Assembly: GCA_006384855.1 (NCBI GenBank)
Contig: VCJN01003428.1
Coordinates: forward strand, 124,001-188,000
Origin: Tetraselmis striata
Lineage: Eukaryota; Chlorophyta; Chlorodendrophyceae; Chlorodendrales; Chlorodendraceae
Length of the DNA stretch: 64,000 bases
Direction of reading: 5' to 3'
Within the stretch, counting starts at the first letter, position 1. Each line of letters begins with the position of its first letter. Of this stretch, positions 1 through 64,000 are shown piece by piece. Position numbers and translations under genes: made by a program. The notes beneath the pieces are model-generated. The model ran no database searches and was not told where the DNA came from. It saw nothing but the letters and a program-made list of their open reading frames with translations.

Positions 1-402
1 AGCTCACAGCTAGCCACCACCAAGCGGCACGCGCACTGCTAAGCGCGTCACCGTGGAGAGTCGTGCCTTGAAGTGTCGAACAGGAGGTCGTCGCTTAGAG
101 ACCTCCGCACATGTAGTTGACACATCAGTTTATACACAAGTATACAACTGATGTTACAGAGGCAGGTGCATTATACATATATGCCCGCTACGGGTACGCA
201 CATGCGTATTATCCCGTAACTACTACTGAACAGTGTACCGGTACCAGTAGGACTCATCTCATGATTCATCATCCACCAGTACTCGTATTGTGGCGCGTGA
301 CACACGCGCTCACACATACGATCCAGCAGCAGGTACTCGTACATGAATGATGCTACGATCATACAGTACCCGTACAGAGTATGCCATTATTGTCACACTA
401 CA
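1..402 (-). repeat. gypsy-1 3' LTR (partial, continues off window)
   Basis: On the minus strand a purine-rich tract (GGGGGGAGAGA, about 403-413) is followed at 402 by TGTAGTGTGACAAT. This is the usual arrangement of polypurine tract and LTR beginning with TG. The stretch is rich in short GTAC-centred motifs such as GTACCCGTAC. The far end of the LTR lies outside the window, so its length is unknown. Confidence 0.6.
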
Positions 403-448
403 TCTCTCCCCCCTTGACAACAGTGTGAAATAGCATTCCACAGGCAGT

Positions 449-1906
449 TTAATTTGCAGTCGGCACACGTGCCGGGTATTTATGCATATGCTCCACAAAT
501 TCAGGTGACTTTACAAAGTCCAACCATTTGGGAGTAGCCATAAAATCCTGCAATGCTATTGTCCTTTTAACATCAAACAAACGATGCCAAACAGGGGCAA
601 TAGACTCATCCGCAAAGTGAACAAGAAATTGCAACTGAGTACCACGTAAACCGGGCATGGAACCGATCTTAACGCTGGTAATCTTGTCAATCTCATACTC
701 ATCATCAGAGTCGTCACCGGTACCAACAACAAGAGGTACATGCGGGCGCAACGGCGCAGTGGGACAGGGTCTCAAGTTATTAACATGAAATACTGGGTGC
801 AACTTAACACCAGCAGGTAATTTCAGTCGATAACTATGACCGCCAATTTTCTCTACAATAGAAAATGGGCCAAGCTGCTTGTCCATCAGCTTTTTGCAAG
901 GCTGACCTTTGACCTTAAGCAGACGGGTATCCACAGATACTCTATCTCCAACATTGAAGATAGGAGGATTGCGCTGTTGCCTAACACTAGGTCGAACAGT
1001 CAATTCATCTTTATGGACAGCCAACACTTACCGAACCAACTCGTGAATCTCCTTCATATCTTGGATACGTTGCTGAGCATCACGAGAGAATGCTATTGTT
1101 GGTCTCATACCAAACAATACATCCGGAGGCGTTTCAGGATTGAAACCATACATAACCTTAAATGGTGCATGCTCAATGCCAAGTGCTTTGTTGGAATTAT
1201 ACGCAAATTCCATCAATGGTAACTGGTCTACCCAGTTTGAACCATCGAAACAACAAAACGCACGAGCCAACTCAGTGACTATGGCATTAATGCGTTCGGT
1301 CAAACCATCTGTTTCAGGATGTTGGCCACTAGACATGTTCAATTTAGTGCCAAGTCTCCGCCACAGAGTTTGCCAGAGTGCAGACAGGAACCGTGGATCT
1401 CTATCAGAGACGATCACACGAGGTATTCCATGCAGCCTGAATACTTCCTTCAGAAATAATTCAGCTGCCTGTCCACCAGTCACGTTGACTGTGGTTGGAA
1501 TAAAATGTGCTTGCCGGGACAGATGGCAACACACAACCAACATAGTATTATAACCATTACTCTCAGGTAACTCGGTTATAAAATCCAAACCAACCGTATG
1601 CCATGGACGTGGCGGTACTGGTAAGGGCTGTGTTGGTGCAGGTGGCTGCGGACGTGCACGAACACGCCGGCACACCGAACATTGTTCACAATAGGTTTTC
1701 ACGTCATGTCGTATGCGTGTCCACCAAAAACGGTCCAAGGCACGTGCCAAGGTGCTTGCATAAGCACGGTGACCAACAGAATCATGTAGCTCATACAATA
1801 TCTTATTGATGATGTCACGATTGGTTGGTATGCAAAGACGTCCATGTCTCCAAAAATAACCATCGTGCTCTACCACATGACCGGACTGCTTCCACCCCCC
1901 CCCCAT
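449..1906 (-). CDS. gypsy-1 integrase with chromo-like C-terminus (fossil)
   Basis: This is the integrase part of gypsy-1. It has an N-terminal HHCC-type zinc-binding stretch (HDSVGHRAY ... CEQCSVC), the core domain with GLDFITELP and VIVSDRDPRF signatures, and the typical HPETDGLTERINAIV run. The C-terminal part (449-1027) carries the LGPFSIVEKIGGHSYRLKLP and HPVFHVNNLRP block that follows integrase in Ty3/gypsy. It ends in a chromo-like segment (LQFLVHFADE), which in chromoviruses binds chromatin and steers integration. It is treated as a fossil part of a truncated element. Confidence 0.88.
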
Positions 1907-3762
1907 AAGGAGTAGAACGCGTCCTCTGCATATCCAGCCTTAATAAGGTGGAGAATATTGTCATCAAGGCTAAGTGACGACGCACTTACAGCCGACAATA
2001 CCGCAGTACATGGGCGATGTTCACTCACGAGTGATTCAGCCGCGTCCGGCACATCCCCGGTCCAATATAAGCCACCGAAACCAATCGGCTTAAAATCCGG
2101 TCTACGCGACAACGGATCGGCTTCATTCCATTTGCCCTTTCGGTATGCAAGAGATATGGACCCAACAAACGGCTGCAAGTCGCGTACATAGCGCACTTGT
2201 CGCCGGTTCAACCTTTCTGCCGGTTGCCTGAGCAGATGACGCAGGGTGTCATGATCTGAGACAACAAGGAATCGACAGCACCCTTCAAGGTAACAACGCC
2301 AGTGCTTAATTGATTCACAGACAGCCAAAGCTTCCAAATCATAAGCATTGTAGGTATTACCACGCTCAGCTGCATTCAGCTTTCGCGCCCAGTAACTCAC
2401 TGGTTGAGGACCTCCTCCTTGGTCCTGCAGTAGCACTGCAGCAAGCCCTACGTTGGACGCATCTGTCGCTACGGTGAACGTCGCATCCGTCCCCATGGAA
2501 GGAATGGAAAGACACGGAGCGGAAATCAGTCGCAGACGAAGGGTCTCAAAGGCTTCCTGACACGCCGGTGACCAGTCAACATGAACTGGTTTAGACTTAC
2601 GCAATAAGTCAGTCAATGGTGCAGTTAAGTCACTGAAATGATGAATAAACTTAGAGTAGAAATTGCAGAATTGAACAAAACTTCTGACTTCACTCTGAGT
2701 TTTAGGGACAGGCCAATCCCTAACTGCAGCCACTTTGGCCTCTGAAACAGACAACTTACCATCAGCGACGGTATACCCCAAATAATCCATAGATTGCATG
2801 CCAAAGAAACATTTCTTTAATTGCAACCTCAGATTATATTCATTCAGTTTCTCAAAAACTAAACGAAGGTGCTTTATGTGGTCATCATAATTATCTGAAT
2901 ATATACATATATCATCCAGATACACCACCACAAAGTCACGCAAAAATGGTCTCAAGATGTCATTCATCATGCGCTGGAAAGTGGCTGGGGCATTGCACAA
3001 ACCAAATGGCATTGCAGTCCACTCCCATAGACCATCAGGTGTCTGTAACGCTGTCTTGTGGATGTCCTCCTCTGCAATGGCAACCTGCCAATAACCTGAT
3101 GCTAAATCCAGATGGGTATAGCAACGGGCATTGCGGAGAGAATCCAACGTTTCATCAATTCGCGGCAAAGGATACATATCCTTTCGAGTGACCTCGTTCA
3201 GCCCACGAAAATCGACACACAACCGAAGGGATCCATCTGCCTTCTTAACAAAAAGAATAGGCGAACCAAACTCAGATTGACTAGGACGAACAAGTCCAGC
3301 GGCAATCGCATCTTTGAGTTGGCGATCCAATTCAGCACGTTCAGCGGGAGACAAACGATTAAGTCTTTGGCGTTTCATTTTGCCAGTTAACTCAATTTTG
3401 TGATCCCATGGCCGATGAACAGGCGGCCTGTTGACTGGACGCAAAATTTCAGGAAACTCGTCATACAACAAATGACGAATAGCATCCTTTTGCTCTGGTG
3501 TCATAGCATTGTCTAAATGCAGATCAGGATCATCCTTTATAACCGACATTTCAACGACATAGAATTCAGCCAAAGAATTATGCTTAGACGCACGAGCAGT
3601 TTTGCGCATCAACTTTTGTACCCTAGTGGAAGTAATCATGCTACATGCAGGAGTACGACCCACTATTACAACAGGTACATGGGTTCCATCCATTAAAGTC
3701 ATGATACGTTCCGTACCATACTTAATGGTAACTTGCGCTTCATCAAGCCAAGTTAAACCCAA
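1870..3762 (-). CDS. gypsy-1 reverse transcriptase/RNase H (fossil)
   Basis: This part copies the element's RNA into DNA. Recognisable RT blocks are GSPILFVKKADGSLRLCVDFR, YPLPRIDETLD, THLDLASGYWQV, MPFGLCNAPATFQR and the catalytic VVVYLDDICIYS. The connection block (SFVQFCNFYSKFI) and an RNase H domain (FTVATDASNVGLAAVLLQ ... DHDTLRHLL ... NEADPLSRRPD) follow. It lies next to the integrase segment on the same strand. Family assignment is firm; the activity of this truncated copy is not implied. Confidence 0.93.
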   Translation of the reverse strand: MGLTWLDEAQVTIKYGTERIMTLMDGTHVPVVIVGRTPACSMITSTRVQKLMRKTARASKHNSLAEFYVVEMSVIKDDPDLHLDNAMTPEQKDAIRHLLYDEFPEILRPVNRPPVHRPWDHKIELTGKMKRQRLNRLSPAERAELDRQLKDAIAAGLVRPSQSEFGSPILFVKKADGSLRLCVDFRGLNEVTRKDMYPLPRIDETLDSLRNARCYTHLDLASGYWQVAIAEEDIHKTALQTPDGLWEWTAMPFGLCNAPATFQRMMNDILRPFLRDFVVVYLDDICIYSDNYDDHIKHLRLVFEKLNEYNLRLQLKKCFFGMQSMDYLGYTVADGKLSVSEAKVAAVRDWPVPKTQSEVRSFVQFCNFYSKFIHHFSDLTAPLTDLLRKSKPVHVDWSPACQEAFETLRLRLISAPCLSIPSMGTDATFTVATDASNVGLAAVLLQDQGGGPQPVSYWARKLNAAERGNTYNAYDLEALAVCESIKHWRCYLEGCCRFLVVSDHDTLRHLLRQPAERLNRRQVRYVRDLQPFVGSISLAYRKGKWNEADPLSRRPDFKPIGFGGLYWTGDVPDAAESLVSEHRPCTAVLSAVSASSLSLDDNILHLIKAGYAEDAFYSLWGGGGSSPVMW

Positions 3763-4877
3763 TACAATGTCGGAGACTTTGAGCTCACGCAGATATAAAA
3801 TACTCGATTCTCAAATACATGTCCTCCAACAGACAGAGACACAACAGTTGTATGGTAACATGAGACACGTTGACCATTAGCCAAACGGACAGGTGTTCTG
3901 GCTTTCAACTTTTGTATCTGCAAGTTGTTTCTGCGCACAAAGTCCTCAGATATAAAATCTAAAGATGCCGCATTATCAACCAGTGCATCCACAACGGCGT
4001 CATCGTTAATTGTCCCATTAACTTTCAACAATGGCCTGGGGTCATCCCAACGAGTCAAAGAAGCAATCTGAGGCAAACTTTGCCTTTGCATACTCCAAAA
4101 TGATGGATCAGTCACATTGACAGCATCACACTCATTTATAGACTCAGATGCACGTTCAGCAATACCAACGCTAGAATCCACAATTTTTGCAGAGTCCACG
4201 TTAAAACTCACATTTGGACTTGTGACAGTTTTAGGTACAAAGTCATCAGGAAAAGCATAGTTAGCATCAACTAACCAAATGTTAACCCCATACTTTGGCG
4301 GTCTAACATCTTCCTGGACTGTGGCATTTTTATGAGACCACCTGGTGAACAAAGGTGTCTTTGCCGGGTATTGCTGCAATAGTTTCCAATGCTTTGTCAA
4401 AGCACTGAATCTATCAAATGCAGGCAATACAAACACTCCTACAGTATGTTCTTTAGCCCTACTGCGGCATTGCTCAAAATGCCTCGCAATAGACTCAGTC
4501 ATATGCCATGGAGGGTGAATAAACACACGTTCATTCGACAAGTCGCGCGATAATATCGAATCTTGTTCTGAACAGAACGGCAAGTTTCGATGGGTATTCA
4601 GACCCTCATTATCCGCACAGCCCTCCAGCGTAAACTGGAACATCTCATGTAAGGGATCGAAGACTCTATCGACCAGTCGCCACTCGGCACTGACTGCAGT
4701 CTTTCTAGGCATACGACGCCTCAGAGCCTTTACGCGACGATGAGTCGAAACTTTCCGAGCACCCGTTACACAGGCTACTGGCAAAGTCGTACCAGACTCG
4801 CGTACACTATTTGAGTTCTCATCAGTAGGCGACTCAACATAGTCGTTTACTACTCTCAGAGATGACGACATCGTCAC
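3753..4877 (-). CDS. gypsy-1 Dam-like module plus retropepsin-like segment (fossil)
   Basis: The N-terminal two thirds resemble the Dam-type (phage N6-adenine methyltransferase, PF05869-like) fold: FQFTLEGCADNEGL, then VFIHPPWHMTES, then VGVFVLPAFDRFS and KHWKLLQQYP. A similar module occupies the same place in gypsy-2, so it is an established part of this retroelement lineage. The C-terminal third (DALVDNAASLDFISEDFV ... VRLANGQRV) has the layout of a retropepsin domain, where the protease is expected just before RT. Whether the Dam-like module ever methylated DNA cannot be told from sequence. A related Dam-like domain is known in DIRS-type retroelements. Confidence 0.7.
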   Translation of the reverse strand: MTMSSSLRVVNDYVESPTDENSNSVRESGTTLPVACVTGARKVSTHRRVKALRRRMPRKTAVSAEWRLVDRVFDPLHEMFQFTLEGCADNEGLNTHRNLPFCSEQDSILSRDLSNERVFIHPPWHMTESIARHFEQCRSRAKEHTVGVFVLPAFDRFSALTKHWKLLQQYPAKTPLFTRWSHKNATVQEDVRPPKYGVNIWLVDANYAFPDDFVPKTVTSPNVSFNVDSAKIVDSSVGIAERASESINECDAVNVTDPSFWSMQRQSLPQIASLTRWDDPRPLLKVNGTINDDAVVDALVDNAASLDFISEDFVRRNNLQIQKLKARTPVRLANGQRVSCYHTTVVSLSVGGHVFENRVFYICVSSKSPTLYWV

Positions 4878-5076
4878 TCGAACATGTACTCGTCACAGGT
4901 ATATCGTCATTCAGACGTGCATTAGACAATAATGCGGATACCTCAGGTGCCAATGACATATCGGCAACAGTAACTTCGCAGTCATGCGACTCGACAGTTA
5001 CTGGACAGCATGATGTAACACAAACATCACTTACATCCCTATCTACTGAGCTGTCAGCAGCAGAATAAGGGCACCC

Positions 5077-5897
5077 CTATTTCATCTTAGGGCAGTCTTT
5101 CAGAAGGTGAGCCTCACCACACTTAAAGCATGTTTTGGCAGCCATGTGCTTAGCATACTTCTCTGGCTCATGCAGTTTTGTGCCGAGGCGACTTACCGAG
5201 AGAACGGGCGCCACTAAAAGACCATAGCAAAGGTCGCCGAACAGCGTGTCGACTCGTCGACTCCGTCGTGCTTCTTCTCGGATAGCAAGCGAATGATACG
5301 CCGAGGTTCGCCGCACACTCGACGGTCATCGGCTCGTTGCTTATCTCCTGTCGAGATATCGCCGGTATGTCGACATATTCTTGACGCGTACTCAGCGGAA
5401 GTTACCAACACTCCATCAGCACGTCCTGCTGTCATCTGTAGTAACAAACTTACCTGCATGCAAACTATAGATGCAAACGGTATCGCGGACACTTTACCAT
5501 GCGGAATAGCCGCCGTTGGAATAATATCCGCCGTTTTCATTGCAAATTTCGCAGGAGTCGCCGTTGCCCAGGCGTGTTTACTGCGCGACAATGCAGATCG
5601 CCATTCCACGGTGGGAGAGCCGTCTATGGCAACGCATGGTCGGAGGCTCCCGAGGGCGCGCCCGCATGGTCTCCACTGATGACAAATTGCATGAGCGGCG
5701 GGAGCTGATGGGCCGGCTGTTGCTAGGGTTGAGGCGCATATTGCTACTGTAGTTGCCATGAAACTCTTGGCGCCATGGTCGTCAGCACTCATGGTTGGAG
5801 TATGCTTCCAATACGTATTTGCAATGTCACGCAAAGGTTGCATGCTACTGCCCGCAACATGTTGGCCATGGTGCATTGTGGGTATCGGGCTGCTCAC
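5077..5897 (-). CDS. gypsy-1 gag-like region with zinc knuckle (fossil)
   Basis: The left part (5077-5316) ends in a CCHC zinc knuckle (CFKCGEAHLLKDC), which in gag nucleocapsids packages the genomic RNA. The rest, to about 5897, lies where the body of gag should be but is much less recognisable. It is a broken part of the truncated element. The element's left-over 5' end merges into the LINE region to its right. Confidence 0.55.
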
Positions 5898-6029
5898 ATA
5901 TAGCCCATCTGCCCGGACGCCGAAGAACGTTGTTGCGCGCGGCTAGGCTGGGGAGTTGCACTTGTGTAGGAAGATGCACTTTTCCCCGTGCTAGCTGCCG
6001 CGTGCAAGCAATATGTGCGTGCTTAATAG

Positions 6030-9000
6030 CTCTCCAACTAAACAAAATGCGGGGGATCTCCCGTCGGGCACGTCTCGGAGTGCATGCCGGCGAATGGAAG
6101 CGCCGGCGGTCTGCGAGGGCGCGGGCGGCATCTACAGAGGCTGCGGAGGGGGCGCCGATGATGCTGCGGCGGATGGGGTGCCGCCGGCGCTGGTACATGC
6201 TCACTGCCGGGCGGCGAAACTCGCCGTTGTGCAGGAGCTGCGCCGCGCTCGCCGGGCACTGGACGCCGCCGACCTCGGTATGGTGTCCGACGCCACTGCA
6301 GCGCTCCCGCTCCCTCCATCCGCCTCCTGCACCCACCGACCTGGAGTACCCCCCCCCCCCCCCCCCGCCCCCCCCCCCCCCCCGCCCCCCGAGAAACCGC
6401 CGGACCTGCGTCGGGCGCCGCCGTCGTGGGGTGGCAATGCAGATTAGGTTCGGCGGTGGGGGGAGGACCAAAGGCGGAATCTGCGCCGTGCTCCGGCCCC
6501 GCCTTTCGGATGGGCATGTGGATTGGTGGTGTTGGGAACACATCATGGATATAGACGTACCTTCGTGGTGCATGTGGGTGAACCGCTGCCTGGCGGGGCA
6601 GTGCCACTCGCGCACTGCGGCTTTCTTGGCGAGTGGCACCGTCTTTGCGCTCCACAAGGACGACGCCGCCGCGCGCGAGGAGCGGGTGAAGACCGGCGAG
6701 CCGCTGCGAGTACGCCCGCTTGGCGTCGGCTCCGTGCTGGTGCGCCTGGCCTCCGCCCACGCTCTGGTGCATGTGGGTGCGGATGCGCACGGGAGGCCAT
6801 GGGCCCGGTGCAACGCAGCTTTCAGTCGGGAGCTGGCTGTGAGACGGCGTATATGAGCGTGCGGGTGGCGCTGCAGCTTTTCGGCGGGCGTGGTACTGAC
6901 GGGAAAGGGCTACTACTCCTGGATATTCGGAATGCCTTCAATGAGGTATATCCCGGGGTGCGATAATTTACGGCTTGCTTTAGCACCCGCGTCTATACAT
7001 GGCATGATATCTTGTATGTTGTATGTTGTACATGATGATGTTGTACGACCGTCCTAGCGACTTGTACTACTACGCGCCGGATGATCCCGGTACTTATTTT
7101 TGTGCGCCATCCTACTGTCTCGTACGGGTGTGCGCCAAGGGGATGTGTTGCCCCCGCTGTATTTCTGCCTCGCTATCGCGGGCCCGATGCAAGAGGTTGT
7201 GGCTCGTAGCGCCGCTCCTACTTTCTGCCAAAGTTTCGCGGAGAATTGCGGCGCAGCTATTGCCGCGGCTCGCGTTCCGCTTGTTTTTGACGAGCATTGT
7301 ACGGAGCTTTTCAAAGTCGGAGTGGCGGTACATGACATTAAGACGCGGCACGTGCATCACCCCGGTGACAGCGAGGCTGAGTTGCGGGCAGTGTGGGCGA
7401 AGTTGGCCCCGGGAGAGTTTCGTACCCCGGCCGACGATCATGTCCATGATGGCGCCGTGTATACCTGGGTGCTCCTATTAGCCATTACCCCGGGTGGATG
7501 ACCGGTGCGTTGGGGCGGCGCCGGTAGGCCCACGCCGCACTGTTGGAGCGCATCGCCTCCTTTGGCACGTCGGGATACGGCTGCCACCATGGGGCCATGC
7601 GGCTGCTGGTTGTATGCCCGGTGAGGCAGACCGACTTCCTCAGCCGCATCATGCCGCCGTCGGAGCTGAACCCTTTCTTGGAGGCCGTGGACGCCGCCAA
7701 CATTTCGGCTGAATTTTCGTTGCTTGGTATGGACGCTTCCGACAGTCTAGACCGCAAATGGAGGCTGCGATTGTCCAGATGAGTATGCCCGCGGATTTTG
7801 GCGGTTTGATTATGGTCTTCCCGCAGTCTGAGGCCCATGCGGCGTCTATTCCGCGCAATCGGTTGTCCTACCAGAGCTGATTCGGGAGTACGGGCCCGCC
7901 CTCGGCCCCTTGTACGAGGCGTTTCGCGCCGAGGTAGTGTCGTCCGTGGCTACGAGTGCTTTGCCATGGGCCCGAGACGCACCGCGTGTACGAGACTGTA
8001 CGAGCCCTTACCACGTTACCGCAAGAAGATGTCCGGCGCGCACGCGCGGCGTACGGGCACGCCCACGAGATCTTCGAGTTACTTACGGTCGGTAATGCTA
8101 CGATCACCGCTATACGGGATCCATCAGTTGGTACTACGGCCCATACGGGTATGAGCACTAGAGGAGGAATGCGCGTGACCACGGCTCCTTTAACGGCCAC
8201 TCCCCCGGGAGTTGGTACTGGTGAGGCCGCCTCTGCTGCCCAGCAATCGCTTCCTATCGTCGGTACGAGTACTGCCCATACCGTTACTACATGCGCTTAT
8301 GCAGCTCTCAAGACACCGTCGCCCCGCGAATTAGTGGCACTCCCTCCGTCAGCGGCAACTCCTTCCGTACTAGAACCGCAGCCAGACGGTACTACAACTC
8401 CGCCCTCGGGTACGGGTACGGTTGCTGCCGCCGATGATCAACCCACGACCATGGGTGTCCAACGCCACCTCAACCGTGCGATTCGCTTGCGTGACCTACT
8501 TCGTGGCCCTCGTTCTTGGATTCGAGCGTACGGGTGCCGCGGCCTCGCGACTTGATAGCATGCGCTTGTACATCGCGTGCGGGCCGGGATCTCTATCGCT
8601 TTTCCAGTCGGATCACGAGTCAACCCGCAAGATTCCCCATGCTGCTTATTCGGCCGCCGCTCCGCGGGTGTTGGGCTTTCGCCCGCGCGGGGCTTCCGCG
8701 CTTGTCACATGCCCTAGCCCCACGTGTGGTGTTCCCCTTGTGGCTTCCCTCTACAGATGGCTCGAACCGGAGCGCTACGGATTTCGTCGCGGATCATCTG
8801 CCCGTCTGCCCCGTCGCGAACTACAAGCACCGCATGCATACCGCTTTGAACAATCTGTGGGCTTCCGTAGCGATTGAAGCAGGGGCCGGGACCGCTCGGG
8901 AGTCGGCGACTTGACCCTTGAGACGAGTGGCGTTGGGCTGCGCCCAGCGGACCGCTCGCTCGCAGCCGTCGGATTTGACGCTGGCGGCGTGGGGGGGGCG

Positions 9001-9560
9001 GGAGGGAGGGGGGCGTGCGATTACATGATAGATTTCGCGTGCGCGTGTCCTCCACGCGACCCCCACTTGCACAACGTAACAATGCAACCCGAGATCGCGG
9101 GGATCGAGGCGGAGCACATCATGGGGATCTGTCAGCTGGCGCCGGACCAGGCGTATTCCGCCATGGTGCAAGGTGTTCACCGGTACTACCCTTTTGTGGT
9201 CGAGGACCGCGGCCGCCTCTGAAAATCCGCTTTGACGGTGGTCTACATCTTCGATGTGTTGCATGCTGTGCGCAAGTTATGTGGCAGTCCTTCTGCCCCG
9301 ACTTCATGCTTCCTTCGAGGTCAGTCCGTCCATGCTCTTCGGACTTTTGTCGCCAGTCAGCCCGCCGAGTTCGTCCGCCATCACATGTAGCGCACGCGGC
9401 GGGGGTTGTTGCAACGAGTCACTGCTCGCGTGCATGGGCGGCATTCTCTCTGCCGGAGTGCAGACGGCCAAGTCTGATTCGTCTGCCCGTGCTCATTCCG
9501 CACCCTCTTCCGCACCCCTCTTCTTCTTCTGCTTCCACCTCGCAATTGTTGTAGTGGATG
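6030..9560 (+). mobile_element. Decayed LINE (non-LTR retrotransposon) with RT and C-terminal nuclease-like part
   Basis: Pieces of one RT polyprotein appear in order but scattered over all three plus frames. A leader with RRARRALDAADLG lies near 6250. VFALHKDD ... RVRPLGVGSVLVR lies at about 6640-6750, LLLLDIRNAFNEV at 6910-6950 and TGVRQGDVLPPLYF at about 7125-7165. PADFGGL follows near 7795, then a zinc-knuckle-like DHLPVCPVANYKH near 8800, and RPADRSLAAVGFD with DYMIDFACACP at 8945-9050. The last resembles the restriction-like nuclease tail of this algal/oomycete LINE type. At least four frame changes and several stops make it a pseudogene. A run of C (6350-6388) interrupts the leader. 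It abuts the truncated gag end of gypsy-1, so one may have displaced the other. Confidence 0.75.
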
Positions 9561-11056
9561 TTTCCTATTGCCTTTTCGGGTGATATTTCCTGATCGCCTT
9601 TTGCAGCTAGCTCATGTAACTATATAAGTTTATGGGGTTTCCTCCTTTTCTAACCGCTTTTCCCGCTACCGTTGGTGCTAAGTGGTACGGGTTACTAGTT
9701 CACCCGTCGTTGCGGCGTTTTGGGTGCAGCACGAGTAGACATAAAAGCAGCTGTAACTCCTGAGCCTGCCATCTTCCAGTTTCGCTGCGTTACACGCAGC
9801 GCCCCCCTTGACTGAGTTTCCCCTCCACGTTTTCATTTTCCTGCCAATTTCCTGCCAATAACTTTCCTCCCAATTTCGGCTCTTGTCAGTGTAAACAGCC
9901 TGCGCGCGATGCGTGGCTGCATCACGTACCATATGTACGTACCACCGACCACGGGCACCACGGGACAGTAGTAAATCGCGCGCGGTATAAGTCGCTATGG
10001 GTAGTACCCGTACCTGCATTGGGATCGATTATTATTTCAGTTATTTATTCGTCCCGCGCGCCCCCGCCAACAGACTTTATGCTTATGTGTTCCCACCGCA
10101 AATACGGCCTGCACTTGCGCAAGGCGTCCGACACGCGGTTGAGGTGCCCTGCAGTAGCAAGGACTGACCCTCAAGTGTACGGTGAACCCTGGGTGAGCAG
10201 CAGCAGCACATAGAAACACCTGGCCCAGCCCCCGGCACCGTTTCGGATACACCCGGCGATGTCGATTTCACTTCTGCAATCCGTTGCCGGCCGCATGCCG
10301 TTGGGACGGGGTACAACGCCGTCGCGCTGTAAAACTCTTGCCTCAAGACCGCTGGACGCTCGTCCAGGAAGACGCCATTTCGCCCAGGGCAAGTCACCGG
10401 CCCAGTACCGCCTTAAGGTGCGAATTAACCCGTGCCATTGTCGGCGGGTACAATCCCGAGTCGAGCACGTTTCCCAGCAGTAGGGGTAACGTATGGCAAA
10501 GATGCACAACCCAGTAGTTCATCCAACCAGCACCCCCCCCCCCTCCCCCGCCTTGCCGCCCCATTCACCACCACAACACTCACCTGAATTCCTTGGGCTG
10601 GTGTGCAGAGGGCTTACACCGCGCTCCAAGCGCTGCGCATATGCACCAGAACATAGTCCGGCAGTGGCTGCCTCCCCTCGATGGCTCTGGGCCTTCCCTG
10701 CAGGTAAAACGACAATCCTATGGGCCATAGCTTCCACCCGCTGTATTACTGATGGCATCGGGGGACAGGAATCCCTGTGGAGTGCGGACCCTTCCCTTTT
10801 GTCTGTGAGAGCCTCACCAGCCATCCTTAGTATAGTGACAGTGTATGCTAGGTGTACGCATAGAGTGTATTAGTTGAATCGCTGTATACCTTAGACGTCA
10901 TCAAACATCGACCTGATTCTGCACGCAGGATATCAAATTATCTGCTGAGGGTGTCTGACGTTATGATCATCACCGTAGACTCCTGAGCATTGCCATAGCC
11001 ATTGCGGGCATTGCCCGAGGGAGGTGCCAACGACTCATGGGACTGGGTTCGTGCAG
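9561..11056. other. Stretch with no gene recognised
   Basis: Only short ORFs without recognisable motifs occur here. The first part carries short GTAC-rich motifs (GTACCCGTAC and GTACGTACC near 9930-10015) like those in the gypsy-1 LTR. One or more 5' exons of the SnoaL-like gene may lie in the right-hand end, because its first recognised exon starts with a splice acceptor at 11056 and has no start codon. Confidence 0.4.
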
Positions 11057-12189
11057 GTCTGTGCTGCTGTGGACGAGGAACATTGGATGGATTATTTGAA
11101 GTTCGACGGGCAGCCGACCTTTGACGTGCTGGCCAAGACAGAGGGGTACAGCAAGCAACCTCCGGAGCGGCAGAGGATGTATTGGGCTGATGAGTACCTC
11201 TTCCGCGGCAGTGTGATCGGCCCAATCACCGGGAAGGTATTGCACTTGCTGTTAATAGTTTTAAATCAGAACACCGCAACCACATGAATATGATCCCTCA
11301 GGAGAGCCAGCCGCGAGCCCCTGTGTTGCATGTCTTGCCGTCCATGTAGGACGTGCAGGAGACCCAGGCCAATTTTAGTATCACAGACGCGTACCCGGAC
11401 CTGGAGATCACTCGCTTTGGGTTCTCGGTCGACCCAGAGAACCCGTACCGCTGCCTCTTCTTTGAGCGCTGGACCGGCATCAACTCGGGGGAGCTCAGAG
11501 TCGCAGGGCAGAGTCTGCCGCCCACGGGCAGAAAGATAAAGGTGCACTACTGTGAAGAAAGATCATCCAAGCGATGACGCCTGGTGGGAGCTACTGTAGT
11601 GTGCTGGGGAGGCAGTGACGAGCATGCTTTGAGTCCGGTCCCGAGCCAGAGGGATGCTGGAGGATGTGATGGGATGGATACATCGCCGTCGTGTCCGCCT
11701 TACAAGTGCTGCTGCCAATGCTGCTTTGTTAACGGCAGGTCCCCATGCATGTGAGCTCTGTCACGTGGAACCCAGCAGGCAAGGTTGTGTACTCCTCCGT
11801 GTCCCCTCCTTTGGATCGCTTCGAGGTGAGGCGATGCTTTGCTTTTGCCTGCTACACACGTGATGGCTCACACTGCACACCGCATGTCCTGCTTTAACCA
11901 GTAAATACCTGCGGCGGCGGCACCAAGATCCCCCTCCCCCATGATGCACCCTTGCCTCCTCTTGCGGTGGCTTTGACAGGGCAACACAAAAGGCCAGGGC
12001 GCGGTGTTTGGACTGCTGTCGTTTGCGGGGCTCCCAGCTGGTGGCGGCGTTGGGGATGTCGCGCTGATGATTCAGCAAAAGGCGAACATGGCACTGGGAG
12101 GGCCCATCGGGAAGAACTGGTCGTTTGAGCAGGACATTCCAAAATGGTGGAAGAGCAAGGCCAGGGGGGCAGACCCAAATGATATGTGA
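11057..12189 (+). CDS. SnoaL-like domain protein (5' end not found)
   Basis: Four exons in one phase: 11057-11236, 11350-11541, 11739-11825 and 11980-12189 (TGA). All introns are GT-AG, and together they give 222 residues. Characteristic segments are YLFRGSVIGPITGK, ITDAYPDLEITRFGFS, PYRCLFFERWTG, VTWNPAGKVVYSS and GNTKGQGAVFGLLSFAGLP. This is the pattern of the NTF2/SnoaL-like fold proteins found across plants and green algae, several of which are plastid-predicted. Their substrates are mostly unknown, so no reaction is claimed. The upstream exon(s) and any transit peptide were not identified. Exon 2 could alternatively start at 11359 after the CAG. The gene converges tail to tail with the GT29 gene on the other strand. 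Confidence 0.82.
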
Positions 12190-12258
12190 TCAGTGGACGG
12201 CTGCTGGCCCCATGGAGCTACATGTGACAGGCGTTGGTTGTTAGGTGGTGCTTGCTTT

Positions 12259-12263
12259 GTAAT
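12259..12263 (+). terminator. TGTAA polyadenylation-type signal
   Basis: TGTAA overlaps AATAAA here, 70 bases after the SnoaL-like stop codon. TGTAA is the common poly(A) signal of chlorophyte algae, and the same pentamer follows three other genes in the window. Confidence 0.55.
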
Positions 12264-12830
12264 AAATAGGTAAACAACCAGGGGGCAGTAGAGAACCCGT
12301 CTTATTTTTAATGACGCTGCCTTTCTACGGGTGCCGCAACACCTATCATAACCCTGAAACTGCACTTCCATGCAACATATCAGAACAGTCGCTTTAGTTT
12401 CGTCTAGAGTTGACCTCTGGCAGGTAGGGCAGGTTTTTCATTTGCATTGTTATTATTTCCGCGTCGGCACGCATAGACGATATGGATGCATGTAAGCGTG
12501 TGGACTGAGCAAGTGGACATGAAACCCGTACCCTATCTGCAGGTCTGCATCATGCTGAACCGAGGGCCTATTTGGTCATCCAGAACTCGAGCATTTCTTA
12601 TAATTGAGTAGAGAAAATCCAGCAACAAGTGCGGCTAGCTCAACAGGGGGCGGGGCCCCTAGGGCCCCCATGGATTTTGCCTCCGCTATCGTGACAGGGC
12701 ACCCTTCCTGTTCTGCTGGGACATGCATCATGCGGAGATTGCCATCCCAATATCGCGCTAGCCAAAACCCGGGTTCCGCAGATACCTGACCTGGCCAACA
12801 GATCTACGCACTGGCTATTAGAGGGGCACA

Positions 12831-15800
12831 TCAAGCGTCCTCGTCAGTGCCGTCACCATCGGCAGGCTGGTAGCCCTCGCTCTGAGCCTCCTTCTCCTCC
12901 TCCTCCTCCTCCTTCTCCTGGTCCTCTAGCTCCTCATCTGTGACATCCAGCCCCTCGTAGTCATCGTCTTCCTCGGCGTCGTCCAGGTGGATATGGTCAG
13001 GCAGCCATGGCCGCCCGTCCACGATCTTCACTTTCGTCCTGTGCTTTTTGGCCAGCTCGTTGACTTTCGAGTTTGACAGGCCGCAAATCTTCGGGGATTC
13101 CTGAACATTGGCCCATCCCCCCGTCAGCCCGCGGGATCGGTGAGAGCAGTGGCGGCAGGCGGTCAGAAGCGGTTCGCAGCAAATCATCCACACCTCATGG
13201 CACATGTCGATGACGCCCTGGTTGACCAGGTTCCTGATCACACTGCCCTCTCCAGGGAAGTTGTGCACGGAGCTGCTCTTGGAGCGCCACGTCCTGGCTT
13301 TCAGCCCCTGCAGCCACAGAGGTGTTTGCTCAGAACGGGGGCCAGCGCCCTGACTGTGCCCTTCGGCCACAGTCACGCCCCGGACGCATAGGCTGACGGC
13401 AGGGCGGAAGCTTGCTGCGGCAGACAGCGGGACAATGCGCACTCACGCTGTAGTAGTGATACCCAGCGGCCGATGTCCCGTTGCGCGGCTGCCCGAAGCC
13501 ATACACCACCACTTCCTTGCACAGCTTCACCATGGTGGTAACCGCCAGCAGGCCGGTCGTGCCGCGATTCTGGTTGTTCTTGCCAGTGTCCCTCCCGATG
13601 CAAAACTAGAAGCAGGGCGCAAATTGCGAAGCATCAGAGGCGTACTTTTTTCAGTGCGCTGCCAGGCGGAAAGGAGCCAGGGCGGGGTCGGGGGAGCGAG
13701 GACATGAAAGAGGGAGCATACTGCGCTCATGTATTGGAGTGCGCAGACAACAGTGGCAGCCGACACCTTTTGCCGACGGGTCCAATTGACAAGCAGCTCT
13801 TCACTGGCGCGCCGAAGCTTCCCAGAGGACACGAGGATCTTGACATCGGGGCGCACAGGCTTGATGGCGCGGGCAAACTGCACAGCGTCTGAGGCCCGGC
13901 TCTTGGCCTCTGTTATCAAAATCATCGTCACGTTGGGCTCCAACGGGTAGCTGATCCCCCCTTGCTGGAGGGTCTGCGGTACGGGCGCGTCCATGGGATC
14001 AGGTCAATACCCACGGCTGGGCGGAATGCTAGGACAGGAGCAATGAGGTGGGCAAGATGAAGCGACGGGCCGCACCCTTCCAATGCGCCCTTTCTCGAGA
14101 GCCTCTGCTAGGGAGATTGTTTGTGGGTTTGAAAGGAAGGCGGTGATGCTCAGTCACCAACACATGCATCAGCGGAGATCATAACGTGATAGGTTGAGGT
14201 CAGCAGGATTAACATGGGTGCTTAGTGCCTCCGTACCGGTCAGCTCCTGAAGCAGACGGCGGCCGGATGGAGTAGACCTGTTGCGGCGTTGGTAGCTCAC
14301 CATGGCCCGGCGGTAAGTCTTCGTGATGGATCGGTTAATCAGCCGAAACGTAGTCTTTGTACCGACATACTTTGCGTAACCCTGCCGCAGACCGGCGACA
14401 GAAAAGAGTCAGCCAGAAGTGATGATAATCCTAGCATGGGTTCTCATGCAGAGCGGCGGACATTGGGTTCTGAGCAGGCTCCGCTTGCGCAGAGGCGATG
14501 GTGATACGAGGCGTACCTTGATGGGTGCCTGATTCGTCCGCATCACGATATCAAATGTGTTGATGTTTGCTCCATACCTCGAGAGCCTGAGATGCCCACT
14601 GCAAAAACACCAAACGAGCTCATGTAGAGGCTAGGCCTGGGACATCGGGCGAGCATGGTCTCCCAGGGAAGGGGGAAGGCAGGGTTGTGGGCTGTTACCT
14701 GTTTCCCACAACAGCACATCTGTCAAACTTGTACTTGTCCTGGATGGCGCCGGGGTTTGGGGGCAGCAGCGTCCTTGCGTCGTTCTGCAGCATTCAACGA
14801 TCACAGAGTCAACAAATATGGTGATTGCACATGAGTTTGCAATGCAGGCAGGCGGAAAACCTCACCTGGCTGAACCTCTCCTTTGTGCTCAGGGAGGACG
14901 ACATGCTACGTGTGACAAACGTGTCCCGCGCGACCCTAACCTTGAAGGCGCGTACCAGGTCCTTTATGTTCCTGTGATCAGAGGGGAAGGGGTGGGAGAC
15001 GGGGTGGGGGGGGTGGGGGGGGGTTATAGAGTAGAAAAGCTCCAAAGCACGGGGGGCGGGGTGGGGGGGGAGCCGGCTGTCTCGCGCTCGAACAGGAAGC
15101 AAAGAAGGGCAGTGGCACCTGTTGCACTTCTGGGGGTCAATGAGGCTAGTGGACGGGGATGATCGGCGCCGGCTCCTTCGCCTCCTGGAGGTGGAGTTGC
15201 TCGGCTGATCCTGCTCCAGCGAAACCTCACCCTCCGCGCCGTCTGGGCCCGATGGCTGCGGGCTGGCGGCAGACGCGTGGACGCTGATGTAGGCGTGCGT
15301 CCCAAAGAGTGGCTTCTCGTTTGCCTGCTCAGCTCGCTGTGCATGCCTGGCCTCCACCTGGGCCTTGATGTCATCCAGCGTCAACCCATTCCCAGCGCCG
15401 GCCATCGACATGCTGCCTGCAGCTTCCCAGATGCTGGCCTGCGTGCCAGCTACTGCGGAATGGCGGCGCGGCTGGCGCCTAGACAGGCCCCGAGGCGATG
15501 CCGCCCGGACCGGATGGGGTGCACCCACTTGCCTGGGAGCGCGCTGATGGGGGTCGCGAGGCAGCCGCTGGGAGGCGGGCTGGTCGACGCCTGCCTGGTC
15601 TGTACCCATCTCATACAGCACGACCGGTTTGCTACCTGCCGCTGCAGCTGGCCTTGCCACTCCAACAGGGGGGCTCCCGGCCTCGTATATGTCGGCTGTC
15701 TTGCGATCGCCAACATTTGAAGCGCTGGGGTCGTGAGCGCCGGCTGCAAAGTCTGAAAGTGCCGGGACCGACGCAAGGCTGAGCACAGGTGTGTTTGCCT

Positions 15801-16147
15801 GCACCTTCGACTGCAACGATCTATTGGAATTCCAGAGGACGGTGCAGCCGCCGGCTACAATCACAGCCCACAGAAAGGCAAATTTGAATCTCCTGCCTGT
15901 TTGCACCTGGAAGGCGAGGTGGGTGGTAAAGAGGAGCGGAAGGGGGGGGGGGGGGGGGGGGGGGGGGGGGTGGACGAGCGACATCGTGTTAGAAACCTGG
16001 TAGAAACCAAGGCCGCGCACAATGAAAAGCCAGTTGGGGGCTGTGGCATGCCTCGGCGAGCCGATCGGGCTTGAAAAGCTCCACCGGGTGCTGAGGCCCC
16101 TGTGCAGGGCCTTTCGCCGTCGGCACATCTGGGGTTCCTGAAGACAT
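12831..16147 (-). CDS. Sialyltransferase-like glycosyltransferase, family GT29
   Basis: Ten exons join without a phase conflict into 677 residues: 16147-15997, 15896-15119, 14971-14866, 14784-14699, 14598-14517, 14381-14301, 13973-13767, 13605-13447, 13307-13194 and 13100-12831. The layout is a type II Golgi membrane protein: a 50-residue cytosolic lead, one anchor (FAFLWAVIVAGGCTVLW), a long low-complexity stem, then the catalytic domain. Sialylmotif L is split over three exons (CAVVGNSGHLRLSRYGANIN, then FDIVMRTNQAPIK, then KYVGTKTTFRLINRS). Motif S is GTTGLLAVTTMVKLCKEVVVYGFG and ends in AGYHYY; HNFPGEGSVIRNLVNQGVID fits the very small motif region. An unusual acidic tail (EEDDDYEGLDVTDEELEDQE and poly-E) ends the protein. 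The donor and acceptor sugars are unknown, because algal and plant GT29 proteins are not proven sialyltransferases. Confidence 0.88.
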
Positions 16148-17256
16148 GGATCGTCTGGGTGTGGAATTCGGCACCACACGGCCGCTCAGTGCTGGCTTGA
16201 GCTATCTTGTAGCCTCCACATTGCCTATGCTTGCCCCTATATGCTCAGTCTCCGCGCCTCTGCTCAATCCATTCCTTCGCCCCCGTTCTGACAGCGAGAT
16301 TTTCTCTAATCCAACGTTGGCATCATACTCACCCCCCTGACGCCTTTGGGTATAGCTAGCACCTAACACAACGCGCCGTGACTGTGTCGAGCGGGGGCCT
16401 GCAGACGTACCAGTGACGTTCTGGCGTCTCCCCGCTCCGCTCCCCGCCGCGGCACGTCCCCGGACACGAGTTGGTTCCTGATCTCGCGGCCTGCTGAGCG
16501 GCGCTGGCGCGATGGTGTCTAGAAAATTCCCGCCGTGCGTGGCGATACGGGGGTGCCGATTCCGGTCAGGGAAGGCGGAGCCGGTCAAAGCGGCCCACCC
16601 GGGCCGGTATTCGTTGTCACGACGCGCCGCTCTCGCTGTGCGTGCCCCCGGAATCCTGGCAGTGGTTGTTTGCCGGCGAAGAGCGGCCTATCCAGCACAC
16701 TCCCCGATATTAACACGAGGGAGCGATCGGATATCACTAACTGTGGGTGGTAGCCACAGCTTGGCTGGCTGGCGTTGTCGTTCTCTGTGCTCGTACCGGT
16801 AGAGTGGAAAAGGCTGTGCTGGTTGGTTGGGTGGGAGGGGGCGGCGCCCGCCGACGCGTGACCGAGCGACAGCAGAACCGCCCGCCGCCCGGCGGGTTTT
16901 AAGGTTTTAATGAGTGAACTAGTACAGTAGGGGATTTCCTGTCCGCCGGGACGACCGCCATTTTTACGCGCGTACTAAAAAATTGTCTTATTCGCGCGCA
17001 CGTTAAGTACCTTTCAGTGAAACCTCGTACCATCATGAACGACGCCAATATGTGTTATTAGAAGAACAAATTAAGGTTTTGATGAAGCATTGATACGGTT
17101 ACTTTGCACCGGCGGGGGCAATGTATCCCAGGGATTATCGGAAAATTTCAGGGATAATCGTCACTGGTACCTGAAATTTGAATTGTTCTGAATTTTCTGC
17201 CATTATCGCACAACCCAAGTTCAAAGAGCAGTAGCCCACGCGTACCAACACTACGA

Positions 17257-17589
17257 TTAGCGAACCCGTTGAAAACACAGTAGCCCCCTCAATAACTGAG
17301 GTATTCGCATTAGAAAAAAGGTACCAGGTAGCGCCACACGGCTTGCCGGCACAACCCAGAAGGATGATCGCAGTGGGGTTGGGGGTAAGGGGGAGGGGGT
17401 GTACTCTCGGAATGCGGCAATGACGGTCTCCTTGGCGTGGCAGTAGTTTTCGTCTGTGTAGCCGGCACGGTACTTGAAGGTAGCGCAGCAGATCCGCTCG
17501 ATGTACGGGGGCGCGGAAATGGGAAAGCTTGGCGTCTTCTTCATAGGGTAAGGGATCCCCGTTTGATCTGAGCGTCGCGTGGCCAACAT
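17257..17589 (-). CDS. Unrecognised ORF, possible exon
   Basis: I do not recognise the product. The middle part (PSFPISAPPYIERICCATFK, YRAGYTDENYCHAKETVIAA) has balanced composition and three cysteines and looks more like true coding sequence than its GC-rich surroundings. No splice partners or domain could be found. It may be a decayed fragment of a transposon or host gene. Confidence 0.2.
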   Translation of the reverse strand: MLATRRSDQTGIPYPMKKTPSFPISAPPYIERICCATFKYRAGYTDENYCHAKETVIAAFREYTPSPLPPTPLRSSFWVVPASRVALPGTFFLMRIPQLLRGLLCFQRVR

Positions 17590-18284
17590 TCGTCGGAGAC
17601 AGCCGACAGCACCGCATGGCAGGGCAAAGCCGGGAAGCAGAGATTAATTAGGGTGGGTGAAATCCTTAGTAAAAATACTTTTGTCCGGCCTACACTTCCG
17701 CGCCACCGACCGGCCCACGTTCCGCTAACGCCCAGCATCACGAGCGCGGATCACGGACAATAACGGCTGTGAATATGTCCCCAATCCGTATGTTTCCTTC
17801 CTACTGCACGAGGGAGGCGGTTCCCGCGCTGATCTTACCCGACACAAATGTGCCCCCCACTAATTCGACGATGCTAAAAATCGGCATCCCGGCATCCCGG
17901 GGGGTTCTCGCGATGTAATTCACCGGTGTAAAACTACTGTAATGAGAAGCTTATGTCACATATGGTGCTGATGCGATATTAATGCCAAGTTGGAGGCCGG
18001 ATTTATGTCATTACTGCATATGTTGTTCTGTTATGCGCCGCCGGTAGCATAAATCCGGCACTTAAGACCAACCCTGATATTAGGCCGCATCCTGGTTTGA
18101 GTAAAACCAATATTATCTGAATCGTGCATGATAAATGAGTCCAGCCCTCAAACATGTATAAGTACCGCGGGACGACTCCAATATCAATATCTTCCGAGTA
18201 TACCGGTAGTACCCGCGTTACTCGTACATGCAGCTACCACTAGAGCGCTACCAGTTGTCTTTCACCCCCGGGACAGGACTGGCA

Positions 18285-18455
18285 ACAGCGAAACTTTGCT
18301 TGCAGCGTATCTACGACGGCCGTTTACATGCAGCGATAGAGTTACGGAAAGCCATGGGTAGGCGACGCTCCGTTATAGTCATCAAGCAAATTGCCGAAGC
18401 ATTCTGCAAGACGACCAGTTGGAGGCCAGTGACGGAATTTCCAATAACATTGTTG
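18285..18455. repeat. Dispersed repeat, copy 1
   Basis: A stretch including GACGGCCGTTT, CATCAAGCAAATTGCCG and GGCCAGTGACGGAATTTCCAA recurs with scattered differences at 25335-25505 in the same orientation. The remains of a LINE lie 300 bases to its right, so it may belong to an old interspersed element. Confidence 0.6.
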
Positions 18456-18742
18456 GATCACCGATTAAAAACACTGCCATCAAAATACCCGGCACTGACC
18501 ACGAAAGGTCCGCCTTACCCTTTTGGGCGTCGGCCCGCCCTTCGAGTACTGCGAGTTATTGAGGCAAGCCCCATGCATCCCGCCAAGCAAAGCATTTCGG
18601 GAGTGCGATAAATATGTGCAACAAAAAAGGCAACATGAGGGCCCGACGCGCCACAATTGGGAAAAGTTCCCATTCCTAGTAAAATCCCGGGCGCCGTAAA
18701 GGGAGCAGAGGGGGACCCGCCCGCCCAAAACAAAGGCAATTT

Positions 18743-19078
18743 TTAATTTTCAGGTGTTGACGCAATAATTTGACTACTAATAAAATCCATTAAATCCGGA
18801 CTTAACAACTCCAAACTATGACGGTGATACCCCCACCGCGGGCACTCCCGCAACATATGTTCGATAGTCTCAAATTCACTTCCGCCACATGCATGGCAGT
18901 GTTCATCAAGGAACCGCTCAGGGATGGCATGGACCGGGGCCAACCGGCGGGCAGTGGGAATTACTCGGGCAAGTAATTGTATCATAATGTGCAGCCCGGC
19001 CACAAACCCCGTGGGGACACCCGCACCGTACTGCGGCAACGGGTTTGACGCATAAGGCGCATGGACATATATATACAC
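18743..19078 (-). pseudogene. LINE ORF2 C-terminal remnant
   Basis: The 111-residue ORF has IPERFLDEHCHACGGSE followed by ETIEHMLRECPRWG. This is the Cys-Cys-His-Cys knuckle with an ET..H.L.ECP signature typical of the end of LINE ORF2 proteins. No RT lies upstream on this strand, so it is a 5'-truncated remnant. Confidence 0.5.
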
Positions 19079-19909
19079 TAGGTTTTAGTACGGGCTGATG
19101 CTCATGACATCGTAACGCGCCCACATCGATATGCCTTTACTAGTTTAGCGGCATCGCGCTCGGCTAGTGTCCTCAAGCACTCAAGTGGAAGGTGCGCCCC
19201 CTCAGCTAGCCCTACGTTCGCCCTAGCTAGTCGATCTAACCACCGCACAGTCCCGACTACATCCACGTGTTAGGACGCGCCCGACTTGATTTACTAAATA
19301 ATCGGTTATTATCTTTAATACGTACTCAAGGCGCTACCAGTATGTGCGTAAATGATAGTCGCTAATCTAATTTAATTCGCTGTGTTATAATAAATAAAAC
19401 ATATAAAAAGTCATCCGAGGTCAACGCGATTGAAGAAAGGATTACAGGGATATGGTATCGGTCGTGCGTCATAATGCTGTTACGATAGAATGATTTATTG
19501 ACATCGAGCTGCTCGTCGGCAGGTCGCGCTTTTTCAGGTCGCTAGAATCACGAGAGTACAGTCGCTAGTTGTGCTAGAGAATCAGCATGACGCACCATCA
19601 TGTATTAGATCGTGATGAGTTCGTAGTAGTACGAGACGAGATAACCCATACATTCGTGCTGATGATGATGACGGTCTGCTGGTCTACGCGCTGATGACGG
19701 TCTGCTGGTCGTGTCTTTGTGGCGGACCCCAAGGCAGCGGAATATCGTTCTCCTTCCAGCCACGCACGGGCTGGCGGAGGCCACCCACTCTAATCCTTAC
19801 TTGACAACATCAAGCGAGCCGAGCATACGAGTAGTCGGTACTAGGCTTCAGGGCAACTGGGGGAAAGAAGCACGGTCGGGATATTCCGCGAGGGCCGAGA
19901 AAGAGCGCG

Positions 19910-22900
19910 ATGGGCTGCCGCTCAGCTGCCGCGGCGGGCATGCTGCTGCTGGCGCTGGCGATGGCCCGGACGGGACACGCCACTATTGACAGCACCGACA
20001 TCGACGTGCGTGCGTTAGACCGTGTCAGTCGAAGAAGCGGCACCCTACTTCAACCTGCGCGAGCTCCCAACTAGCAGCCACGACCCGACAGCTCGCGCCG
20101 CGACCGCACTGACCTTGCGCTTATGCTGGCTGCCCCGCCCGCCGACAGTGGGGTGTCAAGCTCATCAAGCCGCGGGACTTTCGCACGACCACCAACGCGT
20201 TCAGCTCGCCGTTTGGTAAGCGCCACCAGGCGAGCCACGCGGCTCTCACGGAGGTTTCATCGGTCAGCGGCTGATTGGGCCCTGTTTGCGCAGGCGAGAA
20301 GTGCAAGACGTCGGCTGGCTGCGGACGCATCTGCACGCAGAGCTGCCTCACGGCGGAACTGGATGCCTCTTGCGTGAAGGCGTGCGGCAGCCGGTGCTCG
20401 GCTGTGGAGTGCGACCACTCGCTGCCGCTTCCTGACGGCAGGTGCAAAGTAATCCTCACTGATAAAGGATTTCGACAGCGGTGTACACCGTGCGCTGCGG
20501 ACAGCACCGCTGACCGGCTCTGATTTGACTGCCAATTACCCCCCTCCCCCACCTCCCCCCCCCCCCTGGTTTCGCTTGCGCAGCAAGAATTGCGTCCATC
20601 ACTGCCACGGCAGCTGCGTGGCGGAGTGCCGCCAATCCAAGCTGGTAGCGATGGACCGCAAGTACAAGTCGTGCCTCGATGACAAGGAGAGGTACTGCGT
20701 CAAGAAGTGTCGCAAGAAGCAGGCCTCGGTGGGACCCCCCCCCCGGGGGGATAACACTGACATAATCCACTTGTCTGACTTGCGCGGGAGCTTAAACGCA
20801 GGCGTCCACCGTCTCGGCTGCTAAGTAATACGGTCGTCTATCCTGCAGGAGAAGGACTGCGCCGCGCTGTGCTCCTCCCCGACTGCCGCGCAGTCGTTTG
20901 AGGCTTACTGCATTCGGCAACAGACGCAGAACTGCATGAATAGCTGCGGGCAGCACATCTGCATCGACGGCACCTGCCAGTGCCCTATCATGAGCGAGGG
21001 TGACCGGCAGGTGGGTATCCCAGACCGGCACCGTCGCCTTCCAGTGGCGATCAGACACCGGCCATGGACCACGATGACCGTCACCCCCCCCCCCCCCCTT
21101 TTGCCCAACCACATGCGAACTGATGGTGTTGCTCACCACAGTGCACCAGGCACGCGGAGCTGGCGCGCAACGCCGCGCCTAAAGGCGAGAAGTTCTGCTA
21201 CCAGAGCTTCTTCAGTGAGAAGTTCCTCCAGGCAGGCCCACCTGCTCCTGCTGTGCGCGGAAATGCATGCCGCCTATATACCGCGGGAGAGCTGACGCTA
21301 CCCACAGCTGCGAGTGACCCCTTACTCTTCTCCATGCTGCCTCCAAATACAGCAATCTGATGGCACCTGGAGCCGGCCGCCAGCCATCAGTGGCTCCCTG
21401 ACTGCAAGCGCCACGAGGTGCGCCCTCTGCTTCCCCGTGTCCTCGCTAAGTGCTCCGAGTATCATCAACGGCATAGGAGAGGATAGATGGGGGCTGAGAC
21501 TCTCCGCACTTCCGTTCAATGGATCGGCACAGGATATCAACCGACACTCTGGCCCTCGCCATCAATTTCGCCGCCGCCGCGGGCACCTACACCCACCCCG
21601 CGCCAGACATCCGCGACCTTGCTGAGTGGCGCACATGCGCCGTGGTCGGCAGCAGCCACGACCTGCTTGGCGGAGGCTGGGGCAAGGAGATTGACACCCA
21701 CACTGCAGTTATCCGCTTCAACGACGCGCCCACAAGGTGCGGCGCCGGCTGCACGCCCCAAGGCCCATCCATGGATTCCATGAACCCTGCTGCCGGCGAG
21801 CAAGGCGCGTCTGAGCTTGCATGCATGCCGTGTAGGGGCTACGAGACCGACGTCGGGTCCAAGACCACGCTGCGGGTGCAGAACAACAAGTACTGCGGCT
21901 ACTGTGAGTCGGCCTCCGAGCTGCTTTTCCCGTACACGCAGGTGTCGCTGAAGGACAAGTGCTACCCGCGTGACGGGCTGGCCTCCTGCAAGGTCAGTGC
22001 ACGCGCTCTGACTGTTTTCATTGGTAGCTGTGCGTCTGAGGGGCAGGCTGTACTGTATGTCCGAGTTGATATATTTGATTGCTGTGGGAGTTCATTGACT
22101 TATAGACTATTGCATAATTGTGTGAAACCCTTACATCAGTTCTGCAGGCACCGGCACGCTCCGCAAAAATGCAGTCGCCACTGCAACTGTCAGATTATGC
22201 TTGTGTGTGACGTAACGCAATTTCATTGTCAACGGTTGGGGCTTCTGCAAATCAAGCAGAGCTAAGCAGGGGGATTTCGAGAAAGATGTATGTATCAGCA
22301 GACTAATATGTATCCAGGCAGGTGGAGGATGGTGGTGTTGGCAGAACACAACCCTGCATACTCTTCATGCAGGTACAGAGCGCTGGTCGGGCTCATGCAG
22401 ACGAAACCAATTGGCCCTAGTGGAGCCATGGAGCTGCGGATTCGTATATGTTGCGGATACCGTCAACCAAGGAGCTCAGCGGAGGGGGGGGGGGGGGTAG
22501 CGAAGATGGGCTGCTGAAAGCGTTGCACGAGTGTGGTGATGTGTATGTGCGGCCCTGTGCCTTATTGTCGACTGTGAAGGTGGTGCGCAGCAGTCGCGTG
22601 GTAAGCAACTTTGTGGAGCGCTTCTATGAGGACCACCCCAATTTTGCGACACTGCAGGAGCTGTTGGAGCAGGGAACGGTGCGCGCCAAGGCCTAGGTAC
22701 TCAGCACTGATGGGCATCTGAGCAGGGTGGCTGACTTCCTCTAACATGTTGTATGTTACTGAATTGTATTAGCGTTTGTGTGTGTGTCGTACTGTTTGCC
22801 AGCATACCGGTATTTCTATGGTACTATTTTATTTTTGCGTGCAGTGACATACTAACGGGTCGCGTATAAATAAACTATTATCTACATGATGCATTCTTCG

Positions 22901-23466
22901 AAAGTCACGAGAGAAGAATGAAGAATGCGTTTGGATGCCTCGTCTGGATGATGCTGTGTGGGTGATGCCATGACAGGCCCTGAGCGGCCGGCAGCTTCTG
23001 GAGCAGGAGGAGGGGGAGGAAGATCAGGACTACGACGAAGAGCCGTCCGGGAGCCGACGCATCAAGAAGACATCAGCGGGGCTGCTCGGCACTATCATGG
23101 CGATGCACCTCTGTGGCAAGGTCGACCTGTATGGCTTTGCTCAGTCGGACCAGCACTACTACCCCAAGGTCCCCTCCCCGCTCTACTGATTCTACCCCAC
23201 CCTGGCCTGCCCTGCTCTTCCCCAGTAAGGTCGCACCAGTTGATGATTAGTTTGTGGTAGCCCTGAGCCCACTGGCGTTGCTGGCGTGTGTTTTGCAGGT
23301 GCTGCGCACCGATCGCGATTGGTCGACCTTCCACTTGTGGGATCTCGAGAACAAATGCATCGCGTCATATGCAAACGTGGTGCCAGGCGTGACCAACCGC
23401 ATGCACAGGGACAGCACCGCCAACGCGCTTGATGCTGTTATGCGAGAAAGCCTCAACATGGTGTAG
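19910..23466 (+). CDS. GT29 sialyltransferase-like protein with Cys-rich stem
   Basis: The ATG at 19910 opens a signal peptide or anchor (GMLLLALAMARTGHA). Exons: 19910-20005, 20149-20215, 20294-20441, 20584-20728, 20849-21010, 21142 to about 21238, about 21391-21458, 21533-21736, 21836-21992, an unresolved part, an exon ending 22678, 22995-23168 and 23299-23466. Exons 3-6 encode a Cys-rich stem (CKTSAGCGRICTQSC, CVHHCHGSCVAEC, CAALCSSP, CGQHICIDGTCQCP). The catalytic part has motif L (CAVVGSSHDLLGGGWGKEID, HTAVIRFNDAPT), then GYETDVGSKTTLRVQN, motif S (GLLGTIMAMHLCGKVDLYGF ... QHYYPK) and a final FHLWDLENKCIASY. Exon 6 may use a GC donor at 21239. The stretch 21993-22560 could not be joined in phase. 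This is a predicted secretory-pathway glycosyltransferase of unknown substrate. Confidence 0.83.
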
Positions 23467-23515
23467 CAGGCGCATCGAGGATTGGGAGGTGGGGGGGACT
23501 CTCATATTTTCAGCA

Positions 23516-23520
23516 TGTAA
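23516..23520 (+). terminator. TGTAA polyadenylation-type signal
   Basis: TGTAA lies 50 bases beyond the stop codon of the second GT29 gene, the usual position of the chlorophyte poly(A) signal. Confidence 0.5.
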
Positions 23521-23721
23521 TTCTTCCAATCTTTCCTCTGGTAGCTGGGCCGCCGGTTGCATCATATGGCCTGACACATTTCTTTTAAGGACCATCCAGT
23601 GCGTCGGCAGGCCCAACGTCTGGCATACGTGTGAGGAGTTGACCCAAAATGAAACACCATATGCGATCTGAGATGAGCACAGCCCAGGCTGTGACCACTG
23701 TCTTTTCCTACCGACAGCAAA

Positions 23722-23762
23722 CCCCCGCCCCCCCCCCCCCCCACACACACACACACACACAC
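23722..23762. repeat. Poly-C run followed by (CA)n microsatellite
   Basis: About 20 bases, nearly all C, are followed by ten CA units. It lies in the 580-base stretch between the GT29 gene and the RNase-kappa-like gene (23467-24044), in which I see no other feature apart from the poly(A)-type signal. Confidence 0.9.
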
Positions 23763-24044
23763 ATCCCCACCCGTCCTGCAGCCAAAGAGGAACATGTAGC
23801 AGCAGCCCTAACAGCTAGGGCCGGTGAAACCCTGCGCTCGGGCATAAAATACCAACCCGAAGACGAGTAGCAGCTGGTCGACAGCCCACAGCCACATACT
23901 AATTGGGCCATGGCAGCGCACTGGATGCTCTTGATATAAGAGTGGCCATCACATGCGGTGTTTGTGTGTGCTGGTGCCACGATGGTGGGTGGCGAGGCTG
24001 GCTGGGGAAGGGTGAGACATTTCACATAGTAGGGCAGTCGGCCC

Positions 24045-24571
24045 CTAGCCCCTGCGGCTATGGTAGCAGTAGGCGATGATCGAGATGACCATAAATGCGG
24101 CGTACACGCCCGCCACTGTGTAGCACTGCTTGGAGGAAGTCACCGCCATAGGCCCCAGCTCAGACGGATCCTCAACATGTTCGTGCCACTCTCCCAGGTA
24201 CCTGCATGGAAGCAGGGCGTCAGCACGGCTGGCAAACATGCACAGACCAAACATGAGCGCGGCACGGCGGCCGGGGGGGGGGGGGGGGGGGGGTGGTCCA
24301 TCATGTGTGGGGCAGCCCGGGTGGGCACGCACGGATACTGAATGGAGATGAGGTATGCGATGGCAGCCATGAACACCGCCCCGAAGAACGACATCATGCT
24401 GCAGAACAGCGAACCTGGCGGTAGGGAGGGCATCAGAGAGTTGGGGGGATGGGGGTCAGCCAAAGAGGGGAGGGCGCAGAAGTCCGCCCAGAAGTTGCTC
24501 AGCAAGCACGATCGCGAAAAACCCGACTACCTGCACCCTATGCTCCGCTTGCAGACCTGGGGGCGGCCCAT
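24045..24571 (-). CDS. RNase kappa (RNASEK)-like small membrane protein
   Basis: Three exons (24571-24537, 24398-24333, 24201-24045) join in phase into 85 residues starting MGRPQVCKRSIGMMSFFG. Two hydrophobic helices are clear: FFGAVFMAAIAYLIS at residues 15-29, and CYTVAGVYAAFMVISIIAYCY near the C-terminus. Between them is a short acidic loop (GEWHEHVEDPSE). Size, topology and the C.. AG.Y spacing match RNASEK, a two-helix protein found in V-ATPase complexes (Vo subunit f) and first described as an endoribonuclease. Exon 1 is only 35 bases long and was chosen because its donor phase fits the acceptor before CATGATG. The second intron contains a long C tract on the sense strand. A vacuolar or Golgi proton-pump role is inferred from the family. 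Confidence 0.72.
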
Positions 24572-25334
24572 CAACCCATGTTTGCCCCCTGCCTGCGCTG
24601 GGCAGCCAGAGGGAGACCAGGCCCCTCTGACTGCCTCCCCTGGCCGGCGCGACACTGGCTGCTGCTGCCTACTGTCCCTGGCTACGCGTCCCGAACGCGG
24701 GCAAGCAGAGCCCCGGAAGAGGTAAAACAGCCGGTGAGCGCATTATTGGCGACTGGAGTCGCGTGATGGGGGTGCCGGCGAGCGGCGATCTGGGCGTGCC
24801 TGTTGGTCCGCAGCACATGGTGGCGACCCTGTGCGCGCCGCGCGGCTAGCTAGGGCAGTGGAGGAGTCCCCAGCTTGGGTCTGCGCGAGTCCCTGGCCCT
24901 GCGATATCCGCGCAGCGTGAAGGTCCGCGGCACCAGTAACAGTACGGCCGCGTAAGGGCGTGAGCGCGGGCGCGGGCCTGTCCGACCGGGTATGTCGGTG
25001 CGGGGGGAACTCCTTGGCCGGCCACTGCAGCTGCTCTAGGTTTTTCTCATGGGTGCCTGCTGGGCACCGGCCATCGGTCGCTCGCAGCCCCGCGCCGCAG
25101 CGAATCGTATTGTAGTTATTATTCGCGCGTCAGCCACCATTCGTGCCCAGCGCTGCGTGACAGTCAAGCAAGCCCCCCGCTTGCTCCACGTTAAGAAACC
25201 GCAAGTGCAACGGTACATGACAGGCGCAAAAGGACGATTGAATTACTGTAGTGCTACGGGTTTTTAATTCGTCCGCCCCTCACCTGCCCTGCCCTGGTTC
25301 AGCAGAACGTATACGGGCAAAAGCAACATTGCTA

Positions 25335-25505
25335 GTGTGAAACCCTTGCAGCGTCCCTTCGACGGCCGTTTATGCAGCGATCCAGTCACGGAAAGCCCTG
25401 GGTATAGGGGCGGCGGCCCGTTACAGTCATCAAGCAAATTGCCGGATAACAAGCATTATTCCGCACGCCTAATCATATAGAGGCCAGTGACGGAATTTCC
25501 AACGA
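25335..25505. repeat. Dispersed repeat, copy 2
   Basis: Diverged second copy of the repeat at 18285-18455, same orientation, with shared blocks GACGGCCGTTT, CATCAAGCAAATTGCCG and GGCCAGTGACGGAATTTCCAA. It differs by an insertion of about 15 bases. Confidence 0.6.
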
Positions 25506-26132
25506 AACATTAGTGCTGTTATGAAAACGGCAAGGGCGCTGGAAGACGATCAACAATTCATCCGGCGGGCGGGTACGCGTGGCCATGCCTTTGTTTCCCG
25601 GCGTCTTGACGACCTCATATCAATTTCATTTGCTTGGGTTTCGGGCAAGAGTTCTATTCTTGCCGGAGTTCCGCCACGAGCCACTAGTCGCTAATAAAAT
25701 GTTACCATGATTGCTTGCATGACATGTACATAACCGCGGACGGTTTTGAGCGGGAATAATGGTCGGCAAGACCTTTGCCATATTGCCATGCACAGTAGAT
25801 ACTATTGAAATGCACAGCGGCGGCCGCGTAAAAGCTTGAACATTCGTTCATTAAACATGTTATGTTGTTCACTTGTGAAAGTTGCCTTTTTTTGAGCCAT
25901 TTTGCACGAAATTCTCAAAACGCATGTTTTGGAGGCACAATTGCACAAAATCCCCTTGGTTGCACTCGATTTCACTATTTACCCGCGCAAAACGTGCAAA
26001 ATTGGGCATGCGCAGAGCGGATGCGAGGAAAAACCTAAGTCAAGACGCGCGCCACCCCATCAATTCATTGCGTTTGACGTCGTGTGATCGTGGGGCAAGC
26101 GTGCGAGGGCAAATACTTTAAGTGTCTAATTG

Positions 26133-26137
26133 TTACA
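26133..26137 (-). terminator. TGTAA polyadenylation-type signal (minus strand)
   Basis: TTACA on the plus strand reads TGTAA on the strand of the DUF7869 gene, 108 bases beyond its last stop codon. Confidence 0.4.
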
Positions 26138-26244
26138 GTGCTCAAATCGCATTGTCTAATGGGCACGAGTAGCCAACACTCGCACCCCCCCTCCCGCCCC
26201 CCACAAAGGCCCCTAGAGATGCGTACGTACAACACCACTGTCTA

Positions 26245-29200
26245 TCATTGTATTGTCAACATGTCCAAAACGCACTTCTTCTCGTCTGCATTGAAGCGGT
26301 GGTCGTTGAACCACCTGCGTTTGTTGTCGACATCGAGTTTGTGGACGTTGAGCGCGGCACGGAGTCTTGCAAGCTCGTAAGTTATTTCCATGTGCCTAAT
26401 GCCGTCGAGGGGCAACGAAGCACCGCACTCCCTATTCGCCTCTTCCTGCAATTGCATGGTGTAGCGAAGCTTTGCCAAGGGCCGGCGCACAACAAGGTTC
26501 TTGTGTCTGGAGTCCTTGATCTCCGAGACGCCCTTCATGCTTGTCACGGCAGTTAGCTTGGTGCCACGGAAGTCGTGCTGGCACTGGCGGGCGGTCCGGC
26601 GAACGTTCGGGAAACGCAAGCTGAAGAGCGATAGAGGCATAGTGGTGATAGGCAACCATTTCATCTTCTTCGCAGCGTCCCAAGATGAGTCCGGTTATGG
26701 GTCGCGACTCTGTCGGGCCGCCGCGATGGCAAAGGTGAGCGGGATGTCGGGCTTCCCATGCGGCGTCGACAAGCAACCAAGGCTCGCACATGGTGACGTC
26801 CAACTCGTCAACTTCGGTGTGGTCCTCGGGCAAGCCATCCAAATCCTGGACGTCATATCGGTACCTTACGTAGGCCACAAGGTACTTGTTCTCCCAATCG
26901 CCGAGAAGACCCTCCTCGCGGTACGCGTCGGGGTTGTCGGCGGTGTTGTCCATGACGACCAAATTGCCGGGACGGGCGTCAAACTCGCGTCGGGTAGTGT
27001 CCTCATTCTCCAACGGGATCGCGACGGCATGACCCCCCTCCTCGGCCTCGTTCGAGTGCTCAACCGCTGTTGTAGCCGCTTGCGCCCCCCGCCGGCGCTT
27101 CCGGCGTTGAGTGGAGGTGTTGATGGTGATGGGGTTGTACGTCAAGACCCGAAGCTCCTCCTGAAGGTCGGCGTACCTGCGTGCCATGCCTTGGCATGTT
27201 TGGTCAAGCCTAGGTTGGGAACGCATACGTGCAGACATTGGATCATCGGCATCAAGATCCCTGTCAGGTAGCAAGGCGCCTAGCCAAGTGTCCAGCTCCG
27301 TGGTAGACTCGGGCCAAAACGCAAGGAAGGGAGTTCGATCCCTCGTCTCCAGTTCCCGGAGCGAAGCGAATTCCTCCTCCCATTCTCGCCTCTCATCCGC
27401 GGAGAAGTGCAACCTATCCGCCGCCTTCCAAATCTCCTTCTCCATGTCAGCAAAAGCCTTGCCCGGGTCAGCCTTGGAGTGGTAGAGAGGGCGAGAAGCA
27501 AGGTACGCAGGGGTGCCGTCGGGGACTCCGCGAAGGATGAACTCTGGCCCATGCTCTGCGGTATCGGACCAACGACTGCAATACAGGGCGCTGCGTACAC
27601 CACCGACCACAGCCTCCGATTGCTTGATGACGAACTGGTTAGAAGTCACCGTGTTCAGCACCTGGCCTTGTCGTGGAAGACAATTGCCAAGCCAAGTCTT
27701 GATGTCGAGGACTCCCTCGAGCTCCATGAAGTTGCATGTCGGTGTGAAGGCCTGACGAAGCTCGTGCAAAAGCTGAGCCTTGGTGAATGCGGCGTGGTCG
27801 TCAAGCCACACGGAGAATTTCGAGAAGACTTGGTCGACGCGCTCGTGGGTGTGCCTGGAAGGTGAACAATATAGTAAAAAGTCAGTAAGGCCCCAACTTG
27901 GCGACTGGTGGACCCGTTAACATAAATAATGTAAGTCAGTGGATGGTGCGGTTTTTTGGGGGGGAAGGGGGGGGGGGGGGGGGGGGGGGCTTACCCTACT
28001 GGGAGGAAAGAGAGACGGACTTCCTTGCAAAAACCCATGTGCACGAGCCATTGGCAAAAGCACAAGACGTACTTGTTCTTGTTCTCCCGGCAAGTGTTGT
28101 CGAGCTGGAACCACACAGTGTCCAATGCCTCGCCACGCCTCTCGATCTCCTTCTTGATAGTCTTGTACATGACGGTAATGGTGTTGCTACTGTTGTGAGG
28201 GAAGCAGTCGAAAAAGTAGTACACGTCGTCCGGCTGGCTCCCGTTGTACTTGACGCATGTCAAGTGACATTGCAGGAGGTTCTTCTTCTCCACCTCCTTG
28301 TCCCATGGCACAAGATGAGGATGACGGGTCTTGTCTTGATCCATGCCATCGATCTCGCAAACAAAGAGGTCCCTGTTTTTGCGGGAGTACTGCAAGGCCA
28401 CTTCCAAGAAATGCCGCTCGTGCAGTACCCTCTCCAGATGTTGCTCTTGCACGCGCTGAACGACAGCTCTATCGACAGGGTCCTTGTTGTACCTAGAATA
28501 ACGTTTGCGGCAACAATGCCATTGATAGGTTAGCTAGTACCGCATTCAAAATCGCAGTAATTTCTCGCTAGAACGACCGGGCGTTTGCTCATGCCACACA
28601 CTTAGTATCCATTAAGACTCATGGTGGGTTTGTGGCCGCACCGCAAAATCTTGGCGGAACTGGCACACACACTGCATTTGGTGAAGCGCTTGGTCTTCGG
28701 TACCTTCACATGCGGAAAGAACTGCAACCACGCTCGGCGGAAGGAGGAAATAGATGCGGGCTTCCCTAAATCAATTTGGGAATCTTGTTAGTACCTTGCC
28801 AAAAGACCATGTACTACGAGTTGCAGGCCCATTGGCCGGGAGAGGCAGGGAGGGGATGATAGAACCGAGCACTCACGGTTCTGATCCTTGCAGTCGGCCA
28901 CATACAACTTGTAGACCCGAGACTTCCTCATCCAACATGGTAGATGGCTTTGCGCTTGTCCGCTCGAGGGGTTGGGAATATGCTCAAGCCTGCCGCTAGC
29001 GTCGGACAAGTAGAGGTGAAGCCATGCTCTTGCATGGCTGCGTGGGGGAGAAACCTTGGGAACCTTGGCCCGCTTGAATGGAATCGGATCATCCAGGACA
29101 TCGCGCTGAATCTCTGAGAGCCTACGCTCGGATACATGGTGGATGAACTTCCACGCCTCGCGGCAGGTCTGCGAAATAGGACACATGAAAGAAAACAATT

Positions 29201-30663
29201 TGAGATTATTGTGTAGGTCGTGTGGTGGTGTCCGACACAATCCCCTCGAGTCACCACGGGTCCCTCCGCAGGATAGACACGCCTAGCGTCCATCCATAGG
29301 ATGGACGCACCTTGCGTCCATCCACAGCATGGACGCACCTTGCGTCCATCCACAGCATGGACGCAAATTGCGTCCATCCACAGCATGGGCGCAACTTGCG
29401 TCCATCCACAGCATGGACGCACCATGCGCCCATGCACAGCATGGACGCAACTTGCGTCCATCCACAGCATGGACGCAACTTGCGTCCATCCACAGCATGG
29501 ACGCAAGGTGCGTCCATGCTGTGGATGGACGCATGCCGACTCTAGCGGGAAAACGAAAACCAAATCCATGTGAGGAGTTCGATGCGATAGTAGCACTTTA
29601 CCTCAACTCGAATATACTAATTGATGTACTCAGTTATTTCTCCCAGCGCCATGCGTCCATCCACAGGATGGACGCAAATATATTACAGCTAAATAGAATA
29701 ATGGCCTTGCTTGAAATCAAGCAATGAATTCAATGCAGCAATACATGTGCGAACAAAGGAAAACGGTATTATTACTTAAGCTCAACATGTTAACAATCGT
29801 CGGTTTCTAGCATTAACACATGCGCGCGCCACAGGATGGACACAAATATATTCGAGCTAGGCAGTATTAGGAATGCTTGAAAGCAGCAAAGGAATTTAGT
29901 GCATCATTTGACATACCAAGACAAAACTTTATAATTACTCATGATCGGTATTTGGAGTTTTGGCTAGTCTATTAAAAGGGCACTTGCGTCGATACACAGT
30001 TGGAGCACACTCGACTGAAGTAATCGAAGGCTAAAGTAATGGAAAGGCACTCACCCGGATGAAGGTTCCGTTGGGCCTCTTCCACCACCATTGTTGCTTC
30101 GACTCCGAGTCGTCGCGGGTCTCCATGTAGGAATAACATTCAACGAAGGATGGCGAAGACTCCTCCGGTTGGAACGCGAGCTTGAGTCGGGAAGCAAGGA
30201 TATCGCGTGACCGATTTTGTCCCTCCGCATGCACCTCCTTTCGGGTCTCGAGAACGTCAAATAGGAATTCGTCGCGGCAACGGGCTTCCACCGCAGTAGG
30301 TGCCGATGGGTCAAAGGGCGAGCCGATGAGTCGAAAGAGGCACTTGCTGCCCTTGCAACACGGGTGAACGGCCTTGCGGCCGCGCGAGTCAACAACAAAC
30401 GCGCACGAGAGGATGCCCTCTGGGGTATCGCGACGAAAGCTCAAACCGGTGGTCTTTCCTTCACCAATGGCGCGATCGCGTTTAATAAAGCGATACTCAG
30501 CTTGGCCGAGCTTACCGGAGTTGCGAGGTTTATTTGGCACGACGCAAGTGCCGTGAAACGGCTTGGAAGATGAAGTGAGCGCCATCGGATAGGACGGGGG
30601 TTGAGGATGAGCGTTGGCGAGAGAGTGTGAAATGAGAAGAACTTTCATGGTGGACCGCCCCAC
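26245..30663 (-). CDS. DUF7869-type (transposase-like RNase H-like) protein, C-terminus disrupted
   Basis: Exons: 30663-30055 (the ATG at 30585 is an alternative start), 29168-28877, 28765 to about 28615, 28492-27995 and 27854-26245. Exon 2 has CREAWKFIHHVSERRL. Exon 3 has FRRAWLQFFPHVKVPKTKRF then CSVCAS. Exon 4 has VCEIDGMDQDKTRHP and FQLDNTCRENKNKYVLCF, and runs across the intron into FLPVGHTHERVDQVFSKF. These blocks define a large family of uncharacterised eukaryotic proteins (DUF7869). Spaced acidic residues suggest an RNase H-like, possibly transposase-derived core; that function is inference. The exon 3 donor is not canonical: AATGG is followed by AT instead of GT. In the last exon the coding-looking frame changes near 26735, and that frame has TAA at 26695-26697, so the gene may be a pseudogene. 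It is divergent to the ParB-methyltransferase gene. Confidence 0.65.
29286..29533. repeat. Palindromic minisatellite, cluster 1 (intron of DUF7869 gene)
   Basis: About ten tandem units of 25-28 bases lie in intron 1 of the minus gene. Each unit has arms GCGTCCAT and ATGGACGC around a CCACAGC loop, so each can fold into a hairpin. All frames stay open, which produces spurious ORFs on both strands. Single units recur near 29650 and 29830, the latter two inside a diverged duplication of about 90 bases. Confidence 0.9.
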
Positions 30664-31075
30664 GATCGCCCTCAGTCAAACCTTACGTAGTATTTCGGAT
30701 TGCATGTTGACTCGTCGGTCAAAGGTTGCCCTCCATATCTGTGGTTGCGAGCACCCGGTCAACGCGTTTCACATACCGATCATCGCAGTACATCGTACAG
30801 TATGGATTTATTTCACTAACCAGTACTACTGTAAAACTGCGGAAAGTGATGATATACAGTACATTCCGTAATACTTCGAACGGTATTATTAGGTGAAATA
30901 TTTATCGTCATATATGCGCGCTGCCAGTACTTTGTGCTGTACCCATGTGGCGGCGGCGCCGCCGCCGCCGCCATCGGGACCCAACGGCTGACCAAGGACT
31001 GCTGACGAGAGCTCAGAACGCACTTCTCCACAACCGCAACACCACCATCCACTTCCTTGCGAGCACGCCCAGACA

Positions 31076-31530
31076 GGTCCGCCGCTTTCACGATGCCGAG
31101 CCTTTGCCATTTCCTTTGCATGAAACTAACCTGTGATTGGATGCGGTATCGTTCGCGACCGAGCAGGTCAAGCGCGGGTTCTGGTCACCCCATCTGCCCC
31201 ACGCCCCTACCGGTCAACCGCCAGGTAACGCCCATGGACCCACAACTTCGCACTTCGCCCCTTCCTGCCCACCTCTGTTACTGATAGTCGAACCCGCAAA
31301 GATAGGTCCGCCGCTTTCACGATAACGAGCCTTGCCATTTCCTTTGCCTGAAACTAACCTGTGGTTGGCTGCGGTATGGTTCGCGACCGAGCAGGTCAAG
31401 CGCTGGATCCGGTCACCCCATCTGCCCCACGCCCCTACCGGTCAACCGCCAGGTAACGCCCATGGACCCACAACTTCGCACTTCGCCCCTTCCTGCCCAC
31501 CTCAGTTACTGAGTGTCGAGTCCTGCGCCG
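31076..31530. repeat. Tandem duplication, 229-base unit
   Basis: GGTCCGCCGCTTTCACGA starts at 31076 and again at 31305. The following sequence, including CCCCATCTGCCCCACGCCCC and the GTTACTGA end, repeats with few differences. The near identity of the units points to a recent duplication in the divergent spacer. Confidence 0.85.
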
Positions 31531-31830
31531 CTAGCCTGCTCTCTCAACCTCGGGTTCTCTGTGTCCTCGCGTTTATCTGTACTGACTGATATGTGCCGAT
31601 GGCGATGCTGCGCGCCTGCAGGCGGCGGCCACTCGGCCGCTCGGCCATATGAGTGCGTGGATATCGGCGATCTGGAATTCGCCAAGGATAGCTTTCCCCG
31701 GGCAACAGCAGGCAAAGCCTGGTGAGAGCGGGAGCACGGAACCACCTGAAACTGAAACGCGACAGGTGAGAGAGGCCTTGTCCATCGTGCCTGCCTAAAT
31801 ATAATTATCTTTAGCCCTTGTGTCGCTTTA

Positions 31831-32080
31831 GTGTCCATGCTGTGGATGGGAGCAAGTGTCCATGCTGTGGATGGAAGCATGTGTCCATGCTGTGGATGGA
31901 AGCATGCGTCCATGCTGAGCATGGAGACATTTACCAATCCTGTGTATAAAAGCATTATTCCATGCATTAGATGGACATATGCGTCCATGCTGTGGATGGA
32001 CACATGCTTCCATGCTGAGCATGGAAGCATGCGTCCATGCTCAGCATGGAAGCAAGCGTCCGTGTCGTGGATCGACATAC
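31831..32080. repeat. Palindromic minisatellite, cluster 2
   Basis: About eight units related to GCGTCCATGCTGTGGATGGA, more diverged than cluster 1, lie in the divergent spacer. Together with cluster 3 it sits inside a larger tandem duplication. Confidence 0.85.
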
Positions 32081-32540
32081 TTCCAGTGGAAACCAACCTA
32101 AAATTATGGATTACATAAAGCTCGTTTGTTTGTGTGAATGAAAGAAAGTGTCTAATTTATCTGATATTCCAAGTCCTGAATTATGGGACTCTTAAACCGA
32201 TTTAATGTTCAATTACTGTAGATCTGGTCATAAATCCTTTGTCTGCAAGCATTCTCTCATGCATTAGCCGGACATATGCGTCCATGCTGTGGATGGACAC
32301 ATGCGTCCATGCTGTGGATGGAAGCATGCGTCCATGCTGTGGATGGACACATGCTTCCATGCTGTGGATGGAAGCAAGCGTCCGTGTCGTGGATCGATAT
32401 ACTTCCAAAGGAAACCAACCTTAAGCTATGGATTGCCTAAGCTCGTTTGTTTGTGTGAATGAAAGAAAGTGTCTGTTTTACCTGTTTTTGCATGTACTGA
32501 ATTATGGGAGAATTAAATCGATTAAAGGTTCAAATACTGT
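31950..32540. repeat. Tandem duplication of about 298-base spacing
   Basis: CATGCATTAG, then the palindromic units, then CGTCCGTGTCGTGGATCGA, GGAAACCAACCT and GCTCGTTTGTTTGTGTGAAT occur twice in the same order. The copies differ at perhaps one base in eight. Confidence 0.75.
32276..32396. repeat. Palindromic minisatellite, cluster 3
   Basis: Four to five units of the same GCGTCCATGCTGTGGATGGA family, forming the second copy within the larger tandem duplication. Confidence 0.85.
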
Positions 32541-32829
32541 AGAAATAAGCGTAATTCTGGATAAATTTACATGTCGGCGAATTATCTAGTCAAAACGCCC
32601 TTATATGGTGATCGATTATGAAACTTTTCGGGAGCATATTCTGGTGTGGTGTTTCTGAGGCATGATATCCCATTATTTTTAGTGTGGACCATGTGGTCAG
32701 TCACAGCATGGAAGCAATAATGTAATTTTAGAAAGAGTGCGACATGCTTCATTGTTACTATTTTGTCAATATGCTTATGTCGTGTACCATGCTCTGGACC
32801 AGCCCATCGTGTCTCAAGATAGCACAGAC

Positions 32830-35800
32830 ATGGAGGCGCTCCGAGCGGCTGCCTCGAGATCGAAAGGGGGAAAAGGGGAAAATCTCTCCGCCAAAATGTT
32901 GGCCGCGGAGGGCAAATCACGTTCACGGCCTACCCGAGGAGATCCGGGAGATAAAAACTTGTCGGCCGAAGAGAGAGCCGCAAAGCGTAAAGCGGGAAGA
33001 GATGTCATCGATAACCTTCCCTATGATTGGACCAAAAAGCGGCGCAAGACCAAGCCAATGTAAGTTGAAATCGCTTATTGTTTTCTTATATTAACCATTC
33101 TCGCCGGGTTTGTAAGCTTTAGGCGAGAGACTGTAACATAGGCAAGGAAAAGGTTTGCAGCAAAGGAAATTGTTACAGTTTGCCAAGGCATACACGGCTT
33201 TTGTACCACTATCCGTTTGGCTGTCGGTTTGCATGTAGGCATTTAGGTTCATGTATGCAATCTAGGCTTGCTGTCATCATGGGGTCATCGGGTTGCTATG
33301 GCTGGTGAAAGCATGGCATGTGGCGAGCATGTGGCAAGCATGTGGCAAGCATGTGACAAGCACGTGGCAAGCATGTGGCGAGCATGTGACAGGCATGTGG
33401 CAAGCATATCTGTGTGGGTGGGTGAGCAGCTTAGTTGCGTGTTGTTGTGTTAGTATAAGGGAGTGAGTGTTGTGAGTATGACGGTATAGGTGTGTGGGTA
33501 TAGGTAGGTATAGGTGGATATATAGGTAGGTGTAGGTAACGCTAACATTCCATCCCGGCCCAAAAAAGTAGCCCTACGGGATACGTAAAGGAAAGCGGGC
33601 GGGATATTTGGCAGACAGGATATGATAATCATGTTGCGTAAGCAGAAGGCGGAGGGAAGGTGTGTTTCGGGCATAGACATGCAGCATATCGACATTTTTG
33701 AGGTTGGCATAGGGTTCCCATGAGTCGTGGGAATCGTCGTAGCCGGACCAATGCACAAGGAAAACTAAAGCAGGGCCGCGGGCATGGTGTGGCGAGTATT
33801 GGTCAATGCGGTGGTCGCGAATGGCGTCGACGATATATTCGTCTTGCGGGGGCTCAATGCGGCCAGGTATGTCATCGGCGGGAGTGTCTGGGGATTCGCA
33901 GCGGAGCAGGCGAGAGATGTGGAACACGGGGTGGCAGACCATGCTGGTGGGCAAGCGAAGTTGGTAGGCCTGCGAGGAAATTTTGCGGACGATCGGATAC
34001 GGGCCGATGTAACGCTGGCGGAATTTGCGAACTGGTTGGTTGCGGAGCAGGAGGTGTTGTGTGGAAAGCCACACTTTGTCGCCCTCGGTGAATTCGTCGG
34101 GACGAGTTTTACGGTTGGCATATGCTATTTGGTATGCGTCGGCGAGTTTTAGTTCTTCTGTGATTACGGCATGGGTATGTTGTATCCGTGGAACGATATC
34201 AATGTGATTCGCGGGGTTGACCGGTTGAAACAAGAGGTGTGCGGGTGTAAGCGGGTTCATGCCGTAGCATGCTTCGAACGGGGTGCGTTTAATTGCGGAG
34301 TGATAGGCGTTGTTATAACTGAATTCGGCGAGAGACAAATTATTGAGCCATTCAGTGTGGTTTTGGTGCACGAAAGAGCGGAGGATGTGTTCAATGGTGC
34401 GGTGCGTACGTTCGGTTTGTCCGTCCGTTTGGGGGTGGTATGAGGAACTGATATTTAATTTCGTACGCAAAGAGCGAAACATATTTTGCCAGAAGGTCGA
34501 GGTGAAGCGGGGATCGCGGTCGGATATGATGGTGCGGCAAAGGCCGTGGTGGCGGAAAATGTTATCGATAAACAAGCGAGCGAGCTGGGGGGCGTCTATA
34601 TGAATGCTGCATGGGATGAAGTGGGCTTGCTTAGTAAAAGTGCAAACAAACGTGGCGATAGTGTCGAAGCCATTTTGCGCAGGGAGGCCGGTGATAAAGT
34701 CCATGGAAATAACTTCCCATGGTCGTGTGCCTTTGGGTAGAGGTGACAAAGAGCCAATGGGGCGTTGGGTGGAATTTTTTATGCGTTGGCAGGTCGGGCA
34801 GGTGCGGCAGTAATGTTTTATGGTTTTGCGCATGTTGGGCCACCAGAATGTTTTAGAGATGTTGGCGAGCGTGCGTTCTGCATCGGGGTGACCGGCCGCA
34901 TCGTGGAATTCCTGGATAATTAAGTTAAGCAGGGGTGTATCTGATGTTGGCAAGCAGACCTTATCAGCCATCTAGTACAACTTGTCGTTGGTATCGAACG
35001 TAACGCCAATGGGGATGCGATTGCCATAATAATGTGTGTCGGTTGTGTAGCCGTGGCGGATGCGAATAAGTAATTCAGGATTAACTTGTAGGTGGCACAT
35101 TGTTGAGAGGAAATCATGCATGTCCTCCAGATCTTTATCAAGAAGTTGGGTGTCGTGTTCAGTTAAGGCATGGTGTAGGTCTGGACGGCGGGACAGGGCA
35201 TCAGCTTCGTTTTGGGATCCTTTGCGATACAATATTTGTAGGACGGGTTTACCGGTGCGGGGGTGATTAGCAAGGTATGGGGAAATAACACTAAGCCACA
35301 GGGAGTGACGGCGGCCTAGCGCGGGCTGATCGGGTAAGTGGCGGAGTGTTGCGTGGTCGGTGATGACAGTTATGCGACAGCTGCCTTCGATATAGCAGCG
35401 CCATTCGTTCAATGCGCAGACTACACCTAAGAGTTCTTGATCATAGGTGGGGTATCGAGTATGGGCAGGTTGTAAAACTTTAGCATAGTAAGCGCATGGT
35501 CTGAGGTGGCCGGCGGAGTCCTTCTGCAGTAACACTGCACCTAGGGCATATTTGGAAGCATATGTTGAGACTACAAACTCGGCGTCTGGGCATGTTGCAG
35601 GAGTCATTAAGACCGGGGCTGAGCATAGTGATTGTTTAAGAGCATTAAAGGCGACATGCTCGCGTTCCCCCCATGTAAACTTTTTAGTTTTGCGGCAAAT
35701 ATCATAGAGAGGGGCCGCCATGTGGGAATATTTGTGGACATACTTGCGATAGAAATTGCAGAATCCAAGGAACTGTTGTATTTGTTGTACGGTTTTAGGT

Positions 35801-38800
35801 GGGGCCCAGTCGCGAACTGCAGCAATTTTATTTTCGGAGGGGCGTGTGCCATGTTGGCTAACCATATGACCTAAATATTCTAGTTCTTTTTTGGCGAAGA
35901 AGCATTTGGGCAATCGCAGCCGTATGTCGTTATCGGCGAGGAGGCTCAGTGTGGCATTAAGGTGAATCAAATGGTCATCGAGTGAGTTGCTAAAGACTAG
36001 TACGTCGTCAAGATAAACAAGGATAAACGTGTTTTTGTGCGGTTGAAGGACGTTATTCATCCATCGTTGGAACACTGAGGGGGCATTGGACAGGCCGAAT
36101 GGCATAACCAGAAATTCGAACTGGCCGAACTGAGTTTTGAACGATGTTTTCTGAACGTCGGAGTCTTTTATGCGGAGTTGGTGATAGCCTAGGGCAAGGT
36201 CAAGAGCTGAGTAAACTGCAGCGCCGGAGAGCATATCGAGTAGCATGTCAGCGTGTGGGATTGGGAATTCTATTCGACGCGTATATTTATTTAGTTGGCG
36301 ATAATCAATGCACATGCGCAGGCCGCCATTGCCCTTTCGGGCGAATAGGACGGGTGCAGCGTAAGGCGAGAACGACTCTCTAATAAAGCCTTTGTCTAGA
36401 AAGTCATTTAACTGTTTTTTCAACTCATCCAACTCGGCAGGGGATAGGCGATATATTTTGCCGGGTGGCACTTGGGCATCGGGGAGTAGGGGTATTTCGA
36501 AATCAAAGCCCGGGCGGGATTGCGGGAGGCAGTCCAATGGTTGGCAAATACTTTTATGTTTAAGCAGGAGGGAACGGATTTGTTGGGTATATTCGGCAGA
36601 CTGGTCAGTGGTAATACTGGCTATATCATTATCTACGGAAAGGGCAGTAGTGTGTTCTGTGGCGTTGTACTCGCGCAGCATGGCACAGAAGAACACAGTG
36701 TCGGGATCTTTTTTAAGTATCTCACGAGCCATAGTGTTGGCGTGAACCACATCGACGTTACTTGAGCGAGGTTCAATAGGGCATGTCACGGTGTGCCCGT
36801 CGGAGAACGTGAGTGAACCGGTGGTCCAATTAATATTTGGGTTATGGTGTTTGAGAAAGGAAAGGCCAAGGACGGCGTCGAAGTTATTCTGTAAGGGGGT
36901 TACAATAAACTCAACGTTTGCCTGATATCCATTTATGTCTAGTCGTAATGTGCAGGACTGTGATGCCAGGGTCATACGGCCGTCTGCCATAATAATACGT
37001 ATTTTATTTTGTAGCGGTGCGGTATTAAATTTGCGCAGGCGGGCGAAGGCCTCGTCAATAAAACACAGTGTAGCGCCGGAATCCAGGAGTATAGTGAGCG
37101 GGGGTAAGTCCGGGTGGTCAGGTAGTTTGGGTTTCAGTAGTAGTAAGTCGTGATCGGACATTGACGTTATAAAAGCTTTATCAGTTTCAAAACGGGGTTG
37201 GTGGGTTTTCTTAAATGTCTTATTGGGGATATATGACTTACCTTTAGACTCAAGCTCAAGACCCTTGATGTGTTCAGAGCGCATACTGTCGTTGTGCGCC
37301 GTGGCCGCCTGCTCGTCGACAGTGTTGTCGGCGAGGTAAACATCCACGATCCAGTTGGTTGGTGGCATAGGCAGGTCATCAGTGGCAGTTGTGGCAGTGT
37401 GGAACAGATAAGTGCCGGCGGGGTATGAGTGGATGAGGCGGTACTTAGCCAAGATGGGACGCCAGGATTTTCCGAGGTCGCTATTCCAGCGGGGTAAAAC
37501 AATAATAGCCCGGGTGTTATACGGGGACTCCTGACGCTGAGCTTCGAAGTGCTCGAGTATAGGCAGGGCAGACTCATCATACGGGGGGTGGATAAACACT
37601 GTATGGCCGACAGCCGATGTAGCAGTAAACGGAATATCGCGCGAACAAAAATTCGGGCAAACCGCGTCAAACGCAGAAGCGCAAGCATCAAGGGTAACTG
37701 GGCCATAATTAAAATTAAGGCGGGCAAACTCATCACGGTCAAAGGCTGTAGAGTCGGGTGGGCAGGCCGTTGGGCGGGCAGGTTTGGTTTTAGTGGCAGG
37801 TGCAGGGCGGCGGCGGTAAAATTTCCGAATAGCAGCGCGTTTTTCAATCGCGGACAACTTGGCAGTGGCCATGTCGGCCGGGATGGCAAAGTCGGCAGTA
37901 GCAAGCAGGAACCGGCACAGCTCGTGCGAAGGCAACGAGTGTGTCGACTCGACAGTCAACGGGACTGAAGAGGAGGCCCCGTCATGCGCAGGCACCGGCA
38001 CGCAGGGCTCGGCCGCGCTCTCAGGAGTTATCTCGTTCACCGGGGGCAAGCCAATAGGCATAGTCTCAGGGATGGGGGACAGACTCGGCCAGTAAGAAAG
38101 ATCATCGATTGATTTACATTTCGACATCGAATCTAAACTGGCCCCAAACCGTCATTGACCGGCAGGGCGGTTCAAGTTCAGCTTAGTGATACCTTTAGCT
38201 GCCTTGTTGGCAGCCACTGTCTGGCGCCAAGCTTGCTTGTCAGCCTCGCTCGTCGACGAGCATTTCATGATGGAGTGGCCCATTCGGCCGCAGCCATCGC
38301 ATTTGCCGTCATAGCGGTCATAGCCAGAAAGGCGGGGGGTGGCGGGTGTGGGGGTGAGATGGGGGGGAGGGGGGGTGGATGGGCCTGCGGGGGGAAACGG
38401 GCCTGCACCCGGACGGATGTAGCGGTGCGGGGGGGCATCGGCAGTATATTTGCGTTTGCCGTTGGCGGCAGCGGCGAACTCGAGATCAATGGCCTCAAGG
38501 TGGCGGCAGATGGTGGAGTAGGAGTCGATCGGCTCGTCAGCGCGACGGCTCGCAGCCTCGAGGGCGACTTGAGCCGAGTGGGGTAGGCACGCTTGGATGA
38601 CGCCAACGACGGTGAATTCGTCGTACCGACGATGTACCGGGAGCAGGTCGAAGGTGCGCCGCAGGTGTTGGGCGAGCTTGATGGCGGTGCCCGGCAGGTG
38701 GGGGTGGTTAGGGGCGATGCGGAGGGCAGTGGCGTAACGCATGATGACGCCAGGCAGGTTGGAGTTGGAGTGGAAGCATGCCACGAGCTTGGACTGGAAG

Positions 38801-41800
38801 TCGTCGATGTCTGCGAAGATGGTGGAGACGCTCACGCCGGGCGCGACTTCGCGGGACACGGGGGGGTTGTCGGCAGTTAGGCCGCGATAGGCCATGCCAG
38901 CGTCCGACTCTGGAGGGAACTGGCGGAGTATCCATGCCTCAAGAGCGGGGGTCCAGTAGATGCCGGCGATGAGCTCACGGAGTTCTGTAAAAAAGGCGAT
39001 GAGTTGGCGGACTTCACGGCGGTCGCCGAGAATGCGGGAGGCGTTGATGATGTCTCGAGTCGGGACGCGGGTTTTAGTTTTGGCGAGCTCCACCTGGATG
39101 ACGCGGGCAACATGGGTGTCGATTTCCATGGCCTCGAAGCCCGCGGCAGCAGCGGCGGCGGCGGCGGCGGCGTGGTCAGCCATAGTAGCGGCGGCGGCGG
39201 CGCGGCGGGTGACGGGCATACGCAGTGGAAACGCAGCGGGGGATCTTTAACCAGAGCTCAGCGAAACCAATGTAAGCTTTAGGCGAGAGACTGTAACATA
39301 GGCAAGGAAAAGGTTTGCAGCAAATGAAATTGTTACAGTTTGCCAAGGCATACACGGCTTTTGTACCACTATCCGTTTGGCTGTCGGTTTGCATGTAGGC
39401 ATTTAGGTTCATGTATGCAATCTAGGCTTGCTGTCATCATGGGGTCATCGGGTTGCTATGGCTGGTGAAAGCATGGCATGTGGCGAGCATGTGGCAAGCA
39501 TGTGGCAAGCATGTGACAAGCACGTGGCAAGCATGTGGCGAGCATGTGACAGGCATGTGGCAAGCATATCTGTGTGGGTGGGTGAGCAGCTTTGTTGCGT
39601 GTTGTTGTGTTAATATAAGGGAGTGAGTGTTGTGAGTATGACGGTATAGGTGTGTGGGTATAGGTAGGTATAGGTGGATATATAGGTAGGTGTAGGTAAC
39701 GCTAACAGGGTTGTTGATTTCCCATGCTGCTTTCGATTTGGGAACTCAGGCTACCTACCCATTCGGCAGGGAATCCATTCCGGGATCAACGAGGGCTGAC
39801 ACAGCCGAGGATGAGGACGAGCACGACACACAGCTACCCGAGCCACCAACGGCAACTGAACCGACTGTGGCAGAGGCAACTTCACCCACAGTCAGTACGC
39901 CTGAGGTTGAACACACCGTCAAACTTGAAGAGTAAGTGATTTTGTTTTTTCTCAAGTGCCCTCCTTACTTACGATCTAAGCATGATTCATTCGCGCAAGC
40001 GCCTTTCCCGGCGTAATCTTACTAAATAACTGGGATAAATTTGTGTTTGCAGGTGGATGAAACTCCTAACCCGGTTCAAAAGGCTATATAAAAGGGAGGG
40101 CCGGGAAGCGTACTTCGATGCCCACCTCAAAATGGGTAGGAAAGACAATCCGGCGGTTCGGTATGGAACGCATCACCGTGAGATTCCCTGGTAAGTGCTC
40201 CCCAAGTACCGCCAGCATGCACCTTCAATTCGGGGACACGATATCCCTTACTAAGGTGTGGTAACCTTGTCATTTCCTAAAGGAACCAGGCATACTGCGA
40301 CCCGGGCCCGCCCTTCATCGAGCAAGAATTTCCGTACGATTATGCGGGCCTCTTCATGGGGACGCACAAGCTGCACGGCAAGGTCCTACGGTCCTTGCGT
40401 CACAAAACGGGAGGCAAAGTTGAGAACCTTGACAAGGCAGTTGAACAAGGCTTCATGACAAAATCTCAAGCCGCTACTTTCCTCCGCAAGTGCCGCAAGG
40501 AGATAAGCGATTTTGAGGGCCCCGCATGTCTCGATGATTGTGATCCGTAAGTGCCTGCCCATTAATTGCCTATTGATTTTACATTTTCGCGTGCCTTCCG
40601 ACCTATGCTTTTATACCATGCAAAAGTAGAAACTGAGTCATGATGTTGGTGCCTCTACAGGAAAATCGGCGAGTGTCTTCTTCTAACCTACTCTCGTGGG
40701 GAACACATGCGACCGATCTACGGCACGCCAACGGTCGGTCTCCATATCAAAGAGCTCATCGAAATATTATCGGGTGGTGCGATGACGAAGTTCAATGACA
40801 CCGGGGCACCTTTTGATGTTATCACCTCCGTGTGGCTACAAAGTGACCAAATCATCGCCGTCGCAAGGTACCAAGCGGCATGTTTCGCAAACCAGAGGTA
40901 ACTATGTAGGAGACACTCTCTGACTTAACAATATTTTGATATATATGCCGTCGCGTAATTACTTTCATCGTTTCAAAGATGAGATTGTGTGTACTTATAT
41001 TTCCGCATGACCCTCAGGATGGTGGCAAAGCCGTGCGATGTTGTTCCAGAGAAGCCTACACATGCCGAGCTGCTTCATTTTTGGACGCCTTGGTTCATTG
41101 CAGGAGACTCGCCGCCACCGTAAGTACCGGCCTTCGACCGCCTGTCCAGTACTTATAAACTCTGTTCTACTTCTAATTATCACTTGTCTTTTAATAGCAA
41201 AGCAGTTTTTTAATGTTCATATGACTGCCTGGCCCTCTAATACAATGCTATGCGCTTATGATAGGGTTGCCGAGAAGCCCGCGGAGAAGGCCGAAAAGGC
41301 GACTCCAACTCATGCCGCGGCCGGGTATGATTGCTTGCTCCATTCGGGAGGACTACATGCTCGGGTTGATAACCCCTTGATAACTTACACCACCGGCTCA
41401 TATACAGTAATCACTCTGTGCCTAAAATGCTGCTCTGTGTCATGTAGGACTTCAAAGTCCCCCAAGAAGGCTAAAGCCGCAAAGCAAGCCTCAAAGTTAC
41501 CGGCCGAAGAGCCGAAGACGGCAAAGGAGAAGGCTACGAACAAGTCACTCATCTGCCCGGGCTCCCGTGGGGTAAGTCCCTATATGCCGTTAAGGAATCC
41601 TTCATAGTCATTTTATTGTCCGAGTCGGTGTCAATCAAAGCACGCGCGGCAATGAGTTATCCTTCTGACACTTATACACGGATGCATTTTGCAGGTCTTC
41701 TGCCGTGCCAAAAACTCAAAAAGAGGCTGCCGCAGGCGGCTCGAAGGCAGCGCCGGCCGCCGCCCCATCAACTGCAACGTAAGTTGTAAGAATGGTGACA

Positions 41801-44800
41801 TCGACATGCATAAAAATTAATTGCTAATACAATAGACAACACACCTACTAAGTATGTGCTACTTGGTGTTAAATTTGCCGGGCACTCTGTGACTGAGTCG
41901 TTGGACACCACCGGCTCATATACAGTAAATCACTCTGAGGCTAAAATTCTGCTCTGTGTCATGTACGCCTTCAAAGTCCCCCAAGAAGGCTAAAGCCGCA
42001 AAGCAAGCCTCAAAGTTACCGGCCGAAGAGCCGAAGACGGCAAAGGAGAAGGCTACGAACAAGTCATCTGCCCGGGCTCCCGTGGGGTAAGTCCCTATAT
42101 GTCGTTAAGGAATGCTTCATAGTCATTTTATTGTCCGAGTCGGTGTCAATCAAAGCACGCGCGGCAATGAATTATCCTTCTGACACTTATACACGGATGC
42201 ATTTTGCAGGTCTTCTGCCGTGCCAAAAACTCCAAAAGAGGCTGCCGCAGGCGGCTCGAAGGCAGCGCCGGCCGCCGCCCCATCAACTGCAACGTAAGTA
42301 GAAGGGTGACATCGACATACATAAAAATTGCTAATACAATGGACAACACACCTAATAAGTATGTGCTGCTTTGTGTTTAAATTGCAGGGCACTCGGTGAG
42401 TCGTCGCAAGGGAGGGAGACAAATCATGGTGCATCAGCCGCGGCTCAAGTCGACATGAACGTTTGAATTGCCACTGAAGTTAATTCTTCGAATGTATCTT
42501 GATGCGCATGGATTCATGGATTCATTCACTTACAACGGGCGGCGCTTTTGGTTGTCATAGGCTCTCAAAGACCGCGGCGAAGAAACAGCCGGCAAAGGCT
42601 ACATCAAAGGCAAAGACCGTACCATCCAAGCAGGGTACAAACACACCGAAGCTCAGGTAATATAACCACTCAAGCCACATTATTTCGTGCTGATTAAATC
42701 ATGTTTAGATTCCATTTTTATTGACAGTTCCTCCATCTACTAAGCTATTTCTTGCATTCTTTCAGGATGTCAACCGCTCCAGCTCTAGTGAAGTACAGGC
42801 GGCCACTTGACTGGACTCCTTCAAAGCCAAACCACGACTGGTGCTTGAAGTACATTGACAACGGCACTATTCAAGTGTTCTTGTATGAAGGTAACTTATC
42901 ACAGCTTTCACATGCCCTTTAACCATCGAATATATATTCATGGGTGAGTCCCATACATTTCACATATGTTGCATATATACACGTTTTGTACTTAATGAAA
43001 TGTGCAACTATATAAACACATTTATTGCCGATATATTTATGTTTCGCGTAGGTAGATTTCTTTGTGTTACAAATGTGTACAAGTAATTACTTGAACGGAT
43101 TATTGCGATCCCACGGAACGACTCATGCGGTCAGGTGTGGCTGGGCTCATGCGTCCATGCTGTGGATGGAAGCATGCGTCCATGCTGTGGATGGACGCAT
43201 GCGTCCATGCTGAGGATGGACGCATGCTTCCATGCTGTGGATGGACGCGTGCGTCCATGCTGTGGATGGGCGCATGCGTCCATGCTGTGGATGGGCGCAT
43301 GCGTCCATGCTGTGGATGGACGCATGCGTCAATCCTGTACAGGGTTACCAGTGTCTATGTTGGACAAAAGTGTATCTTTGTGATATAATTATGTCATGCA
43401 TATAGTCTTCATTTTATTATTTATTTTACTAATTATGACTATCTTCGCAGACAAGGAGGAGAATGTGACAAAGCCGGCACTTTTGCCAGTGCAAGGGGAG
43501 TGTATCCATGTTACTCCCCCATCAAGCTTGGTGATGTTGCATCAGTCGAGATAAGCGGGACATATAGTCTGTTGTTCAGATTCAAGAAGGACAGCGGTGA
43601 TTCAACGGAGGGTGTCTTGGCCATCTCTGGCCTGGTTCCGAAATCCATGAACCCAACCCCCGCTTCGATATTATCGAGTATCTGGGGCTACATCCCTGCG
43701 TGGCTTTTCAACCCCGGGTACGCAAGAGACACCATTCGGGACGTCCTGACTTCAAAAGCTGTGAACATACACGCGAAGAAAACAGTCCCTTTCATGAGGA
43801 AGAACGCCAAGACAAACCTCTACAACATCTTCCTGAATGGTTACCTTGGCTTGTTTGCAACGCATGGATCGCAACATCTTGTCGATCCGAGCTCCGGGGT
43901 CAAGATTTTAAGCCTCGTGACACTGAACGCCAGGGTGCGCGATCGGCCCATTCATCGCTAATAAAATTTTCAACTATCCTATTCGTTGATGTCCTGTGTG
44001 CTGCTAACGTACTAATTTCTATGCAACTGATTCTTGTTCTCCACTCAGGTGCCGGGTGGGTCTGGGTCGGCTGGCACTTTCGAGCTACCAATCGAAGTCC
44101 TTTCTCCTCCAACAGACGATCTCGCCGCGCGTGAGCTCCACATGCCTCATGTCCACGACTTGGCTTCTGAGTTCGAGGTAAATAAGCTTCCCTAATTGCG
44201 TAAGAAAAATTTTTTAGTTAAGCTGGAATTATAATTACGGTAAACCGGTTGTTGAGCTCTCAATCTAAGAATCGACAATATGCACAGGCCAACGGCAAGG
44301 ATCATAGCCAGGGCAAGTTTATTGTTCTGATGACCAGCAAGACGAGTTCTAAGACCTTGAAGCCAAAGGAGGTTGGCCAGATGTTGAAAACAGATGATTT
44401 CGGGTCCAAGGTATGATTACACCGGCTCTTGTTGCTTGGTAAAACCCGAAACCAACGATCAAGATTGCTTCAAAGTTTCCCAACGTTTGCCACCTCACAA
44501 AGTTTTACCTAAGAAAGTTTTTATTTACACATGACAGGAGTGGATCGTAAGGATGAATAAGGAATTCAACTTCTATGTCATCGTCGGTAATCACCGAAGG
44601 GCGGCTTCAAAGCTCGTGATTTCCCGAACCGAGATCGAAGCCATCAAGCAGGAGCTATCCAAGTGGGAGTGCCTCGTTCTCTGCGCATTGAATGAGCAGG
44701 TTGCGAGATACATCGGCAATCGCCAAAATATCACCAATGCCAACACCACAATCAACACCCAGCTTGACAACTACCGCCTTCTTCGCAAAGAATACGAGAT

Positions 44801-47800
44801 GATGCGCGAGATTGATGACAAGCGACTCGAGGGTGAGGGTGACGAAGAAGAGTTCTCCTACAAGCGCTGGAGTAGCGAGAGCAAGGACGATCTGGTTACG
44901 GATCCGGTTATGAAGGAGAAGTACTCGAGGTTCAGCTACCTATGGAAGAGTTGCGGATTCGCTCTTAAGCGGAATCCAGAAAACGTGAGTGCCCCTCCCC
45001 AGACGTATGAAGATATGTGTGTCAGTACATATAACTCCTAAAATTACATGTATATCCTGAAACATATGAGCATATATTATCGACTCTACATAATTATTTA
45101 TTTAGGTTATATAAGTTTGACATGGATATATACTGTAGATTAGGTAACTTCTCACAAGTCACTGTGTCATACATGAAGAACATCTTCGCTTGCGTCCATG
45201 CTGTGGATGGACTCATACATGCGTCCATGCTGTGGATGGAAGCATGCGTCTATGTTGGGCATGGACGCGTGCGTCCATGCTGTGGATTGAAGCATGCGTC
45301 CATGCTGGGGATGGAAGCATGAGTCCATGCTGTAGATGGAAGCATGCGTCCATGCTGTGGATGGGGACATCGGGCCACGTTGGATTAGGTACGTTAAAAG
45401 ACAACAAATACATTGTATATCCTAACAGTTGGCATTCTCTCCTTCTCAGGGTCAATTGGGTCCGCCATCTCACGCTGCTCTTTTCAAGGCTACTGTCATG
45501 AGGAAATATGACATTTGGAAGGCAGTCGAGGAGCTCATGGAAGCGTTTCAAAGCGGGAGTCTGGAAATGCCGGAGCAAGGCTCTATTCTCAAGCTGCTCG
45601 ATGGATTGAAAATCAAGTCTACCACCAAGCCAGCTCACAAAAAGGATGCCTTCCTCATCAGGGAGTGCAACAAGATCTTCAAGTCTAGGTGTCTTGATAG
45701 GGGCTACAGGCACTTCACCAAGAAGTTGGCATTGCAGGCTGGCATCGATTGCTACCTCCCAGACTCGGAGGAAGCTGATCAATCCCTCAAGCCGCATTTC
45801 CCCGAGCAAGTCCTGGAGGAGCTTACTGCTACATCACATGCACGGTGGGAATATCCAGAGGTAAGTCGCGCCATTCTCATATTCATACATCCCATCTGCC
45901 TCAACCATGGTATGCATCATTGCTGAAGAATCCTTGTCATGTGGTGCTCAGATTCGGAAGGTCGTCGACCGGCTGATGAATCCCAGCGACAATCTGACGG
46001 TGTTCCCAAACGGCAGCACTTGCACTCCCGCCATTACTCACCTGAAGATCGTGGAGTATCTCAGGGGGGTCGTCCTCACCCACTATGGCCAAGAATTCGG
46101 TAGGTTGCGCCAAGGAAATAACCGTACCTCGTAGTTGTATTGGCGCTTTGTCTATCGCAGACTGAGGTTTATTGTGCGTGTCTATAATCCAGATGCGGAT
46201 TGGGATACCTTTGCGCGCTCGACCAGTACCTGGACCAAAGCAATTGACGGTGATCTTGAGAAATCCGATGCTCAAGGATTTGCTATCCTGCTCCACCCCG
46301 TAATCCGGTCAAAGGAGGATCAAATCCAGGCGTATCTACAGCCCATTCCGAAGGAGAAGTGGTGCGTATTTTACCCAAATTCCGGTGGGGCTTGATATAG
46401 AAATTCGCATTTGACATTGCTTTAGCTAATTAAGGTGGTATCTCTTCACACACTCGCATATGCAGGACACCGCCTAAGGACCCTCTTCAATGGGAGTCGT
46501 CCATGAGGACTTTCTTTGCTACAACAACGTACACCGCTGCGAGGCAACAGCGCCAGCTCACTCCTGTCCGGCAAAAACTCTTCCTGAAGTGGCACGATTG
46601 GATTAGGAAAGTCAAGAGCGGCTATTTCAGCAAGCGCGCTCAGGCTGCGCCGTTGACAAAAGATGCCCAGCGATGGAATTTGATTCATCATCAAAGTGAT
46701 CTCATTTCAAAGTAGCCCCCCCCCCCTCCCCACGGCTGGCGGTGTCATGCAGGCAACCGCAACGCGGTCACTAAAATAAGAGAGAATTGTTTTTTGTTTA
46801 CAGGCACATTATCATCAAGGGTGATTTCGACAATCACAGGGACAACATCAAGCAGTTGGTGGCATCCACAGCGAAGCCCGTATCTCTTCTCATCGCAGAC
46901 AGCAACTACGGGCTCAACTTGGGCCCCTAGGATGTGGCATGGACTTCGGAATTCAAGAACACACTGAGCTTGGTGGATCATTGCAACGATGGCCTGCAGA
47001 ATTGCAAGTTCATCTGGTTCCTTACGGACCAGGCACTTCCCCATGCCATGGCCGCCATCTCCGAGCGCGACATGCAATTCAAGGTGTTCTATTGGAGCAA
47101 GAATCGCGGGAACTGCGCCGGTGACCGTTTCACATCCGACGGTGAGATCTTCTTGATGTGTTGGCCACCCGGCCACCAACTCGACATCTTCAAGGATCCC
47201 ACTGAGCCCGAGCGGTACACTACCAACCCCTATTGCGCCCGCATACCATCCTCCAACATGTTCCGGCTGGAGTCAACCGATGTGAGCAAGCCCACCAACA
47301 GCGCGCAAAAACCAATTGCGCTCATTCGGAGGATCCTGGACTTTGCCACGGAACCGGGAAGTCTCATTTTGGATGTGACTTGCGGCACAGGCACTACAGC
47401 GGTAAGTGATCCGTGAGTGGCCCCGGCATCAATGCCTATATTACAAGTAATACAACCAAAAGTGAACAACCAAAATTTATACTTTCTGTCATCAAAGTAG
47501 TGTGGCCGTCCGGTGACTTTGTGCTTGGCATTTTTCGCAGCTTGCTTCCATCGTCAGAATGCAAGACCTGGCTATTAGCCGCAAGGCCCGCATTCAAACC
47601 CCCGACTCCGTCATCTTGGTGGAGAAAGACGATACCCAGCACGAAGGCGCTGTGACGAGGATCAAAGAGTGGTTGGCTCTGAGCAAAGATGAAGCCGACG
47701 CGCTGGAGGATCGCAAACTCGGAACTTTTCCGAGGAAAGCTGGCGGTGGTGCTGAGGATGGCGAGGAGGAGGAGGAGGAGGCTAAAGAGCCTCTGGCGCA

Positions 47801-48134
47801 AGAACTCTCTTCGCTGGCACATGTGGGCAAGAGTATTGCTGCGGGGCAAGATGATGGCCACGCCACTGAGGAGAACGAGCAAGCCGAGGCCAGTGAGGAT
47901 GTCGCCAATCCCGTTGGCGAGGATGATGATGATGAGGAGGAGGAGGAGGAGGAGGAGGAGGAGGGGGAGGGGGAGGAGGAGGAGGGGGAGGAGGAGGAAA
48001 CCGAGGAGGAGGAGGAGGAGGAGGAGGAGGAGGAGGGTGGCCACTCCTCCTCCGAGGCGGCGGATTCGGAGTGTGATGATGATGTCGATGATGATGCTTC
48101 CAGCGATGCTGATGATGATGCGCTGGGTGACTAA
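32830..48134 (+). CDS. ParB-like plus N6/N4 DNA methyltransferase protein with acidic tail
   Basis: About 24 exons, nearly all joining in phase: 32830-33059, 39770-39931, 40053-40190, 40283-40546, 40661-40897, 41018-41119, 41265-41324, 41448-41571, 41695-41778, 42210-42293, 42388 to about 42460, 42561-42656, 42766-42890, 43451-43934, 44049-44177, 44288-44410, 44538-44984, 45450-45860, 45952-46103, 46161-46361, 46466-46711, 46804-47401 and 47541-48134. YVIVGNHRRAASKL at about 44575-44615 is the ParB/Srx-type signature. The methyltransferase domain has beta-class order: motif IV region LLIADSNYGLNLG near 46900, FKVFYWSKNRGNCAGDRFTS, then FLMCWPPGH, then motif I (LILDVTCGTGTTALASI). The tail is almost pure Asp/Glu. 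Oddities: motif IV reads DSNY, not DPPY; an in-frame TAG at 46928-46930; a likely one-base shift near 43530; and an unresolved junction at 42388-42660. Confidence 0.8.
33106..33110. repeat. gypsy-2 target site duplication, left
   Basis: GGGTT directly precedes the left LTR and recurs directly after the right LTR. Confidence 0.9.
33111..33547 (-). repeat. gypsy-2 LTR (3' LTR relative to its genes)
   Basis: It begins TGTAAGCTTTAGGC and ends GGTAACGCTAACA on the plus strand, so it is bounded by TG...CA. About 33322-33410 is an internal tandem array of a 10-11-base GCATGTGGCAA motif. A purine-rich tract (GGGCCGGGATGGAA on the minus strand) adjoins it. Confidence 0.95.
33574..34971 (-). CDS. gypsy-2 integrase with chromodomain
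   Basis: It has a zinc-binding N-terminus (HDAAGHPDAERTL ... CRTCPTCQR), a catalytic core (VISMDFITGLPAQNG, TIISDRDPRF, SSYHPQTDGQTERTHRTIE) and the YIGPYPIVRKISSQAYQLRL and HPVFHISRL block. A chromodomain (LVFLVHWSGYDDSHDSWEPY) completes it. This is the order of chromoviruses, whose chromodomain directs integration to particular chromatin. Confidence 0.93.
   Translation of the reverse strand: MADKVCLPTSDTPLLNLIIQEFHDAAGHPDAERTLANISKTFWWPNMRKTIKHYCRTCPTCQRIKNSTQRPIGSLSPLPKGTRPWEVISMDFITGLPAQNGFDTIATFVCTFTKQAHFIPCSIHIDAPQLARLFIDNIFRHHGLCRTIISDRDPRFTSTFWQNMFRSLRTKLNISSSYHPQTDGQTERTHRTIEHILRSFVHQNHTEWLNNLSLAEFSYNNAYHSAIKRTPFEACYGMNPLTPAHLLFQPVNPANHIDIVPRIQHTHAVITEELKLADAYQIAYANRKTRPDEFTEGDKVWLSTQHLLLRNQPVRKFRQRYIGPYPIVRKISSQAYQLRLPTSMVCHPVFHISRLLRCESPDTPADDIPGRIEPPQDEYIVDAIRDHRIDQYSPHHARGPALVFLVHWSGYDDSHDSWEPYANLKNVDMLHVYARNTPSLRLLLTQHDYHILSAKYPARFPLRIP
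34972..38127 (-). CDS. gypsy-2 Dam-like module, protease, reverse transcriptase and RNase H
   Basis: A 1051-residue reading frame. The Dam-like module (about residues 140-270) has LNFNYGPVTLDACASAFDA, HTVFIHPPYDES and AIIVLPRWNSDLGKSW. A retropepsin-like region has ILLDSGATLCFIDEAF. RT has APVLFARKGNGGLRMCIDYR, FEFLVMPFGLSNAPSVFQR and FILVYLDDVLVF. RNase H ends in NEADALSRRPDL. The Dam-like module precedes the protease just as in gypsy-1, which shows that it is an inherited part of the lineage. Confidence 0.92.
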   Translation of the reverse strand: MSKCKSIDDLSYWPSLSPIPETMPIGLPPVNEITPESAAEPCVPVPAHDGASSSVPLTVESTHSLPSHELCRFLLATADFAIPADMATAKLSAIEKRAAIRKFYRRRPAPATKTKPARPTACPPDSTAFDRDEFARLNFNYGPVTLDACASAFDAVCPNFCSRDIPFTATSAVGHTVFIHPPYDESALPILEHFEAQRQESPYNTRAIIVLPRWNSDLGKSWRPILAKYRLIHSYPAGTYLFHTATTATDDLPMPPTNWIVDVYLADNTVDEQAATAHNDSMRSEHIKGLELESKGKSYIPNKTFKKTHQPRFETDKAFITSMSDHDLLLLKPKLPDHPDLPPLTILLDSGATLCFIDEAFARLRKFNTAPLQNKIRIIMADGRMTLASQSCTLRLDINGYQANVEFIVTPLQNNFDAVLGLSFLKHHNPNINWTTGSLTFSDGHTVTCPIEPRSSNVDVVHANTMAREILKKDPDTVFFCAMLREYNATEHTTALSVDNDIASITTDQSAEYTQQIRSLLLKHKSICQPLDCLPQSRPGFDFEIPLLPDAQVPPGKIYRLSPAELDELKKQLNDFLDKGFIRESFSPYAAPVLFARKGNGGLRMCIDYRQLNKYTRRIEFPIPHADMLLDMLSGAAVYSALDLALGYHQLRIKDSDVQKTSFKTQFGQFEFLVMPFGLSNAPSVFQRWMNNVLQPHKNTFILVYLDDVLVFSNSLDDHLIHLNATLSLLADNDIRLRLPKCFFAKKELEYLGHMVSQHGTRPSENKIAAVRDWAPPKTVQQIQQFLGFCNFYRKYVHKYSHMAAPLYDICRKTKKFTWGEREHVAFNALKQSLCSAPVLMTPATCPDAEFVVSTYASKYALGAVLLQKDSAGHLRPCAYYAKVLQPAHTRYPTYDQELLGVVCALNEWRCYIEGSCRITVITDHATLRHLPDQPALGRRHSLWLSVISPYLANHPRTGKPVLQILYRKGSQNEADALSRRPDLHHALTEHDTQLLDKDLEDMHDFLSTMCHLQVNPELLIRIRHGYTTDTHYYGNRIPIGVTFDTNDKLY
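38152..39219 (-). CDS. gypsy-2 gag with zinc knuckle
   Basis: A 355-residue frame starting just inside the 5' LTR. The N-terminus is Ala-rich, the body is helical with capsid-like composition, and a proline-rich linker precedes a zinc knuckle (CDGCGRMGHSIMKC, spacing C-x2-C-x4-H-x4-C). This fits a gag that assembles the particle and binds RNA. Its frame ends next to the start of the pol frame. Confidence 0.85.
   Translation of the reverse strand: MPVTRRAAAAATMADHAAAAAAAAAAGFEAMEIDTHVARVIQVELAKTKTRVPTRDIINASRILGDRREVRQLIAFFTELRELIAGIYWTPALEAWILRQFPPESDAGMAYRGLTADNPPVSREVAPGVSVSTIFADIDDFQSKLVACFHSNSNLPGVIMRYATALRIAPNHPHLPGTAIKLAQHLRRTFDLLPVHRRYDEFTVVGVIQACLPHSAQVALEAASRRADEPIDSYSTICRHLEAIDLEFAAAANGKRKYTADAPPHRYIRPGAGPFPPAGPSTPPPPHLTPTPATPRLSGYDRYDGKCDGCGRMGHSIMKCSSTSEADKQAWRQTVAANKAAKGITKLNLNRPAGQ
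39251..39269 (-). other. gypsy-2 primer binding site
   Basis: On the minus strand TGGTTTCGCTGAGCTC starts one base inside the 5' LTR. PBS sequences begin TGG because they pair with the CCA end of a tRNA. The tRNA was not identified. Confidence 0.55.
39271..39707 (-). repeat. gypsy-2 LTR (5' LTR relative to its genes)
   Basis: Nearly identical to 33111-33547 over its full 437 bases, with the same TG...CA ends and internal 10-11-base array. The GGGTT target duplication follows at 39708-39712. Confidence 0.95.
41390..42320 (+). repeat. Tandem duplication of an exon pair in the methyltransferase gene
   Basis: The block CACCGGCTCATATACAGTAA through the Lys/Ala-rich exon pair to CGTAAG recurs about 520 bases later, with high identity. 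In copy A the exon 41448-41571 has a splice acceptor but four extra bases (TCACTCATCTG against TCATCTG), which breaks the frame. In copy B the equivalent exon (41967-42086) keeps the frame, but its acceptor AG is changed (GTAGGAC to GTACGCC). The second exons (41695-41778, 42210-42293) are both intact. Confidence 0.9.
43148..43335. repeat. Palindromic minisatellite, cluster 4 (intron of methyltransferase gene)
   Basis: Seven units of the GCGTCCATGCTGTGGATGGACGC family, close to perfect, lie in the intron between exons ending 42890 and starting 43451. Orientation and unit length match clusters in the DUF7869 gene and the divergent spacer. Confidence 0.92.
45190..45370. repeat. Palindromic minisatellite, cluster 5 (intron of methyltransferase gene)
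   Basis: Seven somewhat diverged units of the same palindromic family lie in the intron between 44984 and 45450. Confidence 0.9.
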
Positions 48135-48226
48135 GCCGCTTCCTGCCGCAAGCGGCCTCATGTGTGCGCGTAGGCACTTGGGCGGCCGCGCCTACTTTCC
48201 AATTGAGAGCCGGCCATGAATACATG

Positions 48227-48231
48227 TGTAA
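48227..48231 (+). terminator. TGTAA polyadenylation-type signal
   Basis: TGTAA lies 93 bases beyond the stop codon of the ParB-methyltransferase gene. Confidence 0.45.
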
Positions 48232-48830
48232 CAATGTGTCACCGCAATTGGTTTCGGAGCAATCATCTGCATATTATTCATGTCCTCACTTCATGCCTTT
48301 TGGCTGCATGACAAACATGATGGTTTCGGAGCTTGTCTATGCTATGGAACTTTACTCTTGCATTGCTTTTATTACCATCCATGTTTTGCTGCATGCTAGC
48401 TTTGATCATACTTTACATGAAAATAGCAATGGCAATGTTATGGTTTCAAAGGATGATAGACCATTTCTATTACAGACTTAGTTAGCCATACTAACACCAC
48501 AGCGCGGCCGCCCCACGTTAGTTACTTGGCAATACAGTACCAAGTTATTTCCGTGATCATCATCTGTACCAAATTGTATCCATGATCATCACGTTGACCC
48601 ATCCATGCTAGCCCGGGGGCAAGACGTCGCTCGGCACTTAGATTATTTTGTGGCGTGTGTCTGGTCCCCTGAAAACAAGGGTTTTGAGGCCAACATTGCT
48701 TAACACCGCAACCATGAAACTTTTGGCTAACCTAACATTTATTCTGAATCAATGTTCTTGTCGCATTCACCATCTGCTTGGGAGCAGTGCAGTTGACAAG
48801 CATACGTGGACATCCTGCGTGCTTACACCG

Positions 48831-49169
48831 TTACACGGTTTGCGCGACGCCCTTGGTCCCCGACCTCGTCATAGTAGCAGCAGCAATATCTCTCGGACAG
48901 ACTCTCGCGATGGCATCACCATCATCATCGCCGCTAACGTCACCCGCCAGGGCTGCCGCCGCGTCGCCGTTGGTGGGGAACATCGTGTAGTGCAGCGGGC
49001 CGTACATGCGATGCGCCTCCGGAATGCACTTCATTTGATGGCCATGACGGGGTCGCCATACCACATCACGGTTATTGATTAAGACATACGTCGTGCCATT
49101 CCCACCGGCCGTCCGGAATGAGCATTCGGACCTCGCGTAGCCCCTTCGCCACATTGTAGCGGCGCTCAT
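48831..49169 (-). pseudogene. Possible Helitron replication-helicase N-terminal remnant
   Basis: The ORF contains RDVVWRPRHGHQMKCIPEAH then RMYGPLHYTMFPTNGD. This resembles the I.E.H..Y.PLHY.L.FP.G signature of the Helitron-like N-terminal domain. Nothing else of a Helitron (Rep HUH motif, helicase) was seen nearby, so at best it is a short remnant. Confidence 0.35.
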
Positions 49170-49189
49170 GCATGCTCACCCTTCGGCAT

Positions 49190-49560
49190 GGCCGCGACAC
49201 CATCTTCGTTGACGACAAACTGCGCATGGCGGATGACATGGCCGCCTTCTGAAGTTAAGTTGACCGTTGTCTTGAACTTCCTCACCCAACGACTGCATAC
49301 GCTGAGTCTTTTGTGAAAAAAACTCTAGCGAGCGCCGGGTTGTTTGAAGTTTATTCCACAGAAATCCCTCAGGGCAACAATGTACCCATGGATGACCTCA
49401 AGGATTTTATTGTGCTAAATGCGGAGCTCTCCCTCCCGGCGTTCAACGTCGTGACCCGGAGCTTGAAGCCCACGCTATTGGAGTTCAAGACCGTATGCGC
49501 GGCGCAGCTAGTAGTATTTTACATATTTCCTCGTCATTTACGACTACTCGAGGTCATGTA
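49190..49560 (+). pseudogene. Unrecognised decayed coding fragment
   Basis: The frame containing VKKTLASAGLFEVYSTEIPQ, GNNVPMDDLKDFIVLNAELS and LPAFNVVTRSLKPTLLEFKT has natural composition. The sequence just upstream in the same frame (DTIFVDDKLRMADDMAAF, with two stops after it) also looks coding. I do not recognise the family. Confidence 0.3.
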
Positions 49561-49671
49561 GCGATACTCGAAACCTACACGAAATGACCCAAACAAATCT
49601 CGCCCCAACCACCACTACTACATGGGGGTAGCAGCTGCCGTCGCATGCTCGCATTCCCGCGTGGGGCGCTG

Positions 49672-50620
49672 TCACCAGCTCAATGGGCGGCCCATCCCCC
49701 CTCGAGGTTGGTCGCCATAAGGGTGAACGGCCGCTGGGCGCCAATTGACGCTCAGTGATGCTGGAGCGCACGCCTCGGTGTGGAAGTGAATTGACGCCAC
49801 GGAGTGACGCCACTCAGCTCGCAGTTCTCGCTCTCGCAGCTCGTTGTCGCGGAAGATCGCTAGCCACAGAGTTGATCGGCGCGTAGTGCGATTACGCTGC
49901 ATGTCGCCGGCAATAATGTGGAGCCGCCCACAGTCGCCTGGACGCCGTAGCCACTGCATGCGCGGGGAAGGTCCTTGCGCGATGTAGAATATTGGCACTT
50001 GCACGAAAAGGATGTCCGCGCATGACGCCATGATTGGCATGGCCAGGTCAAGTAGTTGGAACCACGGGGAGGTCACCACAACGAAAGGGCCCCCCAACCG
50101 CGGCTGTGTTGTCATCGTCGTCGTCGTCGTCATCGTCGTCGTCGCCACGGTCGCTGTTACATCGCGAGCGAATTGGTACACGTAGGACTCCAGCGCGTCC
50201 TCGCACATCTCAGTTTGGTACATTGGGTTGAAGTCGTTGTTGATCACTGTCGCGCCGCACAGCCGCAAGGCCTCAGCGGTGCTGCCATGTCCCGCCCACG
50301 GATCAAAGATTACTCGGCCGCGCCATCTGATCACGTTGGCTAGCGCAGCGTACTCGCTCTCTTGGTTACTGACCGCCGGTAGATAGTCATTGGCTGCTTG
50401 AAGGTTGTTCATCGTTCTTGTCACATCTGCTATGTGCCAGGCGCCAAGCATGCCCCAGTTCAGTCTTGCTGCCACCGCCGCTCTTGTCGGCTGCAAAGGC
50501 GGGGCATGGTCTTGAATCTCCTCGTCGCCGTCGTCGTTTATTGTCACTGATTGTTGTGGCGGCTGAAGCCACCGATGTCCACTGTGCCGGCAACGATGCG
50601 TCATCAACGCTGCACTCCGC
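49672..50620 (-). pseudogene. gypsy-3 C-terminal amino-methyltransferase-like module (fossil)
   Basis: VIFDPWAGHGSTAEALRLCG followed by NNDFNP is a methyltransferase motif I (AdoMet binding). GPFVVVTSPWFQLLDLAMPI fits motif IV of an amino (N6 or N4) methyltransferase. It lies downstream of the integrase and PHD parts of the same element. Confidence 0.55.
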
Positions 50621-50995
50621 ACACCGCCATGCCCCACGCGGCACACGTGCCACAGGTGGCTGATGACACAACTTGTGCCAACCTCGTTCACTGTCTTCGC
50701 AGATGATGATCGGGTTGCGCTGGGTGCTGACGCGCCCGTCGCACTCCTCGCACGCCAGATTCGGGTCTTCAAATCCTGCCGGCAACACCACGTATGGAAC
50801 GGCGCACCGCGCCAGCTCCTCAACGCGCACGCGCGCCGTGTCGCCGTCAGCTCCTTGGATGACCACCACTCCGTTGTCGTTGACCTCGTAAATCTTGTAG
50901 ACAGCCGGTCGCACTCGTGGATCGAGCGCGTCTTGCTGTCGCTGTTGCACGTAGACGAAGTCGCCGGGGCTGAAGCGCTGCACTCCGGGCGCCAC
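50387..50995 (-). pseudogene. gypsy-3 post-integrase region with PHD finger (fossil)
   Basis: FSPGDFVYVQQRQQDALDPR is the block that usually follows gypsy integrases. CEECDGRVSTQRNPIIICED, GWHKLCHQPP and GAWRCAEC give the Cys4-His-Cys3 pattern of a PHD finger, a reader of histone tails. The EnSpm-like insertion separates it from the integrase part. Confidence 0.7.
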
Positions 50996-50998
50996 CAA
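50996..50998. repeat. CAA target site duplication, left
   Basis: CAA directly precedes the left terminal inverted repeat and recurs at 59331-59333 after the right one. A 3-bp duplication is typical of EnSpm/CACTA elements. Confidence 0.75.
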
Positions 50999-51020
50999 CA
51001 CTGTGAGATTCAGATGTGAC
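50999..51020 (+). repeat. Left terminal inverted repeat of EnSpm-like element
   Basis: CACTGTGAGATTCAGATGTG plus two more bases. It matches 59309-59330 in inverse orientation without mismatch. Confidence 0.85.
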
Positions 51021-51769
51021 ATACGGGTGACGAAGCACTACTACTAGCGACTATTCTTTATCCGTGAAGGCTGCTGCTGGTGGCGGCACGTCCATCCAGT
51101 TACGTGCGAGTACATCCGGCGTTATTGCCGGTGGGCGATAAATCCTTTTTGTCATCATTCTGGTAGTCGTACTAGCCCGGTGAATTGTTACATGGCACTG
51201 ACGTATAAGGTACAAGGTTGTCCGTGTAGTACCGGGTAGTACGCGATATATTTATTGAGCCGGTACCGGGTATCTAGTACGAACCTGATATCGCCTTATG
51301 CTGCTAGCTCATGTAATTATCTAGTACGAACCCGGGCACGATGACGAGTCGTCCTGTGGATAACTACGACTATTAGTACATGGGAGCGCAAATCGCAGCC
51401 GTACGTATTTGGTAACACTGGGGAATTTTGTGTACATTATAGCTAGTATTGCTGAACGGGCCTGCCAGCCGTCCGATCAAAGGTCATCAGATGGGCGGTT
51501 TGGCTGCCATGTTTTGCCAAAGATTGCTCACGTTACATAAATATTCGCGAGGGGGGGGGCGGGGGCAGGCAGCGGTTTGCCGAAGAATGTTTGAATTACA
51601 ATATTCGCGACAGCTGCCATCGGGGAATGTGGCCCGGGGGGGGGGGGGGGGGGAGGGGGAGGCGGGCGGGCGTGGTCCCCCCGCCGCCCCTCCCCCCCCC
51701 CCCCCCCCCCCCCCCGCCGCCCGCCGCTCCCGCCGGGGGAGTGAGGGGAGGGGGGTAAGGGGGCGGGGG

Positions 51770-52420
51770 CTACTGCTTGTTCTTGTTCTTGCGTGCCCGG
51801 GGGACCCTCCGCTTCGACGATCTCGCTGCCTCCGCCTCCGCCTCCGCCTGCGCCTCCGACTCCGCCTCCGACTCCGCGACCGTCAGTTTCTTACCTCGGC
51901 GCTTCTTCACTGGCCTCTTCCGCTTCTTGTCATCCGTCAGTGTCTTCACCACCCCGGGAGGCTGTGCCGTCGACGGCGCCGCCATGAGCTTCCTTACCTT
52001 GGCGTCGGGACGCCTCCTGTGCCGAGACGCCCACAACAAGCCACAATCGTTTCGCCTTTAAGCGGCTGAGGATGCGGCCTCCTCGGCCACCACGAGTTGC
52101 GCCGCTGGCACTGTGGAAGCCTTGGCGTTGAGGTGGGCCTTACGGCGCTCCCGGACGAACCTGCGCGCGGCACAAGTTAGCCACGAGTGGGTGCGTGCTA
52201 ATGCGGAGGGTGGAGTGTTTTGTTGCGCGCCCACCTTGTCACGCGTTTCCTCATGTCTTTCTCGTCCTCCTCGATGCCGGCGGCGCGGACACGCGAGACA
52301 ACAAGGCTCGCCGCCCACTTTTGCCCGGGGGGCGAGGTCTGCCATGGCGCTGTGAGCGGTGAAGGGGCGTGGGGGGGGGGGGGGGGGGGTGGCGGCCGAG
52401 GTGGAGAAACTAACACCCAG
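51770..52420 (-). CDS. Short basic/alanine-rich reading frames inside the EnSpm-like element
   Basis: IEEDEKDMRKRVT near 52250, then an intron with GTGGGC and CGCAG ends, leads in phase to RFVRERRKAHLNAKASTVPA and a stop at 52058. A second frame (52039-51770) is Lys/Arg-rich and then Glu/Ala-rich (ESEAESEAQAEAEAEAARSS). They could be the C-terminal exons of an element-encoded protein. I recognise no transposase motif. Confidence 0.3.
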
Positions 52421-53271
52421 TCGACGACCGCCTTCCGCAGCAGTCAACGACACATCGGAGGCGAGGAGCAGCGCGCAACTACTATTTACATGCACGTATT
52501 GTCAAGAGCTAGTCGGTGCGGCATTGTGTCGGTGTAATTTCGCAATGTTTATTGTTGAAGTAGCACGGCGTAATGAATACGCGGTTTCACCGAGTGAATC
52601 CGGGATAATATGTGCGGTAGGGCGCGCATATATGTGCGCGACGAATGTGCGCGCGCAGCGTTGTGCGGCCGTGTGCGGCGGTGTGCACCGATGTTAATAT
52701 AGTGTGAATATTATATCGGCCGTAGACGATCGGGTCTGGCAGCACCGCCCGTGCTTGTAAATAAGCGACAATGGATCACGTCATGCTCCGGTTGTACTCC
52801 TACACTTCCTCCACTTTGGCGGGTGGGGGGGGGGGGGGGGGCGGGGGGGATCCTGTCCTTATTACTTGCATCGGTGGACGTGCTGGATATGGAGGTCACC
52901 GGGCACATCGCGTGGTTTCGGAGCAGGTCATTCGCGCCTCCTCGTCTTGTTTGCAATCGTCGCCCTAATCCAATGCAGGGTGAGTAGCGGGACACTGTGC
53001 CCCCCCCCCCCCCCGGGTTTATGTAAACAAATATCTAGCCGTGCATGCGCCGCAATCGGTACCCAATGAGCGGGGTATGTGACAGTGGTTTCGGAGCAGT
53101 GCAAGCATTCCGTGCGTGTGCACAAGCACGTACGACTGGGAATGAGGCGGGGGTTGCGGATGGAGTGCATTGGCGGTGCATAGAATAGCGTGTTCCTGGG
53201 GTTTTGGCTGCATCAGACGCCGTATTCCCATCCATCCGGCACGGAATGTCCGGTTTTCACACATTTGTGTG

Positions 53272-54530
53272 TTAATATAGTGTGAATATTACGCGTCTTT
53301 TACGCCGGGTGGATGGGCATCCGGCGTCCGATGCACCCCAAGTATTTACAGCACGCTACTCTACGCACCGCCAATGCACTCCGCAAGCCCCGCCTCCATC
53401 CGCGTCGGAACCGGTAGTAAGTGTTGTTGTGTGCGCACATCGTGACAACATTACACGGTGGCAATTGCAATTAGCGGTGGATAATGTGAAGGCGTTTTCG
53501 AAATCGACAGAGAATGAGGCGGTGCTGGCGGAGTGCATTGGCGGTGCATAGAATAGCGTGTTGCTGGGGTTTTGGCTGCATCAGACGCCGTATTCCTATC
53601 AATCCGGCACGGAATATCCGGTTTTCACACATTTGTGTGTTAATATAGTGTGAATATTACGCGTCTTTTACGCCGGGTGGATGGGCATCCGGCGTCCGAT
53701 GCACCCCAAGTATTTACAGCACGCTACTCTGTGCACCGCCAGTGCACTCCGCAAGCCCCGCCTCCATCCGCGTCGGAACCGGTAGTAAGTGTTGTTGTGT
53801 GCGCACATCGTAACAACATTACACGGTGGCAATTGCAATTATTAGCGGTGGATAATGTGAAGGCGTTTTCGAAATCGACAGAGAATGAGGCGGTGCTGGC
53901 GGAGTGCATTGGCGGTGCATAGAATAGCGTGTTGCTGGGGTTTTGGCTGCATCGGACGCCGTATTCCCACCCATCCGGCACGGAATGTCCGGTTTTCACA
54001 CATTTGCGTGTTAATATAGTGTGAATATTACGTACGCGCCTTTTACGCCGGGTGGATGGGCATCCGGCGTCCAATGCACCCCAATTATTTGCAGCACGCT
54101 ACTCTACGCACCCCCAACGCACTCCGCAAGCCCCGCCTCCATCCGCGTCGGAACCGGTAGTAAGTGTTGTTGTGTGCGCACATCGTGACAACATTACACG
54201 GTGGCAATTGCAATTATTAGCGGTGGATAATGTGAAGGCGTTTTCGAAATCGACAGAGAATGAGGCGGTGCTGGCGGAGTGCATTGGCGGTGCATAGAAT
54301 AGCGTGTTGCTGGGGTTTGGGCTGCATCGGACGCCGTATTCCCACCCATCCGGCACGGAATGTCCGGTTTTCACATATTTGTGTGTTAATATAGTGTGAA
54401 TATTACGTACGCGCCTTTTACGCTGGGTGGATGGGCATCCGGCGTCCAATGCACCCCGAATCTCACCAACACGCTACTCTACGCACCCCCAACGCACTCC
54501 GCCAGTCCCGCCTCTTTCCGCGCAGGTCCT
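53272..54530. repeat. Tandem satellite of about 370-base palindromic units
   Basis: TTAATATAGTGTGAATATTA starts each unit at 53272, 53640, 54011 and 54385 (the last partial). A partial unit lies to the left (52693-53271). Each unit is itself an imperfect inverted repeat: GCACCGCCAATGCACTCCGC in its left half faces GCGGAGTGCATTGGCGGTGC in its right half. Reading frames of about 80-90 residues on both strands are by-products of the repeat. Confidence 0.92.
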
Positions 54531-55759
54531 ACGTTCCATTGTATGTATATACATACGTACATGTACTGCTCCGAAACCAGCCCAAACTTAATGAGTGCAC
54601 AAGTGTAAATGGGGGGGGGGGGGGGGGGGGGGATGTGGCGGCGGGGCATCCACTCACACATACCCCGGCGATGCATGACAGATATTACATGCCGTGGCGG
54701 GTCGGCGGGCCGACCCGGCGGGCCGACCCGGCAGGGGGGGGGGGGGGGGGGGGTCTAATCAACTACACGTGCCACAGTGTCGTTGCGTGGAGCAGCATAT
54801 GTGCCCGGCCTCATTTATACCGCCCCCTACCTGCGCTGCATGGTCCACCCCTACGAATTACTTAGCACAAACCGCCATTACTTGATAGGAACCTAGCACA
54901 GCCAGGCTTATATGCCCGCTTTGCCGATCAACTTCTACGCACTTTCCGTCCCTCAACCGCCGGACATGGGGGTTAAGCTGCCAGCCTCGGCAGTTGCGTA
55001 GCCAGACTTGGCATCCCGTACCGTGTCCATGGCTTCGCAGCTCTGCCGCCGGCACACGCCGAGTCCGGGGCTTGCTGCCGCGGGGTTGCGCACGCATGCA
55101 CGCACGGTAATACGCCGCCGACGCCGCCACGCTTACTTCCACCACCTTCGCCAGCCGCAGCTTCGCACGCCGTTCCGCCGACATACGAAACGCACGAATC
55201 CCCCCCCCCCCCCCCCGTCCCTGCGTCATGTATAATATATTCGAGGCGACTATGCGGGGCGCAGCACACGCCGCGGCGTGGGTCGGCGGAGCGGCATGCG
55301 GCGGGAGCCCTAATGGCCGGGCAGTATCGACACCCACACAGGCACCGCCGCTCACCTCCGACGCGGTTGAACCGCCTCCCAAAGGAAACATGCCGGTTGG
55401 TGGTAAGCCCAGCAGGCGTGGGGTGCCGGCGCCGGTACTGGTGCGACGGAGCTGTCGCGTCAGGAACCGCACCGCATGTGGAGCAACACATGGCGGTGCC
55501 GGCCCCACCTATGTCTAGGGCCACCTCCTCACAACACCCCGCCACGACGGCGTCGGCCACCGCCGACGGCGCCGTTGCGGGGGGGGGGGGGGGGGGGACG
55601 CCCTGCCAGGCGACGATGATGCGCCTGCTGCGCCGCGTCAGGAGGCGGAGGAGGCCGTGGTCGAGGCGACTGATCGGGCTGAGGGGGTTGTTGAGGCGAG
55701 CGAGGCTGCGCTCGCGCCACCCGCCCCGCAGCCACCTGCGGGACATGCCGACTTGCTCG

Positions 55760-56104
55760 TCGCCATGTTGACCGGAGCACTACGAGCAGTGGCGGGAGGC
55801 GGCCACATGCACTATCATGTGCGTGGACTGCGGCCAACGGACGGACTGGGAGTGTTGCTGCGACGGCACCCCGGCTTTGTGCGGCCCCAAGTACCCATGC
55901 ATGGCGACCCATCAGCGGGCAGTCCCCTGCCCGACCACGGCCACGGTGAGGGCGGAGTTCCGCCATGTCAGGGACGCGTTCCACGACGCGACTCGCGCCG
56001 CCGTGTGTGAGGCTTCCGAGAAGGCACGCGCGGCTGGTGGGGTGCGCAGGGTGAGGCGGCGGACGACCAAGGAGATGAAGGAGAGCGAGACATGCCGTCA
56101 GTGA
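55760..56104 (+). CDS. Cys-rich exon-like frame inside the EnSpm-like element
   Basis: HYEQWREAATCTIMCVDCGQ, RTDWECCCDGTPALCGPKYP and FRHVRDAFHDATRAAV give a cysteine-dense putative zinc-binding segment followed by a basic helix (GGVRRVRRRTTKEMKE) and a stop. The even composition and ordered cysteines suggest true former coding sequence. The product is not recognised. Confidence 0.35.
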
Positions 56105-56148
56105 AATCGGGCGCAATGTCATTGGGTGGGGCACACGGACGTGTAACA

Positions 56149-56670
56149 CTTGCACTTTGCGCGTACTGATGGGTTACATCCAGGCGGTGTCACAGTATGC
56201 AACCGGAAAGGCTGCGTTGCTACTGCAAACGATGCTACGCCTCACTCGGTAGCAACCGCTGCCCCGCCTATCCCACAGCCGCTGCCCCCCCCCCCCCCCC
56301 TCGCGCACCGTCCTGCGACCTCGCGTGGATCCCCGCCACCAGCAGCTTGCACTTGCACTTTGCGCGTACTGCTGGGTTACATCCAGGCGGCGTCACACTA
56401 TGCAACCTGAAAGGCTGCGTTGCTACTGCAAACGATGCGACACCTCACTCGGTAGCAACCGCTGCCGCGCCTATCCCACAGCCGCTGCCCCCCCCCCCCC
56501 CCCCCCCCGCGGGATCCCCGCCATCGGAAGCTTGCACTTGCACTTTGCGCGTACTGCTGGGTTACATCCAGGCGGCGTCACACTATGCAACCGGAAAGGC
56601 TGCGTTGCTACTGCAAACGATGCTACGCCTCACTCGGTAGCAACCGCTGCCCCGCCCATCCCACTCGCAT
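56149..56670. repeat. Three tandem units of about 190 bases
   Basis: CTTGCACTTTGCGCGTACTG ... GGGTTACATCCAGGCGG ... CTGCAAACGATGC ... GGTAGCAACCGCTGCC occurs at about 56149, 56347 and 56532. The first two units end in a run of C; the third runs into the 30-base minisatellite. Confidence 0.88.
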
Positions 56671-57306
56671 TGGCGCCGCGCTGCCCCGGCCGCCGCGCCT
56701 TGGCGCCGCGCTGCCGCGGCCGCCGCGCCTTGGCGCCGCGCTGCCCCGGCCGCCGCGCCTTGGCGCCGCGCTGCCCCGGCCGCCGCGCCTTGGCGCCGCG
56801 CTCCCCCGGCCGCCGCGCCTTGGCGCCGCGCTGCCCCGGCCGCCGCGCCTTGGCGCCGCGCTGCCCCGGCCGCCGCGCCTTGGCGCCGCGCTGCCCCGGC
56901 CGCCGCGCCTTGGCGCCGCGCTGCCGCAGCCGCCGCGCCTTGGCGCCGCGCTGCCCCGGCCGCCGCGCCTTGGCGCCGCGCCTTGGCGCCGCGCCTTGGC
57001 GCCGCGCTGCCCCGGCCGCCGCGCCTTGGCGCCGCGCTGCCGCGGCCGCCGCGCCTTGGCGCCGCGCTGCCCCGGCCGCCGCGCCTTGGCGCCGCGCTGC
57101 CCCGGCCGCCGCGCCTTGGCGCCGCGCCTTGGCGCCGCGTTGCCCCGGCCGCCGCGCCTTGGCGCCGCGCTGCCCCGGCCGCCGCGCCTTGGCGCCGCGT
57201 TGCCCCGGCCGCCGCGCCTTGGCGCCGCGCTGCCCCGGCCGCCGCGCCTTGGCGCCGCGCCTTGGCGCCGCGCTGCCCCGGACGCCGCGCCTTGGCGCCG
57301 CGCTGG
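56671..57306. repeat. GC-rich 30-base minisatellite
   Basis: About 20 copies of a 30-base unit (GCGCCTTGGCGCCGCGCTGC plus CCCGGCCGCC) with a few shortened units. All six frames stay open in places, giving Ala/Pro/Arg repeats that are not genes. Confidence 0.95.
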
Positions 57307-57309
57307 GTC

Positions 57310-58830
57310 TAGAGTCCTCCCCTCCCTGGTGAGCGCGTCCACCTGCGCCTTGCGCTCGGGGCCGTCCTCCTCCGTCACCACATTCTGCAACCCCCACCGC
57401 GTGACGAACCACGCAGCTCCTTGCATGCGCTTGTACATGTGCCCAAGCACCGCATGGGGACGCGAGCTCCTTCTCGGTCATGATCGCCTTCACCCGGGCC
57501 TCCTCGAACAACGGACCGGTGTTAAGAATGGAAAATGTTTCCATGTGGTGCAAGCAGTCCTCCATGACCCAGCCGGACTGCACCGTCACCTTGCCTGACC
57601 CTGCAGTCATGGAGGGGAATGCCGTCATGCCCACGCCCACGCCCACGCCCGGGGGGGGGGGGGGGGGGGGGTTACCTTTCGACTTCTTGGACACCGCAAA
57701 CGAAGGGCGCAACCCGCGTCCAAAGTTGATGGGTATCGGGACTAAAGCCTGGCGCCGGTCTTCCTGCTTCATAGCTCGGAATCCAATGTGGCCCTGCACG
57801 GTGACAAATTTCCTCCAGAAGTCCCTTCCCAAGCCAAAAAAAAACAGGTGGAACGGCGCGAGGGGGAAGAGGTTGACCATGCTGACATAGCCCAGGACCA
57901 CATGGCACACGCCATGGCAGCCAGTGTTGTGCTTGGCCTCCGCCAGCCGGGTTGTGTTGAACGCACGCCGGGCAAGGTGCGTGATTCACTGGACAAGTCA
58001 TCGCCTTCATGGACGGTTACCAAGCGAGCATCCCCGTCCGCATCCACAGGGGGGTGCTCCTGGGCAGCCGCCATAGCCTCCACAACCTGCCACGCCGACC
58101 GGGCGGGTGCGTGTGATTCCATACAACCGCAGTTGAGTGGTGCCACCCGCACGCAGGCCGGGCCCACTCACCTCTGAACGCAGAAGGTCCACAATGTCAC
58201 CGTCCTCGAAAACAACGCGCCACTGGGTCGCCCCGCCGTAGTCCTCCAACACCCACTCGGTAACGACGCCGGTTATCACGCCGTAGTGCCATACTCCCCG
58301 GAACTTCTTGGCGATGACCTTCATGTAGAAGTCACCGGGATCGCCTTTCCGTATCACGCCCTCATCGGCAGCTTCCACGTCCGCCGGCGGCCACGCAGGC
58401 GCGTCGATGTCCACACCGTCTTCGCCAACGGGGTCCTCCCCCACACCCATCACATCGTCCTCCGAGACCGGCGCCGGCGGGCCGTTTCCGACGGCTGCAG
58501 CTACTCATGCTGCCGCCCCTGCCGCTGCTGCTGCTACTGCTGCCGCCCTGCTGCTGCTGCTTGTAATAAGGCGGCCTTGCGGTGCAACTTAGCCGCACGC
58601 TTCAACGAGTGGCTACAGTTCGGGTATTTCCGGAAGTGCCGCTCTCGCGCCGTCCTTTCACTACTGCCCGTCACGATGCCGTGGCAGTGCTTGCATGTGT
58701 ACACGCCATTCTTCGACACACTCGACATCCATCCCTCTCCCGGCATGCCTGCTGCCGCAAGCGCGCGCGGGGGGGGGGGGGGGGGTTGAGAGTTGGGGTG
58801 GATGTAGCCCACCACCGGCAGGGAGCACAA
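57310..58830 (-). pseudogene. Decayed multi-part coding region inside the EnSpm-like element
   Basis: Several coding-looking pieces lie in order on the minus strand: a Cys/His finger (YTCKHCHGIVTGSSERTARE and HFRKYPNC, 58690-58600), a Tudor/Agenet-like stretch (WRVVFEDGDIVDLLRSEV, about 58235-58180), MEDCLHHMETFSILNTGPLF near 57540, and KRMQGAAWFVTRWGLQNVVT near 57420. They are in different frames and separated by C/G runs. The third piece vaguely recalls the region found near transposases of plant EnSpm elements. This is likely the remains of the element's own protein. Confidence 0.35.
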
Positions 58831-59308
58831 ATGCGAGTGCGCGGCTGTCCGCGCTTGGTTCAGCGGTGAGCGGCGGTGACCGCCAGGCGACCCCGTACTT
58901 CATGCGCGTGCTGGGGCGTTACACAATCATCAGCAGTTAGGGCGGCTGCATTAAAACGCGCACCTACGAACACCACCTACCGCCTACCACCTACCGTACC
59001 ACCTACATCCGCCCACACCTCCGCCCGTCGTGCCGCACATCGCCGCACACCGCGGGGTCAGCGATGTGCAGCGATGTGCAGCGAGTACGTGCAGCCGCTT
59101 GTACTTAGCCCGGGTACTCCGCGTCGGCGGGCGACACGCGAGCCCGCGTGCGCATATCAATTTGATGAAATTATGGAAACGAGAAATTCATATAGTACTT
59201 TACAGGTCGCGCGCGATAGTCGTCGCTACTCGGTATGAAATCCACGTCCCTCGTCCGTCCCGTATCGTCCCCGTATGTCGTCGTTCGTCACCAGTAGGGC
59301 ACACTTGC

Positions 59309-59330
59309 GTCACATCTGAATCTCACAGTG
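59309..59330 (-). repeat. Right terminal inverted repeat of EnSpm-like element
   Basis: Inverse of 50999-51020, ending CTCACAGTG. CAA follows at 59331-59333. Confidence 0.85.
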
Positions 59331-60462
59331 CAACCCCGCGCGCCTCCTGCGATAGCGCATCACCTCACGATGTTGCGCCGCCTCTACGTTGTGCATCGCC
59401 GTCGGCACCATGAGCGCCAAACGCTCCGCGCGCACTGTCATCAGCTCCCACATGCCCTCCGGGCTGTTGAAGTCCACGGCGCTCTCCTCAAAGAGCGCTC
59501 TCGCCTGCGCGGGAAACACGGGCGCCCTGCCGTACACCAACTCGTATGGGATGTACCTAGTGCTGGCTTGCTTGCTGCACCGGTAGCCCAGCTCGATGGA
59601 AGGCAGAAAAGTGTCCCACACGACACGCTTGCCGGGCTGAACCACATAGCGCATCAGTGCCTCCTTCACTGTCTTCACCATCCCTTCCGCCAACCCATTG
59701 GGCTGCTGATGATAGGGCAGCGGTTTCGACTGATCGATGTCATGCTCCACGAGAAAATCGTGGAACTCGCCGCTGAACTCGGTACCACCGTCGGTACACA
59801 CCTCGCCGGGCGCCGCGAAACGCGCCAGCATTCTCTCTTGAAAGGCTTGTCGTATGTTGGCTGCCTCCTTGGTGCGCAGCGGCACCAACTCTACCCACTT
59901 GCTCGCCGCTTCCACCATCACCAACACCCAGACGTTGCGATTGCGGGTGGCCTCAAAAGGCCACGCCAAGTCCAAGTGCTAGCAGCGGTAGAACATGCCG
60001 AAGTGCGGCAGCGGCTGCATGTCCAGCGGTGAGGCTGCCTTTGGGCGGCCGCTGGTGCCGCCGGCTCGATGTTGCAGCCGATCGCAGTCCGGGCACGCCT
60101 TCTTGACTCGGGCTACATCCTCCACCATCCCCGGCCAGACATATGAAGCGGCGATAACACTGCGCAGCCGATCCCACCCCAAATGGCCCATCTTGACATG
60201 CACATCCATAATCACGGTGTCTCGCTCACTGGGTGGCGGTACCTCGCTCGCGGTGCGTGCCGTCCTTGTGTAAACACCACAAGATGTCGTTTCTCCATGT
60301 ATAGCGGGCATAAGGTTGCGGCATGTTGACGTTGCCCGCCTGCAGCTCCGCCATCGCCTCCGCGTCCATCCACGGACCGCCTCTCCGCGGTCCCGCCGTC
60401 AGCTCGCCGGTAACCGCCACCAAGTTGCCGTCGGCCGCGCCCTCATAGGCGGTGTCCAGCAC
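59331..60462 (-). pseudogene. gypsy-3 integrase (fossil)
   Basis: An N-terminal zinc-binding stretch (HVKMGHLGWDRLRSV ... CPDCDR) and the core (MDLAWPFEATRNRNVWVLVM, EVCTDGGTEFSGEFHDFL, PYHQQPNGLAEGMVKTVKEA) are recognisable. The left end is cut by the EnSpm-like insertion. It is part of the broken element. Confidence 0.85.
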
Positions 60463-60474
60463 GCGGCGTCGTGC

Positions 60475-62093
60475 TCACGCTGACAGCTCCGGCTGCCGGC
60501 TGCTCTGAGCCGTTGCGCAGCAAAAGGCTGCCGCATGTCGCACGGTGCCCTCCGGTGAAAACTCACCGCGCCCATCCAGCTCCTTAGGGTCGCCTACCAC
60601 GGGCCCCCGACTCAGACAATCTGCGTTGACGTGGTTTACGCCCTTCCGATAGCGAACCACGAAATCGTACTCGCTGAGCCTCATCGCCCACCGCGCCAAC
60701 GTCCCCCGAAGCTGAGCGGTGTTCATCAGCCATTCCAAAGTCCGATTATCCGTCACCACCACAAACTGCCTGCCAAACATATATATAGTATCTGAACTTG
60801 TCCATGCCATACAACATGGCAAGACACTCACCCGCATAGCTGGCATAGTTTGGCTCCGCGCCTTGGTAGGTGCGGCTCGCAAACTCCACCACGTACTCCT
60901 GTCCTTCGTCGTACTTCTGCGCCAGCACCGTGCCCAATCCAGCTCCCCTGAAATCGGTGTGCAGGATGAAAGGGCGGCTCCAATCCGGATTTCTCAGCAC
61001 GGGGGCTGAAACCAGGTCTGCCTTGAGCTGCTCGAAGGCTCGTTGCTGCTCCGATCCCCACTCCCACGGCACCTTGCCGGTGAGCTTGGTCAGCGGCTTG
61101 CGCTTGACTGCAACTTGCTCGATGAACTTGCCGTAGTAGCCCACCATGCCGAGGAAGCGTCGAAGCCCCGCAACGTGAGTCGGTGGCGGCATCTTCACTA
61201 CACCATCCACCTTGGAGTGCTGCGGGAATACGCCTTCGCCGTCGACCCAATGGCCCAAGAAAGCAATCTGCCTCACGGCCATGCGCCCCTTGCCGGGCGC
61301 CAGTCTGATGCCCGCCTTTGCGAGCCTCCGAAACACCGTCTCCAAACGCTGAAGGTGTTGCTGAAACACCTCAGCGTCGCTCATCTCGGCTGCGCCTGAA
61401 AAGACACAGATGTCATCGGCGTATACCGCCACGAACGGCAGATCGCCAAGGGCCTCATCCATGACACGCTGCCATGCTTGGTTGGCGTTCTTGAAGCCCA
61501 TCGCCATCCGGCACCACTCGTACTGCCGGTCGCGGCTCCAAAAGGCAGTCTTGTGTCTGTCCTTCTCTGCGATGGGCAGCTGATGAAACGCCGACTTGGC
61601 GTCAAACCCGCTGTACATCCGCGCGCCTGCGACCTTGCTGAGTAGCTCGTCTGTCTTGGTCATACAATACGCCCATGACTCGGTGACACTGTTCAACGGG
61701 CGAGCGTCCAAGCACACCCGGATCGCGGTCCAGTTGCCGTCGTCGTCCTTCATTCTTCGGTGGACACACTACTGGGATGCTGTAGAGCGATTCGCTCTCG
61801 CGGATCGCCCCAGCCGCCAACAGCTCCTTGCACCAGCTGTCCACGAAGTCCCACTCAGTCTTGCTCAATCGGTACTTGGGTCGCTTTATGGGCTGCGTGT
61901 TGGTCGTCGGTATCCTGAACTCCCAGTGTTTGACGGCCGGTAGGTCGCTGACGGACCACACCCACACGTCATCCCAAAAGCTGTCGCAGAGCTCCACGAG
62001 CCGTCGTTGCTGTGAAGCCTCGCACTCGCGCCCGCACCGCCTGTGTTTCTCAAGATCCTTCAGGCTGCGAACATCTTCCGCGTGATCATTCAT
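60475..62093 (-). pseudogene. gypsy-3 reverse transcriptase/RNase H (fossil)
   Basis: RT blocks include RPKYRLSKTEWDFVDSWCKE, RMYSGFDAKSAFHQLPIAEK, WCRMAMGFKNANQAWQRVMD and FVAVYADDICVFSGA. The connection ends in LRRFLGMVGYYGKFI. RNase H has FILHTDFRGAGLGTVLAQ and VNADCLSRGPV. The active-site block is YADD instead of the YLDD seen in gypsy-1 and gypsy-2, so this is a different gypsy lineage. Confidence 0.88.
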
Positions 62094-62383
62094 GCTTGCC
62101 TGCGTGTAGTCACGATTGGCTCACGTGGCAACGCTACTCCGTTCCGCAGTCCCGCCGCTATCCGACTACACGGCGTTGGCACCGAAAGCTCGGCGCCCCG
62201 CCTTGTTTGTCGCCGTCACCTCGCGCACAGTGGTAGCGCGCGCTCGTGCGCACCATCACTGCCACGAATATGGCTAACACCGTGGTGTTGCCGATACGAC
62301 TCGCCTCGCTGAAGTGCATTGACGTGCCGCCCAACCAAATGAGCAGCAAGCCAGCAGCATAGCGCATGTTGACACAGCAGCTG

Positions 62384-63975
62384 TCATGCTCTCCCGCAGG
62401 ATCTATGCATCCTGCGCTGCTCTCGTCTCTCTCGCTCCGCGCGCTGAGCTGCTTGGGCAGCCCGGGCTGCGCGCTCCAGCTCCTCCAAGTCCCTCAGTCG
62501 TTGTTGCTCCACGAAGAGCGGCCTGACGATCCACGCGACGTTGTGCAGACCCATGGCATTGCCAATGAGGCGCTCATGGTCCGGCAGCGATATGCCGTGA
62601 ATCACGTTCGGCTCGTAACCGAAAAGCTCCTCCTTCAGGTGGACAGTGGGCCGTTCCCACTCGCCCGTGCTGATGTTGAACGACATGCCGGCCCCCTCGC
62701 CGGAGTAGGCATCTGAGTCCGGTCGCGCCAAGATCGTTGGCAACGCGCGTGGCTGCCCCGGTTTGTTGACGCGAACTCCGTTGGGTGGTGTCGGCAGATC
62801 GACATGCGGCCGTAGGTGCGGTGGCAGCACCTCTCGCAGCAGTCGCGGCTGCATGTCCGCCCGCGTCTCCCACGCCAACTTCAGTCTCTCCACGTACCCC
62901 ATGTTCGTCCAGAACCCTCGCACTCGGTGATGATTCGCTCCACAGCCCGCCTCACCAATCACGAGCGCTCTCTCGATGATCTTCGTGATGTATTTCTCAG
63001 ACTCCTTGATGTACAGTCTCTCGTCTCCGCTCGTATCCAAGTTCTCCAGCAGCCAACCCACGCCGGTGGGCTGCTTCTCCTCGAGCTTCTCGATGAACGC
63101 GGCCACGTGAAAGAGCAAACGTGACCTCCGGTCGCGCAATCCCAGCGCGTTGCGGTTGGCTTTGCTCATGCCAGGCAAGGCCATCCATACCCCACTATGT
63201 CTATTTATGACAGGCGCCTCACGTCCTCCGCCGTGATCGCCGTGATTTCCTGTGGGAACGAGTCCCACCGCTTGATCGCGCTAGCTGGTAGTAGATCCGG
63301 ATATCTCCTACTGAGCTCCTTGAACACGCTGCCCAGCGGCCTTGCGGGCTGCCGGGTCGGTGTCCGAATGCCGGTATCTGGCTACCTTCTGACCGTTGGC
63401 CAGCATGGCATTCAGCACGGCAACGTAGACTCCGCCACATGGCTCGTACAGGCTAAGGCCCTCTTCTCGGGTGCTCAGCCTCGCCAGCCCGTGACGCTGC
63501 TGGCTCTGTACCTCCCGCAAAGGCGGTAGGTCTGCGGGCTCGCATGTTTTGGACTCTTGCATGTCACGCCGAGAGGGTTCGTGGGCGGCGTGGCGGTGAG
63601 ACACGTCACTGCCCCCCCCCCTCCCCCCCCCCCCCCCACACACACACTCTCCCCCCCCATCTCATCATCGCCGAGCTCCACCCCATGGCAGTAGCTCGCT
63701 CTCTCCACGCGCACCACAGGTCGGTGCTCGCGGACCCGCCGCTCCCACCCCGTTTGACTGAGCAGCGGCACTCTGCCGGCTGGTCGGTTGGGTGCGCGGA
63801 AAGTGCAGATTCTGGTCGCCAGGTCCGGGCGCATCCCGAGGGCTGTGATGGTAGGTCCACCGAGCAGCAAGCCCGGTGCCTCGCCTCCATTCTCGTACAC
63901 GCGCGGTAGTGCGTGATGAGCTCCCATGATTGAGGTGACGGGGTCCCGAAGCGTGAAGACCACGCCATCCCGCAA
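62384..63975 (-). pseudogene. gypsy-3 C5-cytosine methyltransferase-like module (fossil)
   Basis: GLSLYEPCGGVYVAVLNAML followed by RHSDTDPAARKAA fits motif I-II of C5-cytosine methyltransferases. GMSKANRNALGLRDRRSRLL and GWLLENLDTSGDERLY fit the motif IV-VI region. RPTVHLKEELFGYEPNVIHG and HERLIGNAMGLHNVAWIV fit the target-recognition end and motifs IX-X. It lies upstream of RT on the same strand. Capture of cytosine methyltransferases by retrotransposons is known from dinoflagellates and charophyte algae. A C run lies in it at 63611-63657. It continues to or past the window edge. Confidence 0.65.
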
Positions 63976-64000
63976 TCGTCGTTGCTGCTCGCATGAGCGC

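Follow-up and report, generated by a model that had tools for sequence, protein, structure and literature searches.

A multicopy, Sola-like DNA transposon of the green alga Tetraselmis striata very probably carries an accessory gene of ParB-like/methyltransferase type

The closest described systems are giant transposons of other algae. The passages on Sola1-1_Ec32 of Ectocarpus describe a 21.5 kb element in which a ParB-like region and an N4C/N6A methyltransferase are combined in one protein of 1104 aa, encoded on the strand opposite to the transposase, and giant Ectocarpus elements also contain nested unrelated transposable elements (TEs) (Dinatale 2025, PMC12477816). In those passages the authors suggest that such a protein may bind, and itself modify, the transposon that encodes it, cite similar proteins of green and red algal transposons (Iyer, Abhiman and Aravind 2011; Petroll et al. 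2025), and name the giant red algal elements EnSpm. Sola elements, as summarized in the part of PMC10741241 that treats them, have 4-bp target-site duplications and a DDD transposase, and their size can exceed 15 kb.

The window analysed here, a 64,000-nucleotide stretch of T. striata DNA, contains a locus that we regard with high confidence as a transposon carrying an accessory ParB-like/methyltransferase gene, a kind of element already in print from other algae. It resembles the published description of Sola1-1_Ec32 in being large, in having a predicted two-domain accessory gene opposite the transposase, and in containing a nested TE, and it differs in residing in a green rather than a brown alga and in predicting an accessory protein of ~1,760 aa rather than 1104 aa. 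The Sola1-1_Ec32 passages mention no repeat arrays, and the Tetraselmis element has five. A divergent gene pair and a methyltransferase, which characterize the algal accessory-protein systems, are both present; the ParB region is recognized by motif and the fusion by gene model. The sequence-only reading of this DNA had known of no such system described from a eukaryote; the Ectocarpus case is one, and PMC12477816 cites others from green and red algae. Beyond that paper, the literature searched yielded no further account of a comparable system. Added here are a second, diverged element group that keeps both genes together in this genome, a common non-canonical motif IV, and dyad repeats as a candidate target.

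The transposon extends from 25839 to 48756 (22,918 bp, or ~16.3 kb without a nested LTR element) and is bounded by imperfect terminal inverted repeats at 25839–25862 (plus strand) and 48733–48756 (minus strand), with 18 of 24 positions of the left end matching the reverse complement of the right. The four bases CTTG at 25835–25838 are repeated identically at 48757–48760, immediately after the right end. The left end is present in at least 40 genome copies at 98–100% identity (40 scored among 167 candidates), and the methyltransferase exon likewise in at least 40 at 91–100% (40 scored among 72). At 24/24 loci the left end is identical and the outward flanks differ by eye; a probe placed slightly inward of the right end matches in 25/29 loci, most of which diverge within a few bases of one common point, the exceptions being L017, which stops early, L014 and L037, which continue into element sequence, and L033, which reaches the end of its contig.

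Both ends could be found in seven copies, of which five are comparable for target duplications; C761 was excluded because its right end is broken, and a GGTA match at C2618 was dropped because the ends there lie in opposite orientation, indicating a rearranged copy. An exact 4-bp duplication is present in three of the five (CTTG in the window, TATT at C1479, CATC at C1740) and was not found at C1697 or C401. These duplications, together with the inverted repeats, are as expected for Sola elements, and we refer to the transposon as Sola-like on the basis of the 4-bp duplication and the size, an assignment made by description. A Helitron or a tyrosine-recombinase element was considered and rejected, as inverted repeats and 4-bp duplications are seen instead. 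The element is probably a large cut-and-paste DNA transposon that has been active recently. Outside it, window positions 57663–59330 are 92% identical to sequence that borders the copy of the element carried by contig C2208 (L046:1-1717), representing another dispersed repeat.

Intron 1 of the accessory gene contains a nested LTR retroelement of 6,597 bp (33111–39707, minus strand), which is not part of the transposon proper. It is of Ty3/gypsy type by eye, with reverse-transcriptase and integrase frames (also identified by eye) on the minus strand, 437-bp LTRs and a 5-bp duplication. The LTRs are identical at 434/437 positions, indicating a recent insertion, and the transposon copy C2707 carries the empty site.

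Two divergent genes are predicted, a transposase on the minus strand and the accessory protein on the plus strand. The core of the transposase gene (26276–28492) comprises exons 28492–27995, 27854–26709 and 26620–26276, supported by both Pfam and the gene model, and its split frame matches the DUF7869 profile (PF25273) with E values of 3.3e-23 and 3e-13. Probable upstream exons at 30670–30055, 29168–28877 and 28765–28642 (minus strand, 28642–30670 overall) are from the gene model only and are uncertain, and a further modelled exon lying over repeat array 1 was taken as false. Candidate D, D, D residues picked by eye lie in EIDGMDQ, FQLDNT and HTHERVDQ. DUF7869 is not named in the literature searched.

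The accessory gene (32830–48134, plus strand) was modelled in copy C2707, which lacks the nested LTR element, using codon scores trained on window exons and with the repeat array of intron 18 masked, as an unmasked run called the array an exon. This yields 24 GT-AG exons and 1764 open codons, starting at a CTG where the window has ATG, and agrees with the earlier description of a eukaryotic, algal, intron-rich gene. All 24 exons are present in the window in the same order, with exons 4, 8 and 24 aligning in part only, and with window edges before exon 10 and after exon 12 that are not AG/GT. Exons 10-11 are a duplicate of 8-9 and are missing from C2208 and C1697. An independent annotation, P0002 (eukprot jgi/Tetstr1, TSEL_043279), can be read for 654/654 residues from seven window pieces, which supports the edges of those pieces and points to T. 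striata as the source. In this annotation exons 20-22 are absent, the ParB-like exon is without its opening part, and the methyltransferase exon is cut to about half.

The window copy of the transposon is broken. Its methyltransferase exon contains an in-frame stop that is absent from 24/24 other readable copies (30 loci were read, five without a readable start), and exon 15 has a one-base length change; other stops in the methyltransferase exon are present at L026, L030, L034 and L035. Window positions 40290–41119 (exons 4-6) differ from C2707 by ~6–18%, the core exons 14-23 are 98–100% identical, and dN is approximately equal to dS over exons 1-13; with N-terminal exons diverged and the core near-identical, the copies seem to be mosaics put together from two sources. 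Homolog searches returned Tetraselmis models and a few 'lgn' proteins. The annotated protein P0012 (TSEL_017951) has at its end part of the methyltransferase exon of the transposon, a possible exon capture or mis-annotation.

Exon 23 (46804–47401, plus strand) encodes the methyltransferase domain, in which both FKVFYWSKNRGNCAGDRFTS and the motif I block DVTCGTGTT can be read in the window. Beta-class N6/N4 methyltransferases have motif IV before motif I, and the translations show this order. Matches to N6_N4_Mtase (PF01555) score 39.2, 37.2 and 40.2 bits against a curated cut-off of 26.7 (E 9.6e-10 and 4.9e-10), bearing out the assignment to the beta class that had been made from motif order. 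The catalytic motif IV is canonically [DNS]PP[YFW], with DPPY as the canonical form. The window reads D-S-N-Y, correctly described before as non-canonical. Of 25 readable copies, 24 show D-[SN]-N-[YF], and the remaining one, L032, is out of frame at this point. The 'lgn' protein P0015, encoded on a 2,030-base contig and sharing 39% identity with the query across 29% of its length, has D-A-N-Y, and the PP of the canonical motif is missing from these 24 copies and from P0015 alike. The W following motif IV is retained, as is motif I. Exon 24 (47541–48134, plus strand; LASI at 47541) contributes an acidic tail, in which 49 of the final 73 translated residues are D/E; it had been termed a pure acidic tail, and is acidic indeed, but rich in these residues rather than pure.

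The closest solved relatives of the methyltransferase domain by sequence are M.RsrI and CcrM, both weak (E 0.01 and 0.013). The NCBIfam model of CcrM, whose cut-off is 830 bits, scores 27.6 bits with E 1.3e-6. In contrast to these DPPY enzymes, the Tetraselmis protein has a D-x-N-Y motif IV, is fused to other regions, and is encoded by a eukaryotic transposon. Bdelloid rotifers have a prokaryote-type PF01555 enzyme, N4CMT, encoded by a host gene, bearing a chromodomain and acting against transposons; it is likewise eukaryotic, but host-encoded, whereas the Tetraselmis gene is carried by a transposon. Elsewhere in the genome, loci L003 and L005 (contig C1597) and L004 (contig C803) have methyltransferase frames that are intron-free in the match and have a DLPY motif; as a guess, these are possibly virus-derived. 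A search for relatives of P0015 in viral contigs gave 12 pattern matches, none of which was confirmed.

A ParB-like domain in the accessory protein is plausible. Exons 16-18 (44049–44984, plus strand) include VIVGNHRRAASKL, located by eye and read at 44538–44984, which fits by reading the G-x-H-R-R-x-A motif that follows a strand in ParB_N-type proteins; the structure models are of poor quality (mean pLDDT 50.5 and 47), too poor for use, and unusable for the preceding strand. The earlier claim of a ParB signature stands in that the motif is readable, as are the other motif blocks quoted with it, but not at the level of the profile, as PF02195 does not match the accessory translations at E values up to 10. 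Of three weak matches, the last is to PHROG 1033, 'ParB-like partition protein' (E 0.22), a search for phage relatives of the region gave two records, both with E 3, and a genome-wide PF02195 search identified four places, none of which belongs to an element copy. With PF02195 unmatched and only the motif and a weak PHROG match in support, we name the region ParB-like rather than ParB. Contigs C1010, C2280 and C935 hold a prokaryote-like methyltransferase frame (on C1010, the contig that was read, as L001) and ParB_N frames, and are possibly bacterial contigs in the assembly.

The genome contains at least 104 PF01555 matches (150 scored among 259 candidates), and 60 of the places, distinguished by the span and the intron-like stops of their matches, were set apart as a second group. 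Two of these were read, and their two methyltransferase exon pieces share 29 and 46% identity with the first family; transposase exons on second-group contigs (e.g. C58, C1193) are ~48% identical to the window transposase. There is a DUF7869 place (150 scored of 548 candidates) within 15 kb of 34 of the 60 places, against a chance expectation of ~2% per place, and all 34 pairs are divergent, 24 of them 9.3–10.6 kb apart; the other 26 places have no scored DUF7869 place within reach. As the divergent pair is kept in two diverged groups, a long shared inheritance of the two genes is probable. None of the 150 matches listed for a ParB-like query falls at a second-group place. Purifying selection on the accessory protein was sought in three young first-family copies by comparison with C2707 and no sign of it was found, dN/dS being ~1 (0.95–1.79, with few changes), as is expected if most copies decay.

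The element also contains tandem repeats built on a 23-bp dyad unit, GCGTCCATGCTGTGGATGGACGC, that occurs 32 times in the window at three or fewer mismatches and not at all in dinucleotide shuffles, a control that takes no account of tandem duplication. Every one of the 32 sites lies inside the transposon, with none in the nested LTR element and none in the window flanks. Among the segments examined, there are 102 sites in 52,268 bases of element DNA (parts of four copies) and none in 117,138 other bases (window flanks, DNA lying downstream or upstream of two copies, the left flanks at 24 loci, and a further seven loci that are unrelated). The sites form five arrays: array 1 (29286–29675), mostly of 28-bp period and between transposase exons of the model; array 2 (31831–32053), between the two divergent genes; and on the plus strand array 3 (32278–32375), upstream of the accessory gene, array 4 (43151–43323) in intron 14, and array 5 (45192–45368) in intron 18. 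All are outside the trusted modelled exons and ~3.4 kb or more from the element ends, and are not subterminal; a single 23-bp core is common to arrays of 25- and 28-bp period and is present in both orientations. Conservation figures for the dyad are inflated because sites were picked by similarity to the core. The number of units varies among copies, and C2707 lacks most of array 1.

Exact 20-mers of the dyad occur 828 times genome-wide, compared with 0 for the reversed pattern. The first 100 of these places are on ten contigs, of which C19, C144, C401, C407 and C414 hold independently found element parts; the remaining five, C39, C87, C193, C238 and C458, have no counterpart among the element copies listed. 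Among these listed matches, which cover contigs numbered up to C458, there are none on C80, C187, C221 or C279, which have methyltransferase-exon copies of 91–95% identity, none on C110, C350 or C363, which have transposase exons of 87–89% identity, and none on the nine second-group contigs in that range. The concentration of dyad repeats in the element is a new detail here, the literature having been searched for repeats only loosely.

We propose that the accessory protein would bind the DNA of its own element, in all likelihood at the 23-bp dyads that lie within introns and in the space separating the two genes, which we regard as its candidate binding sites; the chances of such self-binding seem to us evenly balanced. 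Binding would mark or shield the element, by adenine-N6 or cytosine-N4 methylation or by binding alone, and the mark or shield would in turn regulate expression or transposition. That the domain is a genuine methylating enzyme is a possibility we put at a little under even. An arrangement resembling plasmid partition, in which a ParB-like protein on parS-like dyads would deliver the D-x-N-Y methyltransferase to its own copies and so create a transposon-encoded epigenetic mark, is conceivable yet unlikely. The methyltransferase domain may also be viewed as catalytically dead, and the protein as a DNA-binding transposition cofactor or anti-silencing shield. The absence of the second proline of motif IV from 24/25 readable copies and from P0015 points this way, while the retention of motif I and of the W after motif IV points the other, and the motif variant shared with the divergent P0015 would also fit an active variant; we give a dead domain a substantial chance, if somewhat short of even. 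Nearly balanced, too, is the question of whether the dyads are passive minisatellites, or sites for the transposase rather than for the accessory protein. Such origins are consistent with the variable unit number, with changes in the arm pairs that are one-sided in 94 instances and pair-keeping in only four, and with the absence of contigs bearing older element pieces from the 20-mer matches listed. They fit less well with one core recurring across two periods, both orientations and five places, or with the distance of the arrays from the ends.

The sequence-only reading saw a resident gene long established in the algal nucleus. On such a view the gene would be an epigenetic regulator of the alga, multiplied only through chance capture or segmental duplication, and in favour of this it is intron-rich and annotated as a gene model (TSEL_043279). 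Its copies, however, have two identical ends, terminal inverted repeats and short target duplications, and a transposase is kept alongside in two diverged groups; a resident gene is thus very improbable, and the gene is instead the cargo of a multicopy transposon with common ends. A bacterial or viral contaminant, or an integrated virus gene, might be suspected from the prokaryote-like methyltransferase and ParB_N frames elsewhere in the assembly, but the ~23 GT-AG introns, the nested LTR element, the dozens of copies across many contigs, and the lack of a confirmed P0015 relative in viral contigs make this scarcely credible.

For annotation the transposon reading carries a caution: where a methyltransferase gene model with many introns is annotated in an alga, the gene may belong to a transposon. 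With two diverged element groups, a green alga of the Chlorodendrophyceae joins those lineages of algae in which giant transposons encode a methyltransferase that probably binds DNA, and the concrete candidate binding site supplied here makes the published idea of self-binding and self-modification directly testable.
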